38,728 nt of DNA from Frankia tisae (GTDB lineage: Bacteria > Actinomycetota > Actinomycetes > Frankiales > Frankiaceae). A program made the translations under genes and the position numbers. The first letter of the stretch is position 1. Every line of letters begins with the position of its first letter. Location of the stretch: contig NZ_JANEZT010000012.1 in assembly GCF_025403405.1 (NCBI RefSeq), positions 1-38,728 on the forward strand. The letters run 5' to 3'. Positions 1 through 38,728 of the stretch are shown in pieces. A model generated the notes under the pieces. That model saw only the letters and a list, made by a program, of their open reading frames with translations, searched no databases and was not told where the DNA came from.

Positions 1-2137
1 GGGTGGCGACGCCGGGTGGGGCGAAGCGTTCGCCGGTGACGGCCTCGCTGATGCCGGTGCGGTCCAGGTAGGGGGTGATCCCGCCGAGGTGGAACGGCCA
101 GCCGGCGCCGAGGATCATGCACAGGTCGATGTCGGCGGCCTCGGCGACGATCTTCTCGGTGAGCATGAGGTGGATCTCCTCGGCGAGCGCCCGCAGGGCG
201 GCCTCGCGCACCTCGGCGGCCGTGCGCGGCCGCACCCCCGCAGCCGACCTCAGGGCCGCGGCGGCGGAGGGGTCGACGATCTGGGTGCCGTCCGGGCCGG
301 TGGTGTAGACCGAGCCCCGGCCCGCCTCGACCAGCCGGGCCAGGCTCGTCGGCGCCCGGAACCGGTCCGGGAAGGTGGCGTGCAGCGTCTCGGCGACGTG
401 CAGCGCGACCGGCGGGCCGACCAACGACAGCAGGACGAGCGGCGACATCGGCAGGCCCAGGGGATCCAGGGCGTGGTCGACCTGCTCGATCGGCGTGCCC
501 TGCTCCGCGGCGCCCAGGACCTCGCCGAGGAAGCGGGTGAGCAACCGGTTCACGACGAACGCCGGCGCGTCCGCGACGAGCACGGCGTCCTTGCGCAGGG
601 TGCGGGCGACGGCCAGCGTCGTCGCGACCGTCGCGTCGTCGGTGCGGGCCGCGCGGACCACCTCGACGAGTGGCAGCACCGACACCGGGTTGAAGAAGTG
701 CAGGCCGGCCACCCGCTCGGGATGAGCCAGCCGCGCGGCCATCTCGGTGATCGACAGCGCGGAGGTGTTCGTCAGCAGCACCGCGGTGGGCGCGACCACG
801 GCCTCCAGCTCGGCGAACACCGCCTGCTTGACCGCCAGGTCCTCGAAGACCGCCTCGATCACCAGGTCGGCGTCGGCGAAGGCGTCCAACGTCCGCGAGC
901 CGGTGACGTTCGCCTTGTACCGGTTGGCCTGATCGGCGGAGATCCGGTGGCGCAGCAGCAGATTGTCGATCTCCCGGTGGACGTTTGCGACCCCGGCGTC
1001 GAGCCGCTCGGAATCGATGTCGGTGAGCACGACGGGCACCTCGAGGCGGTGCGCGAACACGAGCGCGAGCTGGGCGGCCATCAGCCCGGCGCCGACGACC
1101 CCGACCTTCGTGACCGGGCGGGCCAGCGAAGGATCCGGGCCGCCGACCGGCCGCTTCGCCCGCTTCTGTACCAGGTCGAAGGCATACAGCCCGGCGGCGA
1201 GCTCACCGCTGACCGACAGGTCTGCCAGCGCCTGCGTCTCGGCGGCGAAGCCGCTGGCACGGTCGGCCGTCTCGGCCAGCGCGATCAGGTCCAGGGCCCG
1301 GTAGGCGGCCGGCGCGGCGCCGTGCAGCCTGGCGTCGGCGAGGGCCCGGCCGCGGGCGACGGCGTCGGCCCAGGCGGCGCCCCGCTCCACCGGGCGGCGC
1401 CCGGCAACCGGGTCGATCTCCTCGCGCAGCACCCGGCCCACCCAGGCCAGCGCCTCCTCCAGGAAGTCGGCCGGTTCCAGCAGCACGTCCCCGATGCCCA
1501 GTTCGAACGCTATGGACCCGCGCAGGGTGCGGTTCTGGCTGAGCGCGTTGTCGATGATGACGGACACCGCCCGGTCGGCGCCGATCAGGTTCGGCAGGAG
1601 CTGGGTACCGCCCCAGGCCGGTACCAGGCCGAGGAACACCTCCGGGAAGGCGAGCGCGGGAATCCCGGCGGACAGCGCCCGGTAGTCGCAGTGCAGCGCC
1701 AGCTCCAGGCCGCCGCCCAGCACCGCCCCGTTGACCAGCGCGAAGGTGGGGACCCGGCGCCCGCCGAGGCGGCCGGAGCCGAGCCGGGCGAAGGCGTCGT
1801 GGCCGAGGCGGCCGAGCGCGTCCAGCGACGGGCGCAGCCGGTCCGCCTCGGTGATCGACGACCGGAAACCGAGGTCGGCCCCGACGCTGAAGATGAACGG
1901 CTTGCCGGTTACGGCGATCGCGGCGACCGGGGGATCGTGCGCCTCGATCCCGTCGACGGCGGCGAGCAGCGAGCGCAGCCCGGCCGGGCCGAAGGTGCTC
2001 GGCCGGGTGTGGTCGTGGCCGTTGTCGAGGGTGACGAGGGCGACCGGGCCGGCCACCCCGGGGAGCGTCACGTACCGGACGTGCGCGGCCGTGACGACCT
2101 CGTCCGGGTAGTCCAGGGTCACCTCGTCGATCGTCAT
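1..2137 (-). CDS. fadB: FadB-like bifunctional enoyl-CoA hydratase / 3-hydroxyacyl-CoA dehydrogenase (3' end beyond window)
   Basis: This enzyme hydrates trans-2-enoyl-CoA and oxidises the resulting 3-hydroxyacyl-CoA with NAD+, the two middle steps of fatty acid beta-oxidation in the cytoplasm. About 712 residues are visible and no stop is reached before the window edge. Family members are near 700 residues, so only a short C-terminus should be missing. The hydratase domain fills roughly residues 15-210 and keeps both expected catalytic glutamates, E145 in GGGLELAL and E166 in FPEVFLG. A Rossmann motif (GVVGAGLMAAQ) lies near residue 345, and the dehydrogenase signature HFFNP starts at H480. 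The ATG at 2137 has AGGAGAGG a few bases upstream. The thiolase gene ends 48 bases upstream on the same strand, so the two form a fadA-fadB type operon. Function is certain at family level; acyl chain preference cannot be read. Confidence 0.93.
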   Translation of the reverse strand, partial: MTIDEVTLDYPDEVVTAAHVRYVTLPGVAGPVALVTLDNGHDHTRPSTFGPAGLRSLLAAVDGIEAHDPPVAAIAVTGKPFIFSVGADLGFRSSITEADRLRPSLDALGRLGHDAFARLGSGRLGGRRVPTFALVNGAVLGGGLELALHCDYRALSAGIPALAFPEVFLGLVPAWGGTQLLPNLIGADRAVSVIIDNALSQNRTLRGSIAFELGIGDVLLEPADFLEEALAWVGRVLREEIDPVAGRRPVERGAAWADAVARGRALADARLHGAAPAAYRALDLIALAETADRASGFAAETQALADLSVSGELAAGLYAFDLVQKRAKRPVGGPDPSLARPVTKVGVVGAGLMAAQLALVFAHRLEVPVVLTDIDSERLDAGVANVHREIDNLLLRHRISADQANRYKANVTGSRTLDAFADADLVIEAVFEDLAVKQAVFAELEAVVAPTAVLLTNTSALSITEMAARLAHPERVAGLHFFNPVSVLPLVEVVRAARTDDATVATTLAVARTLRKDAVLVADAPAFVVNRLLTRFLGEVLGAAEQGTPIEQVDHALDPLGLPMSPLVLLSLVGPPVALHVAETLHATFPDRFRAPTSLARLVEAGRGSVYTTGPDGTQIVDPSAAAALRSAAGVRPRTAAEVREAALRALAEEIHLMLTEKIVAEAADIDLCMILGAGWPFHLGGITPYLDRTGISEAVTGERFAPPGVAT

Positions 2138-2185
2138 GCCGCCCTCTCCTGGGACTGGGTTCTCGCGTGCTCGCGTGGGGCGCGG

Positions 2186-3406
2186 TCAGCTCGTCGCCGT
2201 GGTCGCGGCGTCGTGGTGGGGGTTCTCCCAGACCGTGGTCGCCCCCATGCCGAGGCCCACGCACATCGCCGTCATGCCGTAGCGGACCTCGGGATGCTCG
2301 GCGAACTGCCGGGCCAGCTGGGTCATCAGCCGCACCCCGCTGGACGCCAGCGGATGGCCCAGCGCGATCGCACCGCCGTACCGGTTGACGCGGGGGTCGT
2401 CGTCGGCGATCCCGAAATGGTCGAGGAAGGCGAGGACCTGCACGGCGAACGCCTCGTTCAGCTCGAACAGGCCGATGTCGTCGATCGTCAGGCCGGTACG
2501 GGCCAGCGCCTTCTCCGTCGACGGGATCGGGCCGACGCCCATCACCTCGGGGGCGACGCCGGCGAACCCGTAGCCGACCAGCGTCATCTTCGCCGGCAGG
2601 CCCAGCTCGGCGGCCACCTCCGCGGCGGCGAGCAGGCATCCGGTCGCGCCGTCGTTGATCCCGGCGGAGTTGCCCGCCGTGACCCGGCCGTGCGGGCGGA
2701 ACGGGGTACGCAGCCCGGCCAGCCCGGCCAGGGTCGTCGCCGGGCGCGGCGGCTCGTCGGCGGTGACCAGTTCCCAGCCGCTGTCGGCGTGCCGGGCCGC
2801 CATCGGGACCAGGTCGGGCTGAATCTGACCGTTCGCGTAGGCCTTGGCGACCTTCTCCTGGGAGGCCAGGGCGTAGGCGTCGGCCCGCGCCCGGGTGATT
2901 GCCGGGTAGCGGTCGTGCACGTTCTCCGCTGTCGAGCCCATGACCAACGCGGACGGATCCACCAGCCGCTCGGCGACGAAGCGCGGGTTGAGGTCGGCGC
3001 CCTCGCCCATCGGATGGCGGCCCATGTGCTCCACCCCGCCCGCCACCGCGACGTCGTAGGCGCCGACCGCGATCGAGGACGCCGTCGTCGTCACCGCCGT
3101 CACGGCGCCGGCGCACATGCGGTCGACGGCATAGCCGGGCACCGACTCCGGCAGCCCCGCCAGCACCCCGGCGATCCGGCCGATGGTCAGGCCCTGATCG
3201 CCGATCTGGGTGGTGGCCGCGATCGCCACCTCGTCGACGCGCTCCGGTGGCAGCGACGGGTTGCGGCGCAGCAACTCCCGGATCACCCGGACGATCAGGT
3301 CGTCCGCCCGGGTCTCGGCGTAGACGCCCTTGGCCTTGCCGAACGGCGTGCGCACGCCGTCGACGAAGACCACGTCGCGGACCGAACCGCGGGCTGAACC
3401 GAACAC
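2186..3406 (-). CDS. fadA: Acetyl-CoA acyltransferase (thiolase)
   Basis: A 406-residue thiolase cleaving 3-ketoacyl-CoA with CoA, the last step of beta-oxidation, acting with the FadB-like enzyme encoded just downstream. The nucleophilic cysteine is C98 in DRMCAG. The NEAFA motif, the GGAIALGHPLASSG histidine motif and the C-terminal MCVGLGMG cysteine motif are all present, so the enzyme should be active. The GTG start at 3406 is supported by GGGAGG five bases upstream. The upstream gap holds a promoter-like TAGGCT box and a perfect palindrome described separately. The degradative rather than biosynthetic assignment rests on pairing with fadB. Confidence 0.94.
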   Translation of the reverse strand: MFGSARGSVRDVVFVDGVRTPFGKAKGVYAETRADDLIVRVIRELLRRNPSLPPERVDEVAIAATTQIGDQGLTIGRIAGVLAGLPESVPGYAVDRMCAGAVTAVTTTASSIAVGAYDVAVAGGVEHMGRHPMGEGADLNPRFVAERLVDPSALVMGSTAENVHDRYPAITRARADAYALASQEKVAKAYANGQIQPDLVPMAARHADSGWELVTADEPPRPATTLAGLAGLRTPFRPHGRVTAGNSAGINDGATGCLLAAAEVAAELGLPAKMTLVGYGFAGVAPEVMGVGPIPSTEKALARTGLTIDDIGLFELNEAFAVQVLAFLDHFGIADDDPRVNRYGGAIALGHPLASSGVRLMTQLARQFAEHPEVRYGMTAMCVGLGMGATTVWENPHHDAATTATS

Positions 3407-3529
3407 GGTGGCCTCCCCACCGGCGACGCCTGGCCGCCGGCACCTCGCCGTGAGACGCCGACCGCCCGTGCCGGCCCGATGGGACCGCGCTGACGGTCAG
3501 CACCGGCGCGGACACCGCCGGCACCGGCT

Positions 3530-3535
3530 AGCCTA
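3530..3535 (-). promoter_or_regulatory. Candidate -10 box of the fadAB operon
   Basis: TAGGCT on the minus strand fits the actinobacterial TANNNT pattern. With a 17-base spacer the -35 position would be TACCGG, inside the palindrome at 3547-3558. The leader to the thiolase GTG would be about 120 bases. The -35 is not canonical, so this is a placement argument rather than a strong match. Confidence 0.35.
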
Positions 3536-3546
3536 CGGCAGGTGGT

Positions 3547-3558
3547 TACCGGCCGGTA
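3547..3558. promoter_or_regulatory. 12-bp palindrome upstream of fadA, candidate repressor operator
   Basis: TACCGGCCGGTA is a perfect palindrome. The flanks GTGGT and ACCAC extend the dyad with a one-base asymmetry, giving nearly 23 bases of symmetry. It overlaps the position a -35 element would occupy for the thiolase operon, the usual place for a TetR-type repressor of beta-oxidation genes. The regulator is inferred; no such gene is in the window. Confidence 0.45.
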
Positions 3559-3625
3559 GACCACTCGCGCCGTCTGCCCCCGGTGTCGCGGTACGGCCGT
3601 TGGCGCATCGCCAGCGCGGAGGGGA

Positions 3626-5242
3626 TCAGGCCGCGCCGGGGCCGGCCGGGGCGGAACCCGTCGGGCCCGGGCCCGACGCGGACGGCTTCGTCGCGCCGCC
3701 GCCCGCCGAGGCCGGGTCGGTGGGGCTGCCGCCCGTCGGGGTGGCCCCGATCGAGGAAGCGCCGCCGTCCGCCGGCGCCGCACCGACCGGAGAGCCGGCG
3801 GTGGGCCGCCCGGCGGACCCGCGCACCGAGCGGCCGGCGCCGGCGCGCCCACCGCGGGAGCGCGGTCGATCCGCCCCGCCGGCACCCCCGCCGCGACCCG
3901 CACGCCGCCCGCCGGCGCGCTCGGTGGCGGGCGGGGCTGCCTCGTCCGCCGGATCAGGTTCCGGGTCGACGAGCGCGGAGTTCAGGGCCGTGCGGGTCAG
4001 CTCCCGCTGCCAGGCGCGGGCGCCGCCGGCGATCAGCGCCTCCTCCACCGCCGACTCGGTCAGCGGATCGGGCGGGGACCAGGCGATCCGCCGGGACAGC
4101 GCGGGTTCGAGGAGGTTCTCCACCGGCATGGTGTGAGCGGCGGCAATCGTGGACAGCTCCGCCCGCACCCGGGCGAGCCGGGCGGCGGCCACCGGGTCGC
4201 GCTCGGCCCACCGGTTCGGCGGGGGAAGACCGTCCCCGCTGGGACCGGCCGGCGCCGGCAGCTCGTCGTCGGGTAGCGCCGCGGCGCTGCGCAGCGCATC
4301 CAGCCAGGTGTTCGCGGTCCGCCGGATTCGCGGGCCGGAGAAGATGGGCAGGCGGATCAGCGCCGCGGTGTCGGCGGGGGCGTTGAGGACCGCATCCATG
4401 ATGGCGCTGTCCGGCAGGACCCGGCCCGGGGCCACGTCTCGGGTGCGGGCCATCCGGTCCCGGGCGGTCCACATGGCCCGCACCGCCGCGAGCTGGCGGC
4501 GGGAACGCGCCCGGTGGATGCCGCTGGTCCGTCGCCATGGCTCGGCGCGGGGCTCGCGGGGCGGGGCCGCGACGATCCCGGCGAACTCCTGCCGAGCGAA
4601 CTCGATCTTGTCCTGTTCGATGAGCTCGGCTTCGAGCGCGTCGCGCAGCTCCACCAGCAGCTCGACGTCGAGCGCCGCGTAGCGCAGCCAGGGCTCGGGC
4701 AGCGGCCGGGTCGACCAGTCCGCCGCGGAGTGGCCCTTCTCCAGGCCGTAGCCGAGCACCCGCTCGACGATCATGCCGAGGCCGACCCGCTCGTAGCCCA
4801 GCAGCCGGCCGGCGAGCTCGGTGTCGAACAGCAGGCTTGGCCGCAGCCCGAGCTCGGCCAGGCAGGGCAGGTCCTGGCTGGCGGCGTGCAGCACCCATTC
4901 GGCGTCACCCACCGCCTCCTGGATGACGCTCAGGTTACCCAGCGGGACGGGATCGACGAGCAGTGAGCCCGCTCCTCGGCGCCGGATCTGGACCAGGTAG
5001 GCACGCTGGCTGTACCGGTACCCGGAGGCCCGCTCCGCGTCGAAGGCGACCGGGCCCGTCCCGGCCGCCAGCCGTTCGGCCGCGGCGGTGAGCTCGGCGG
5101 CGTCGACGATGACGGGAGGGACGCCGTCCACAGGCGTGAGGAGCGGGATGGGCTCGCGGGCGCTGGTGCTGGGCTCTCCCTCCACCTTTGCGCTTACACC
5201 CCCGCTGACCTGCTGTGTTGGTTCAGGAACCGTCGACGTCAC
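3626..5242 (-). CDS. rnd: Ribonuclease D (DEDDy 3'-5' exoribonuclease) with HRDC domain and long disordered tail
   Basis: A 3'-5' exoribonuclease of the RNase D family, which trims stable RNA 3' ends. The DEDDy residues are visible: D68 and E70 (FDAE), D124 (HAASQDL), and Y188 with D192 (RYAALDVELL). An HRDC-like helical region follows at about residues 240-320 (RQLAAVRAMWTARDRMA). From about residue 420 the protein becomes a low-complexity tail of some 115 residues rich in Gly, Ala, Pro, Arg and Ser, which bacterial RNase D normally lacks. The GTG start at 5242 has no Shine-Dalgarno sequence, but TACGAT lies eight bases upstream (possible leaderless start) and a TATAAT box lies further out. 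The order hemE, DUF3000, RNase D is conserved in Actinobacteria. Confidence 0.92.
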   Translation of the reverse strand: MTSTVPEPTQQVSGGVSAKVEGEPSTSAREPIPLLTPVDGVPPVIVDAAELTAAAERLAAGTGPVAFDAERASGYRYSQRAYLVQIRRRGAGSLLVDPVPLGNLSVIQEAVGDAEWVLHAASQDLPCLAELGLRPSLLFDTELAGRLLGYERVGLGMIVERVLGYGLEKGHSAADWSTRPLPEPWLRYAALDVELLVELRDALEAELIEQDKIEFARQEFAGIVAAPPREPRAEPWRRTSGIHRARSRRQLAAVRAMWTARDRMARTRDVAPGRVLPDSAIMDAVLNAPADTAALIRLPIFSGPRIRRTANTWLDALRSAAALPDDELPAPAGPSGDGLPPPNRWAERDPVAAARLARVRAELSTIAAAHTMPVENLLEPALSRRIAWSPPDPLTESAVEEALIAGGARAWQRELTRTALNSALVDPEPDPADEAAPPATERAGGRRAGRGGGAGGADRPRSRGGRAGAGRSVRGSAGRPTAGSPVGAAPADGGASSIGATPTGGSPTDPASAGGGATKPSASGPGPTGSAPAGPGAA

Positions 5243-5282
5243 GATCGGCGATCGTACGTCTGAATCCTCGCGGAGGCAGCCG

Positions 5283-5310
5283 CGCTGTACAGCGAATCGC
5301 GCTAATTATA
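5283..5310 (-). promoter_or_regulatory. Promoter/operator region for RNase D: TATAAT box plus 12-bp palindrome
   Basis: On the minus strand a perfect TATAAT lies at 5310-5305, unusual in such GC-rich DNA. Just downstream in the reading direction is the perfect palindrome CGCTGTACAGCG at 5294-5283. No good -35 is visible. The placement, a -10 box then a dyad near the start site, suggests repressor control of rnd separate from the upstream DUF3000 gene. Confidence 0.4.
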
Positions 5311-5415
5311 CGCATCGTGACACCACTACCGGGTACGGTGGCCGGCTTCTGGTCCGAACGGGGTACCGCTGGTCCGGTCGGTGTGGTGCTACAACCGGGC
5401 CCGTGGCCGGCGGCT

Positions 5416-6075
5416 TCAGCCCCGTCGCTGGGGGAGCGGCACGACGCCGGACAGGGCCGGTGGCAGGCCGGCCATGGCGGCCAGGAGGTCACCGAAGGCC
5501 AGCAGGTGGGCGGTTGCCCCGACGGGACTCCACGCAGGCCGCGCCGGCTCGGAACCGGCCGGGCCCCCCTCCGCCGAGTCGTCGTCGAGCTCGGTCTCGG
5601 CCCAGTCGGGTGACCAGGAACAGCGCAGCTCGACGTCGAAGCTGTCCCCGTCGGCCCGAAGGACACCGAACCGCCGTGACGTCGTCGTCGTCACCGCGCC
5701 GCCGAGCGCGCGGAACTGTGCGCCGTGCGCGTCGAGGGACTCCCGCAGCCACGACCAGGCCACGTCGGCCAGCAGCGGATCGGCGGCGATCTCCGGATCG
5801 ACGCTCGCCCGGGCGTAGCAGACGAAGCGGGCGCTGCCCTGCCAGGCAGGCTGTCCGTCCGGGTCCATCAGGACGATCAGCCGCCCGGCGGCGAGGTCGG
5901 CGGCGTCGCCGGTCAGCCCGCCGGCGAGGGCAAAGGCGTAGGGCGCGAGCCGAGTCGGGGCCGCGATCTCGTGCACGCTGATCTCCGGGCGCAGCCACGT
6001 CATCCCGTCGCGCAGGGCGCCGGTGCTGGCGAGAAAGATCGGCGGGCTCGCCTCGTACGACTGCACCGCCCCCAT
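5416..6075 (-). CDS. DUF3000 family protein
   Basis: A 219-residue protein matching the actinobacterial DUF3000 family of unknown biochemical role, recognised from its sequence style (MTWLRPEISVHEIAAPTRLAP, AWSWLRESLDAHGA) and from its place between hemE and RNase D. It has no signal peptide or membrane segment and no obvious catalytic motif. I chose the ATG at 6075 because the domain begins there; the upstream extension to 6519 is low-complexity and lies opposite non-coding DNA. The 173-base gap downstream holds a separate promoter candidate for rnd, so co-transcription is not assured. Confidence 0.8.
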   Translation of the reverse strand: MGAVQSYEASPPIFLASTGALRDGMTWLRPEISVHEIAAPTRLAPYAFALAGGLTGDAADLAAGRLIVLMDPDGQPAWQGSARFVCYARASVDPEIAADPLLADVAWSWLRESLDAHGAQFRALGGAVTTTTSRRFGVLRADGDSFDVELRCSWSPDWAETELDDDSAEGGPAGSEPARPAWSPVGATAHLLAFGDLLAAMAGLPPALSGVVPLPQRRG

Positions 6076-6317
6076 GACGGCAACGTTAGGGCGTCGGCCT
6101 TGATCGCGCTGGGTGGACGCCGGAGCGTGCTGCTTCGATCCCGTTGCGTGCGATCGGGTGCCGATGAGGCGATGGCTGGAGCGGTGTGCCGCCGCATCCC
6201 GCAGGACCGGAACCTCCCGAGACCCGGGTGATGCCTCCGTCGCGACGGGCTCGCCGTACGTCCCGGGACGGCCCGGGGCGGCGCTGTAATCAGGGCGCGG
6301 GGTGGGATTGTGCAGGC

Positions 6318-6605
6318 TCACGCCGAAATCCGGACAGCGGCGCGCCCGCGGCCGCGATGGTCTCTCGCCGCCGCGCCAGCTTCCCTGGCCGGTCTCGGGT
6401 GCCCCGCCGGTCTGGCCCCCGGGATCTGCCCCACGGGCGGGACCGGCCCCACAAGCACCGCGGCACCGCACTCTGTGCAGGCCCACTCCGGGCAGTCCGA
6501 TCCGTGCCCGTCCGCGCACGGCGGCTGCTCGAACGGCCGCTCGTCACCGCACTCGGCGCAGGTGAGAACAATGTGATCGTCGGTGCCCACCCGGACCAGT
6601 TCCAC
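6318..6605 (-). CDS. Small zinc-ribbon protein
   Basis: A 95-residue protein with two paired-cysteine knuckles, CAEC (residues 16-19) and CTEC (43-46), plus C30 and C38 and histidines between them. This pattern fits one or two structural zinc sites. The C-terminal 40 residues are Pro/Ala/Arg-rich and look disordered. I recognise the core (CAECGDERPFEQPPCADGHG) as a type of small conserved actinobacterial protein of unknown function. I prefer the GTG at 6605 because GGGGAG lies ten bases upstream and the conserved part starts at once; the same frame stays open to 6728, but that stretch has no protein-like character. Confidence 0.6.
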   Translation of the reverse strand: MELVRVGTDDHIVLTCAECGDERPFEQPPCADGHGSDCPEWACTECGAAVLVGPVPPVGQIPGARPAGHPRPAREAGAAARDHRGRGRAAVRISA

Positions 6606-6905
6606 TCGAACACCACTCCCCGCGCACGGCTGCTGCGTGTTGCGTCCCCTCGGATGCGGCGGGCGCCTGCACCACGGATCCTGCGCCCCCGCGACTGCCG
6701 GCCGAGGTGGAACGCCGACAACGCGCACCCTCTGCCCTCATTCCGACCGGACTGACGGTGCCATGGGACGGACAGATGTCCGCGCATTCTCTCCGGCGTG
6801 TCGCGTGCGCCCGTCTCGATGGGGAGTGGGCGGGTGATCCCCCTTCGGGGGAGTTGCCCAGCTTCGTCGCGGGGAACAGTGGGGACATGCGCGCGGGGTG
6901 GGGCG

Positions 6906-7292
6906 TCAGTTCCGGCGAGCGGTGGGCTGGGAGACCGGCCGCGCGCCCGGGTCTGCCGGTGCGGTCGGACTGCCTGCCGTGCCGGCGTCGCCCCGCAGCC
7001 AGTGCCGTTCCACGAAGAACGGCGCCACCGGCAGCACGGAGGCGATCAGGGCCAGCACGGTGCGTCGGCGGGGCCAGCGCCCGACGAATGCCAGGTAGCC
7101 GATGAGGGCGCAGTAGGCGAGGAAGAGCGTGCCGTGGACCGGGCCGAGGATCTTCACCCCCTGGGGATGGTCGGCGCCGTACTTGATCCCGGTGGCGATG
7201 AGCAGCAGGAGGAACGACGTCGCCTCGGCGAACGAGACGGCGCGGGCAGCGGTCAGGATCCGGGAGCCGCTGTGCGGGGACCTATCGGTCAT
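6906..7292 (-). CDS. DUF3817 family integral membrane protein
   Basis: A 128-residue membrane protein with three likely helices: about residues 19-39 (VSFAEATSFLLLLIATGIKYG), 52-72 (VHGTLFLAYCALIGYLAFVGR) and 78-94 (TVLALIASVLPVAPFFVE). The segment with GIKYGADHPQGVKILGPVHG is typical of DUF3817, whose role is unknown. The ATG at 7292 has GAGGA eight bases upstream. The frame extends to 7418, but that part translates a tandem repeat into a Thr/Arg-rich string and is rejected. It diverges from hemE with about 380 bases between. Confidence 0.85.
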   Translation of the reverse strand: MTDRSPHSGSRILTAARAVSFAEATSFLLLLIATGIKYGADHPQGVKILGPVHGTLFLAYCALIGYLAFVGRWPRRRTVLALIASVLPVAPFFVERHWLRGDAGTAGSPTAPADPGARPVSQPTARRN

Positions 7293-7316
7293 CGGTGAAT
7301 CCTCAATCGTCGTCGC

Positions 7317-7362
7317 GTGTCGTGATCGTCGTGTCGTGATCGTCGTGATCGTCGTGTCGTGG
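7317..7362. repeat. Intergenic tandem repeat, 14-bp unit
   Basis: The unit GTGTCGTGATCGTC occurs at 7317-7330 and 7331-7344, followed by partial copies (GTGATCGTC, then GTGTCGTGG) to 7362. It lies in the hemE/DUF3817 divergent region, just upstream of the DUF3817 start. A similar CGTCGTGG array lies at 23128-23159. Confidence 0.75.
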
Positions 7363-7525
7363 TTGGAGTGCACTGTGGCGGCGAGGTGCGCACCGCCTGG
7401 GACACGCCGACCGCTCACCTGGGCGAACAGCGGATTTCGTCACACCTGGCCTGCCTACGGTCGCACCTGGCCGGTCGGGTCGGCCGGGGTGGTCCAGGTC
7501 GCGGGCACCGGCTGGACCAGCGACT

Positions 7526-7546
7526 TCTTCTACTGAAAGTAGAAGA
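7526..7546. promoter_or_regulatory. Perfect 9-bp inverted repeat with 3-base loop upstream of hemE
   Basis: TCTTCTACT, then GAA, then AGTAGAAGA forms a perfect AT-rich hairpin or dyad in DNA that is otherwise extremely GC-rich. It sits 130 bases before the hemE ATG and 234 bases before the divergent DUF3817 start. There is no coding gene it could terminate nearby, so an operator for one or both divergent genes is more likely than a terminator. The cognate regulator is unknown. Confidence 0.5.
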
Positions 7547-7675
7547 TAGCTGACGTCGAATGCCCCGATCGGCCCGGACCGTGACCACGCCGACGCCGGT
7601 CATCACCCGCCCGTGCCGATCGGGGTGCCCCTGGTCACACCGGCGCAGGTGCGGTGGACATGCAACGATCGAGTC

Positions 7676-8917
7676 ATGTCTGTCGTCCACATCGACGCCG
7701 GGCCCGGGTCCGGGTCGGCCAGCGTCCAGACCGCGCCGAGCGGCGTCGCGGTCGCCTCGGCGCGGGTCGCGCCCCCGCGGGACGGCGACAAACCCCATCG
7801 TCCCGGGGGGTCCACCGCGCTGACCGACCTCCCACCCGCCGATGCCGCGTTCCGTGCCGGTGCGGTCAGCCTGCACCCCGGTTCCGCCCGCCGGCCCGGC
7901 CTCGCCGCCACCGCCCCGTTCCTGCGAGCCTGCCGGCGGGACCAGCCCGAGACCACGCCGGTGTGGTTCATGCGCCAGGCCGGCCGCGTGCTGCCCGAGT
8001 ACCGGGCGCTGCGCGCCGACGTGCCGATGCTCGACTCGTGCCGCGACCCGGCGATGATCACCGAGATCACCATGCAGCCGGTGCGCCGCTTCCGGCCGGA
8101 CGCGGCGATCTTCTTCTCTGACATCGTCGTGCCGCTCGTCGCGATCGGTCTCGACATCGACATCGTCGCCGGAGTAGGGCCGGTCGTCGCCGAGCCCGTG
8201 CGCGACGCCGCCGCAGTCGCGACGCTGCGTGCGCTGGAGCCGGACGACGTCCCCTACGTCACGCAGGCGGTCCGCAGCCTGCTCGGCGAGCTCGGCGGCA
8301 CTCCGCTGATCGGTTTCGCGGGCGCGCCGTTCACCCTCGCCAGCTACCTCGTCGAGGGCGGCCCGAGCCGCAACCACCTGCGCACCAAGGCGCTGATGTA
8401 CGGCGAGCCGAAGCTCTGGCACGACCTGCTCGACCGACTGGCCGTCATCACCGCGGCCTTCCTGCGGGTCCAGATCGACGCCGGCGTCGACGCGGTGCAG
8501 CTGTTCGACTCCTGGGCCGGTGCGCTCAGCGAGGACGACTACCGGCGCTACGTGGCGCCGCACAGCGCGCGGGTGCTGAGCGCCTTCGCCGACGAGGTGC
8601 CGCGCATCCACTTCGGGGTCAACACCGGCGAGCTGCTCACCGCCATGGGCCAGGTGGGAGCCGACGTCGTCGGGGTCGACTGGCGGGTCCCCCTCGACGA
8701 GGCCGCGCGCCGGATCGGGCCGGGCCGGGCCGTGCAGGGCAACCTCGACCCGGCGGCGGTGTTCGCGCCCGAGCCCGTGCTCGCCGCCAAGGTCGGCGAC
8801 GTCCTCGCCCGTGGTGCGAAGGCGGAGGGGCACGTGTTCAACCTCGGGCACGGCGTCCTGCCGGAAACGGACCCGGGGGTCCTCGCGCACATCGTCGACC
8901 TCGTCCACGCCGGTTGA
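7676..8917 (+). CDS. hemE: Uroporphyrinogen III decarboxylase
   Basis: HemE removes the four acetate carboxyls of uroporphyrinogen III to give coproporphyrinogen III in the cytoplasm. Both family signatures are visible: [16 protein letters not shown], with the catalytic-pocket arginines, and [17 protein letters not shown]. The [13 protein letters not shown] segment near the C-terminus is also typical. From the ATG at 7676 the protein has 413 residues, longer than the usual 350 or so. The surplus is a poorly conserved N-terminus (about 75 residues before [16 protein letters not shown]), and no in-frame start closer to the domain was found. No clear Shine-Dalgarno sequence precedes the ATG. hemG and hemQ follow on the same strand. 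Confidence 0.95.
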
Positions 8918-9084
8918 GTCACCACCGGCACCCGGCCGACGCCCGGTTGCCGGTCCACCACCATCGGGGCCGGAGTCCCCACCTGACCGAGATCCGTCGC
9001 CGAGGCGCGGCCCGCCTCCGGTCGGGCGTGCCGCGATGGTGAATCCTGGGGACGGCACCATTCATCGTGAAGGGCGGCAGGAAC

Positions 9085-10518
9085 GTGCGGGTTGTCATCG
9101 TCGGTGGGGGAATCGCCGGGCTCGCCGCGGCACACGCCCTGGCCGGCCACGCCGAGGTGACCGTCCTGGAGGCGGGGGAGCGCGTTGGCGGCAAGCTGCG
9201 CACTACCCCGATCGAGGGCCTGAACGTCGAGGAGGGCGCCGAGTCGTTTCTCGCCCGCGTCCCCGATGGTCTGCGGCTGGCCAGGCAGATCGGCCTCGGC
9301 CACGACATCGTGCATCCGGCGACGACCCGCGCGTCGCTGTGGATCCGGGGCCGGCTGCGGCCGATCCCGCCGAACACCATGCTCGGCGTGCCGACGGACG
9401 CGTTCGGCCTGGTCCGCTCCGGGGTGTTGTCGCCGTGGGGGCTGGTGCGCGCGGCGGCCGACCTGGTCCTGCCACGCACCCACTTCCCCGACGACCCGAC
9501 CGTGGGCGGCTTCGTCGGCGCCCGGGTCGGGCGAGAGATCGTCGACCTGCTGGTCGACCCGCTGCTCGGCGGCGTGTACGCCGGGCGAGCCGACGCGCTG
9601 TCACTGCGGGCCACCGTGCCGCAGCTCGTGCCGATTCTGGCCGAGGACCGGTCGCTGCTGCTCGGCGCCCACCGGGTGCGAGCCCGCACCGCCCCGGCCG
9701 CCTCCGCGTCGACGACGCCGCTGTTCGCCAGCCTTCGCGGCGGTCTGGGGTCGTTCGCGGCACGGCTGGCCGAGCGGTCCGGCGCGACCGTGCGCACCGG
9801 CGTGCTGGTGCGGGCCGTGGAACGCGGCGCCGAGGGCTGGCAGGTCGTCTGCGACCGGGTCGGCGGCGGTGAGAAGCCCGAGCCGCTGACGGCCGACGCG
9901 GTGATCCTCGCGGTGCCCGCCGGGGTGGCCCGCTCGCTGCTGAGCCCGCTGGCCCCGCACGCGGCCGCCCCGCTCGCCGGCGTCCCCTACGCCTCGGTCG
10001 GCCTGGTGACGTTGATCTACCGGGATGCCACCCTCCCGCCCGGCAGCGGGATCCTGGTGCCGGCGCGGGCGGGCACGTCGGTGAAGGCGGCCACCTTCCT
10101 GACCACGAAGTGGCCGCATGTGGGCGCCGGTCGGCTCACGGTCGTGCGGGCGAGCGTCGGCCGCGCCGGCGCCGAGCAGGACCTGCAACGCGGCGACACC
10201 GAGCTCGCCGGCGTGGCGGCGGCGGAGATCGCCCAGCTCACGGGGCTGTCGGCGCGCCCCATCGCGACCCGGGTGAGCCGGTGGGACGGGGCGCTGCCGC
10301 AGTACCTCCCGGGCCATCTGAACCGGATTGCCAGCGTGCGCCGGGCGCTGCCGGCCGGTCTGGCGATTGCCGGCGCCGGCTACGACGGCATCGGCATCCC
10401 GGCCTGCATCCGCTCCGGGGAGGCCGCCGCCGCCGCGGTGCTGCGCGCCGCCCGGACGGCGCAGGGCAGCCCGGCCGACCCGGTGGGTCCGCTGGGTCCG
10501 CTGGGTCCGGGAGTCTGA
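9085..10518 (+). CDS. hemG: Coproporphyrinogen III oxidase / protoporphyrinogen oxidase (HemY-type FAD enzyme)
   Basis: An FAD-dependent oxidase of the HemG/HemY (CgoX) family. In Actinobacteria this family is known to oxidise coproporphyrinogen III to coproporphyrin III in the coproporphyrin-dependent haem route. The dinucleotide-binding motif VVIVGGGIAGLAAA opens the protein, followed by LEAGERVGGKLRT, and the C-terminal FAD-contacting segment reads AGAGYDGIGIPACIRSGEAAA. The GTG at 9085 is chosen because CAGGAAC precedes it and the Rossmann strand begins at once; a GTG at 9067 would add six residues without a ribosome-binding site. The last 20 residues hold the short repeat GPLGPLGP. hemQ downstream supports the coproporphyrin branch. 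Confidence 0.92.
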   Translation: MRVVIVGGGIAGLAAAHALAGHAEVTVLEAGERVGGKLRTTPIEGLNVEEGAESFLARVPDGLRLARQIGLGHDIVHPATTRASLWIRGRLRPIPPNTMLGVPTDAFGLVRSGVLSPWGLVRAAADLVLPRTHFPDDPTVGGFVGARVGREIVDLLVDPLLGGVYAGRADALSLRATVPQLVPILAEDRSLLLGAHRVRARTAPAASASTTPLFASLRGGLGSFAARLAERSGATVRTGVLVRAVERGAEGWQVVCDRVGGGEKPEPLTADAVILAVPAGVARSLLSPLAPHAAAPLAGVPYASVGLVTLIYRDATLPPGSGILVPARAGTSVKAATFLTTKWPHVGAGRLTVVRASVGRAGAEQDLQRGDTELAGVAAAEIAQLTGLSARPIATRVSRWDGALPQYLPGHLNRIASVRRALPAGLAIAGAGYDGIGIPACIRSGEAAAAAVLRAARTAQGSPADPVGPLGPLGPGV

Positions 10519-10569
10519 GGAACAACCCGGTCGGCCGGCCCGGTCGGCCGGGATGAGGAGGAGACGGGT

Positions 10570-11265
10570 ATGCCGGAGTCCACGAAGTCCGTTCAGGAGC
10601 TCAACGCCGAGCTCCTCTACACCGGGTGGTCGGTCTTCGCCGCCGACCGCCCGCTGCCCGCTGATCGGACTTCTCTGATCGACGAGGCCGACGCCCTGCT
10701 CGAGGGGGCCCTGGCGAAGGACGTCTACACCCGCGGAACGTACGAGATCTCGGGCTACCGGGCCGACGCGGACCTGATGGTCTGGTGGACCAGCCCGGAT
10801 CCCGACCTGCTGCAGGAGACCTATCAGCGGTTCCGCCAGACGGCGCTGGGCGGCCACCTGCGGCCCGTGTGGTCGGCGGTCGGGCTGCACCGCCCGGCGG
10901 AGTTCAACCGCAACCACATCCCGGCGTTCGTCCGCCGGGAGGACCCACGCGGGTACATCTGCGTCTATCCGTTCAACCGGTCCCTGGAGTGGTACCTGCT
11001 GCCGGACTACGAGCGGCGCGGGTTGCTCGCCGAACATGGGATCATGGGCCGCGAGTTCGAGGACGTCCGGGCCAACACGGTCGCCGCGTTCGGCCTGGGC
11101 GACTACGAGTGGCTGCTCGCGTTCGAGGCCGACGAACTGCACCGCATCGTCGACTGCATCCGCCATCTGCGGGGGAGCGCCACCCGTCGGCACACCCGGC
11201 TGGAGACCCCGTTCTACAGCGGCGCCCGCAAGTCCCTCGCCGACATCGTCGCCGCCCTGCCCTGA
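10570..11265 (+). CDS. hemQ: Coproheme decarboxylase (HemQ/ChdC, chlorite dismutase-like)
   Basis: HemQ converts iron-coproporphyrin III to haem b using peroxide, the final step of the coproporphyrin-dependent pathway. The 231-residue length matches the family. The YPF motif contains Y133, equivalent to the tyrosine that forms the radical in known enzymes. H156 in LLAEHGIMGREF is the likely proximal haem ligand, and GDYEWLLAFEAD is a typical C-terminal strand. The ATG at 10570 is preceded by GAGGAGG at good spacing. The gene follows hemG by 51 bases, consistent with co-transcription. A hairpin eight bases after the stop may end the operon. ferrochelatase is not in the window. Confidence 0.94.
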   Translation: MPESTKSVQELNAELLYTGWSVFAADRPLPADRTSLIDEADALLEGALAKDVYTRGTYEISGYRADADLMVWWTSPDPDLLQETYQRFRQTALGGHLRPVWSAVGLHRPAEFNRNHIPAFVRREDPRGYICVYPFNRSLEWYLLPDYERRGLLAEHGIMGREFEDVRANTVAAFGLGDYEWLLAFEADELHRIVDCIRHLRGSATRRHTRLETPFYSGARKSLADIVAALP

Positions 11266-11272
11266 CCGGTGT

Positions 11273-11299
11273 GGCGGGCGCGCCGCCGTGCCGCCCGCC
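11273..11299 (+). terminator. Possible hemQ terminator hairpin
   Basis: GGCGGGCG at 11273-11280 pairs with CGCCCGCC at 11292-11299, an 8-bp all-GC stem with an 11-base loop beginning eight bases after the hemQ stop. No T-tract follows, as is common for actinobacterial hairpins, so termination is an inference from position. Confidence 0.4.
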
Positions 11300-12149
11300 T
11301 GGCCCGGCGCGCGCCGCTGGCCATCGAGCCCGGCGCGCGCCCGCCAGCCCCCGCCAGCCGGCCGGCCGGGCGATTTTGCAGCAGCCGGCGCCTGCCTGGG
11401 CGCCCCCACCCGTCCGGCAGGCGCCGACCGTCCCGTGCTGTGCCCTCCGGTGTCGCGCAGGCGCGAGCCGGAGCACACAGTTCCTTCCCACTCCGACGGC
11501 GCCCGTACGGGCCGGGCAGCCGACGGCTCTCCGGCCGCAGCCGAAGAGCCATAACGCACAGTAGCATTGCGGCTGCTGCTTGTATACGCAGCGTGTGGTC
11601 GGCGTGTGCTGTCCGGAATATCGATATCCACGATTGAGCGCGGGAATTTCGCTACGGCGGGTTACCGGCGATCGACCTCGTCTCTGCTACCTTGAGTCGC
11701 CACAAACGGACGGATGACGCCGCCGCAACACTCGGCGGTCACGGCGCCGCCCCGCACCTGCTCCGCGGGCCCCCGGTAGATCGGCTGAGGAGGGCCGGTA
11801 ACGTGACCCGTGACCAGGAGTGCCGGCCGCGTCGGTGTCCCGCGGTCCGGCTCGCTCCGGTGTGCACCCCAGTGGAACGCCGGGCAGTGCGCGAACAGCC
11901 GGCCCGCCGTCCGGGGTGGCCCACAGTCAGTGGCGGGGGAAGATCGCTGGAGGTCCGGTCGATGCATCACCGATGGTTGAGCTCACGGCCGTCCGAGCGA
12001 GGCATACCGCGAACCGCGGCAGGATTCTGTCGACCCGGACCACACCCGAGATCCGACGTGCTGTGGCGACCGCGCGACGACCGGCGATCGGCGCAGTGCG
12101 GGGCATCATCGTGACTGGGACTATCGGAACATGCCGGACGACCCGTACA
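11300..12149. other. Gene-free stretch between hemQ and the glycosylphosphotransferase
   Basis: Several open frames exist on both strands, but none has a recognisable domain, a good ribosome-binding site or convincing residue composition. A patch around 11550-11700 is less GC-rich and contains the perfect palindrome ATATCGATAT at 11618-11627 and a TACCTT box at 11688-11693. I see no RNA gene. It may be a long leader and regulatory region for the exopolysaccharide gene downstream. Confidence 0.5.
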
Positions 12150-12172
12150 GTTCGGGCGAACCTTACGGTTCG
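12150..12172 (+). promoter_or_regulatory. Overlapping inverted repeats in the leader of the exopolysaccharide transferase
   Basis: GTTCG at 12150-12154 pairs with CGAAC at 12157-12161. That same CGAACC (12157-12162) also pairs with GGTTCG at 12167-12172. The two hairpins share one arm and are mutually exclusive, the geometry of a switch or of tandem operator half-sites (GTTCG, CGAAC, GGTTCG). The region ends about 90 bases before the start codon. Confidence 0.4.
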
Positions 12173-12262
12173 GTCGATTGATGCGGTACGGGCGACGGCG
12201 CGGCGCCCAGGACCGCCCTGGTGGCGTCATCCCGCGGGTCATGTACCTGGGGGGGGCCACGA

Positions 12263-13930
12263 GTGACGGAGACGATGTCAGGGGACGCCCGCGCCTCCGC
12301 CGGGTCGAACTTCGTCCCGCGGTCCCGGCCCGGCCCGGTGCCCTACCCTGCGCCGGCCCGGCCCGGCGCCGCCGCTGCGCCGGCCCCGCCGGCCCCGCCG
12401 TCGGGCGGCCAGTCCACCGGGACCGGCGGACGCCACAGCGTCGCCCGCGCGCACTCGGTCGCGGCGCTCGAGACCGTGGCCTACCGTGCGCAGGTCAGCT
12501 GGGAGCGCCGCTACGTGCGGCTGCTGATCCTGTTCGACGCGGCGGCCTGCGTGGTCGCTGCGGGGCTGGCGTTCTTCGTGCGGTTCGGCGACCTCGTCGA
12601 CTTCGAGACCAAGCCGGTGTCGATCAAGCCGTACATCCTCATGACGGTGCTGCTGCCGGTGGCGTGGGTGCTGGCCATGTCGCTGAACCGGGCCTACGAG
12701 ACCAGGTTCCTCGGCGGCGGGTCGGAGGAGTTCCGCCGGGTGGTCAACGCCGCGGCCAGGTTCACGGCCGCGCTCGCCATCATCTCCTACGCGACCAAGG
12801 CCGAGATCGCCCGCAGTTACGTCCTCATCGCGTTCCCCGCGGCGACCGTGCTGTCGGTGGCCGGTCGGGTCATCGGGCGCGGCATCCTGCATCGGATGCG
12901 CCGCGCCGGGCGCTGCCTGCACCGGGTCCTCGTGGTCGGCGCCGGCGAGTCCGCCGCCACCCTGGTCCGCCTGGCCCAGCGCGACCCGACGTCGGGCTGG
13001 TCCGTGGTCGGCGTGGTGCTCGACCGCTCGCCCGGCCGGCACAGCCACGACCGGCCCGAGCGCAGCGGATTCGACCTGCTCGGGGTGCCGATCGTGGGCA
13101 CCTCGGAGACCCTGCACACCGCGATCACCGCCACCCACGCCACCACCGTCGCGATCTGCCCGCAGATGGACGGTGAGACCCTGCGCCGGGTGCTGTGGAC
13201 GCTGGAGGGCAGCGACGTCGACGTGCTCGTCTCCTCCGCGCTGACCGACGTGACCGGCCCGCGGATCTCGATCCGCCCGGTGGCCGGGCTGCCCCTGCTG
13301 CACATCGACGAACCGGAGCTCACCGGGACCCGTCGGGTCATGAAAGGTGTGTTCGACCGCTGCGTCGCCGGCACGGTGATCCTGCTGTTCCTGCCGGTCC
13401 TGCTCGGCCTGGGGCTCGCGGTCCGGCTGACCAGCCGCGGGCCGGCGCTGTTCAAGCAGACCCGGGTCGGCCGCAGCGGCGAGCACTTCACGATGTTCAA
13501 GTTCCGGTCGATGTACGTCGACGCGGAGGCGCGCAAGGCCGAGCTGGAGTCGCGCAACGAGCGCGCCGAGGGCCTGCTGTTCAAGATGCGCGACGACCCT
13601 CGGGTCACCCGGGTCGGGAAGTTCCTGCGCAAGTGGTCCCTCGACGAACTGCCGCAGCTGATCAACGTGCTCAACGGCAGCATGTCGCTGGTAGGGCCGC
13701 GCCCGCCGCTGCCCTCGGAGGTCGCCCGCTACGAGGACGACGTGCACCGCCGGCTGATGGTGAAGCCCGGCCTGACCGGCCTGTGGCAGATCAGCGGCCG
13801 GTCGGATCTGGAGTGGGACGAGTCGGTCCGCCTCGACCTGCGCTACGTGGAGAACTGGTCGCTCGCGATGGACTTCGTCATCCTCTGGCGGACCGTCTTC
13901 GCCGTCCTCCGCCGCGAAGGCGCCTACTGA
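12263..13930 (+). CDS. Exopolysaccharide polyprenyl glycosylphosphotransferase (WcaJ/PssY-type)
   Basis: This membrane enzyme transfers a sugar-1-phosphate from a nucleotide sugar to undecaprenyl phosphate, starting assembly of an exopolysaccharide repeat unit. It has about 555 residues. After a Pro/Ala-rich N-terminus come four predicted helices (first: RLLILFDAAACVVAAGLAFF), then a Rossmann-like CoA-binding_3 domain (VLVVGAGESAATLVRLAQRD), another helix (VILLFLPVLLGLGLAVRLT), and the C-terminal bacterial sugar transferase domain. That domain has the signatures KFRSMY, DELPQLINVLNGSMSLVGPRP and KPGLTGLWQISGRS. The GTG at 12263 follows a G-rich run at proper spacing; an ATG at 12275 is an alternative. 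Sugar specificity is unknown. It ends 25 bases from the convergent APS kinase gene. Confidence 0.9.
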   Translation: MTETMSGDARASAGSNFVPRSRPGPVPYPAPARPGAAAAPAPPAPPSGGQSTGTGGRHSVARAHSVAALETVAYRAQVSWERRYVRLLILFDAAACVVAAGLAFFVRFGDLVDFETKPVSIKPYILMTVLLPVAWVLAMSLNRAYETRFLGGGSEEFRRVVNAAARFTAALAIISYATKAEIARSYVLIAFPAATVLSVAGRVIGRGILHRMRRAGRCLHRVLVVGAGESAATLVRLAQRDPTSGWSVVGVVLDRSPGRHSHDRPERSGFDLLGVPIVGTSETLHTAITATHATTVAICPQMDGETLRRVLWTLEGSDVDVLVSSALTDVTGPRISIRPVAGLPLLHIDEPELTGTRRVMKGVFDRCVAGTVILLFLPVLLGLGLAVRLTSRGPALFKQTRVGRSGEHFTMFKFRSMYVDAEARKAELESRNERAEGLLFKMRDDPRVTRVGKFLRKWSLDELPQLINVLNGSMSLVGPRPPLPSEVARYEDDVHRRLMVKPGLTGLWQISGRSDLEWDESVRLDLRYVENWSLAMDFVILWRTVFAVLRREGAY

Positions 13931-13955
13931 CCCGCGGACCCCGCGCAGGGTTGCA

Positions 13956-15821
13956 CTAGGTGAGGGCGATCCAGCCGGCGACGCGCAGGTGGTCGAGGAC
14001 GCGGTCGACGGCCTCGTCACCGGAGAGCTCCGCGGTGTTCACCGTGACGTCGGCGTCGGCGGGTTGCTCGTACGGGTCCGACACACCGGTGAACGCGGGG
14101 ATGACGCCGGCTCGGGCCTTGGCGTACAGGCCCTTGCGGTCGCGCGCCTCACAGACCTCCAGCGGCGTCGCGACGTGGACCAGGACGAAGCCGCCGCCGG
14201 CCGCGCGGACCATCTCGCGGACCTGCGCGCGCACCACCGCGTAAGGGGCGATCGGCGCGCAGACCGCGGTGCCGCCGGCCCCCGCCACCGCAGCGGCGAC
14301 GAACCCGATGCGGCGCACGTTCGTGTCCCGGTCCGCGCGGGAGAAGCCCAGGCCCTGCGACAGCTGGGTGCGCACGACGTCGCCGTCGAGCAGGGTTATC
14401 CGCCGCCCGCCCTGCTCGAGCAGCCGGCAGACCAGCAGCCCGGCCAGGGTCGACTTCCCGGAACCGGACAGCCCCGTGAAGAAGATGGTCAGCCCACGCT
14501 GGGAGCGCGGCGGGATCGCGCGGGCGAGCTCCGCGGCCACCGCGGGCGGGGTCAGCTCGGCGGGGATCGGACCCCCGGCGTCGAGCAGCGAGGCCAGCTC
14601 CTGGCGGCCCGGTGCGCCGATGGCCGGGCCGATCAGGCTGCCGGACAGTCCGTAGTTGCTGGCCAGATGCGCGCGCTGGGCGTTGAGTCGAGCCAGGTCC
14701 TCGGTGTCACCGTTTGGCCGCGGCTCGCCGCCCGTAACGCCGAGGCCCGTCTCGAGTGGAATGCCCGCACGCGACAGGCTCGCCGGTTCGATGCCGATCG
14801 GTTCGATGCCGATCGGTTCGATGCCGGCCGGCCCGGTGGACGGTGGGCGGCGTGCACGGCCGGCGGGTGGCAGGACCGTCGCGCTCATACCGGGTTCCCG
14901 GGGGGTGGCCAGCAGCGGCGAGGGGATCGCCGGGACGAGGACCAGCAGGCTGCGGTGGCGCGGCTGGTGGTCGGCCCCCGGGCGGCGATAGGGGTCGGGC
15001 GCCGGCTCGTGCCGGCGGCCGGCGGCACCCGCCGCGAGCGCGTCGGAGGCCACCGCCTCGGAAGCCAGGGTCGCCTCGCTCGGGCGCAGCGGCGCGTCGA
15101 CGGCGTCGAGCGCCGCCTGCAGGCAACGGACCCGCAGGTGGTGGCCGGCATCCGCCGGGTCGGCGCCGCCCACCGGGGCGAGCACCACGCACCGCTTGCC
15201 CTGCCGGGTCAGGGCCCGGATACGCCCCACGTCCGCGGTATGCAGCAGGCCGTCGGCCCAGACCGCCCACGCCGCCCCCGCTCCCACCTGCGGGCCGGTC
15301 CAACCTCGGGCGCGCAGCTCGGCGCGCAGCTGGTCCGGGGTCAGCCGCAGCGCGGGATGGTCCGGGTGGTGGGGCAGGCGCAGCCCCTCCAGGGTGCCGA
15401 CCAGGCGCACGGGGGACCCGGCTGGAGCCGGGAGCAGCGTGCGCAGATGCAGGGCGGCGATCATCACTCCCTCCAGGTCACGGAGGGCAACGGTCACGCC
15501 TGCCGCCAGCGGGTCGGCCTCGGCGGCCGGGACGGCGAGGGTCGGGACCGGCACGCCGGCGACCTCCTGTTCCGCCGGGTAGCCGGGATTCGGGCCGAAG
15601 GCGCCGACGAGCAGCAGCTCCAGCTCGGCGAGTTGCAGCGGCGTCAGGATGAGTGACGGCCAGTCGAGCGAGGCCGTCACCAGCTCCGCGGCGCGCTCCG
15701 GCGTCACCAGCGCGAGTAGTGCATCGGCGGTGGCGGGTCCGCCGGCGGGGCCGGCGGCCCGCGCTGGGCCCGGCTCCGGGACGCGGTGGGGATCGGGATC
15801 GGGATGGGAGGTGGCACTCAC
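13956..15821 (-). CDS. cysC: APS kinase fused to a degenerate ATP-sulfurylase-like domain
   Basis: The C-terminal domain (about 440-621) is adenylylsulfate kinase, making PAPS from APS and ATP. It has the P-loop GLSGSGKST at 450-458, then LLDGDVVR, FSRADRDTNVRRIGFVA and RDRKGLYAKARAG. The first 280 residues or so look like the PUA-like and catalytic parts of homomeric ATP sulfurylase (LTPLQLAELELLLVGAFGP, VALRDLEGVMIAAL). The linker GAPGRQELASLLDAGGPIP resembles the junction of known sulfurylase-kinase fusions. The sulfurylase active-site motif (QxRNPxHxxH in the family) appears only as a degraded stretch around AVWADGLLHTADVGRI, so that half is probably inactive, and CysDN encoded nearby would supply APS. 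A low-complexity insert includes three GIEPI repeats. The GTG start at 15821 lies only 17 bases from the divergent cysQ frame. Confidence 0.88.
   Translation of the reverse strand: MSATSHPDPDPHRVPEPGPARAAGPAGGPATADALLALVTPERAAELVTASLDWPSLILTPLQLAELELLLVGAFGPNPGYPAEQEVAGVPVPTLAVPAAEADPLAAGVTVALRDLEGVMIAALHLRTLLPAPAGSPVRLVGTLEGLRLPHHPDHPALRLTPDQLRAELRARGWTGPQVGAGAAWAVWADGLLHTADVGRIRALTRQGKRCVVLAPVGGADPADAGHHLRVRCLQAALDAVDAPLRPSEATLASEAVASDALAAGAAGRRHEPAPDPYRRPGADHQPRHRSLLVLVPAIPSPLLATPREPGMSATVLPPAGRARRPPSTGPAGIEPIGIEPIGIEPASLSRAGIPLETGLGVTGGEPRPNGDTEDLARLNAQRAHLASNYGLSGSLIGPAIGAPGRQELASLLDAGGPIPAELTPPAVAAELARAIPPRSQRGLTIFFTGLSGSGKSTLAGLLVCRLLEQGGRRITLLDGDVVRTQLSQGLGFSRADRDTNVRRIGFVAAAVAGAGGTAVCAPIAPYAVVRAQVREMVRAAGGGFVLVHVATPLEVCEARDRKGLYAKARAGVIPAFTGVSDPYEQPADADVTVNTAELSGDEAVDRVLDHLRVAGWIALT
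14785..14829. repeat. In-frame 15-bp tandem repeat inside the cysC fusion
   Basis: GGTTCGATGCCGATC is repeated three times (the last copy diverges), encoding GIEPIGIEPIGIEPA on the minus strand. Being a multiple of three, copy-number change would not break the frame. It lies in the linker between the sulfurylase-like and kinase parts. Confidence 0.85.
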
Positions 15822-15856
15822 ACCCGCGACCGTAACGGGTGACAGACTCCGTCCCG

Positions 15857-16666
15857 ATGAACACCGACGACACCCGCCGGCCGGCCACCGTCCCCGTCGA
15901 CATCGCGACCGACGAACTCGACGACGACGTCCTGGCCCGGCGACTGGCCACGGATGCCGGCAAACTGCTGCTCAGGATCCGGGAGGAGGTCGGGTTCGCC
16001 GCGCCGGCCACCCTGCGCGACGCCGGTGACGCGCGCTCCCATCAACTTCTGACCCGGGCACTGACCCGCCACCGCCCGCAGGATGCGGTGCTGTCCGAGG
16101 AGGGCGTCGACGACCCGGCCCGGCTGTCCGCCGAGCGGGTCTGGATCGTCGACCCGCTCGACGGCACCCGCGAGTTCGCCGAGCCCGGGCGGACGGACTG
16201 GGCGGTGCACGTCGCGTTGTGGCGCGCCGTCGAGCTCATCGCCGGGGCCGTCGCCCTGCCGGCGCTGAACGTGACACTGTCGGGCGGCGGCGACCAGCCG
16301 GCCCGGCCCGCCGCGGCGCGCCCGCCGCGGATCGTCGCCAGTCGCACCCGGGCACCCCGCCTCGTGGAGGAGGTAGCCGAGGCCCTGGGCGCCAGCGTCG
16401 TCCCCATGGGGTCGGCCGGTGCGAAGGCCGCCGCGGTCATCCGCGGCCAGGCGGAGATCTACCTGCATGCAGGAGGGCAGTACGAGTGGGACTCGGCGGC
16501 CCCGGTGGCGGTCGCGCGGGCGACGGGGCTGCACACGAGCCGCCTCGACGGCACCCCGCTGCGGTACAACCAGCCCGACCCGTCACTGCCCGACCTGGTC
16601 ATCTGTGATGCGACTTTGGCCCCGGCGGTACTCGCGGCGATTCGGGCGGCCGATTCGCAGCGGTGA
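15857..16666 (+). CDS. cysQ: 3'(2'),5'-bisphosphate nucleotidase, CysQ family
   Basis: A magnesium-dependent phosphatase of the inositol monophosphatase superfamily, most likely removing the 3'-phosphate of PAP (or PAPS) to limit build-up during sulfation or reduction. The metal-binding motifs are all present: E81/E82 in LSEEG, D99 and D102 in IVDPLDGT, and D212 in YEWDSAAP. The length of 269 residues fits the family. The ATG at 15857 and an in-frame GTG at 15839 are both possible; neither has a good ribosome-binding site. The divergent cysC fusion on one side and cysDN on the other place it firmly in sulfate activation. Confidence 0.9.
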   Translation: MNTDDTRRPATVPVDIATDELDDDVLARRLATDAGKLLLRIREEVGFAAPATLRDAGDARSHQLLTRALTRHRPQDAVLSEEGVDDPARLSAERVWIVDPLDGTREFAEPGRTDWAVHVALWRAVELIAGAVALPALNVTLSGGGDQPARPAAARPPRIVASRTRAPRLVEEVAEALGASVVPMGSAGAKAAAVIRGQAEIYLHAGGQYEWDSAAPVAVARATGLHTSRLDGTPLRYNQPDPSLPDLVICDATLAPAVLAAIRAADSQR

Positions 16667-16869
16667 GGCCACCTTCGGCGGCCGCCCGGTGCCGCTGGTG
16701 GTTTCGGGTGTGTGCCGACCGCGACCATCGGTTCTGTCATCGTGTCCCGGGTGTGTGGCATGGGGGGAATTGGGCCCTGGGTGAGCTGGTTAACGTCGGC
16801 GAAACTGTCGGCGCGACGGCCGGGTCGGCTACTTTGAACGGATACATCGGCGAGACGAGGGGTTTTCGC
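16667..16869 (+). promoter_or_regulatory. Leader/promoter region of cysDN
   Basis: The 203-base gap before cysD has no gene. TACTTT at 16830-16835 fits a -10 box with about 35 bases to the GTG, but no good -35 is present. I find no recognisable riboswitch. Confidence 0.3.
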
Positions 16870-17784
16870 GTGCCTGTCACGGGTTACGAGCTCACCCACC
16901 TGCAGATGCTCGAGGCCGAGGCCATCCACATCTTCCGCGAGGTGGCGGCGGAGTTCGAGCGTCCCGCGCTGCTGTTCAGCGGCGGGAAGGACTCGATCGT
17001 CATGCTGCGGGTGGCCGAGAAGGCGTTCTGGCCCGCGAAGCTGCCCTTCCCGTTGCTGCACATCGACACCGGCCACAACTTTGACGAGGTGCTGGCGTTC
17101 CGGGACCGCCGCGCGACCGAGCTCGGCGCCCGACTGGTGGTCGGCTCCGTGCAGGCGGCGATCGACGGTGGTGAACTCACCGAGGACACCCGGCCCGGGG
17201 CGTCGCGCAACCAGCTGCAGACCCCGGTGCTGCTCGACTCGATCACGGACAACCGGTTCGACGCCGTGTTCGGCGGTGCCCGGCGCGACGAGGAGAAGGC
17301 CCGGGCCAAGGAGCGGGTGTACTCCTTCCGTGACGAGTTCGGCCAGTGGGATCCCAAGAACCAGCGCCCCGAGCTGTGGTCGCTCTACAACGGCCGGCAC
17401 CGCCCCGGCGAGCACATCCGGGTCTTCCCGCTGTCGAACTGGACCGAGCTGGACATCTGGCGCTACATCGCCCAGGAGCGCCTGGAGATCCCCTCGATCT
17501 ACTACGCGCACAGCCGCGAGACCTTCGAGCGTGACGGCATGCTGCTCGCGGTCACCCCGCTGACCCAGCCGCGTGTCGGCGAGGCCGTGGTGCCGCGCCA
17601 GGTCCGCTACCGCACGGTCGGTGACATCACCTGCACCGGCGCGGTCGAGTCGACCGCGGCGACCGTCGACGAGGTCATCGCCGAGGTCGCGGCGACGCGG
17701 ATCACCGAGCGGGGCGCGACCCGGGCCGACGACCGGGTCAGCGAGGCGGCGATGGAGGACCGAAAGCGGGAGGGGTACTTCTGA
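16870..17784 (+). CDS. cysD: Sulfate adenylyltransferase subunit 2
   Basis: The catalytic subunit of heterodimeric ATP sulfurylase, forming APS from sulfate and ATP with energy from CysN. The PP-loop SGGKDS is at residues 37-42. The GGARRDEEKARAKERVYSFRD segment and a C-terminus ending in RKREGYF are characteristic of CysD. The GTG at 16870 is preceded by GAGGGG at correct spacing and gives 304 residues, the normal family length; the longer frame back to 16663 overlaps the end of cysQ and looks non-coding. The stop overlaps the cysN start by one base (TGATG), so translation is coupled. Confidence 0.96.
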   Translation: MPVTGYELTHLQMLEAEAIHIFREVAAEFERPALLFSGGKDSIVMLRVAEKAFWPAKLPFPLLHIDTGHNFDEVLAFRDRRATELGARLVVGSVQAAIDGGELTEDTRPGASRNQLQTPVLLDSITDNRFDAVFGGARRDEEKARAKERVYSFRDEFGQWDPKNQRPELWSLYNGRHRPGEHIRVFPLSNWTELDIWRYIAQERLEIPSIYYAHSRETFERDGMLLAVTPLTQPRVGEAVVPRQVRYRTVGDITCTGAVESTAATVDEVIAEVAATRITERGATRADDRVSEAAMEDRKREGYF

Positions 17785-19028
17785 TGGCCGAGCTGCTGCG
17801 TGTCGCGACCGCGGGGTCGGTCGACGACGGGAAGTCGACGTTGATCGGCCGGCTCCTCTACGACACGAAGTCGCTGTTCACCGACCAGCTCGCCGCCGTC
17901 GAGCGGACCAGCCGGGAGCGCGGCGACGGCTACGTCGACCTCGCGCTGCTCACCGACGGCCTGCGGGCCGAGCGGGAGCAGGGCATCACCATCGACGTCG
18001 CCTACCGCTACTTCGCCACCCCGCGGCGGACGTTCATCCTCGCGGACACCCCGGGGCACGTGCAGTACACCCGCAACATGGTCACCGGTGCCTCGACCGC
18101 CGACCTCGCGCTACTGCTCGTGGACGCGCGCAAGGGCATCGTCGAGCAGACCCGCCGGCACGCGTTCCTGGCGTCGCTGCTGCGGGTACCCCACCTGGTG
18201 CTCTGCGTGAACAAGATGGACCTCGTCGACTTCGATCGGGAAGTCTTCGAGAAGATCAAGGAAGATTTCCGGCGCTTCGCCGCAAAGCTGGAGATCGTCG
18301 ACGTCGCGACGATCCCGGTGTCCGCGCTGACCGGTGACAACGTGGTGTCCCGCTCGCCGAGCACGCCCTGGTATGACGGCAGCTCGTTGCTGCACCACCT
18401 GGAGGAGCTGCACATCGCCTCCGACCGCAACCTGATCGACGTGCGGTTCCCGGTGCAGTGGGTGGTCCGGCCGCGCAGCGAGGAGCTGCACGACTACCGC
18501 GGCTACGCCGGCCAGGTCGCCGGCGGCGTGATCAAGCCCGGCGACGACGTCATCGTGCTGCCGTCCGGGCTGACGTCGCGGGTCGCCGGGATCGACACCT
18601 ACGACGGGCCGGTCGACGAGGCGTTTCCCCCGATGTCGGTCATCGTCCGCCTGGAGGACGACCTCGACGTCTCCCGCGGAGACATGATCGCGCGGCCGAA
18701 CAACCAGCCCACGGTCGGGCAGGACCTCCACCTCATGGTCTCCTGGATGGTCGACGCGCCCCTGCGCCGGCGCGCCCGGGTTGGGATCAAGCACACCACC
18801 CGGTCGGTGCGGGCGATGGTCACCGACGTCTCCTACCGCGTCGACATCGACACGCTGCACCGCGACGAGACCGTCGACTCGCTGGGCCTCAACGACATCG
18901 GCCGGATCGCCCTGCGGACGACCTCGCCACTGTGCTACGACCCGTACCGCCGTAACCGCAACACGGGCAGCGTGCTGCTCATCGACGAGGTAAGCGGAAC
19001 CACCCTCGGCGCCGGGATGATCCTCTGA
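17784..19028 (+). CDS. cysN: Sulfate adenylyltransferase subunit 1 (GTPase)
   Basis: The regulatory GTPase subunit of ATP sulfurylase. GTP hydrolysis here drives the unfavourable formation of APS by CysD. G-motifs are visible: GSVDDGKST at 11-19, DTPGH at 88-92 and NKMD at 143-146, followed by two beta-barrel domains similar to EF-Tu. The protein has 414 residues and stops without a fused APS kinase, unlike many actinobacterial CysNC proteins; the kinase is supplied by the separate fusion gene at 13956-15821. It ends 36 bases from the convergent gene at 19065. Confidence 0.96.
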   Translation: MAELLRVATAGSVDDGKSTLIGRLLYDTKSLFTDQLAAVERTSRERGDGYVDLALLTDGLRAEREQGITIDVAYRYFATPRRTFILADTPGHVQYTRNMVTGASTADLALLLVDARKGIVEQTRRHAFLASLLRVPHLVLCVNKMDLVDFDREVFEKIKEDFRRFAAKLEIVDVATIPVSALTGDNVVSRSPSTPWYDGSSLLHHLEELHIASDRNLIDVRFPVQWVVRPRSEELHDYRGYAGQVAGGVIKPGDDVIVLPSGLTSRVAGIDTYDGPVDEAFPPMSVIVRLEDDLDVSRGDMIARPNNQPTVGQDLHLMVSWMVDAPLRRRARVGIKHTTRSVRAMVTDVSYRVDIDTLHRDETVDSLGLNDIGRIALRTTSPLCYDPYRRNRNTGSVLLIDEVSGTTLGAGMIL

Positions 19029-19064
19029 TCGAGCGGTGGACCTGCCCGTTCTCCCACCGGATCG

Positions 19065-21359
19065 TCAACTGTTCGGCCGCAGCGCCTCGTCCGGCGGGAT
19101 CCGCGCCTCGCCGAGCGCCGCTGCCCCGGCGAGGATGGGCAGCCGGTCGTTGTTGGCGACCAGTGCCGGACTCTCCAGCCAGGCCAGGTACGCGCCTCGT
19201 TGCGCCGGGGTCATCGCCGCGGCCGGTCGGGGACTGCCCGCCGTGTCGAGGAAATCCGTCGCCGGACCGGTGATGTATCCGTCGGTGTGCGGATCCCCGG
19301 TGTACACCCGTCGCCGCCCGTCGCCGCCGGTCACCGCGATCGGTCGTAGCGGGTCCCCGGCGCGGCGCGCCCAGAGCTGGCGGGCGCTCGCCTCGTAGGC
19401 CGCGGCCCACTGCGGGCCGACCCGCGATGCCTCCCGCAGCTGGGCGAGGATCCACGCCGGCCGGACGGTGGACACGTCGCGGTAGCGCTCCCGCATGAGG
19501 GCCTCAACCATGTCCACCGTCACCCCGACGCCGAGATGGACGAATGTGGCGGCCGGATCCGTCGGGTCGATCGACGTGGCCACCGTGCCGAGCAGGTCGA
19601 GGATCACCGCCTGTCGCCGACGGTGGGCCGACCCGGCTTGCGCATGCTCGCGTAGCACCGCGTCGACGGCGTCGCCGAGGGCGCCGGCGAAGAACGCCTG
19701 CGCCCGAGCACCTCGCAGGTAGCCCAGCGCCCGCGGGCTCGACGGGTAGCCGCCGCCCGTGGCATTCCAGCCCCGCGTGCGCCCCGCCACCCGCTCGTCG
19801 AGCCCGGCCGCGTAGGCCGCGGCATCCCGACCGAGCAGCCCGGCGAGCGCACCGCCGCGCAGGCATTCCCGCAGCAATGCCCGCCACGCCGCGACCGGGA
19901 CCTCCCGAGCGGCGGGTGCCGCCGCCGGCGGGGAGACCGGCCCGGGAACGACCGCCGTCACCGCGTCGTACATCTCCTCCCGGTACGTCCGCAGCGCGGG
20001 GACGAGAGCGGCGCGCAGGTGCAGCGGCAGTGCCGGCCCGTCGGCGGCGTGGACGGCCCCGGCGAGGCGGGCGACGAAGTCCGCCGAGCCGCGCGGATCC
20101 GCCTGCCGCGCCGCCGGACCGCCGGCCGCGGCGATCAGCCCGGACCAGGCCCGCCCGGTTGCGTCGTCGAGCCCGACGGCTACCGGTAGCCCCAGCTCCG
20201 CGATGGCGGCGCCGCCCAGGACCGCCTCGACGTACCGCGTGGTGAACCGGGCCGCCAGCGCCGGTTCGGCGGCGATCGCGGCCAGCAACGCGCCCCGGTA
20301 CCCGCGGTCCGCCGTCGCGCGGAGCACCGTGCCCACGACCTGACCGGGCGCCGGCGCCCGGCCGGCCGCCGGTGCACCGGGTTCCGGTGGCCCGATCCCG
20401 GGGCCGAAGGCCAGCCGGCCCAGCCGGTCGAGTAACGCGCCGTCGACGTGGCCGACCGCCAGCAACGGGGTCAGCAGCACGGTCTCGGCGTGGTCGAGGC
20501 GTCCCCGGGTGTTGAACCGGCCCAGCCAGGAGTCGTCGAGCGACCGGCCGCGGGTATAAGCGGCAAACGTCCGGCCGAGAACGCCCTCGGCGTCCCGCCG
20601 GTCCACCCCGGACGGCAGCGCCGGCCGGTTGACCATCGGCCCACGGGCCCGTCCGGAGACGATGGTGAGCAGCTGCGCGAGCCCGGTCGGCCCGAGCGCG
20701 TCGTAGAAGCCGGCGATGAAGCCGGGGTCGCCGGCTTGCGCGCCCAGCAGGCCCAGCACTTCCTGCAGGCTGGCCGATGGTGCGCCGCGACCCGCCGGTG
20801 ATCCCAGCCGCCGCCCGGCGCGGGGATCGGTCGCGCGGGCCGGGTGCCCGCCCGCGCCCGCCGGCCCGACGCCGGACAACAGCGACCGGGCCGCGGCCCG
20901 GCCTGCGGCGGCTGCTGCCGCTCCTGCGCGCACAGTGTCGGGAACGGCCTCGGTCTCGCCCCTGGAGGTGGCCTCGGTGCCGAGGGCGGGTCGGGCATCG
21001 AGGAGCGCTGGTGCGCGGAGCACGGCCGGCGCGATGACAGCTGCCGTCGCGGCGAAGGACCGCTCCGCATCGTCGGCGCTCTCCGCCAGCGCGAGCCGGC
21101 GGCGCAGCATCGTGGCGTCGGCATCGAGCTCGTCGCCGAGCCGGGCCAGTCGAGCCGCCCAACCGGCCGGGCCGCCCACCTGCGCCAAGGCGTGGGCGAC
21201 CGTCCGCGCCCCGGAGTGCAGAGCCTCGCCGGCAGCCCGCACCGCAGCCGCAAGCGGGCGGAGCCGGACGGGATCGAGGACCACGCGGTCCCCGCCCGCA
21301 CCGGACCCGGGGGGTAGGGCCACAGCGGCGAGGTGGACGCCGGCACCGAGGCTCACCAC
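19065..21359 (-). CDS. Large uncharacterised protein paired with a WXG protein (DUF6571-like)
   Basis: A 764-residue Ala/Gly-rich protein with no signal peptide or clear membrane helix. I do not recognise a catalytic domain. Segments such as DPGFIAGFYDALGPTGLAQLLTIVSG and a C-terminal part with YEASARQLWARR and TDGYITGPATDFLDTAG recall large actinobacterial proteins encoded directly after small WXG proteins (the DUF6571 kind), but I cannot confirm this. The chosen GTG at 21359 starts just after the WXG gene stop (21365), implying coupled translation; the same frame runs upstream to 21527 but would overlap that gene. Pairing suggests a type VII-exported or WXG-scaffolded protein, possibly a toxin or surface factor. 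No secretion genes (EccC etc.) are in the window. Confidence 0.65.
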   Translation of the reverse strand: MVSLGAGVHLAAVALPPGSGAGGDRVVLDPVRLRPLAAAVRAAGEALHSGARTVAHALAQVGGPAGWAARLARLGDELDADATMLRRRLALAESADDAERSFAATAAVIAPAVLRAPALLDARPALGTEATSRGETEAVPDTVRAGAAAAAAGRAAARSLLSGVGPAGAGGHPARATDPRAGRRLGSPAGRGAPSASLQEVLGLLGAQAGDPGFIAGFYDALGPTGLAQLLTIVSGRARGPMVNRPALPSGVDRRDAEGVLGRTFAAYTRGRSLDDSWLGRFNTRGRLDHAETVLLTPLLAVGHVDGALLDRLGRLAFGPGIGPPEPGAPAAGRAPAPGQVVGTVLRATADRGYRGALLAAIAAEPALAARFTTRYVEAVLGGAAIAELGLPVAVGLDDATGRAWSGLIAAAGGPAARQADPRGSADFVARLAGAVHAADGPALPLHLRAALVPALRTYREEMYDAVTAVVPGPVSPPAAAPAAREVPVAAWRALLRECLRGGALAGLLGRDAAAYAAGLDERVAGRTRGWNATGGGYPSSPRALGYLRGARAQAFFAGALGDAVDAVLREHAQAGSAHRRRQAVILDLLGTVATSIDPTDPAATFVHLGVGVTVDMVEALMRERYRDVSTVRPAWILAQLREASRVGPQWAAAYEASARQLWARRAGDPLRPIAVTGGDGRRRVYTGDPHTDGYITGPATDFLDTAGSPRPAAAMTPAQRGAYLAWLESPALVANNDRLPILAGAAALGEARIPPDEALRPNS

Positions 21360-21364
21360 CGGCG

Positions 21365-21649
21365 TCAGCCGATCGCCCGCGGCGGGGCGCCGGGCGCCGT
21401 CGGCGCTCCGGCCGGGCCCGAGCGGGCCTGCTCGCAGACCAGCAGGCAACGGTCGAGCAGGGCGGTCGCCTCGGCGGCGAGGCGCCGCATCTGGTCGGCC
21501 CACAGCTGCGCCGCCCGGCCGTCCCACGCGCCGGCGCCGGTGGCCGCGACCCGGTCCAGGGCGGCCGTCACCTCCCGCCGGGTGCGCGCCACCGCGCCGA
21601 GCGCGCCGGCCGCCGTCGTCCGGGCTTCATCGGGGATCGTCATCCGCAT
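21365..21649 (-). CDS. WXG100-like small helical protein
   Basis: A 94-residue, mostly helical protein. W42-D43-G44 fits the WxG turn, placed between two amphipathic helices (TAAGALGAVARTRREVTAALDRV and AAQLWADQMRRLAAEATALLDRC). This is the fold of ESX/type VII substrates and of the N-terminal domains that pair with their effectors. Start choices ATG 21649 or ATG 21643 differ by two residues, and neither has a strong ribosome-binding site. The gene lies directly upstream of the 764-residue partner with five bases between. I am confident it is a real gene of WXG type; export is not shown. Confidence 0.65.
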   Translation of the reverse strand: MRMTIPDEARTTAAGALGAVARTRREVTAALDRVAATGAGAWDGRAAQLWADQMRRLAAEATALLDRCLLVCEQARSGPAGAPTAPGAPPRAIG

Positions 21650-21726
21650 ACCACCACCGTCGGGTCAGGTTCGGTGCGGCGACGCTAACAACGCGGCGCA
21701 GAGTCGTGCCGCTCCTTATCGGATCC

Positions 21727-21765
21727 TGTGGACGACGGCTGTGGGAATCGTCGGCCTGTGGATAA
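21727..21765. promoter_or_regulatory. Cluster of three DnaA-box-like motifs
   Basis: TGTGGATAA at 21757-21765 is, on the minus strand, the exact consensus DnaA box TTATCCACA. Two further TGTGG motifs lie close by, TGTGGACGA at 21727-21735 (one mismatch from the high-GC form TGTGGACAA) and TGTGGGAAT at 21740-21748. They occupy the 237-base gap upstream of the WXG gene. No dnaA, dnaN or gyr gene is near, so this is not the chromosomal origin. Confidence 0.45.
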
Positions 21766-21886
21766 AACGCGGCCACCACCGACTCCGCTTCACCGGGAGC
21801 CGGCTCCGTGAAACATCATGATCGCTGGGGTCGGCGGCCGGCGCGCTGGCCGCGCCGGTGTGTTCGACCCTGCGCCGCGGACGGGA

Positions 21887-23113
21887 TCATTCGGTCCCGC
21901 CGTACATCGCCCGGCCGCGGAACTCCCGTGCGTCGTTGCGGTAGTAGGGGCGCAGTTCCCGGATCACCTCGCCTACCCGGCCCGGACACACCACGCGCAG
22001 GTCACCGTCGCCGAGGGTGAACCGCCGGACGTCGGCGTACCGACCGGAGATCGCAGTCAGCTGACGTGGGATGCCCGGATCCTCCCGTTGGAGTTCGTCG
22101 ACGGCGCGGACGACCTCGGCCCGCACCGTGGCCAGCGCCTCGGCCCACCAGCTTCCCGGGGCGGGCAGCGGCCAGGTGTAGACGGAGGCGACCAGCTCGT
22201 GGATGCCGAGCAGTTGGGTCACGACTTTCTCCGCGTCGTCCAGATCCAGTCGGAGATACCGCAGATGGTTCAGGAACGCCGTGCGGTACTGGGATCGGTG
22301 GTCGCCGTGCCCACGCAGGGACACCCCGACGGCGGGGGGCGCGACACTGGAATGGGCGCAGTACAGCTCGTCGTCGAGGTCGACCAGGCGAAGCACGGCA
22401 CTGGCCGTCGCCGCGAGCGTCTCGAACCGGGCGAGTCCGTCCGGCCCCAGCCGCTCCTGCACATCCGCTGCCACGCTGACCAGGTCGAGCGCCTGGGCCA
22501 GCGGCTCGCGCCAGGCGGGGCCCAGCGCATCGAGAGTCCGGACGGCCAGTTCGGCCTCCTGGTCGGACGGCAGCCGCACCATGGTGCAGCGTAGCCAGAC
22601 GGGGAAGGCGGCCTCCCCGACGGGGGGCGTCAGACCCAGTGCGTCGAGCGGAGATGAGCTCAGGAGATCGCGCATGAATGCGTCGAAAGGCGTGGCGGAT
22701 GCGTCGCCATCAGCGGCGGTCCTGGCCGGCCCGAGGCCGGTGGGCTCCTGCCCGCTGTGGCCGGAGTCGGTGGGGTCCGTCGGGTCGGTGGGTGCCGGGT
22801 GCGAGCGGCCCCGGCGGCCCGCGCGCAGGATCTCTTCCACCTCGCCGATGGCACCCTCCCACACCTTGGCGTTCTCCCGGACCGACGCGCTGGTCAGGGC
22901 GTGCCACGCCTGACGAATCGCCGCCCCGGTCTCGGCCGCGGCCGGATCGGTGTCCGCCCGCGCGAGGAGCAGGGGCAGATACCGCAACGTCACGAGCGGT
23001 TCGTCCTCCCCGTCCGCGCCGCGGGCACGGCCGCCTCCGTCGAGGGAGTAGACGGTCCCCGGGCCGTCAGGCCTGCCGGCTCGATCGGGACCGCCGGCCG
23101 CCGCTGTCTGCAT
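21887..23113 (-). CDS. Unrecognised protein, last gene of the NTPase operon
   Basis: A 408-residue protein I do not recognise. It has no signal peptide or membrane segment. An N-terminal helical part (LVTLRYLPLLLARADTDPAAAETG, then VWEGAIGEVEEILRAG) is followed by a low-complexity Pro/Thr/Asp linker at about residues 103-135 and a conserved-looking helical C-terminal half (LRCTMVRLPSDQEAELAVRTL, YRTAFLNHLRYLRLDLDDAEK). The ATG at 23113 has AAAGG six bases upstream. It lies 77 bases after the ASKHA ATPase gene on the same strand, with a tandem repeat and hairpin between. Its position suggests an adaptor or partner of the ATPase/GTPase pair. No enzymatic motif was found. Confidence 0.7.
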   Translation of the reverse strand: MQTAAAGGPDRAGRPDGPGTVYSLDGGGRARGADGEDEPLVTLRYLPLLLARADTDPAAAETGAAIRQAWHALTSASVRENAKVWEGAIGEVEEILRAGRRGRSHPAPTDPTDPTDSGHSGQEPTGLGPARTAADGDASATPFDAFMRDLLSSSPLDALGLTPPVGEAAFPVWLRCTMVRLPSDQEAELAVRTLDALGPAWREPLAQALDLVSVAADVQERLGPDGLARFETLAATASAVLRLVDLDDELYCAHSSVAPPAVGVSLRGHGDHRSQYRTAFLNHLRYLRLDLDDAEKVVTQLLGIHELVASVYTWPLPAPGSWWAEALATVRAEVVRAVDELQREDPGIPRQLTAISGRYADVRRFTLGDGDLRVVCPGRVGEVIRELRPYYRNDAREFRGRAMYGGTE

Positions 23114-23127
23114 CGCATACCTTTCGT

Positions 23128-23159
23128 CGTCGTGGCGTCGTGGCGTCGTGGCGTCGTGG
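23128..23159. repeat. Intergenic tandem repeat, 8-bp unit x4
   Basis: CGTCGTGG is repeated four times without error. The last copy pairs with CCACGAC at 23169-23175, giving a 7-bp stem with a 9-base loop between the ASKHA gene and the next gene of the operon, which could attenuate or process the transcript. Confidence 0.85.
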
Positions 23160-23190
23160 GGTCCCGCGCCACGACGGGCCTGCCCAGCCG

Positions 23191-26100
23191 TCAGTGCGTG
23201 CCGTTGAAGGGGTAGAGGTCCGCGTCGAAGTCCTGCACCGTCGGGCTCATCGGCACGGTGAGCACCGCGCCCGGGCGCAGTTCGACCTCGGCGAGGTCTC
23301 GGGCCGCCAGGTACTCCGGCCAGCCGAGGTGGATCCGGGCCCGTCCCGTCGCGTCCAGCGACAGCAGGTGGACCGCTCCCGGCGCCGCCTCAACCGGTGG
23401 GACGGCCAGCTCGCCGAGTGTCTCGGGCGCCCCCTCCGGTGGCAGCGCGACCAGTTCCCAGAACCCGGTCCGGCCCGGCGGCGGCAGCGGGATCCGGGAC
23501 AGCACGCCCCGCACCAGGCGCCCGGGCTGCTCGGCCGGTTCGCGCGGGGCGACAAGGACGAAGGTCTCCGGGAAGGCGCTCGACGCATCGACCGGCACGG
23601 GCAGGACGAGCGTGCCCGCCTTCCGCGCGTCCTGCCCCTTCGCGACGGCGACAATCGGCCAGGGCCATCCGGTGATCTTCCGTTCCCCGGAGGTCGACCC
23701 GAAGTGTCGGTGGTTACCGCCGCCGGAGGTGGAGGGCAGGGCGGCGCCCACGTCCACACCCGGTCCCTCGACCTTGATGTGGCCCCGACCGAGGCTGAGG
23801 TTGACCGACGCGCGCAGACCGTCGTCGACGACGACCTGCATGAGTACCCGGGGACCGTGGTGCTGGGAGCTACCCGCCCACCTCTCGCCCGTCACGTCGT
23901 GGCCGCCCGCATGATCCCTGACCCGGAAACGGGCCCACTGGATCGGCACGGTGGCGTCGATCGGCCGGAACAGTTCCACGTCGTTGCGCAGCTCCATCCA
24001 GCGGGACCGCGCGGACGGCCGGGTGCCCGCCACGCCGCACACCAGCGGGTCGCCCATGCGCAGCACCCGATCCGGCCCGCCGATCGCGCCGACGAGGTCG
24101 AACGAGCACGGCAGCCTGGTAACCAGCGTGTTGGTCTCGATCTGCAGGCCGGTGCGCAACGCGACCCGGTCGACGCCGCTGTCGTCCGCCTGGGCGTACC
24201 GGACGCTGTGACCGAACCCGACCGCCCAGGCCACCCCCATCGACACGGCCTCCTTGGCGGACCGTTCCTCGACGACGACCGCGTCCTCGTTCCAGACCAG
24301 CGGGGTGCCCTCCCGCAGGTCGGTGACGGCCAACCGGTCGACGACGGCCTGGCGCACCATGGGCATGCCGCTCGTGCGCCCGCACAACGCGATCTGGTCC
24401 AGGGCCAGGGCATCGTCGGGAGCTGCGCTGAACACGCCCACGACGAGGTCGGCCGCGATCTGCGCCGCCCGGTCGACGACCGGGCGGACGACGCGGGCGA
24501 AGTCCGCCGGGGACAGGTGCAGTTCGATCGCGGGCGCGTCGGCGAACTGCGCGGGCAGATCGACGAGGGTCTGCGCGTTCGGGATGGGATACGGCTTGCC
24601 CATGACCCGATCCCGCGCGCCCAGGGCCTTCTTCGCCTGTTCCGCCTCATCCCACAGCTTGGCGAACACGGCGGCCCGCTGCGCCCCGTGCGTCGGGACC
24701 AGCCTGTCCAGCTCCCGACGCACCGCGCCGGGGACGGGCTTGGCCGCGCCCTGGTCGAGGATGCGCGCGGCGAACGACCGGTGGCCACCAGGTGCCGCGG
24801 CATTCTCGGGCCCGTGCCCGCCGTCCGTCCCGGCCTTCCAGGCGAGCAGCTCGTCGGCGATCAGTGCCTTGATCCAGTACAGCACGCGCAGGGTCAGATA
24901 GTTGCCGCCGAGCTGAGGATGCCCGGTGGCGCCGAGTACCTCGGGTCGCAGCTCGAAGCGGCGGCCGTAGGCATCGGCCTCGATCTCGGTGAGGTTGAGG
25001 CGGACCAGTGCGATGTCGGTGGTACCGCCGCCGATGTCGATGACGAGGATGATCCGCCGCCAGCGCCCGCCCCCGCCGCCGGTGCGCACCGGATGCGCGC
25101 CGGCCCGCAGCAGCTCGGCGCCGAGCTCCTCACTGGCTCCCACCGTGAGCATCGTGAAGTACAGCGCGGCGCCCACGCCCTCGTCGAAGGTGCTGTCGCC
25201 GGTGTCCGCGTCCCGGCCGGTGACCGGGTCGCGAAACGCGCGGCCGACCACCGCCATGAGGTGTTCGCGCACGTCCGGCGGCATCATCGTGGGGTAGGTG
25301 ACGACGATGCGCCCGCGTAGCTGGCGCCGCTTCTCCTCGGTGTCGATCGTCCTCGTGATGCGGGGGTCGCGGGCCGCGAAGTCCTCCAGCGGGTTGCGCA
25401 GCGCGGCGAACGCCCTCTCGACGAGGTCAGCCGAGGTGTGCTTGGCCGCGGCCCGCTGGGCGTCCGCGTCGAGCTGGCGGAACTCGGCCAGCGAGTCCAG
25501 CCGGGGCGGGGCACCGAGGTTGCGGAACTCCGACTTGAGACCGCGCACGGTGACCTCGACGCCGGGTGGCGGAACCTCCCGGTGCCACAGCCGGAGGTCG
25601 AGCCGGCGCAGGTCGGTGATGTGCACGGCGCTGGACAGGGTGCTGTACGTGTCATCGTCGGCGGAGTACGTCACCGGGAACATGCCGGTCAGGTCGCGGG
25701 GTGGTACGGCGAACGCCGCGCGGAAACAGTCGTCGCGTAGCCGGGCCAGGGCCCGGACGGCCGGGGAGTCGGCCTGGCGCGCCACCACCTCGACGGCCGC
25801 GGCCACGCTGCTGACAACGGCCTGGTTGTCGTCCATCCCGTCGGCGAGGAAGGCCGCGATGTCGGCCAGGTCCCGGCTCTCCCCTCGCGCGCCGAGCTCC
25901 TCGGCCAGCCGCGCGCGCAGCGTCGCCCACGCGTCGACCTCCACCTCGGCCGGCGCCTCGGCGCTCAGCAGGGTCGCGAACTCCTTCGCCAGCACTTCGG
26001 CCTGGTGGTAGTCGATCGGGGTGGTGAGGTCCACCTTGTCCCGGTAGCTCATCGTCGCCGTGATCGCCGTCGTCCCGAAGTCGATGACGGTGAAGCCGAT

Positions 26101-26625
26101 CGCCTGGTTCGACGCCGGCTCCTCGGCGGCTCCCGTTCCGTCCTTGGCAGCCCCCGCCGACGCCTCGCCAGCCCCCGCCGACGCCTCGCCAGCCCCGGCC
26201 GGCGAGGCGGCGAACCAGTCAGTGGGCAGCTCCAGTCGCAGGGTGGCCTGGGTGGTGCCACCGGGCCAGGTCGCGAACCAGGTGATGGCCACGGTCTGAC
26301 CGGCGGCGGCCGCCGCGACGTCGGTCGGCAGGTCCACCGGGCGGGTCAACGGCGTCTCGATCGTGGCCGGCGCGTCCGGTGGCACGGGTTGGCACCAGGA
26401 GTCGAGCAGCCAGCGCCGCAGTGCCTCGGGCGTCGAGCCGGCCACCTCCACTCGGATCGCGGGCAGCCGCTGGCCGTCCCGCTCGGCGATCAGGCGGATG
26501 CGGGGCATCACGTAGCCTTGGTCGAGGACCCCGCCGGGGCTGGCCGCCCAGCCGTCACCCATCCACGGTTGGTAGGGCTCGCGCAGCGCGGCACCCGGGG
26601 TGGATCGGATCACGAACCCGCTCAT
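23191..26625 (-). CDS. Giant Hsp70/actin-fold (ASKHA) ATPase
   Basis: A 1144-residue ATPase of the Hsp70/actin superfamily. The phosphate-1 loop FTVIDFGTTAITATMSY is near residues 178-194, the phosphate-2 loop VIDIGGGTTDIALVRL at about 528-543, and the adenosine-type motif LCGRTSGMPMVRQAV near 742-756. Some 340 residues separate the two phosphate loops, far more than in DnaK, so a large insert sits in the first lobe. Residues 1-175 and the last 300 are beta-rich extensions with no canonical DnaK substrate domain. The ATG at 26625 has GGGAGGA seven bases upstream. The dynamin-like GTPase gene ends about 70 bases upstream. The layout recalls the SrfB-type Hsp70-like proteins encoded with GTPases in enterobacteria, but homology to them is untested. 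Confidence 0.82.
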   Translation of the reverse strand: MSGFVIRSTPGAALREPYQPWMGDGWAASPGGVLDQGYVMPRIRLIAERDGQRLPAIRVEVAGSTPEALRRWLLDSWCQPVPPDAPATIETPLTRPVDLPTDVAAAAAGQTVAITWFATWPGGTTQATLRLELPTDWFAASPAGAGEASAGAGEASAGAAKDGTGAAEEPASNQAIGFTVIDFGTTAITATMSYRDKVDLTTPIDYHQAEVLAKEFATLLSAEAPAEVEVDAWATLRARLAEELGARGESRDLADIAAFLADGMDDNQAVVSSVAAAVEVVARQADSPAVRALARLRDDCFRAAFAVPPRDLTGMFPVTYSADDDTYSTLSSAVHITDLRRLDLRLWHREVPPPGVEVTVRGLKSEFRNLGAPPRLDSLAEFRQLDADAQRAAAKHTSADLVERAFAALRNPLEDFAARDPRITRTIDTEEKRRQLRGRIVVTYPTMMPPDVREHLMAVVGRAFRDPVTGRDADTGDSTFDEGVGAALYFTMLTVGASEELGAELLRAGAHPVRTGGGGGRWRRIILVIDIGGGTTDIALVRLNLTEIEADAYGRRFELRPEVLGATGHPQLGGNYLTLRVLYWIKALIADELLAWKAGTDGGHGPENAAAPGGHRSFAARILDQGAAKPVPGAVRRELDRLVPTHGAQRAAVFAKLWDEAEQAKKALGARDRVMGKPYPIPNAQTLVDLPAQFADAPAIELHLSPADFARVVRPVVDRAAQIAADLVVGVFSAAPDDALALDQIALCGRTSGMPMVRQAVVDRLAVTDLREGTPLVWNEDAVVVEERSAKEAVSMGVAWAVGFGHSVRYAQADDSGVDRVALRTGLQIETNTLVTRLPCSFDLVGAIGGPDRVLRMGDPLVCGVAGTRPSARSRWMELRNDVELFRPIDATVPIQWARFRVRDHAGGHDVTGERWAGSSQHHGPRVLMQVVVDDGLRASVNLSLGRGHIKVEGPGVDVGAALPSTSGGGNHRHFGSTSGERKITGWPWPIVAVAKGQDARKAGTLVLPVPVDASSAFPETFVLVAPREPAEQPGRLVRGVLSRIPLPPPGRTGFWELVALPPEGAPETLGELAVPPVEAAPGAVHLLSLDATGRARIHLGWPEYLAARDLAEVELRPGAVLTVPMSPTVQDFDADLYPFNGTH
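26149..26204. repeat. In-frame 21-bp repeat in the ASKHA gene
   Basis: AGCCCCCGCCGACGCCTCGCC occurs twice in tandem (26149-26169, 26170-26190) with a third partial copy. It encodes GEASAGA repeats in the linker just before the first phosphate loop. Confidence 0.8.
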
Positions 26626-26692
26626 CGGGCTTCCTCCCGTTCTCGCTTCCACATCGCCGGCCCACGCCGGCCCTGCCGTCGACGTGCTGGGC

Positions 26693-29233
26693 TCACGACC
26701 CGCTGCCGGAGGTCCGGAGCAGCTCCTCGAGGTGCCGCGCCGACGGGATGCCGGCGCCGAGGTTGTCGAGGTAGCGGTCGAGGACCGGCCCGATCCGGGC
26801 GAGCAGCTCGACGATCTCGCCCTGCACGAGTTCGGTCAGCCGGCTCTCGGCCGCCAGCCGCATCCGGTTCACGGTGAACACGTGGCGGTCCCGGTGGGAC
26901 TGCGAGCGGTTCACCTCGTCCGTCACGCGGATGACCTCCGGATGCCACGGCAGCCTCCGGTCGGGGTCGAAGGGGGCCGCCCTGCGCCGGCGGTCCTGGC
27001 GGGCTTCCGCGGCGGCTGCGGCCGAGTCGAGTCCGGTCAGCCAGGTGGCGACCCGGTGCCGCATTCTGGCGTCGCCGACGAGGCGGTCGATGCGGCTGAC
27101 CCGGTCGGGGAACAGCCGTACGACGAGCGCCCGGATCCGCTCGTCGGCCAGCCGCGGCTCCAGCAGTGCGAAGCGCTCCCGCTGGCGGCCTTCCCAGTCG
27201 CCGACGACGTCGAGCAGAACCGCGCGGTACCTCGTGACGAGGGAGGCCGCGCTGCGGGCGAACTGGTCGACGAGCACGCTGCCGTGGTTCGGCACGGCCA
27301 CGCCGTTCGTCGCGCCGTACTGCGGATTGTCGGGTCGGGGGCCGAGGTCGTCGTCGACATCGTCGTCGACCGGCCCGTCATCGAACGGGTGGTCGTCGGG
27401 GTGGCCGCTGCCTGCGGGGCCGGTGGCCTGGTCCAGCTGGCGGATCCACGGATGGGTCGCGTCCAGTCGATCGATGATTATTCCCCAGTGCGGCCAGCTG
27501 TCGACCTCCTGCCGGGAATCGGCCGCGATCGCCCGCAGCAGGGCAACGCGCGTGCCGTCCCGCTCGGTTGTCAGCCGATGCGGGGCGCGGAAGTGGGCGA
27601 GGTCGCGGCGCATCGCGTTGGTGGCGGCGGCGAGCTCGCCGACCAGCTCGCGCAGGTCCCGCCCATCCTGGTCCGACGTCGGCGTGTTCCGGTTGCGCAA
27701 CCAGGTCAGCTGCTCGGCGTAGCGGCTCGTGGCGAGATCGAGCCGCTGCTCCGCCCGGCGCAGCTGGGCGATCTTGTTGGCGAGGCCGTGCACGCGGGCG
27801 TGCTCCTCGACCACGCGGCGCAGCTCCGACAGACCGCTGTCGTAGCCGTACTCGCCCAGCAGCTCGGCGATCCGCCGTCCCGGACGTCCCTCGTCGCCGC
27901 GTGCGAGAGCCTGCCCGGTGGCGCTCCACGCGCTGCGCTGCGCGACGGCCGACACCGCGTCGATGCCCGGGGGAGCGACGCCCGCGCCGGCCAGCGCCGC
28001 CAGCGCCGACACCAGCACGAGGCGGTCGAGCGGTTCCCCCCGAGCCTGGCTGCGCACGGTGAGGTTCTCGGCGGCGACGCACACATCCCGCAACAGCGAG
28101 GCCCGGTCCAGCAGGCCGTTCAACCGGGTCGCGGGGGCGCCGACGGGGGGACCCACCTGGTCGAAGAAGTTCGCGGCGACCACGGTCGCCCGGTTGAGGT
28201 CGTCGTCGCCGTAGCCGAGCGTGCGCAGCTGTGCGTAGTAGGCCTCCAACGGGTGCGTCACCGGCTTGGGCGCGTGCAGGACGGCGAGGATCGCGTCGAT
28301 GCCGCGCAGCTCGTGTCGGCTCAGGTAGAGATCCCGGCTGCCGGAGCCGTCGGCGCCGAGCCCGGGGAAGTCCCGGATCTCCACCTCCAACCCGTGCAGG
28401 TCCTCCAGGGGCCAGGCCCGCGGGTCGACCGACACCGTGCAGACGATCCGGCGGATCAGCGGGAACGCCGCCGCGAGGTGTTCGGTTCCCAACGGATCAG
28501 CCCAGGTCAACGGCCGGCGGCGGGGTCGATACTCGGGATAGGCGGTGGGCACGGCGCTCTGGGCGGGCAGGTTCACCCCTTCGGCGATCAGCCCGGGGTC
28601 GATGCGCCAGGGCCGCCCGCCCAGCGCCGCGGGCTGCTGGTGGACCTCGCCGAGTGCGTCCCGGATCCGAGCGAGCTCCAGCGCCATCTGCTTGCCGAGG
28701 TTGTCCGGGCCGGCCTTCCCCCACAGCCGCGTGCGGCACCAGGCGTCGACCCGTTCCCAGCCCTCGGCGCGGGGCCGGGCGCCCCGCAGCGAGTCGGCCT
28801 CCAGATCCAGGCCGGACGCCTCGCTGTGCTCGACGAGCCGGTCGAGGATGAACGTGATGCACGCGTCGATCTCGTCCACCGTCATGAACTCGACGGTCGC
28901 CTCGGTGATGCTGGTAGGCGCGCCGACAGTCCCGGCGCGCAGCCGCAGGACGGTCACGTTCCCCGTGGTCGGCGACGGATTCGTCGGCAGGAGGCGAGGT
29001 GCGCCGAGCAGCGCGCCGAGCAGCGCCGACTTCCCGTTGGAATACCCGCCGACGGTGGCGATGGACACCGGTGCGGAGGCCTTGTCGAGGATCGAGGTGG
29101 CGAGGTCGCGGATCTCCTGGCGAAGCTCGGTCAACCGACCTGGGCCCGACTCGGGCGGTGGGTCGTTCGCCAGGCCGGTGAGCGCGTCCGCCGCCTTCCT
29201 GCGGAGCGCAGCGATCTGTTCGTACTCGGTCAT
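26693..29233 (-). CDS. Dynamin-like large GTPase
   Basis: An 846-residue GTPase of dynamin style. The G1 loop is GGYSNGKSALLGALLG (GGYSNGKS at 62-69) and is followed by LLPTNPSPTTGNVTVLRL, the usual G2 threonine region of bacterial dynamins. G3 is DFPG at 288-291 and a G4-like NFFD is at 355-358. Long helices follow, with an acidic linker near 605-630 (FDDGPVDDDVDDDLG). No membrane helix is seen; membrane contact would come from an amphipathic tip or from the DUF4407-like partner. The ATG at 29233 overlaps the stop of the upstream membrane-protein gene (TGATG), so the two are translationally coupled. Bacterial dynamins remodel or guard membranes, including in phage defence; which applies here is not known. 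Confidence 0.85.
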   Translation of the reverse strand: MTEYEQIAALRRKAADALTGLANDPPPESGPGRLTELRQEIRDLATSILDKASAPVSIATVGGYSNGKSALLGALLGAPRLLPTNPSPTTGNVTVLRLRAGTVGAPTSITEATVEFMTVDEIDACITFILDRLVEHSEASGLDLEADSLRGARPRAEGWERVDAWCRTRLWGKAGPDNLGKQMALELARIRDALGEVHQQPAALGGRPWRIDPGLIAEGVNLPAQSAVPTAYPEYRPRRRPLTWADPLGTEHLAAAFPLIRRIVCTVSVDPRAWPLEDLHGLEVEIRDFPGLGADGSGSRDLYLSRHELRGIDAILAVLHAPKPVTHPLEAYYAQLRTLGYGDDDLNRATVVAANFFDQVGPPVGAPATRLNGLLDRASLLRDVCVAAENLTVRSQARGEPLDRLVLVSALAALAGAGVAPPGIDAVSAVAQRSAWSATGQALARGDEGRPGRRIAELLGEYGYDSGLSELRRVVEEHARVHGLANKIAQLRRAEQRLDLATSRYAEQLTWLRNRNTPTSDQDGRDLRELVGELAAATNAMRRDLAHFRAPHRLTTERDGTRVALLRAIAADSRQEVDSWPHWGIIIDRLDATHPWIRQLDQATGPAGSGHPDDHPFDDGPVDDDVDDDLGPRPDNPQYGATNGVAVPNHGSVLVDQFARSAASLVTRYRAVLLDVVGDWEGRQRERFALLEPRLADERIRALVVRLFPDRVSRIDRLVGDARMRHRVATWLTGLDSAAAAAEARQDRRRRAAPFDPDRRLPWHPEVIRVTDEVNRSQSHRDRHVFTVNRMRLAAESRLTELVQGEIVELLARIGPVLDRYLDNLGAGIPSARHLEELLRTSGSGS

Positions 29234-30630
29234 CAGGAGTTCCCCTTCCCTGCCCCCGGTGGCCGGCGCGCCCGCCATTCCAGCGACCGCACCCCGTTGC
29301 GTTCGACGAAATCGATGTAGTCCAGTTCGGTGGTGTGCCAGGCCCGCATACCCGCCCGAGCCACGCTCGCCTCCAGGGCCGTCGCGTAGCGACGGGCGTC
29401 GAACATCGTGGCGTTGTGCTCGCTGAGCGCGGCGTCCTGCAGCGCGATGGCCTCGTCGTAGGGGCTCGGCCGGGCGAGCATCTTGATGACCAGCGGCAGC
29501 AGGTCGAAGGCCAGCAGGGTCCCTCGGATGATCCACAGCCACTGGGCGAGCGACCGGTTCTCGTGCACGATCTGGTTGAGGGCCGCATGGCGGGCGAGGA
29601 AACCGTCGCTGCGCGCCACCTTGGCGAGAAAGTCGGCGGGAGCGGCCGGCAACGGCTTCGCCGTCAGGCCCTGGACCGACCGATCGGTGGTGTTGCGCTC
29701 CCGGATCTCCGCCTGGAGCGCGTCATTCCTGGTGTTGTAGTCACTGACGAGAAGGTGGTAGGCCTTTCCGGTCGGCAGGAACTCCTCCGCGGGGGTGATG
29801 TGGGCACCCTGGTCGGTCACCTGCGTGAACAGCCCGTCGACCACCGGCTGGTCGGCGCCGATCCTTGTGTCGAGGCTCGCGAGTTTCGCCTGGAGCGGGG
29901 CGAGTTCTTCGGCCCGCAGCTGCTCCCGCTTGTCCTGGATGAGGGTGTGGTGGGTGTCGGCGAGTTTCTGATTGACCTCGGGGGCGAAGATGATGAGCAG
30001 CAGCGCTTCGCTGACGAGCAGCGCCGCGAGGACCGCGAGCGTGAAACGCAACGCGTACTTCGCGAGGGTCGACACCCGGGACGGCGCCGGGTCGAGGTCG
30101 GGCGGCACGGGCCGCCAGCCGGCGGCGGGTCCGGTGTTGTCGGGGAGGTCCGGGGCGCCGGGGGGAGCCGCGGCCGCGGGCCGGTTGGCCGCCGCCTCGG
30201 CCGCGGCGCCCGGCGAGCGATCCGGCGCGAGCAGCCCGGTCACCAGCACGGTGTCGTCGCCTGCGCCGCGTCGGCCCGCCCGGCCGCGTCGACGGCGCTC
30301 GGACCGGTGTGACCGGGGCCGTTTGGGTTCCATCACGATCACCCGGTCGGCGGCGAAGATGAACATCGCCCACAGCAGCCCGAACGGTAACAGCAACGGA
30401 TTGAAGTGACCGACCACCACCGAGCCGAACACCGTGAACGAGGTGGCAGCCAGGATCGCGACGAGCAGCAGGAACAGGCCGTACGCGGAGTAGAGCAGCC
30501 GCAGGCGGATGCTCCCCAGCTTGGTGGGGTCCACGCCCGCGCACCACAGCAGCACTCGGGTCGGTGGGGATGCCCGCCGGACCTGCGGTAGCGCGTCCTC
30601 GGCCGGGCGGGACGCGGTCGGATCTGACAT
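29233..30630 (-). CDS. DUF4407-like four-helix membrane protein
   Basis: A 465-residue inner-membrane protein. Four helices are predicted: LLYSAYGLFLLLVAILAA, LLLPFGLLWAMFIFAADRVIV, FTLAVLAALLVSEALLLIIF and LWIIRGTLLAFDLLPLVI. The second helix with its trailing Asp-Arg and the spacing of the others fit DUF4407. A basic and Pro-rich loop separates helices 2 and 3. Between helices 3 and 4 is a long, partly coiled region (DKREQLRAEELAPLQAKLASL) that probably lies outside the membrane. The ATG at 30630 has GGGGGAGA just upstream. It is first in an operon with the dynamin-like GTPase and probably anchors that complex. DUF4407 function is unknown. Confidence 0.82.
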   Translation of the reverse strand: MSDPTASRPAEDALPQVRRASPPTRVLLWCAGVDPTKLGSIRLRLLYSAYGLFLLLVAILAATSFTVFGSVVVGHFNPLLLPFGLLWAMFIFAADRVIVMEPKRPRSHRSERRRRGRAGRRGAGDDTVLVTGLLAPDRSPGAAAEAAANRPAAAAPPGAPDLPDNTGPAAGWRPVPPDLDPAPSRVSTLAKYALRFTLAVLAALLVSEALLLIIFAPEVNQKLADTHHTLIQDKREQLRAEELAPLQAKLASLDTRIGADQPVVDGLFTQVTDQGAHITPAEEFLPTGKAYHLLVSDYNTRNDALQAEIRERNTTDRSVQGLTAKPLPAAPADFLAKVARSDGFLARHAALNQIVHENRSLAQWLWIIRGTLLAFDLLPLVIKMLARPSPYDEAIALQDAALSEHNATMFDARRYATALEASVARAGMRAWHTTELDYIDFVERNGVRSLEWRARRPPGAGKGNS

Positions 30631-30697
30631 GTCTCCCCCTCTCGCCCGTTCGCGCACGGTAGGAGAGGCAGGGCCAATCCGGCGACCTCACCTGTAG

Positions 30698-30726
30698 TTG
30701 ACGAATTCGGCGTCATCGACTATTCG
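30698..30726 (+). promoter_or_regulatory. Promoter for the cyclase-fold gene, probably leaderless
   Basis: TTGACG (30698-30703) and TATTCG (30721-30726) are separated by exactly 17 bases, the best promoter match in the window. The ATG at 30733 lies only seven bases after the -10 box and has no ribosome-binding site, so transcription should start at or next to the ATG. The divergent DUF4407 operon starts about 70 bases away. Confidence 0.6.
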
Positions 30727-30732
30727 TCCGGC

Positions 30733-31593
30733 ATGAGCGTGGATCGACGATCGTTGCTCGGCCAGCGGCGGCTCCTGCACGCCGTGGACATCGCTGGCTT
30801 CGGATCCCTGCCCGGCCACCGGCAGAAGGAGGCCCAGAAGGTTCTCAAGAGGCTGATGCGCCGCGCCTTCGCGGATGCGGTGGCGAATCCCGGCGAGGTG
30901 TATCTCGAGGGCGACAAGGGTGACTCGGCCCTCGTGGTGTTGCCGGCAGCCATCAACGAGGCCCGCACCGTCGCGGACCTGGTCCGGTCCATCCGCAACC
31001 AGGTGAGCACCCATAACCGGCGCGGTGCCTTTCCGCAGCCGTTGCGGCTGCGGCTCGCCCTCGGCCAGGGAGTTGTCGCCGGGGCGAGTCCGAAGGGGGG
31101 GCTCAGCGGCGCGGACGTCATCAGGGTTTTTCGCATGCTCGACGCCGCCCCCACCAAGGACGCGCTGACCGAGGACCCGTCCCGTCAGCTTGTTCTCGTG
31201 CTGACTGAGGACCTGTTCACCAGCGTGGTCGTACCCGCGGATTCCGAGCTGCAGCCACAGGATTTCACCATCATCACCGTGCAGGAACGGGACGCCGAAG
31301 CCCCGGTGGACGCCTATCTCTGGGTCGGGCCCGGGATCGGCGTCGAGGGCGAGGGGCCGGTGGACCGGCGCTCGGGACCCGGCGCCGGACCCCAGGTGCG
31401 GGGCGCCACCGATCTGGCCACCGGGAAGACAGCCGTGCACGCCACGGATGCCCCGGCCACGGATGTGCCTGCCACGGATGCCCCGGCTGCGCCCGGTGCC
31501 GACGGTCGGCCCACCGGCCGCGTGCAGCCGAGGGGGCTGGTGCCGCCCGAACGGATCGGTGAATGGTTCATCGAGCGTCCGTTCGGGCCCTGA
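30733..31593 (+). CDS. Class III nucleotide-cyclase-fold protein
   Basis: A 286-residue protein whose first 180 residues resemble a class III nucleotide cyclase domain. LHAVDIAGFGS carries a first metal-type Asp (D19), LEGDKGDSALVVLP a second (D64), with RLRLALGQGVVAG as the following strand. The last 90 residues are a Pro/Ala/Asp/Thr-rich tail with short ATDxPATD repeats, ending in a conserved-looking PPERIGEWFIERPFGP. Whether it makes a cyclic nucleotide or only binds one is open, because the substrate-specifying residues are not recognisable. It diverges from the DUF4407/dynamin/ASKHA operon and converges on the next gene with 28 bases between. No Shine-Dalgarno sequence is present. Confidence 0.68.
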   Translation: MSVDRRSLLGQRRLLHAVDIAGFGSLPGHRQKEAQKVLKRLMRRAFADAVANPGEVYLEGDKGDSALVVLPAAINEARTVADLVRSIRNQVSTHNRRGAFPQPLRLRLALGQGVVAGASPKGGLSGADVIRVFRMLDAAPTKDALTEDPSRQLVLVLTEDLFTSVVVPADSELQPQDFTIITVQERDAEAPVDAYLWVGPGIGVEGEGPVDRRSGPGAGPQVRGATDLATGKTAVHATDAPATDVPATDAPAAPGADGRPTGRVQPRGLVPPERIGEWFIERPFGP

Positions 31594-31621
31594 GAGCAGG
31601 GCTGTCGGCCGCCGCGCGGAT

Positions 31622-32434
31622 CTATGGACGTGCCGCCGAGTGCGGTGGCAGCGCGACGCGGAAGCGGACCGGCTCCCGGGCCGGTGCCGGGACGTCCTGG
31701 AACCGGCCCCGACGGAGGCGGCGGACCTCCGCTTCGGCGCTGAGAGTGCCGGCCAGCTCGGCGGCGGCGGCCGGCAGCTCCAGCAACACCATCCCGGCGA
31801 TGTGCCGATGCCACAGCGGCCGGCCCGGCTGGCCCTGGAACGTCCAACCGAACGTGCGGTTGCCCTCTCCGAACGGGGTGCACACCGGCCGTGCCTCGAC
31901 CGGCGGGGCCGGGTCGCCTCCCCTGGCGACGACGTACTCGCCGAACTGGGCCGCGAGCCCGCTGAACTCGCGCAGCCACCGGTCGTCGATCGTGGACGCG
32001 CGGTCGTCCTCCGCCGCCGCCCTCGGCTCGGCCGGGACCTCGACGACCTCCCGGCTGGGAGCAAGCTGTAACGCTGCGGCGTACTCGCCGTCGATGTCGA
32101 CGCTGACCCGCACCCGGCCGTAGCTCAGCTCGCCGGGCAGCTCGTCGAGGTCGAACGGGATCGGCACGGCGAGGTGGCGCATCGACTCCACCCCGACGCG
32201 CAGGAAGAAGGACGCCGGGAACTCCTCCGGTGGCATGATCGACGGGATGATGTAGCTGAACGTGACGCCGCCGACCTCGGACTCGTCCTGCTCGCCGTCC
32301 CTGCTCAGAGTGCTTTCCGTGATGACGAAGGCGCGACGGGCGAGGATCTCGTCGGCTCGCAACGGTCGCATCATCGGTACCGGCGGCGGCGAGATCGGCT
32401 CGCCCGGCTGATCCGACGCATCACCCGAATACAC
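31622..32434 (-). CDS. Unrecognised beta-rich protein
   Basis: A 270-residue protein I do not recognise. It has no signal peptide or membrane segment. The N-terminal half alternates short hydrophobic strands (FPASFFLRVGVESM, YGRVRVSVDIDGEY), and the C-terminal half has TFGWTFQGQPGRPLWHRHIAGMVLLELPAAAAEL. The GTG at 32434 has AAGGGGG seven bases upstream. It diverges from the CHAT protease gene with 72 bases between, so the two may share control. A substrate, inhibitor or sensor of the protease is possible from position only. Confidence 0.65.
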   Translation of the reverse strand: MYSGDASDQPGEPISPPPVPMMRPLRADEILARRAFVITESTLSRDGEQDESEVGGVTFSYIIPSIMPPEEFPASFFLRVGVESMRHLAVPIPFDLDELPGELSYGRVRVSVDIDGEYAAALQLAPSREVVEVPAEPRAAAEDDRASTIDDRWLREFSGLAAQFGEYVVARGGDPAPPVEARPVCTPFGEGNRTFGWTFQGQPGRPLWHRHIAGMVLLELPAAAAELAGTLSAEAEVRRLRRGRFQDVPAPAREPVRFRVALPPHSAARP

Positions 32435-32506
32435 GTATCGCCCCCTTGGTCACCTTGGGTGCATCACAATACGGACGAGACTGATCAGCGGTGACGGGGG
32501 ATACCG

Positions 32507-35500
32507 GTGACATCGGGGGAAACGCGTGTCGGCCTGGCCGGCTGGCGTGTCGGGCAGGAGCATCGGCGGCGCCTCGACGGCTGGAAGGCGGGAACAGGTG
32601 GCCCGGCACGCACGGCCGTCAGCGCGCCACCGCCCAGCACGGATGGCGGGGACGGCGGCTCATCAGCACGCATCAGGTGCCTGGTCGGCTCGGGCGAGGT
32701 CGACCTCGGTAGCGGGCAGGCGCCGCTGGCCTCGCCGCCGGTCTCGCCGCCCGCCGCGTCGGGTCGGGGCGGGGCGGCGCACGGGCCGTCAGTCGCCCGC
32801 CGCTTCGCCCGCGCGTGCTGGGCGCTGCATCCCGACGGACGGCTGCTGTTCGCGCCCGCGTCGGCCCACGCCCGTCAGGACCTCTTCCCGCTGTCCGGCT
32901 GGTACGAGACCACGGCGGACGGCTGGCGCGTCTCGGCCGCGCGGTCCGGTGCCCCGGGGCTGGACGCGGCGGTCCAGGGACTGATCGCGCCGGCCGTGAG
33001 CGGCTGGCGGTTCGTCGGCGAGTACCGCTGCCGGGACGATGAGCGGCTGGTGGTGGTCCCGCTGAGCGCGGCCCTGGCCGACGCTGAGGATCGGCCGGAC
33101 CGGCTCGGGGTGGACCTGCTTGACGGGGTGCCCGTGCCCCTGATCTTCCGGGTCCAGCTGACCGGCACGGTGGGCACGGCCGCCTTCGGGCCGCTGGCAG
33201 CCGATCTCACCGTCGCCGACCCGGTGGCGGGCAGCGCGGATCCGGTGGAGATCCTGCTTGCCGCGGCCGAATCGCCGCCGGCCGAGCTCGGCGACGTCGG
33301 CGAGGTGCTCTGGCTGACGAGCGTTCCCGGGCTGAACCGCATCGAGACGGCGGACTATGGTCTGTCGATCTCCGCCGGCACGCTCGACTGCCGGGTGCGT
33401 GGCGGCGACGAGGCCGCGCTCGGGGTGACGGTCTCCGTCGAGGCTCCCTACCTCGGCGCGATGCCGGTGCCGGTCGCGCAGGCCCGCCTGGTGCTGCACT
33501 TCCGCCCGGATGGCACGCGGGGGCCGGCATCGTCGGGGGGCGATGGCCGCGGCGGCCGTGGTGGTCGTGGTGGTCACGGCGGTTCGGCGAGCGTGGCCGG
33601 TGCGGTGGTCCCGGCCGGTGCGGCGGGCGTCGAGGGGCACCCGGTCCGGTGGAGGGTGGAGGGCCGGCTGACCGCGCGGACGGTGGCGGCGTTCGGCCCG
33701 TCCGTCGGCTATGACGCGGCGGTGTCGGGAACGGCCGTGGCCCGTACGCCGGACGAGCTGACCGGGACCGCGTTCGAACGGCAGTGGGCCGCCGGTCGTC
33801 GCCGGCCGGGCCTGCTGCCCGGCGTCATACCCGGTGAGCCCGGCGGTGTCGGTGGCACAGCTGGTGACGACGGCTGGCGGGCCGTCCGGGACCTGGCCTT
33901 CGACCGCGTGCTGGCACACGAGCGCGCCGCCGCGACCCCGCTGCTGTACCTGGCGCTGGCGGGATGCCGTGCCGAGCAGGAACGGACCAGGTCCGATCCG
34001 CTCCGTCAGCATTCGGTCCTGATCGACGAGATGAACATCCTCACCCGTCTCGTCTCCTGCCACCGGTCCGACGACGACCCGGGTGCCCTGCTGCGGGTAC
34101 TGCGGGACAGCACGGCCGTGCACAGCACCCTGGGACGCGTGCCGTATCTGGCGCCGATCGAGCGGGCCACGGCCTCCCTCGTCGTCGCCAACCAGACCGA
34201 TGCCCTCGAACAGCGACGGCGCCAGTTGGCCGACGAGCTGGAACGGATCGACCTGCTCGACGCGTCCACCGACGTGTTCGAGGCGCTCGCGGACCTGTTC
34301 TGCATCCTCGGACGGCCGGATGCCGCGCTCGCGGCGGCGGAACGCGGCCGCGCCCGCACGCTGGCCGATCTTCTCGCGGGCGCCGCCGTGGAGGCGCTGT
34401 CCCCGGCGGCGATCCGCGCGGCGGTGACGGCGGGGGGCCGTACGGTGCTCGAGTACCTCGTCGGACCGGAACGCAGCTGGGCCTGGCTCGTGTCGCCGGC
34501 CGGGGCGATCACCCCGGTGCCCCTCGCGGTCACCCGGGCAACTCTCGACACGCTGACGGGAGAGCTGCTGGCCGCGCTGGATCCGACCGTCGCGGCCGAG
34601 CCGGGCGGCTCGCGCCCGACCCGTCATCCCACCGAACTACTGGCCAGGCTGCACGATCACCTCATCGTGCCGATCCCACCGGCTGCCCTGCCGGGTGACG
34701 GCGACGGCCTGGCGGTCGTGCCCCACGGTGCGTTGCTGCGGGTGCCATGGACCGCCCTGCTCGACCGCGGTGTGATGGGTGCCGGCTACTCGGCTGGTGC
34801 CGGCTGCTCAGCTGGTGCCGGCTGCTCAGCTGGTGCCGTCGACGGCCGCTATCTGCACGAGCGGTTCGCCCTCAGCCTGCTGCCCTCGATCGGCACGCTG
34901 GCCACCCTCGGGATCACCGCTGCGCCGCCGGCCAGACCCAGCGGGCTGCGCGCGCTGGTGAATCCCACCCCGATGCCCGCCCGCCTGCCCTCACTGCCGG
35001 TACTCGAGGAGGCCGAGGAACTCTTCCGGGATCTCTTCCCGCCGGGTGCCACCCGGGTCCACTCGCGTGCGGAGGCGACGCTCGACCGGCTGCGGGAGGC
35101 GCGGGCGGCGGAGGTGATCGTGCTCGGAACGCACGGCGTCGCAGACTGGACGCGGGCCGGCGACCGGTACATCGTCCTCGCGCCGCCCTCGGACCCCGAC
35201 CCCGACTCCGGAGCCGGCGGGAACGCGGGCTTCGTCGACATCCGCGCCCTGTCGCTGGACAGCCCGCTGGTCGCCCTGCTCGCCTGCCGATCCGGGGTGG
35301 GCCCGATCACCAGCGACGGCGTACTGGCGATCAGCCGCGCCTTCCTGCTCGCCGGGGCACGCTGCCTGCTCGCGAGCCTGTGGTGGGTCGGAGAGGAGAC
35401 CGGTCTGGAGATCGTCTGGCGGATGGTGCGGATCTGGCTGACCGAGGGGACAAGCCGGGCGGAGGCGTTTCGCCGGGCGGTGGCGGGTCTTGCGGCCGAA

Positions 35501-35557
35501 TACCGCCACCACCCGGAAAAATGGGCTGCCTTCCAGCTCACCGGCGCCTGGTCGTGA
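32507..35557 (+). CDS. CHAT-domain (caspase-like) protease
   Basis: A 1016-residue protein with a C-terminal CHAT domain of the caspase clan. The catalytic His is H876 (VIVLGTHGVADW) and the catalytic Cys is C927 (LVALLACRSGVG). The C-terminal helices with RAFLLAGARCLLASLWWVGEE are also typical. Residues from about 460 to 640 form helices like those preceding CHAT domains in other proteins (AALAAAERGRARTLADLLAG). The N-terminal 400 residues are beta-rich and unfamiliar, with a Gly/Arg-rich spacer near residue 345. The GTG at 32507 follows a G-run. CHAT proteases in bacteria act in immune and cell-death pathways, cleaving partners after a sensor is triggered. The partner here is not identified; the stop lies four bases from the convergent cyclase-fold gene. 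Confidence 0.88.
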   Translation: MTSGETRVGLAGWRVGQEHRRRLDGWKAGTGGPARTAVSAPPPSTDGGDGGSSARIRCLVGSGEVDLGSGQAPLASPPVSPPAASGRGGAAHGPSVARRFARACWALHPDGRLLFAPASAHARQDLFPLSGWYETTADGWRVSAARSGAPGLDAAVQGLIAPAVSGWRFVGEYRCRDDERLVVVPLSAALADAEDRPDRLGVDLLDGVPVPLIFRVQLTGTVGTAAFGPLAADLTVADPVAGSADPVEILLAAAESPPAELGDVGEVLWLTSVPGLNRIETADYGLSISAGTLDCRVRGGDEAALGVTVSVEAPYLGAMPVPVAQARLVLHFRPDGTRGPASSGGDGRGGRGGRGGHGGSASVAGAVVPAGAAGVEGHPVRWRVEGRLTARTVAAFGPSVGYDAAVSGTAVARTPDELTGTAFERQWAAGRRRPGLLPGVIPGEPGGVGGTAGDDGWRAVRDLAFDRVLAHERAAATPLLYLALAGCRAEQERTRSDPLRQHSVLIDEMNILTRLVSCHRSDDDPGALLRVLRDSTAVHSTLGRVPYLAPIERATASLVVANQTDALEQRRRQLADELERIDLLDASTDVFEALADLFCILGRPDAALAAAERGRARTLADLLAGAAVEALSPAAIRAAVTAGGRTVLEYLVGPERSWAWLVSPAGAITPVPLAVTRATLDTLTGELLAALDPTVAAEPGGSRPTRHPTELLARLHDHLIVPIPPAALPGDGDGLAVVPHGALLRVPWTALLDRGVMGAGYSAGAGCSAGAGCSAGAVDGRYLHERFALSLLPSIGTLATLGITAAPPARPSGLRALVNPTPMPARLPSLPVLEEAEELFRDLFPPGATRVHSRAEATLDRLREARAAEVIVLGTHGVADWTRAGDRYIVLAPPSDPDPDSGAGGNAGFVDIRALSLDSPLVALLACRSGVGPITSDGVLAISRAFLLAGARCLLASLWWVGEETGLEIVWRMVRIWLTEGTSRAEAFRRAVAGLAAEYRHHPEKWAAFQLTGAWS
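34778..34838. repeat. In-frame 18-bp tandem repeat inside the CHAT protein gene
   Basis: GGTGCCGGCTGCTCAGCT and close variants occur three times plus a partial copy, encoding GAGYSAGAGCSAGAGCSAGA. It is a flexible loop about 80 residues before the catalytic His. Copy-number change would keep the frame. Confidence 0.85.
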
Positions 35558-35561
35558 CGCC

Positions 35562-36215
35562 TCACCAGGCCCAGGCGGCGACGGTGCGACCGTCGTGGAG
35601 CAGAACGCGGACGGGACGGAACCTGTCGGCGTGGATCCGAAGATCCCGTCCGTCCGGGTCGGCCCGCCGCGGGCCGGCCGCCCGCCACCGATCATGCACC
35701 CGCAGATCGTGATAGATCCGCGGGGAGACCAGCACCTCGACATCCCCGTCGGGGTTCGGGCCCGGCGCGTCGCCGGCCCGCGGCCGTGGCTGCACGGCGC
35801 CACCGCACAGGCGCCGGACGGAGTCGACGACCTCACCGACGAAGCGTTCACCGGCGAGCATCGCGAGCCCCTCGTCCACTGCGATGCGCACCATGATCCG
35901 GTGCTGCGGTGGCCGCCGGATGTTCAGCCGCCGGGTGGCGATCCGCAGGAAGTGGGCCAGCCGCCCGATCATCCCGGGCTCGTCCATCCCGACCGCGAGC
36001 AGGACGACGGCGCCGTCCGGCTCGACCTGCCGGCTGATGTGCAGGGCAGTCAGCCCGGCCGCGCGCATGGCGGCCTCGAGCAGACCGAGGACCACGGCAC
36101 CGCGCTCGATCTCGCTCGACACCCGCCCGCGGACCATGGCACCGTCGCCGACCCGGCGCACCGCCAGCCCGAGTCGGCGAATCGCCGGTCCGACCGGGGG
36201 AAGCGGACCCGTCAC
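35562..36215 (-). CDS. Second, degenerate cyclase-fold protein
   Basis: A 217-residue protein whose pattern parallels the cyclase-fold protein at 30733: a helix (GLLEAAMRAAGL), a strand pair with an Asp (ISRQVEPDGAVVLLAVG), a helix (RLAHFLRIATRRLN) and a strand (RIMVRIAVDEG), then GERFVGEVVDSVRRLC. The equivalent of the first metal Asp is missing from RGRVSSEIERGAVV, so it is probably not catalytic. The GTG at 36215 has GGAGG six bases upstream, much better than the longer frame to 36404. It sits between the CHAT gene, convergent by four bases, and the Crp-like gene 166 bases upstream on the same strand. Confidence 0.6.
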   Translation of the reverse strand: MTGPLPPVGPAIRRLGLAVRRVGDGAMVRGRVSSEIERGAVVLGLLEAAMRAAGLTALHISRQVEPDGAVVLLAVGMDEPGMIGRLAHFLRIATRRLNIRRPPQHRIMVRIAVDEGLAMLAGERFVGEVVDSVRRLCGGAVQPRPRAGDAPGPNPDGDVEVLVSPRIYHDLRVHDRWRAAGPRRADPDGRDLRIHADRFRPVRVLLHDGRTVAAWAW

Positions 36216-36381
36216 GTGCCACCTCCGCGGGAGAACCGACGACCTGCGGGCCGTCCGGGGAGCGTGACGCAGCCGTGCGATGGTCACCCCATCATCCGAT
36301 GGGCACCGGCGTGGCCATCCATGCTCCCGGCACCGGCACACCATGCTCCCGGCATCGGCGCGGCCAGCGGTTCCCGCGGAT

Positions 36382-37149
36382 TCAGCCGGCGACTCCGACG
36401 CCATGGGCGACGCGCCGCAGTCCGGCTTCGTCTTTTATCACCAGTCCGCCCCGCGCGGACTCGGCGAGAATTCCGTCGGCGCGTAGCCGGCTGATTCCGC
36501 GTTGTACGGATACCTCGGCCGCATTGATCAGCCCCGCGAGGTCACGCTGGCTGAGGGGCAGGCCGATGACGACACCCCGGGGAAACGAGCGTCCGTGCGA
36601 CGATGACAACCGCAGGAGCAGCCGACTGAGCCGCACGAGGGTGCTGCCGGTGAGCGCGGCACGGTCATCCATCATCGAGCGGAGCCGGTCGGCCAGCATC
36701 GCCTGCAAAGCTGTGTTCGCAGCCGGATACCGGTCCAGGAACTCGCGAAACGCCACCGCCTCGATCACCCGGGCGACGACCGGCGAGATCACGGTGACGG
36801 TCGCGGAGCGCGGCGATCCACTCAGCATCGCCATCTCGCCGACGACGTCACCCGCCACGCGAAGGGCGATGAAGGCATCGTCACCACCCTCGGTCGTCAC
36901 CGTGACCTTGGCGGTCCCGGTGAGCAGGGCGTAGACGCGGGTGCTGGGATCACCCTGGTGCAGCAGGGCCCGGCCGGTCTCGAACTCCTCGTGCCGGCCG
37001 AGGGTGAGCAGGGCGGCCCTTGCCGGCGCGTCGAGCAGGGCGAGCAGGCTGCCCGGGTGCCAGCGGCCCGGCCCGCCGTTATGCGGGCGAGAATGCATCG
37101 CCGAGCCCTGACGGAGCCGATCGGAACGTGTTTGAGCGATGTCACGCAC
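36382..37149 (-). CDS. Crp/Fnr family transcriptional regulator
   Basis: A 255-residue regulator with a cyclic-nucleotide-binding domain (about residues 35-150; LLHQGDPSTRVYALLTGTAKV, GDVVGEMAMLSGSPRSATV) and a C-terminal winged helix (PLSQRDLAGLINAAEVSVQRGISRLRADGIL). The phosphate-binding segment GEMAML is followed by SPRSAT, the order and residues of Crp cAMP-binding pockets, so it may bind a cyclic nucleotide. The GTG at 37149 has a G-run six bases upstream; an ATG at 37098 is an alternative. The neighbouring cyclase-fold gene makes a nucleotide-responsive unit likely, though the ligand is unknown. Confidence 0.85.
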   Translation of the reverse strand: MRDIAQTRSDRLRQGSAMHSRPHNGGPGRWHPGSLLALLDAPARAALLTLGRHEEFETGRALLHQGDPSTRVYALLTGTAKVTVTTEGGDDAFIALRVAGDVVGEMAMLSGSPRSATVTVISPVVARVIEAVAFREFLDRYPAANTALQAMLADRLRSMMDDRAALTGSTLVRLSRLLLRLSSSHGRSFPRGVVIGLPLSQRDLAGLINAAEVSVQRGISRLRADGILAESARGGLVIKDEAGLRRVAHGVGVAG

Positions 37150-37151
37150 TG

Positions 37152-37168
37152 CTTACCCCCCCGGTAAG
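37152..37168. promoter_or_regulatory. Inverted repeat at the start of the Crp-like gene
   Basis: CTTACC and GGTAAG flank five C residues. The dyad lies directly at the GTG start, or 54 bases before the alternative ATG. It could be an autoregulatory site or a hairpin masking the G-run ribosome-binding site. Confidence 0.35.
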
Positions 37169-37398
37169 GCATCAGAGCGCGCTGCGACCGATCCGTGCTC
37201 CCGCCGACGCCTGGATCTGGTGCTACCGAAGGAGTGCCGCGCCAGGTCGACGGCGAGGGAACAGCCAGAAGTCGCCTCGGCTGGATGGGGGCAAGCGTAT
37301 CTTTACCGGGTCGGCAGCGGCGTCATGACACGGAAAACCGGCGTTCCGCGTCTGCCGAAGATTGCATCGCGCTCTCGGTGTCCGGTCGGGAAAGTCCG

Positions 37399-37434
37399 CG
37401 CCACCGCGGCAACTCGCCACCGCGGCAACTCGCC
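37399..37434. repeat. Intergenic 16-bp tandem repeat downstream of the RibD-like gene
   Basis: CGCCACCGCGGCAACT is duplicated exactly (37399-37414, 37415-37430) with a partial third copy, just past the stop of the RibD-like gene. The rest of the 289-base gap to the Crp-like gene holds no convincing gene. Confidence 0.8.
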
Positions 37435-37438
37435 GTTG

Positions 37439-38287
37439 TTACGAGTCGTGCGGGCTGCGCAGGTAACGCAGGAAGAGGTTGTCGTCCTCGATGAGCACCT
37501 GGGTCAGGCGCATCGTGGCCGGCTCGGGCCACGGCGGGCCCTCCACGATGCCCATCCGACCGGGGCCGGCCAACAGCGGCGCCACGGTCAGGCACAGCTC
37601 GTCGAGCAGGCCGGAACCGGCCAGCTGGGCGTGCAGTAGCGGGCCGCCCTCCGTGAGCACTCGGGTCATCCCCCGGTCGGTCAGGGCTGCGAGGGCCGCC
37701 GCCGGGTCGACGGTCGAGTCACCGCAGAGGACGACTTCGGCGACCGCCGCGAGCGCCTGCCGCCTGGCCGGTGGGGCGGCGTCGCAGGTGAGCACGACGG
37801 GGCGGACCTCGGCGTCGAACAGCCGGGCGCCGGGGTCGAGGCCCGCGGTCGCGGTGACCACGGCGATCGGGGGGACCGCTGCGAGGCCCGCGGCCTGCCG
37901 CCGCTCCCGCCGTTCGGGGGGGACGACCACCGGCCCGTAGTTCTCGTGGCGCACGGTGCCGGCGCCCACGAGCACCACGTCGCTGAGCCAGCGCAGCAGC
38001 TGGAAGACGCGCCAGTCCGCCGCGCCGCCCAGCGGTCCGGACCGGCCGCCCACCTCCGCGGCCCCGTCGGCGGAACTGACGAAGTTCGCCCGGACGTAAC
38101 TGGTCCGCCCCGCGGCGGGCGGGTAGGCGTAGGCCTCGTCCAGGTCGACCTCGGCCGCCTTCGCGGCGACCTCGTCGCCGACGATCGGATCATCTGCCGC
38201 GGCGGCACCGCCGGCGCCCGGCGTCGCGCGGGGCGCGGGTGTGCTTGGCCTGTCGGGGGTGCCAGGAACCGGGAGGATGCGTCGCAC
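37439..38287 (-). CDS. RibD C-terminal/dihydrofolate-reductase-like pyrimidine reductase
   Basis: A 282-residue NADPH-dependent reductase resembling the C-terminal domain of RibD, which reduces the ribosyl group of a pyrimidine intermediate in riboflavin synthesis. The signature strands are visible: YVRANFVSSADGAAEVGGRSGPLGG, DVVLVGAGTVRHENYGPV, and TRVLTEGGPLLHAQLAGSGLLDELCLTVAPLLAG. No N-terminal deaminase domain is present, so only the reductase step, or a related reaction, is likely. The GTG at 38287 is chosen over the low-complexity extension to 38524. TACAGT on the minus strand ends seven bases before it, so the transcript may be leaderless. It diverges from zapE. Confidence 0.85.
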   Translation of the reverse strand: MRRILPVPGTPDRPSTPAPRATPGAGGAAAADDPIVGDEVAAKAAEVDLDEAYAYPPAAGRTSYVRANFVSSADGAAEVGGRSGPLGGAADWRVFQLLRWLSDVVLVGAGTVRHENYGPVVVPPERRERRQAAGLAAVPPIAVVTATAGLDPGARLFDAEVRPVVLTCDAAPPARRQALAAVAEVVLCGDSTVDPAAALAALTDRGMTRVLTEGGPLLHAQLAGSGLLDELCLTVAPLLAGPGRMGIVEGPPWPEPATMRLTQVLIEDDNLFLRYLRSPHDS

Positions 38288-38294
38288 CGAGCCG

Positions 38295-38300
38295 ACTGTA
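38295..38300 (-). promoter_or_regulatory. Candidate -10 box of a leaderless promoter (RibD-like gene)
   Basis: TACAGT fits TANNNT and ends seven bases before the GTG, which lacks a ribosome-binding site. No canonical -35 is visible. Confidence 0.4.
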
Positions 38301-38442
38301 GCCGGTCGGTGGACAGTCACCCGGTTCGTCTCGTCCCTCGATCGACGGCTGTCCGGCCTGTTCGTCCTGCTCCGACCGGCCCTGGGCACTGTGAGTTCGG
38401 TCCCGTCGGCGTGCGGCGGGCGGCCCGTCCCGGACTGCTTCG

Positions 38443-38448
38443 TAGGCT
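38443..38448 (+). promoter_or_regulatory. Candidate -10 box of a leaderless promoter (zapE)
   Basis: TAGGCT lies six bases before the GTG at 38455, mirroring the arrangement on the opposite strand for the RibD-like gene. Confidence 0.35.
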
Positions 38449-38454
38449 GGCGAG

Positions 38455-38728
38455 GTGGTGCAGCGCCTCGTCGACCGCCGGCCGCAGGTGCGGCCGGACG
38501 ATCTGATCGCCGCGCTCGTCCCACCGCCGCACTTCGACGCCGTCCGCTTTGCCGGCTATCTGCCCGACCCCGCGGAGCCGAGCCAGAGCGCCGCGGTCAC
38601 CGCTCTGTCCGCGTTCGCCGACCGGGTGAACGCGGCTCCCGGCGGAGGAGGCCGTCGCGCCGGCGGCGGCCGGGGCGCCTGGCCGGGGCTGTTCGGGCGG
38701 GGGGCTCGCGGAGCCCGATCGGGTGGTG
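38455..38728 (+). CDS. zapE: ZapE/AFG1-like cell-division ATPase, N-terminus (cut by window edge)
   Basis: The first 91 residues of an AFG1-family ATPase, a P-loop protein associated with the division ring. The N-terminal pattern RLVDRRPQVRPDDLIAAL, PPPHFDAVRFAGYLPDP and EPSQSAAVTAL is characteristic of actinobacterial ZapE. The Walker A motif would come just past the window edge, after the Gly/Arg-rich stretch. Start is GTG 38455 or the adjacent GTG 38458. It diverges from the RibD-like gene, a pairing I recall from other Actinobacteria. Confidence 0.75.
   Translation, partial: MVQRLVDRRPQVRPDDLIAALVPPPHFDAVRFAGYLPDPAEPSQSAAVTALSAFADRVNAAPGGGGRRAGGGRGAWPGLFGRGARGARSGG

Follow-up and report, generated by a model that had tools for sequence, protein, structure and literature searches.

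A block of nine genes on a single contig of a 7.07-Mb actinomycete genome (C33, 38,728 bases, 73% G+C, analysed over its whole length and referred to below as the window) probably encodes a previously undescribed machine for responding to stress or viruses, with SrfABC as a distant relative; this role is suggested at the sequence level by the caspase-like protease and the nucleotide-signalling genes that adjoin its operon. The operon contains the gene of a dynamin-like GTPase followed directly by that of an Hsp70/actin-fold (ASKHA) ATPase; comparison of gene order in related loci shows that these two form an obligate pair, usually followed by a gene for a 408-aa protein (P408).

Organization and extent of the locus

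The earlier note described four genes (DUF4407 membrane protein, dynamin, ASKHA and P408) lying head-to-tail on one strand, and this description was borne out: all four are intact, occupy the minus strand between 21887 and 30630, and distribute their G+C over the codon positions as real genes do (Table 1). The reported one-base overlap is exact, the dynamin ATG beginning at 29233 with the last base of the DUF4407 stop codon (TGATG). The genes are real, but the extent assigned to the unit was too narrow: the syntenic block continues to 37149 and includes also the cyclase-like, 270-aa, CHAT and CRP genes.

Table 1. Genes of the block, in order of their coordinates in the window
Coordinates	Strand	Product	Remarks
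21887..23113	-	P408	408 aa, mostly helical, undescribed family; after ASKHA in most loci
23191..26625	-	ASKHA (Hsp70/actin-fold) ATPase, SrfB-like	1144 aa from ATG
26693..29233	-	dynamin-like GTPase, weakly SrfC-like	846 aa; Dynamin_N match
29233..30630	-	DUF4407 membrane protein	465 aa from ATG; four hydrophobic segments; PF14362
30733..31593	+	class III nucleotide-cyclase-like protein	286 aa; oriented away from operon; weak profile match to cyclase structures
31622..32434	-	270-aa protein, fold not recognised	homologues beside operon in loci L013 and L053
32507..35557	+	CHAT (caspase-like) protease, putative effector	CHAT domain C-terminal, E 3.7e-36
35562..36404	-	second, degenerate cyclase-like protein	matched by cyclase-like family profile
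36382..37149	-	CRP-family regulator, cNMP-binding domain	gene overlaps second cyclase-like gene

An 820-aa protein of no recognised family is encoded on the same strand at 19065-21527, 359 bp downstream of the P408 gene; no homologue was found in the related loci, and the gene was not counted in the unit. Positions 12221-19028 carry a sulfate-assimilation-like cluster (an APS kinase/ATP-sulfurylase-like fusion, a member of the inositol monophosphatase family, a PAPS reductase, a CysN-like EF-Tu-type GTPase and a sugar transferase). The window gave no hit in Rfam and tRNA scans.

Conservation and distribution

Relatives were gathered by genome searches, and conservation was checked by a six-frame profile scan of the collected loci; one set of matches is incomplete, so that the counts are lower bounds. 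Among the loci, L021 repeats L016, L045 repeats L022, and L015 and L016 come from the same genome as separate contigs. The dynamin gene directly precedes the ASKHA gene in every locus that is not cut by a contig end (at least about 20 actinobacterial genomes), and P408 homologues follow ASKHA in 14 loci, with four Streptomyces-type loci giving no P408 match. DUF4407 precedes the pair in Frankia, Streptosporangium and the more distant genome G258, but is not universal, since two of these four Streptomyces-type loci, L019 and L022, have in its place, directly before dynamin, the gene of a small membrane protein with a single helix. The recurrence of the same gene order in about 20 genomes argues that the set is more than a chance arrangement. 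This neighbourhood survey, suggested by the earlier note, upholds the combination of DUF4407, GTPase and Hsp70/actin-fold ATPase as a real and conserved unit; of the four-gene set originally proposed, the dynamin/ASKHA pair stands, while the membrane partner varies and the set has to be enlarged by the neighbouring genes.

When ASKHA and dynamin were searched separately in the same draw of 396 genomes, the same two genomes were matched, and the distance matrices of the two families are correlated (Mantel r 0.84, 0 of 5000 permutations), a value to which the common history of the species contributes in part. Like accessory conflict systems, the set has a rare and patchy occurrence: it was found in 2 of the 396 genomes drawn, in 5 of 58 relatives, in 5 of the 247 genomes sampled from a large Streptomyces-like genus and in 6 of 121 from the G258 family. 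Among the matches listed, carriers are only Actinobacteria, and the named ones are filamentous. No relative was found in the viral contigs searched, nor in plasmids queried with the window ASKHA and with the ASKHA and dynamin of L018; thus, nothing points to mobility by these routes, and carriage by phages or plasmids, considered as a candidate, gained no support.

Proteins of the operon

The window ASKHA matches the HSP70 family (PF00012) with E 8e-4 and 18.1 bits, under the cut-off of 20.6 bits. The profile of its aligned relatives matches DnaK structures at 7.6e-8, and the AlphaFold2 model (pLDDT 73.6, pTM 0.72) aligns with DnaK over residues 185-1139 (VIA Z 24-26). Full-length DnaK aligns with about 465 ASKHA residues, up to DnaK residue 506, while the nucleotide-binding domain taken by itself aligns with about 360. 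The predicted structure thus clearly contains an ATPase domain of Hsp70 type and may contain a substrate-binding part of that type as well. The relatives retain the phosphate-1 (DFGTT), phosphate-2 (DIGGGTTD) and adenosine (CGRTSGMP) motifs, which together with the fold place the protein in the Hsp70/actin (ASKHA) superfamily. Thus, it shares with Hsp70/DnaK the ATPase-domain fold, these motifs and about 100 further aligned residues that reach into the substrate-binding domain, but it is nearly twice as long, exhibits an extra N-terminal domain and insertions, and remains below the Pfam threshold of HSP70.

The dynamin-like protein matches Dynamin_N above the cut-off (E 5e-9, 36.8 bits, cut-off 27), and its family profile matches the structure 2j68 of the Nostoc bacterial dynamin-like protein BDLP at 3.1e-9. 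Its P-loop GGYSNGKS (G1) and its DFPG motif (G3) are intact, and G4 is degenerate (in most members it reads NxFD and lacks the usual lysine), which makes it a dynamin family member with an incomplete motif set. The claim that both NTPases keep their motifs therefore holds for ASKHA and for G1 and G3 of the GTPase, but not for G4. The DUF4407 protein is identified by its match to PF14362 (E 8.5e-41), and its hydropathy profile reveals the four hydrophobic segments.

P408, noted earlier as unrecognised, has indeed no match in Pfam or NCBIfam. Its AlphaFold2 model, a weak one, comprises a helical core (142-350, mean pLDDT 60), and because structure comparisons (Foldseek, VIA) retrieved only common helical arrangements (best Z 7.6), no fold is claimed for it.

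Relationship to SrfABC

In profile comparisons the ASKHA family is closest to SrfB by sequence, with the fold of Hsp70. SrfB (PF07520) is matched by 9 of 11 ASKHA members (best 3.3e-6), as against 7 of 11 for HSP70 (best 8.3e-4), and the match of the L018 ASKHA extends over about 130 residues (447-584 to SrfB 502-628). The canonical HSP70 encoded beside the L019 operon gave no SrfB match in the same library (to E 0.01). For the five ASKHA members listed in detail the SrfB scores are 12-22 bits, under the cut-off of 27.1 bits, and the window ASKHA scores only 5.6 bits (E 4.2). The dynamins of L019 and L027 match SrfC (PF10139) at 14.9 bits (E about 0.008; cut-off 28.1 bits), and these matches are collinear, the N-terminal part aligning with the SrfC N-terminus and residues 497-578 with 528-606; the window dynamin does not match SrfC. 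A search for SrfB in 198 actinobacterial genomes gave no match, but neither did its control.

The likeness to SrfABC proposed by the earlier note thus survives as remote homology, since the ASKHA family is closest to SrfB and the dynamin family is weakly and collinearly similar to SrfC. Judged by these profiles, the relation of dynamin/ASKHA to SrfC/SrfB is remote kinship and not family membership, because the detailed matches lie under the Pfam cut-offs and the window proteins match weakly or not at all. Both systems have a gene for an Hsp70-fold ATPase of about 1000 aa beside a gene for a dynamin-like GTPase of about 800 aa, an adjacency found here in all loci that are not cut by a contig end. 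Unlike the proteobacterial SrfABC, the locus is actinobacterial, P408 has no Pfam or NCBIfam match that would link it to SrfA, and DUF4407 or another membrane protein is added, whereas srfABC is a three-gene operon without DUF4407, CHAT, cyclase-like or CRP genes (PMC6950479).

Genes associated with the operon

A second Frankia genome, G004, keeps the whole block in order (P408, ASKHA, dynamin, DUF4407, cyclase-like, 270-aa, CHAT, second cyclase-like, CRP), with 53% identity for the CHAT protease, 53% for the second cyclase-like protein and 69% for the CRP regulator (L050), and with an additional second DUF4407. This shorter DUF4407 gene lies between the operon and the cyclase-like gene (L013, 17478-18446). 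Overall, the Frankia loci couple the pair to cyclase-like and CHAT genes, and the complete block with CRP is present in two genomes. In Frankia sp. AiPs1, DUF4407 has beside it the cyclase-like gene and one whose product is homologous to the N-terminal part of the CHAT protein. An extra copy of that N-terminal part, devoid of the CHAT domain, was also observed in G004 (L050, 8792-10222).

The CHAT protein conserves the histidine (GTHG) and cysteine (LACRSG) expected of a CHAT protease. Direct repeats of an 18-bp unit, GGTGCCGGCTGCTCAGCT, at 34778-34848 in its gene may encode a linker of variable length. In G013 the effector seems to have been swapped: genes for a TIR protein (E 1e-7), for a counterpart of the 270-aa protein and for another CHAT-domain protein (E 2.8e-5) occupy the matching place, upstream of the operon on the opposite strand (L053, 4895-9922). 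The 270-aa homologue of L053 is recognised with E 7e-18, and that of L013 is 61% identical. The association with CHAT or TIR was found only in Frankiaceae, the Streptomyces and Streptosporangium loci having no obvious toxic effector nearby.

Class III nucleotide cyclases possess two metal-binding aspartates and a catalytic asparagine/arginine pair. The profile of the first cyclase-like protein weakly matches cyclase structures (E 0.017-0.1), with no Pfam cyclase match; it keeps both metal-type aspartates and the arginine and has isoleucine at the asparagine position. Because the cyclase-like proteins exhibit isoleucine or valine at this catalytic position, the two metal-type aspartates being kept, they may bind rather than make a nucleotide. 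The gene is syntenic in L013 and L016 and adjoins the operon also in L027 and L040. The family is single-copy in G258, G540 and G610, each copy within about 20 kb of the operon. In Frankia, 1-5 copies occur in most genomes, and also in genomes without the operon, so that the link of the family to the operon is specific in some lineages only. Cyclase-like genes were also seen near a Tubulin_2 gene away from the operon (G747, contig C128; G570, contig C251), with a DO-GTPase match in G747.

The CRP protein has two recognised domains (cNMP_binding, E 1.1e-19; HTH_Crp_2, E 1.5e-13), and carries the GE...RSA pattern of cAMP-binding CRPs. Homologues lie beside the operon in L050, L027, L040 and L046, and two distant genomes, G258 and G540, have CRP and cyclase-like genes after the operon.

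Relationship to known conflict systems

The GTPase-centred conflict systems described by Kaur et al. 2020 combine a DO-GTPase and GAP1 with tubulin, HSP70 or kinase/vWA partners (PMC7159879); the text of that paper contains no mention of dynamin, DUF4407 or SrfB. The present module resembles them in the combination of a GTPase with an HSP70 or tubulin, in its membrane linkage and in its patchy occurrence in filamentous actinobacteria, and genes typical of them are found beside it: DO-GTPase genes in L019, L043/G504, G540 and G610, HSP70 genes in L019, L040 and L046, an HSP70-WD40 fusion in G258, and a Tubulin_2 gene, the sole one of each genome, in G517 and G525. It differs in that the GTPase is of the dynamin family, the ASKHA is SrfB-like and not a canonical HSP70, and GAP1-N2 genes, present in 8 of 16 carriers, never occur at the dynamin/ASKHA locus. 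In the window genome GAP1-N2 is on contig C699, as are both copies of the DO-GTPase, none being in the window, while the operon is on C33. A simple GAP1-N2 system was therefore rejected, and the module is a relative of the GTPase-centred systems in company and logic, not a member. Two further arrangements were observed: in G258 the operon, CRP and cyclase-like genes are followed by two more dynamin-like genes and the HSP70-WD40 fusion (L051, 3983-9864), and in G493 a 1195-aa WD40-repeat protein is encoded beside the pair (L041, 3089-6676).

Among bacterial dynamin-like proteins, DynA of Bacillus subtilis delays phage lysis and supports membrane integrity, but is described without ASKHA, DUF4407 or CHAT partners (PMC8844932). 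No PADLOC defence model covers the window proteins beyond their P-loops. In the literature searched, with most subscription journals and preprints outside its scope, no paper was found that combines DUF4407 with dynamin.

Possible functions

The reading that we favour, with chances only slightly short of even, is that the genes of the locus make up one accessory machine for responding to stress or infection, in which a membrane-anchored GTPase/ATPase chaperone switch would control an apoptosis-like effector. DUF4407 would anchor the dynamin at the cytoplasmic membrane, and GTP-driven assembly of the dynamin would sense or restrain membrane damage, e.g. from phage. The Hsp70-like ATPase, with P408 as a possible partner or adaptor, would set the threshold, either by keeping a client inactive or by remodelling the assembly; the activated complex would free the CHAT protease (or the TIR protein and different CHAT protein found in a relative), so that cell proteins would be cut and the cell stopped or killed. 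The cyclase-like proteins may bind or make a nucleotide signal, to which CRP would couple expression. In favour of this reading are the gene order in about 20 genomes, the co-occurrence in the same two of 396, the Mantel correlation, the nine-gene block in the second Frankia and the single-copy cyclase-like genes close to the operon in G258, G540 and G610, together with CHAT in the window, TIR and CHAT at the matching place in G013, the DO-GTPase, HSP70 and Tubulin_2 neighbours and the effect of DynA on phage lysis. On the other side, CHAT and TIR are confined to Frankiaceae, cyclase-like genes are also frequent elsewhere in Frankia, their products seemingly without the catalytic asparagine, and neither the viral and plasmid searches nor PADLOC gave corroboration.

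Or perhaps dynamin, ASKHA and DUF4407 repair or remodel stressed membranes, like PSP or DynA, CHAT and cyclase only reporting stress without killing? Dynamin and Hsp70 folds would suit membrane and protein repair, DynA has the corresponding effect on membrane integrity (PMC8844932), and many loci have no effector genes; such envelope maintenance is nevertheless unlikely, since neither the rare and patchy spread (2/396, 5/247, 6/121) nor the swapping of CHAT and TIR partners resembles housekeeping repair. Still less probable is that the locus is an actinobacterial SrfABC that does what SrfABC does in Proteobacteria, be it export, cytotoxicity or host interaction. The SrfB matches of 9/11 ASKHA members, the collinear SrfC matches and the failure of the canonical HSP70 to match SrfB favour this view, but the matches listed in detail are under the cut-offs, P408 has no recognised relative, four kinds of attached genes are foreign to the three-gene operon, and the function of SrfABC is itself unsettled. 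Streptomyces dynamins act in sporulation septation, and a device for morphogenesis or sporulation, with dynamin and an actin-fold protein on septal membranes, would agree with the restriction of the matches listed to Actinobacteria, the named ones filamentous; this is very improbable, as only 5 of 247 genomes of the sampled Streptomyces-like genus carry the operon, though Streptomyces generally sporulate.

A broader form of the favoured response-machine reading would define an undescribed class of immune machines, with a membrane-anchored SrfC-like dynamin and SrfB-like Hsp70 switch, interchangeable CHAT/TIR effectors and nucleotide control, of which SrfABC would be a branch and not a dedicated virulence operon; we regard this generalization as rather doubtful.

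Implications

Descriptions of SrfABC range from virulence factor to effector to toxin, and its function is not settled. A remote actinobacterial relative found beside caspase-like proteases, TIR, DO-GTPases and tubulin suggests an ancestral NTP-controlled role in conflict or stress for SrfABC-like systems, which is testable in non-pathogenic Streptomyces. If this is true, the Hsp70-plus-dynamin switch would join the known ways in which bacteria may set the threshold for self-destructive effectors.

Follow-up and report, generated by a model that had tools for sequence, protein, structure and literature searches.

The window, by which we mean the whole 38.7-kb contig analyzed here (73% GC, from a Frankia genome of 7.07 Mb), carries a conserved unit of five genes, identified by gene order and sequence comparison, that encode a Crp/Fnr-family regulator, a degenerate cyclase-fold protein (cyc2), a predicted caspase-like CHAT-domain protease, an uncharacterised protein (g31622), and a class III cyclase homologue (cyc1). 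In our judgment, it is an even call whether this module is a CHAT protease variant of an actinobacterial Crp-cyclase alarm system that is Pycsar-like in its logic.

The five-gene module and its neighbors

The genes and coordinates that an earlier note had given for the region 30733-37149 were correct. It had overlooked a fifth conserved gene, g31622, between cyc1 and the CHAT gene (31622-32434, minus strand), and the adjoining block of DUF4407, dynamin-like, Hsp70-like, and g21887 genes (21887-30657). The five module genes in the window alternate strands and do not form one operon. The features are as follows.

30733-31593, plus strand: cyc1, stand-alone class III cyclase-like protein; D19, D64, and R134 kept, class III Asn replaced by Ile
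31622-32434, minus strand: g31622, uncharacterised; low-confidence prediction of a strand-rich structure; in two other genomes, part of one polypeptide with cyc1
32507-35557, plus strand: predicted CHAT protease; CHAT domain (34634-35545) with H876 and C927, preceded by a variable N-terminal region
35562-36404, minus strand: cyc2, predicted cyclase-fold protein of degenerate sequence, lacking the first metal Asp; its start is uncertain, with conservation over approximately 35565-36194
36382-37149, minus strand: Crp/Fnr-family regulator with an intact phosphate-binding cassette signature (GE..A...PRSA); lies just ahead of cyc2 in the direction of transcription
29233-30657, minus strand: DUF4407 protein, divergent from cyc1; adjoining core block
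26693-29233, minus strand: dynamin-like GTPase; adjoining core block
23191-26652, minus strand: large Hsp70-like protein (PF00012, E = 8e-4, weak and below the cut-off); adjoining core block
21887-23113, minus strand: g21887, uncharacterised protein; adjoining core block

Frankia sp. AgB32 has the five genes and the core block in the order found here, with protein identities of 50 to 69% except for g21887 (30%), and strain AiPs1 shows the same order up to a contig end that lies inside the CHAT gene. Two genomes of genus g23, in another family (G184 and G050, close relatives with CHAT proteins that are 90% identical), carry a single operon encoding Crp, a cyc2-like protein, CHAT, and a g31622-cyc1 fusion. 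This conserved gene order bears out the earlier grouping of these genes and speaks against a lack of conserved linkage with CHAT genes, which the note had named as an outcome that would refute its model. The single g31622-cyc1 polypeptide ties g31622 to cyc1. Matches to the g31622 profile were found in only 7 of 393 genomes, five of which have the gene beside CHAT and cyc1 (G000, G004, G012, G050, and G184), so that the CHAT version appears rare and confined here to two lineages; in the remaining two (G013 and G003), there was no CHAT or cyc1 gene within the stretches fetched.

The CHAT domain was recognized by Pfam at residues 710 to 1013 (PF12770, E = 3.7e-36), with the His/Cys dyad intact at exactly the positions named earlier (H876 and C927), and by domain criteria the protein is a CHAT-domain protease; a search of the PDB returned no sequence match for it. 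The regulator contains a cNMP-binding domain (E = 1.1e-19) and a Crp-type helix-turn-helix (HTH_Crp_2, E = 1.5e-13), and its phosphate-binding Glu and Arg are present, in agreement with its previous assignment to the Crp family. An alignment of 18 Crp proteins shows no variation at the pocket Arg and almost none at the Glu; contacts of this Glu/Arg pair are described for PycTIR and CRP in PMC11224242. The window Crp also matches the PADLOC PycTIR model, over the cNMP-binding domain only. A search for a shared Crp operator yielded no palindrome common to at least five of eight promoter stretches.

For g31622, no Pfam domain scored above the cut-off, and its poor predicted structure (mean pLDDT of 49, from a three-row alignment) gave uninformative fold matches to mixed beta proteins at approximately 7 to 27 Å rmsd. 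An origin from CATRA-C was considered and found unsupported: PF20270 has no match in the window's genome, and in two of the six genomes searched (G004 and G013) it has one match each, on contigs other than those of the module loci.

The adjoining block recurs elsewhere. The dynamin-like GTPase profile matched in 7 of 393 genomes, and a dynamin pattern scan of genome contigs matched in two Frankia only. In G124, Crp and a cyclase lie beside the block, and in G013 g31622 adjoins it; in G028 and G286, the block occurs without CHAT, Crp, cyclase, or g31622 in the stretches fetched. We treat it as an associated second block rather than as part of the core of the module. It probably represents a membrane-linked second arm with which such modules are often associated.

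Two cyclase-fold proteins

Class III cyclases use two metal-binding Asp residues and a transition-state pair of Asn and Arg, and in C1/C2 heterodimers such as mammalian adenylyl cyclase one partner carries the metal Asp pair that the other lacks. Neither cyc1 nor cyc2 has a Pfam domain above the cut-off. A profile of the cyc1 family (A4, 20 rows) matched solved class III cyclases, namely, 3mr7 (E = 8.8e-7), Ma1120 (5d0g, E = 5.8e-5), and 3et6 (E = 0.0019), and on this evidence cyc1 is a class III cyclase homologue. Asp19, Gly-Asp64, and Arg134 are kept in all three Frankia copies, so that the earlier description of a cyclase-fold protein with two metal-type Asp residues applies to cyc1 (D19 and D64). 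The class III Asn position is Ile in cyc1, and the Asn is absent from most relatives too; of the transition-state pair, only the Arg is present.

cyc2 falls in the same family (hhalign, E = 1.3e-12; whole-genome match of the A4 profile, E = 1.1e-9) and, by these profile matches, is a degenerate member of it. The second protein was said to have lost the first Asp, and this holds for cyc2, which retains an Asp at the second position. The division recurs: D, D, and R are kept by the cyc1 of AiPs1 and of all four complete CHAT modules, and in these four modules cyc2 lacks the first Asp, with one Arg column common to the four. The pair resembles the heterodimeric enzymes in that cyc1 has the metal Asp pair and cyc2 does not; it differs from them in being encoded by separate genes and in the missing class III Asn of cyc1.

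The structure prediction proposed in the earlier note gave a low-confidence AlphaFold model for cyc1 (mean pLDDT of 39, three-row alignment), yet all 50 Foldseek matches listed were of cyclase type, 49 of them class III and one GGDEF, at E values of 1.4e-4 and weaker. Coming from a poor model, these matches lend weak support to a class III fold of cyc1. A CRISPR Cas10 chain, the other comparison suggested, was not among the 50 matches listed. The possibility that neither protein has a cyclase fold, raised in the same note as an outcome that would count against its model, is disfavored by the sequence profiles, which point to a cyclase fold.

A wider family of Crp-linked cyclases and its Pycsar neighbors

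Relatives of cyc1 were found in 31 of 58 relatives' genomes and in 46 of 246 genomes of the class (E = 1e-8). Many of the relatives listed look like EAD1-cyclase-TIR fusions, two of which were confirmed by Pfam (EAD1 plus TIR_2). We examined 74 loci, comprising 60 stretches picked mainly for open frames of less than 400 amino acids and 14 earlier ones, with a Crp search profile built from five regulators of this cyclase-linked kind. For frames of up to 400 amino acids, 38 of the 57 places had a Crp gene no more than 1 kb away, in all 38 on the same strand and in 34 within 300 bases, versus 1 of 14 places for the longer, fused frames (Fisher P = 5.8e-5). Crp lay upstream of the cyclase in 39/39 same-strand pairs. 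The distance matrices of Crp and cyclase were correlated (r = 0.835 for 38 full pairs, a value reached in 0 of 2,000 permutations), a correlation that is partly explained by shared species ancestry.

Of the Crp-linked members, 35 have called genes; D, D, and R are present in 23 of these (with the class III Asn as well in 7 of the 23) and D, D, and H in 1, and 11 have lost at least one Asp. Since these 11 lack one or both Asp residues, catalysis is not needed everywhere, and some members act without it. The 11 consist of the four cyc2 proteins of the CHAT modules and seven Frankia-family members that stand beside Crp (L082, L084, L085, L087, L094, L104, and L105); in six of the seven loci, two gene families follow, whose tested members are a HipA-like kinase and a DUF3037 protein. 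The Crp-cyclase loci often also carry an nSTAND3-like gene. A survey of CHAT neighbors had been suggested: in 46 genomes, only 4 of 127 CHAT matches lay within 8 kb of a cyclase family member (lists compared by eye), which rules out CHAT as a general partner or neighbor of these cyclases.

One gene farther down six Crp-cyclase operons forms a single BLAST group, in which L096 is PycTM by Pfam (E = 2.1e-17) and L096, L041, and L115 match PADLOC PycTM models. The 46 genomes with the cyclase family contain 20 PycTM matches in 15 genomes, and 9 of the 20 were within 8 kb of a family member, where 0.078 were expected; seven of the nine linked genomes come from genus g24 and one each from two further families, which means that the nine are not independent. 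In G124, which has a DUF4407-dynamin-Hsp70-g21887-Crp row, the gene after the cyclase matches PycTM weakly (PADLOC E = 7e-4). A plasmid of Streptomyces sp. NBC_00466 has a row of Crp/Fnr, a "Pycsar system effector family protein" (opposite strand), a cyclase homologue annotated as "hypothetical protein," and a TPR protein; in three other plasmid stretches, the cyclase homologue had no neighbor annotated as Crp or Pycsar, although the gene table is incomplete. PycTM was not found in the window's genome.

Pycsar is described in PMC11224242 as a two-part system of cyclase and effector. The loci studied here share with it a class III-type cyclase as putative signal maker, a cyclic-nucleotide receptor, and, beside many relatives, PycTM. 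They differ from PycC with PycTM or PycTIR in that they include a transcription factor, Crp, and frequently an nSTAND3-like gene, and in the window the candidate effector is instead a CHAT protease. PADLOC PycC models did not match the window cyc1 or members L096, L041, L112, and L124 up to an E value of 1, and we therefore do not class these cyclases as Pycsar.

The closest published account, Kaur et al. 2020 (PMC7159879), reports cNMP cyclase domains in NTP-dependent conflict systems and CRP-like factors linked to some related systems. It describes actinobacterial cyclase domains combined with EAD and with peptidase or TIR parts, which the EAD1-cyclase-TIR-like homologues of cyc1 resemble; the paper uses neither the word CHAT nor the word dynamin. 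No match to MoxR, vWA, VMAP, GAP1, or EAD was found among the 20 window proteins scanned, which thus lack the MoxR-vWA or DO-GTPase hallmark. In the open-access literature, with most subscription papers outside its scope, we found no description of a Crp-cyclase-CHAT or Crp-cyclase-PycTM operon.

Possible function and alternative explanations

The earlier note had modeled a nucleotide signal that controls transcription and protease activity. That model is partly supported: the cyclase fold and the conserved linkage with CHAT speak for it, and the context, namely, the Crp pairing and the PycTM linkage, strongly suggests a nucleotide signal that Crp reads. A trigger, possibly sensed through g31622, might lead cyc1 to make a cyclic mononucleotide; cyc2, which has lost the metal site but kept the Arg, would be its C2-like partner. 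The nucleotide would bind Crp, which would switch on the module, and CHAT, activated in some way, would act as the effector by cleaving a cell protein in defense or stress response; the trigger and the order of these events are guesses. A fuller version, which we put forward tentatively, is a split class III cyclase (active cyc1 plus degenerate cyc2, tuned by g31622) whose cyclic mononucleotide arms a dedicated Crp and a CHAT protease, as one member of a large, unnamed actinobacterial Crp-cyclase family in which others use PycTM and nSTAND3-like NTPases.

Several observations speak against the alarm-system reading. The Crp-linked members without a catalytic Asp (11 of 35) weigh most; the others are the missing class III Asn of cyc1, the lack of PycTM in the window's genome, the unmatched PycC models, the joining of CHAT in two lineages only (G184 and G050 being close relatives), the alternating strands of the genes in the window, and the lack of a shared palindrome.

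The first two of these would be explained if the cyclase-fold proteins were not enzymes and instead regulated Crp or CHAT by binding nucleotides or proteins, with Crp answering to cellular cAMP or to direct contact: cyc2 and seven Frankia-family members without the metal Asp still stand beside Crp. We consider this rather unlikely, as D, D, and R are kept in 23 of the 35 Crp-linked members, the Asn too in 7 of these, and the PycTM linkage argues for a nucleotide that is made. It is improbable that CHAT is a processing protease serving the DUF4407-dynamin-Hsp70-like block, with the Crp-cyclase genes merely regulating expression of that block. In its favor, three Frankia genomes have block and module side by side, and the block is next to Crp in G124 and to g31622 in G013. 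Against it, the CHAT-Crp-cyclase operon of G184 and G050 has no block nearby, and in the stretches fetched from G028 and G286 the block is accompanied by none of CHAT, Crp, and cyclase. As for a chance cluster of unrelated genes, the mixed strands in the window would fit it; the synteny with AgB32 at 50 to 69% identity and the operon of another family, with its fused gene, already refute it, leaving it a negligible probability.

Taken as an alarm system, the module would belong with actinobacterial cyclase homologues that stand in fixed order behind Crp and have PycTM, nSTAND3-like, HipA-like, or CHAT proteins as partners. Crp-cyclase pairs elsewhere are often located beside Pycsar phage defense effectors, and the module looks like a little-known variant of such a nucleotide alarm. 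If this is true, a single cyclic-nucleotide signal would turn on transcription as well as the effectors, and nucleotides would become a trigger for caspase-like proteases of bacteria.

Cyclase-family genes in fusions, operons and plasmids

Fusion proteins of the order EAD1-cyclase-TIR were found at L013, L034 and similar loci in other genomes, with several in each Frankia-family genome; the cyclase segment of these fusions matched no Pfam model. A Frankia-family operon (stretches L082, L085, L087, L094, L104, and L105) combines Crp, a cyclase-fold protein that lacks the Asp pair, and genes of a HipA-like kinase (PF20613) family and a DUF3037 family, each family being typed by one tested member. 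Streptomyces plasmids also bear cyclase-family genes, and the member on stretch L135 had matches in 10 plasmid records. In the window, the end of cyc1 (31400-31590) consists of a low-complexity tail with repeated Ala-Thr-Asp and, after it, a short LVP-containing motif also present in Frankia sp. AgB32.

The adjoining four-gene row

The row of DUF4407, dynamin-like, Hsp70-like, and g21887 genes (21887-30657) is recurrent in actinobacteria, and a profile search with its dynamin-like GTPase gave matches in 7 of the 393 genomes of the class. In genome G124 (stretch L066), a cyclase gene and a weak PycTM match adjoin the DUF4407/dynamin/Hsp70-like row and Crp:

L066:233-1811, cyclase gene, then a weak PycTM match on the same strand
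L066:3829-5787, additional dynamin-like gene, after these two

A second copy of the CHAT N-terminal part

Frankia sp. AgB32 carries a second gene (L037:15792-17222) whose product matches the CHAT protein in its N-terminal part (46% identity to residues 79-417) and lacks the protease domain; this product is possibly a substrate or decoy.
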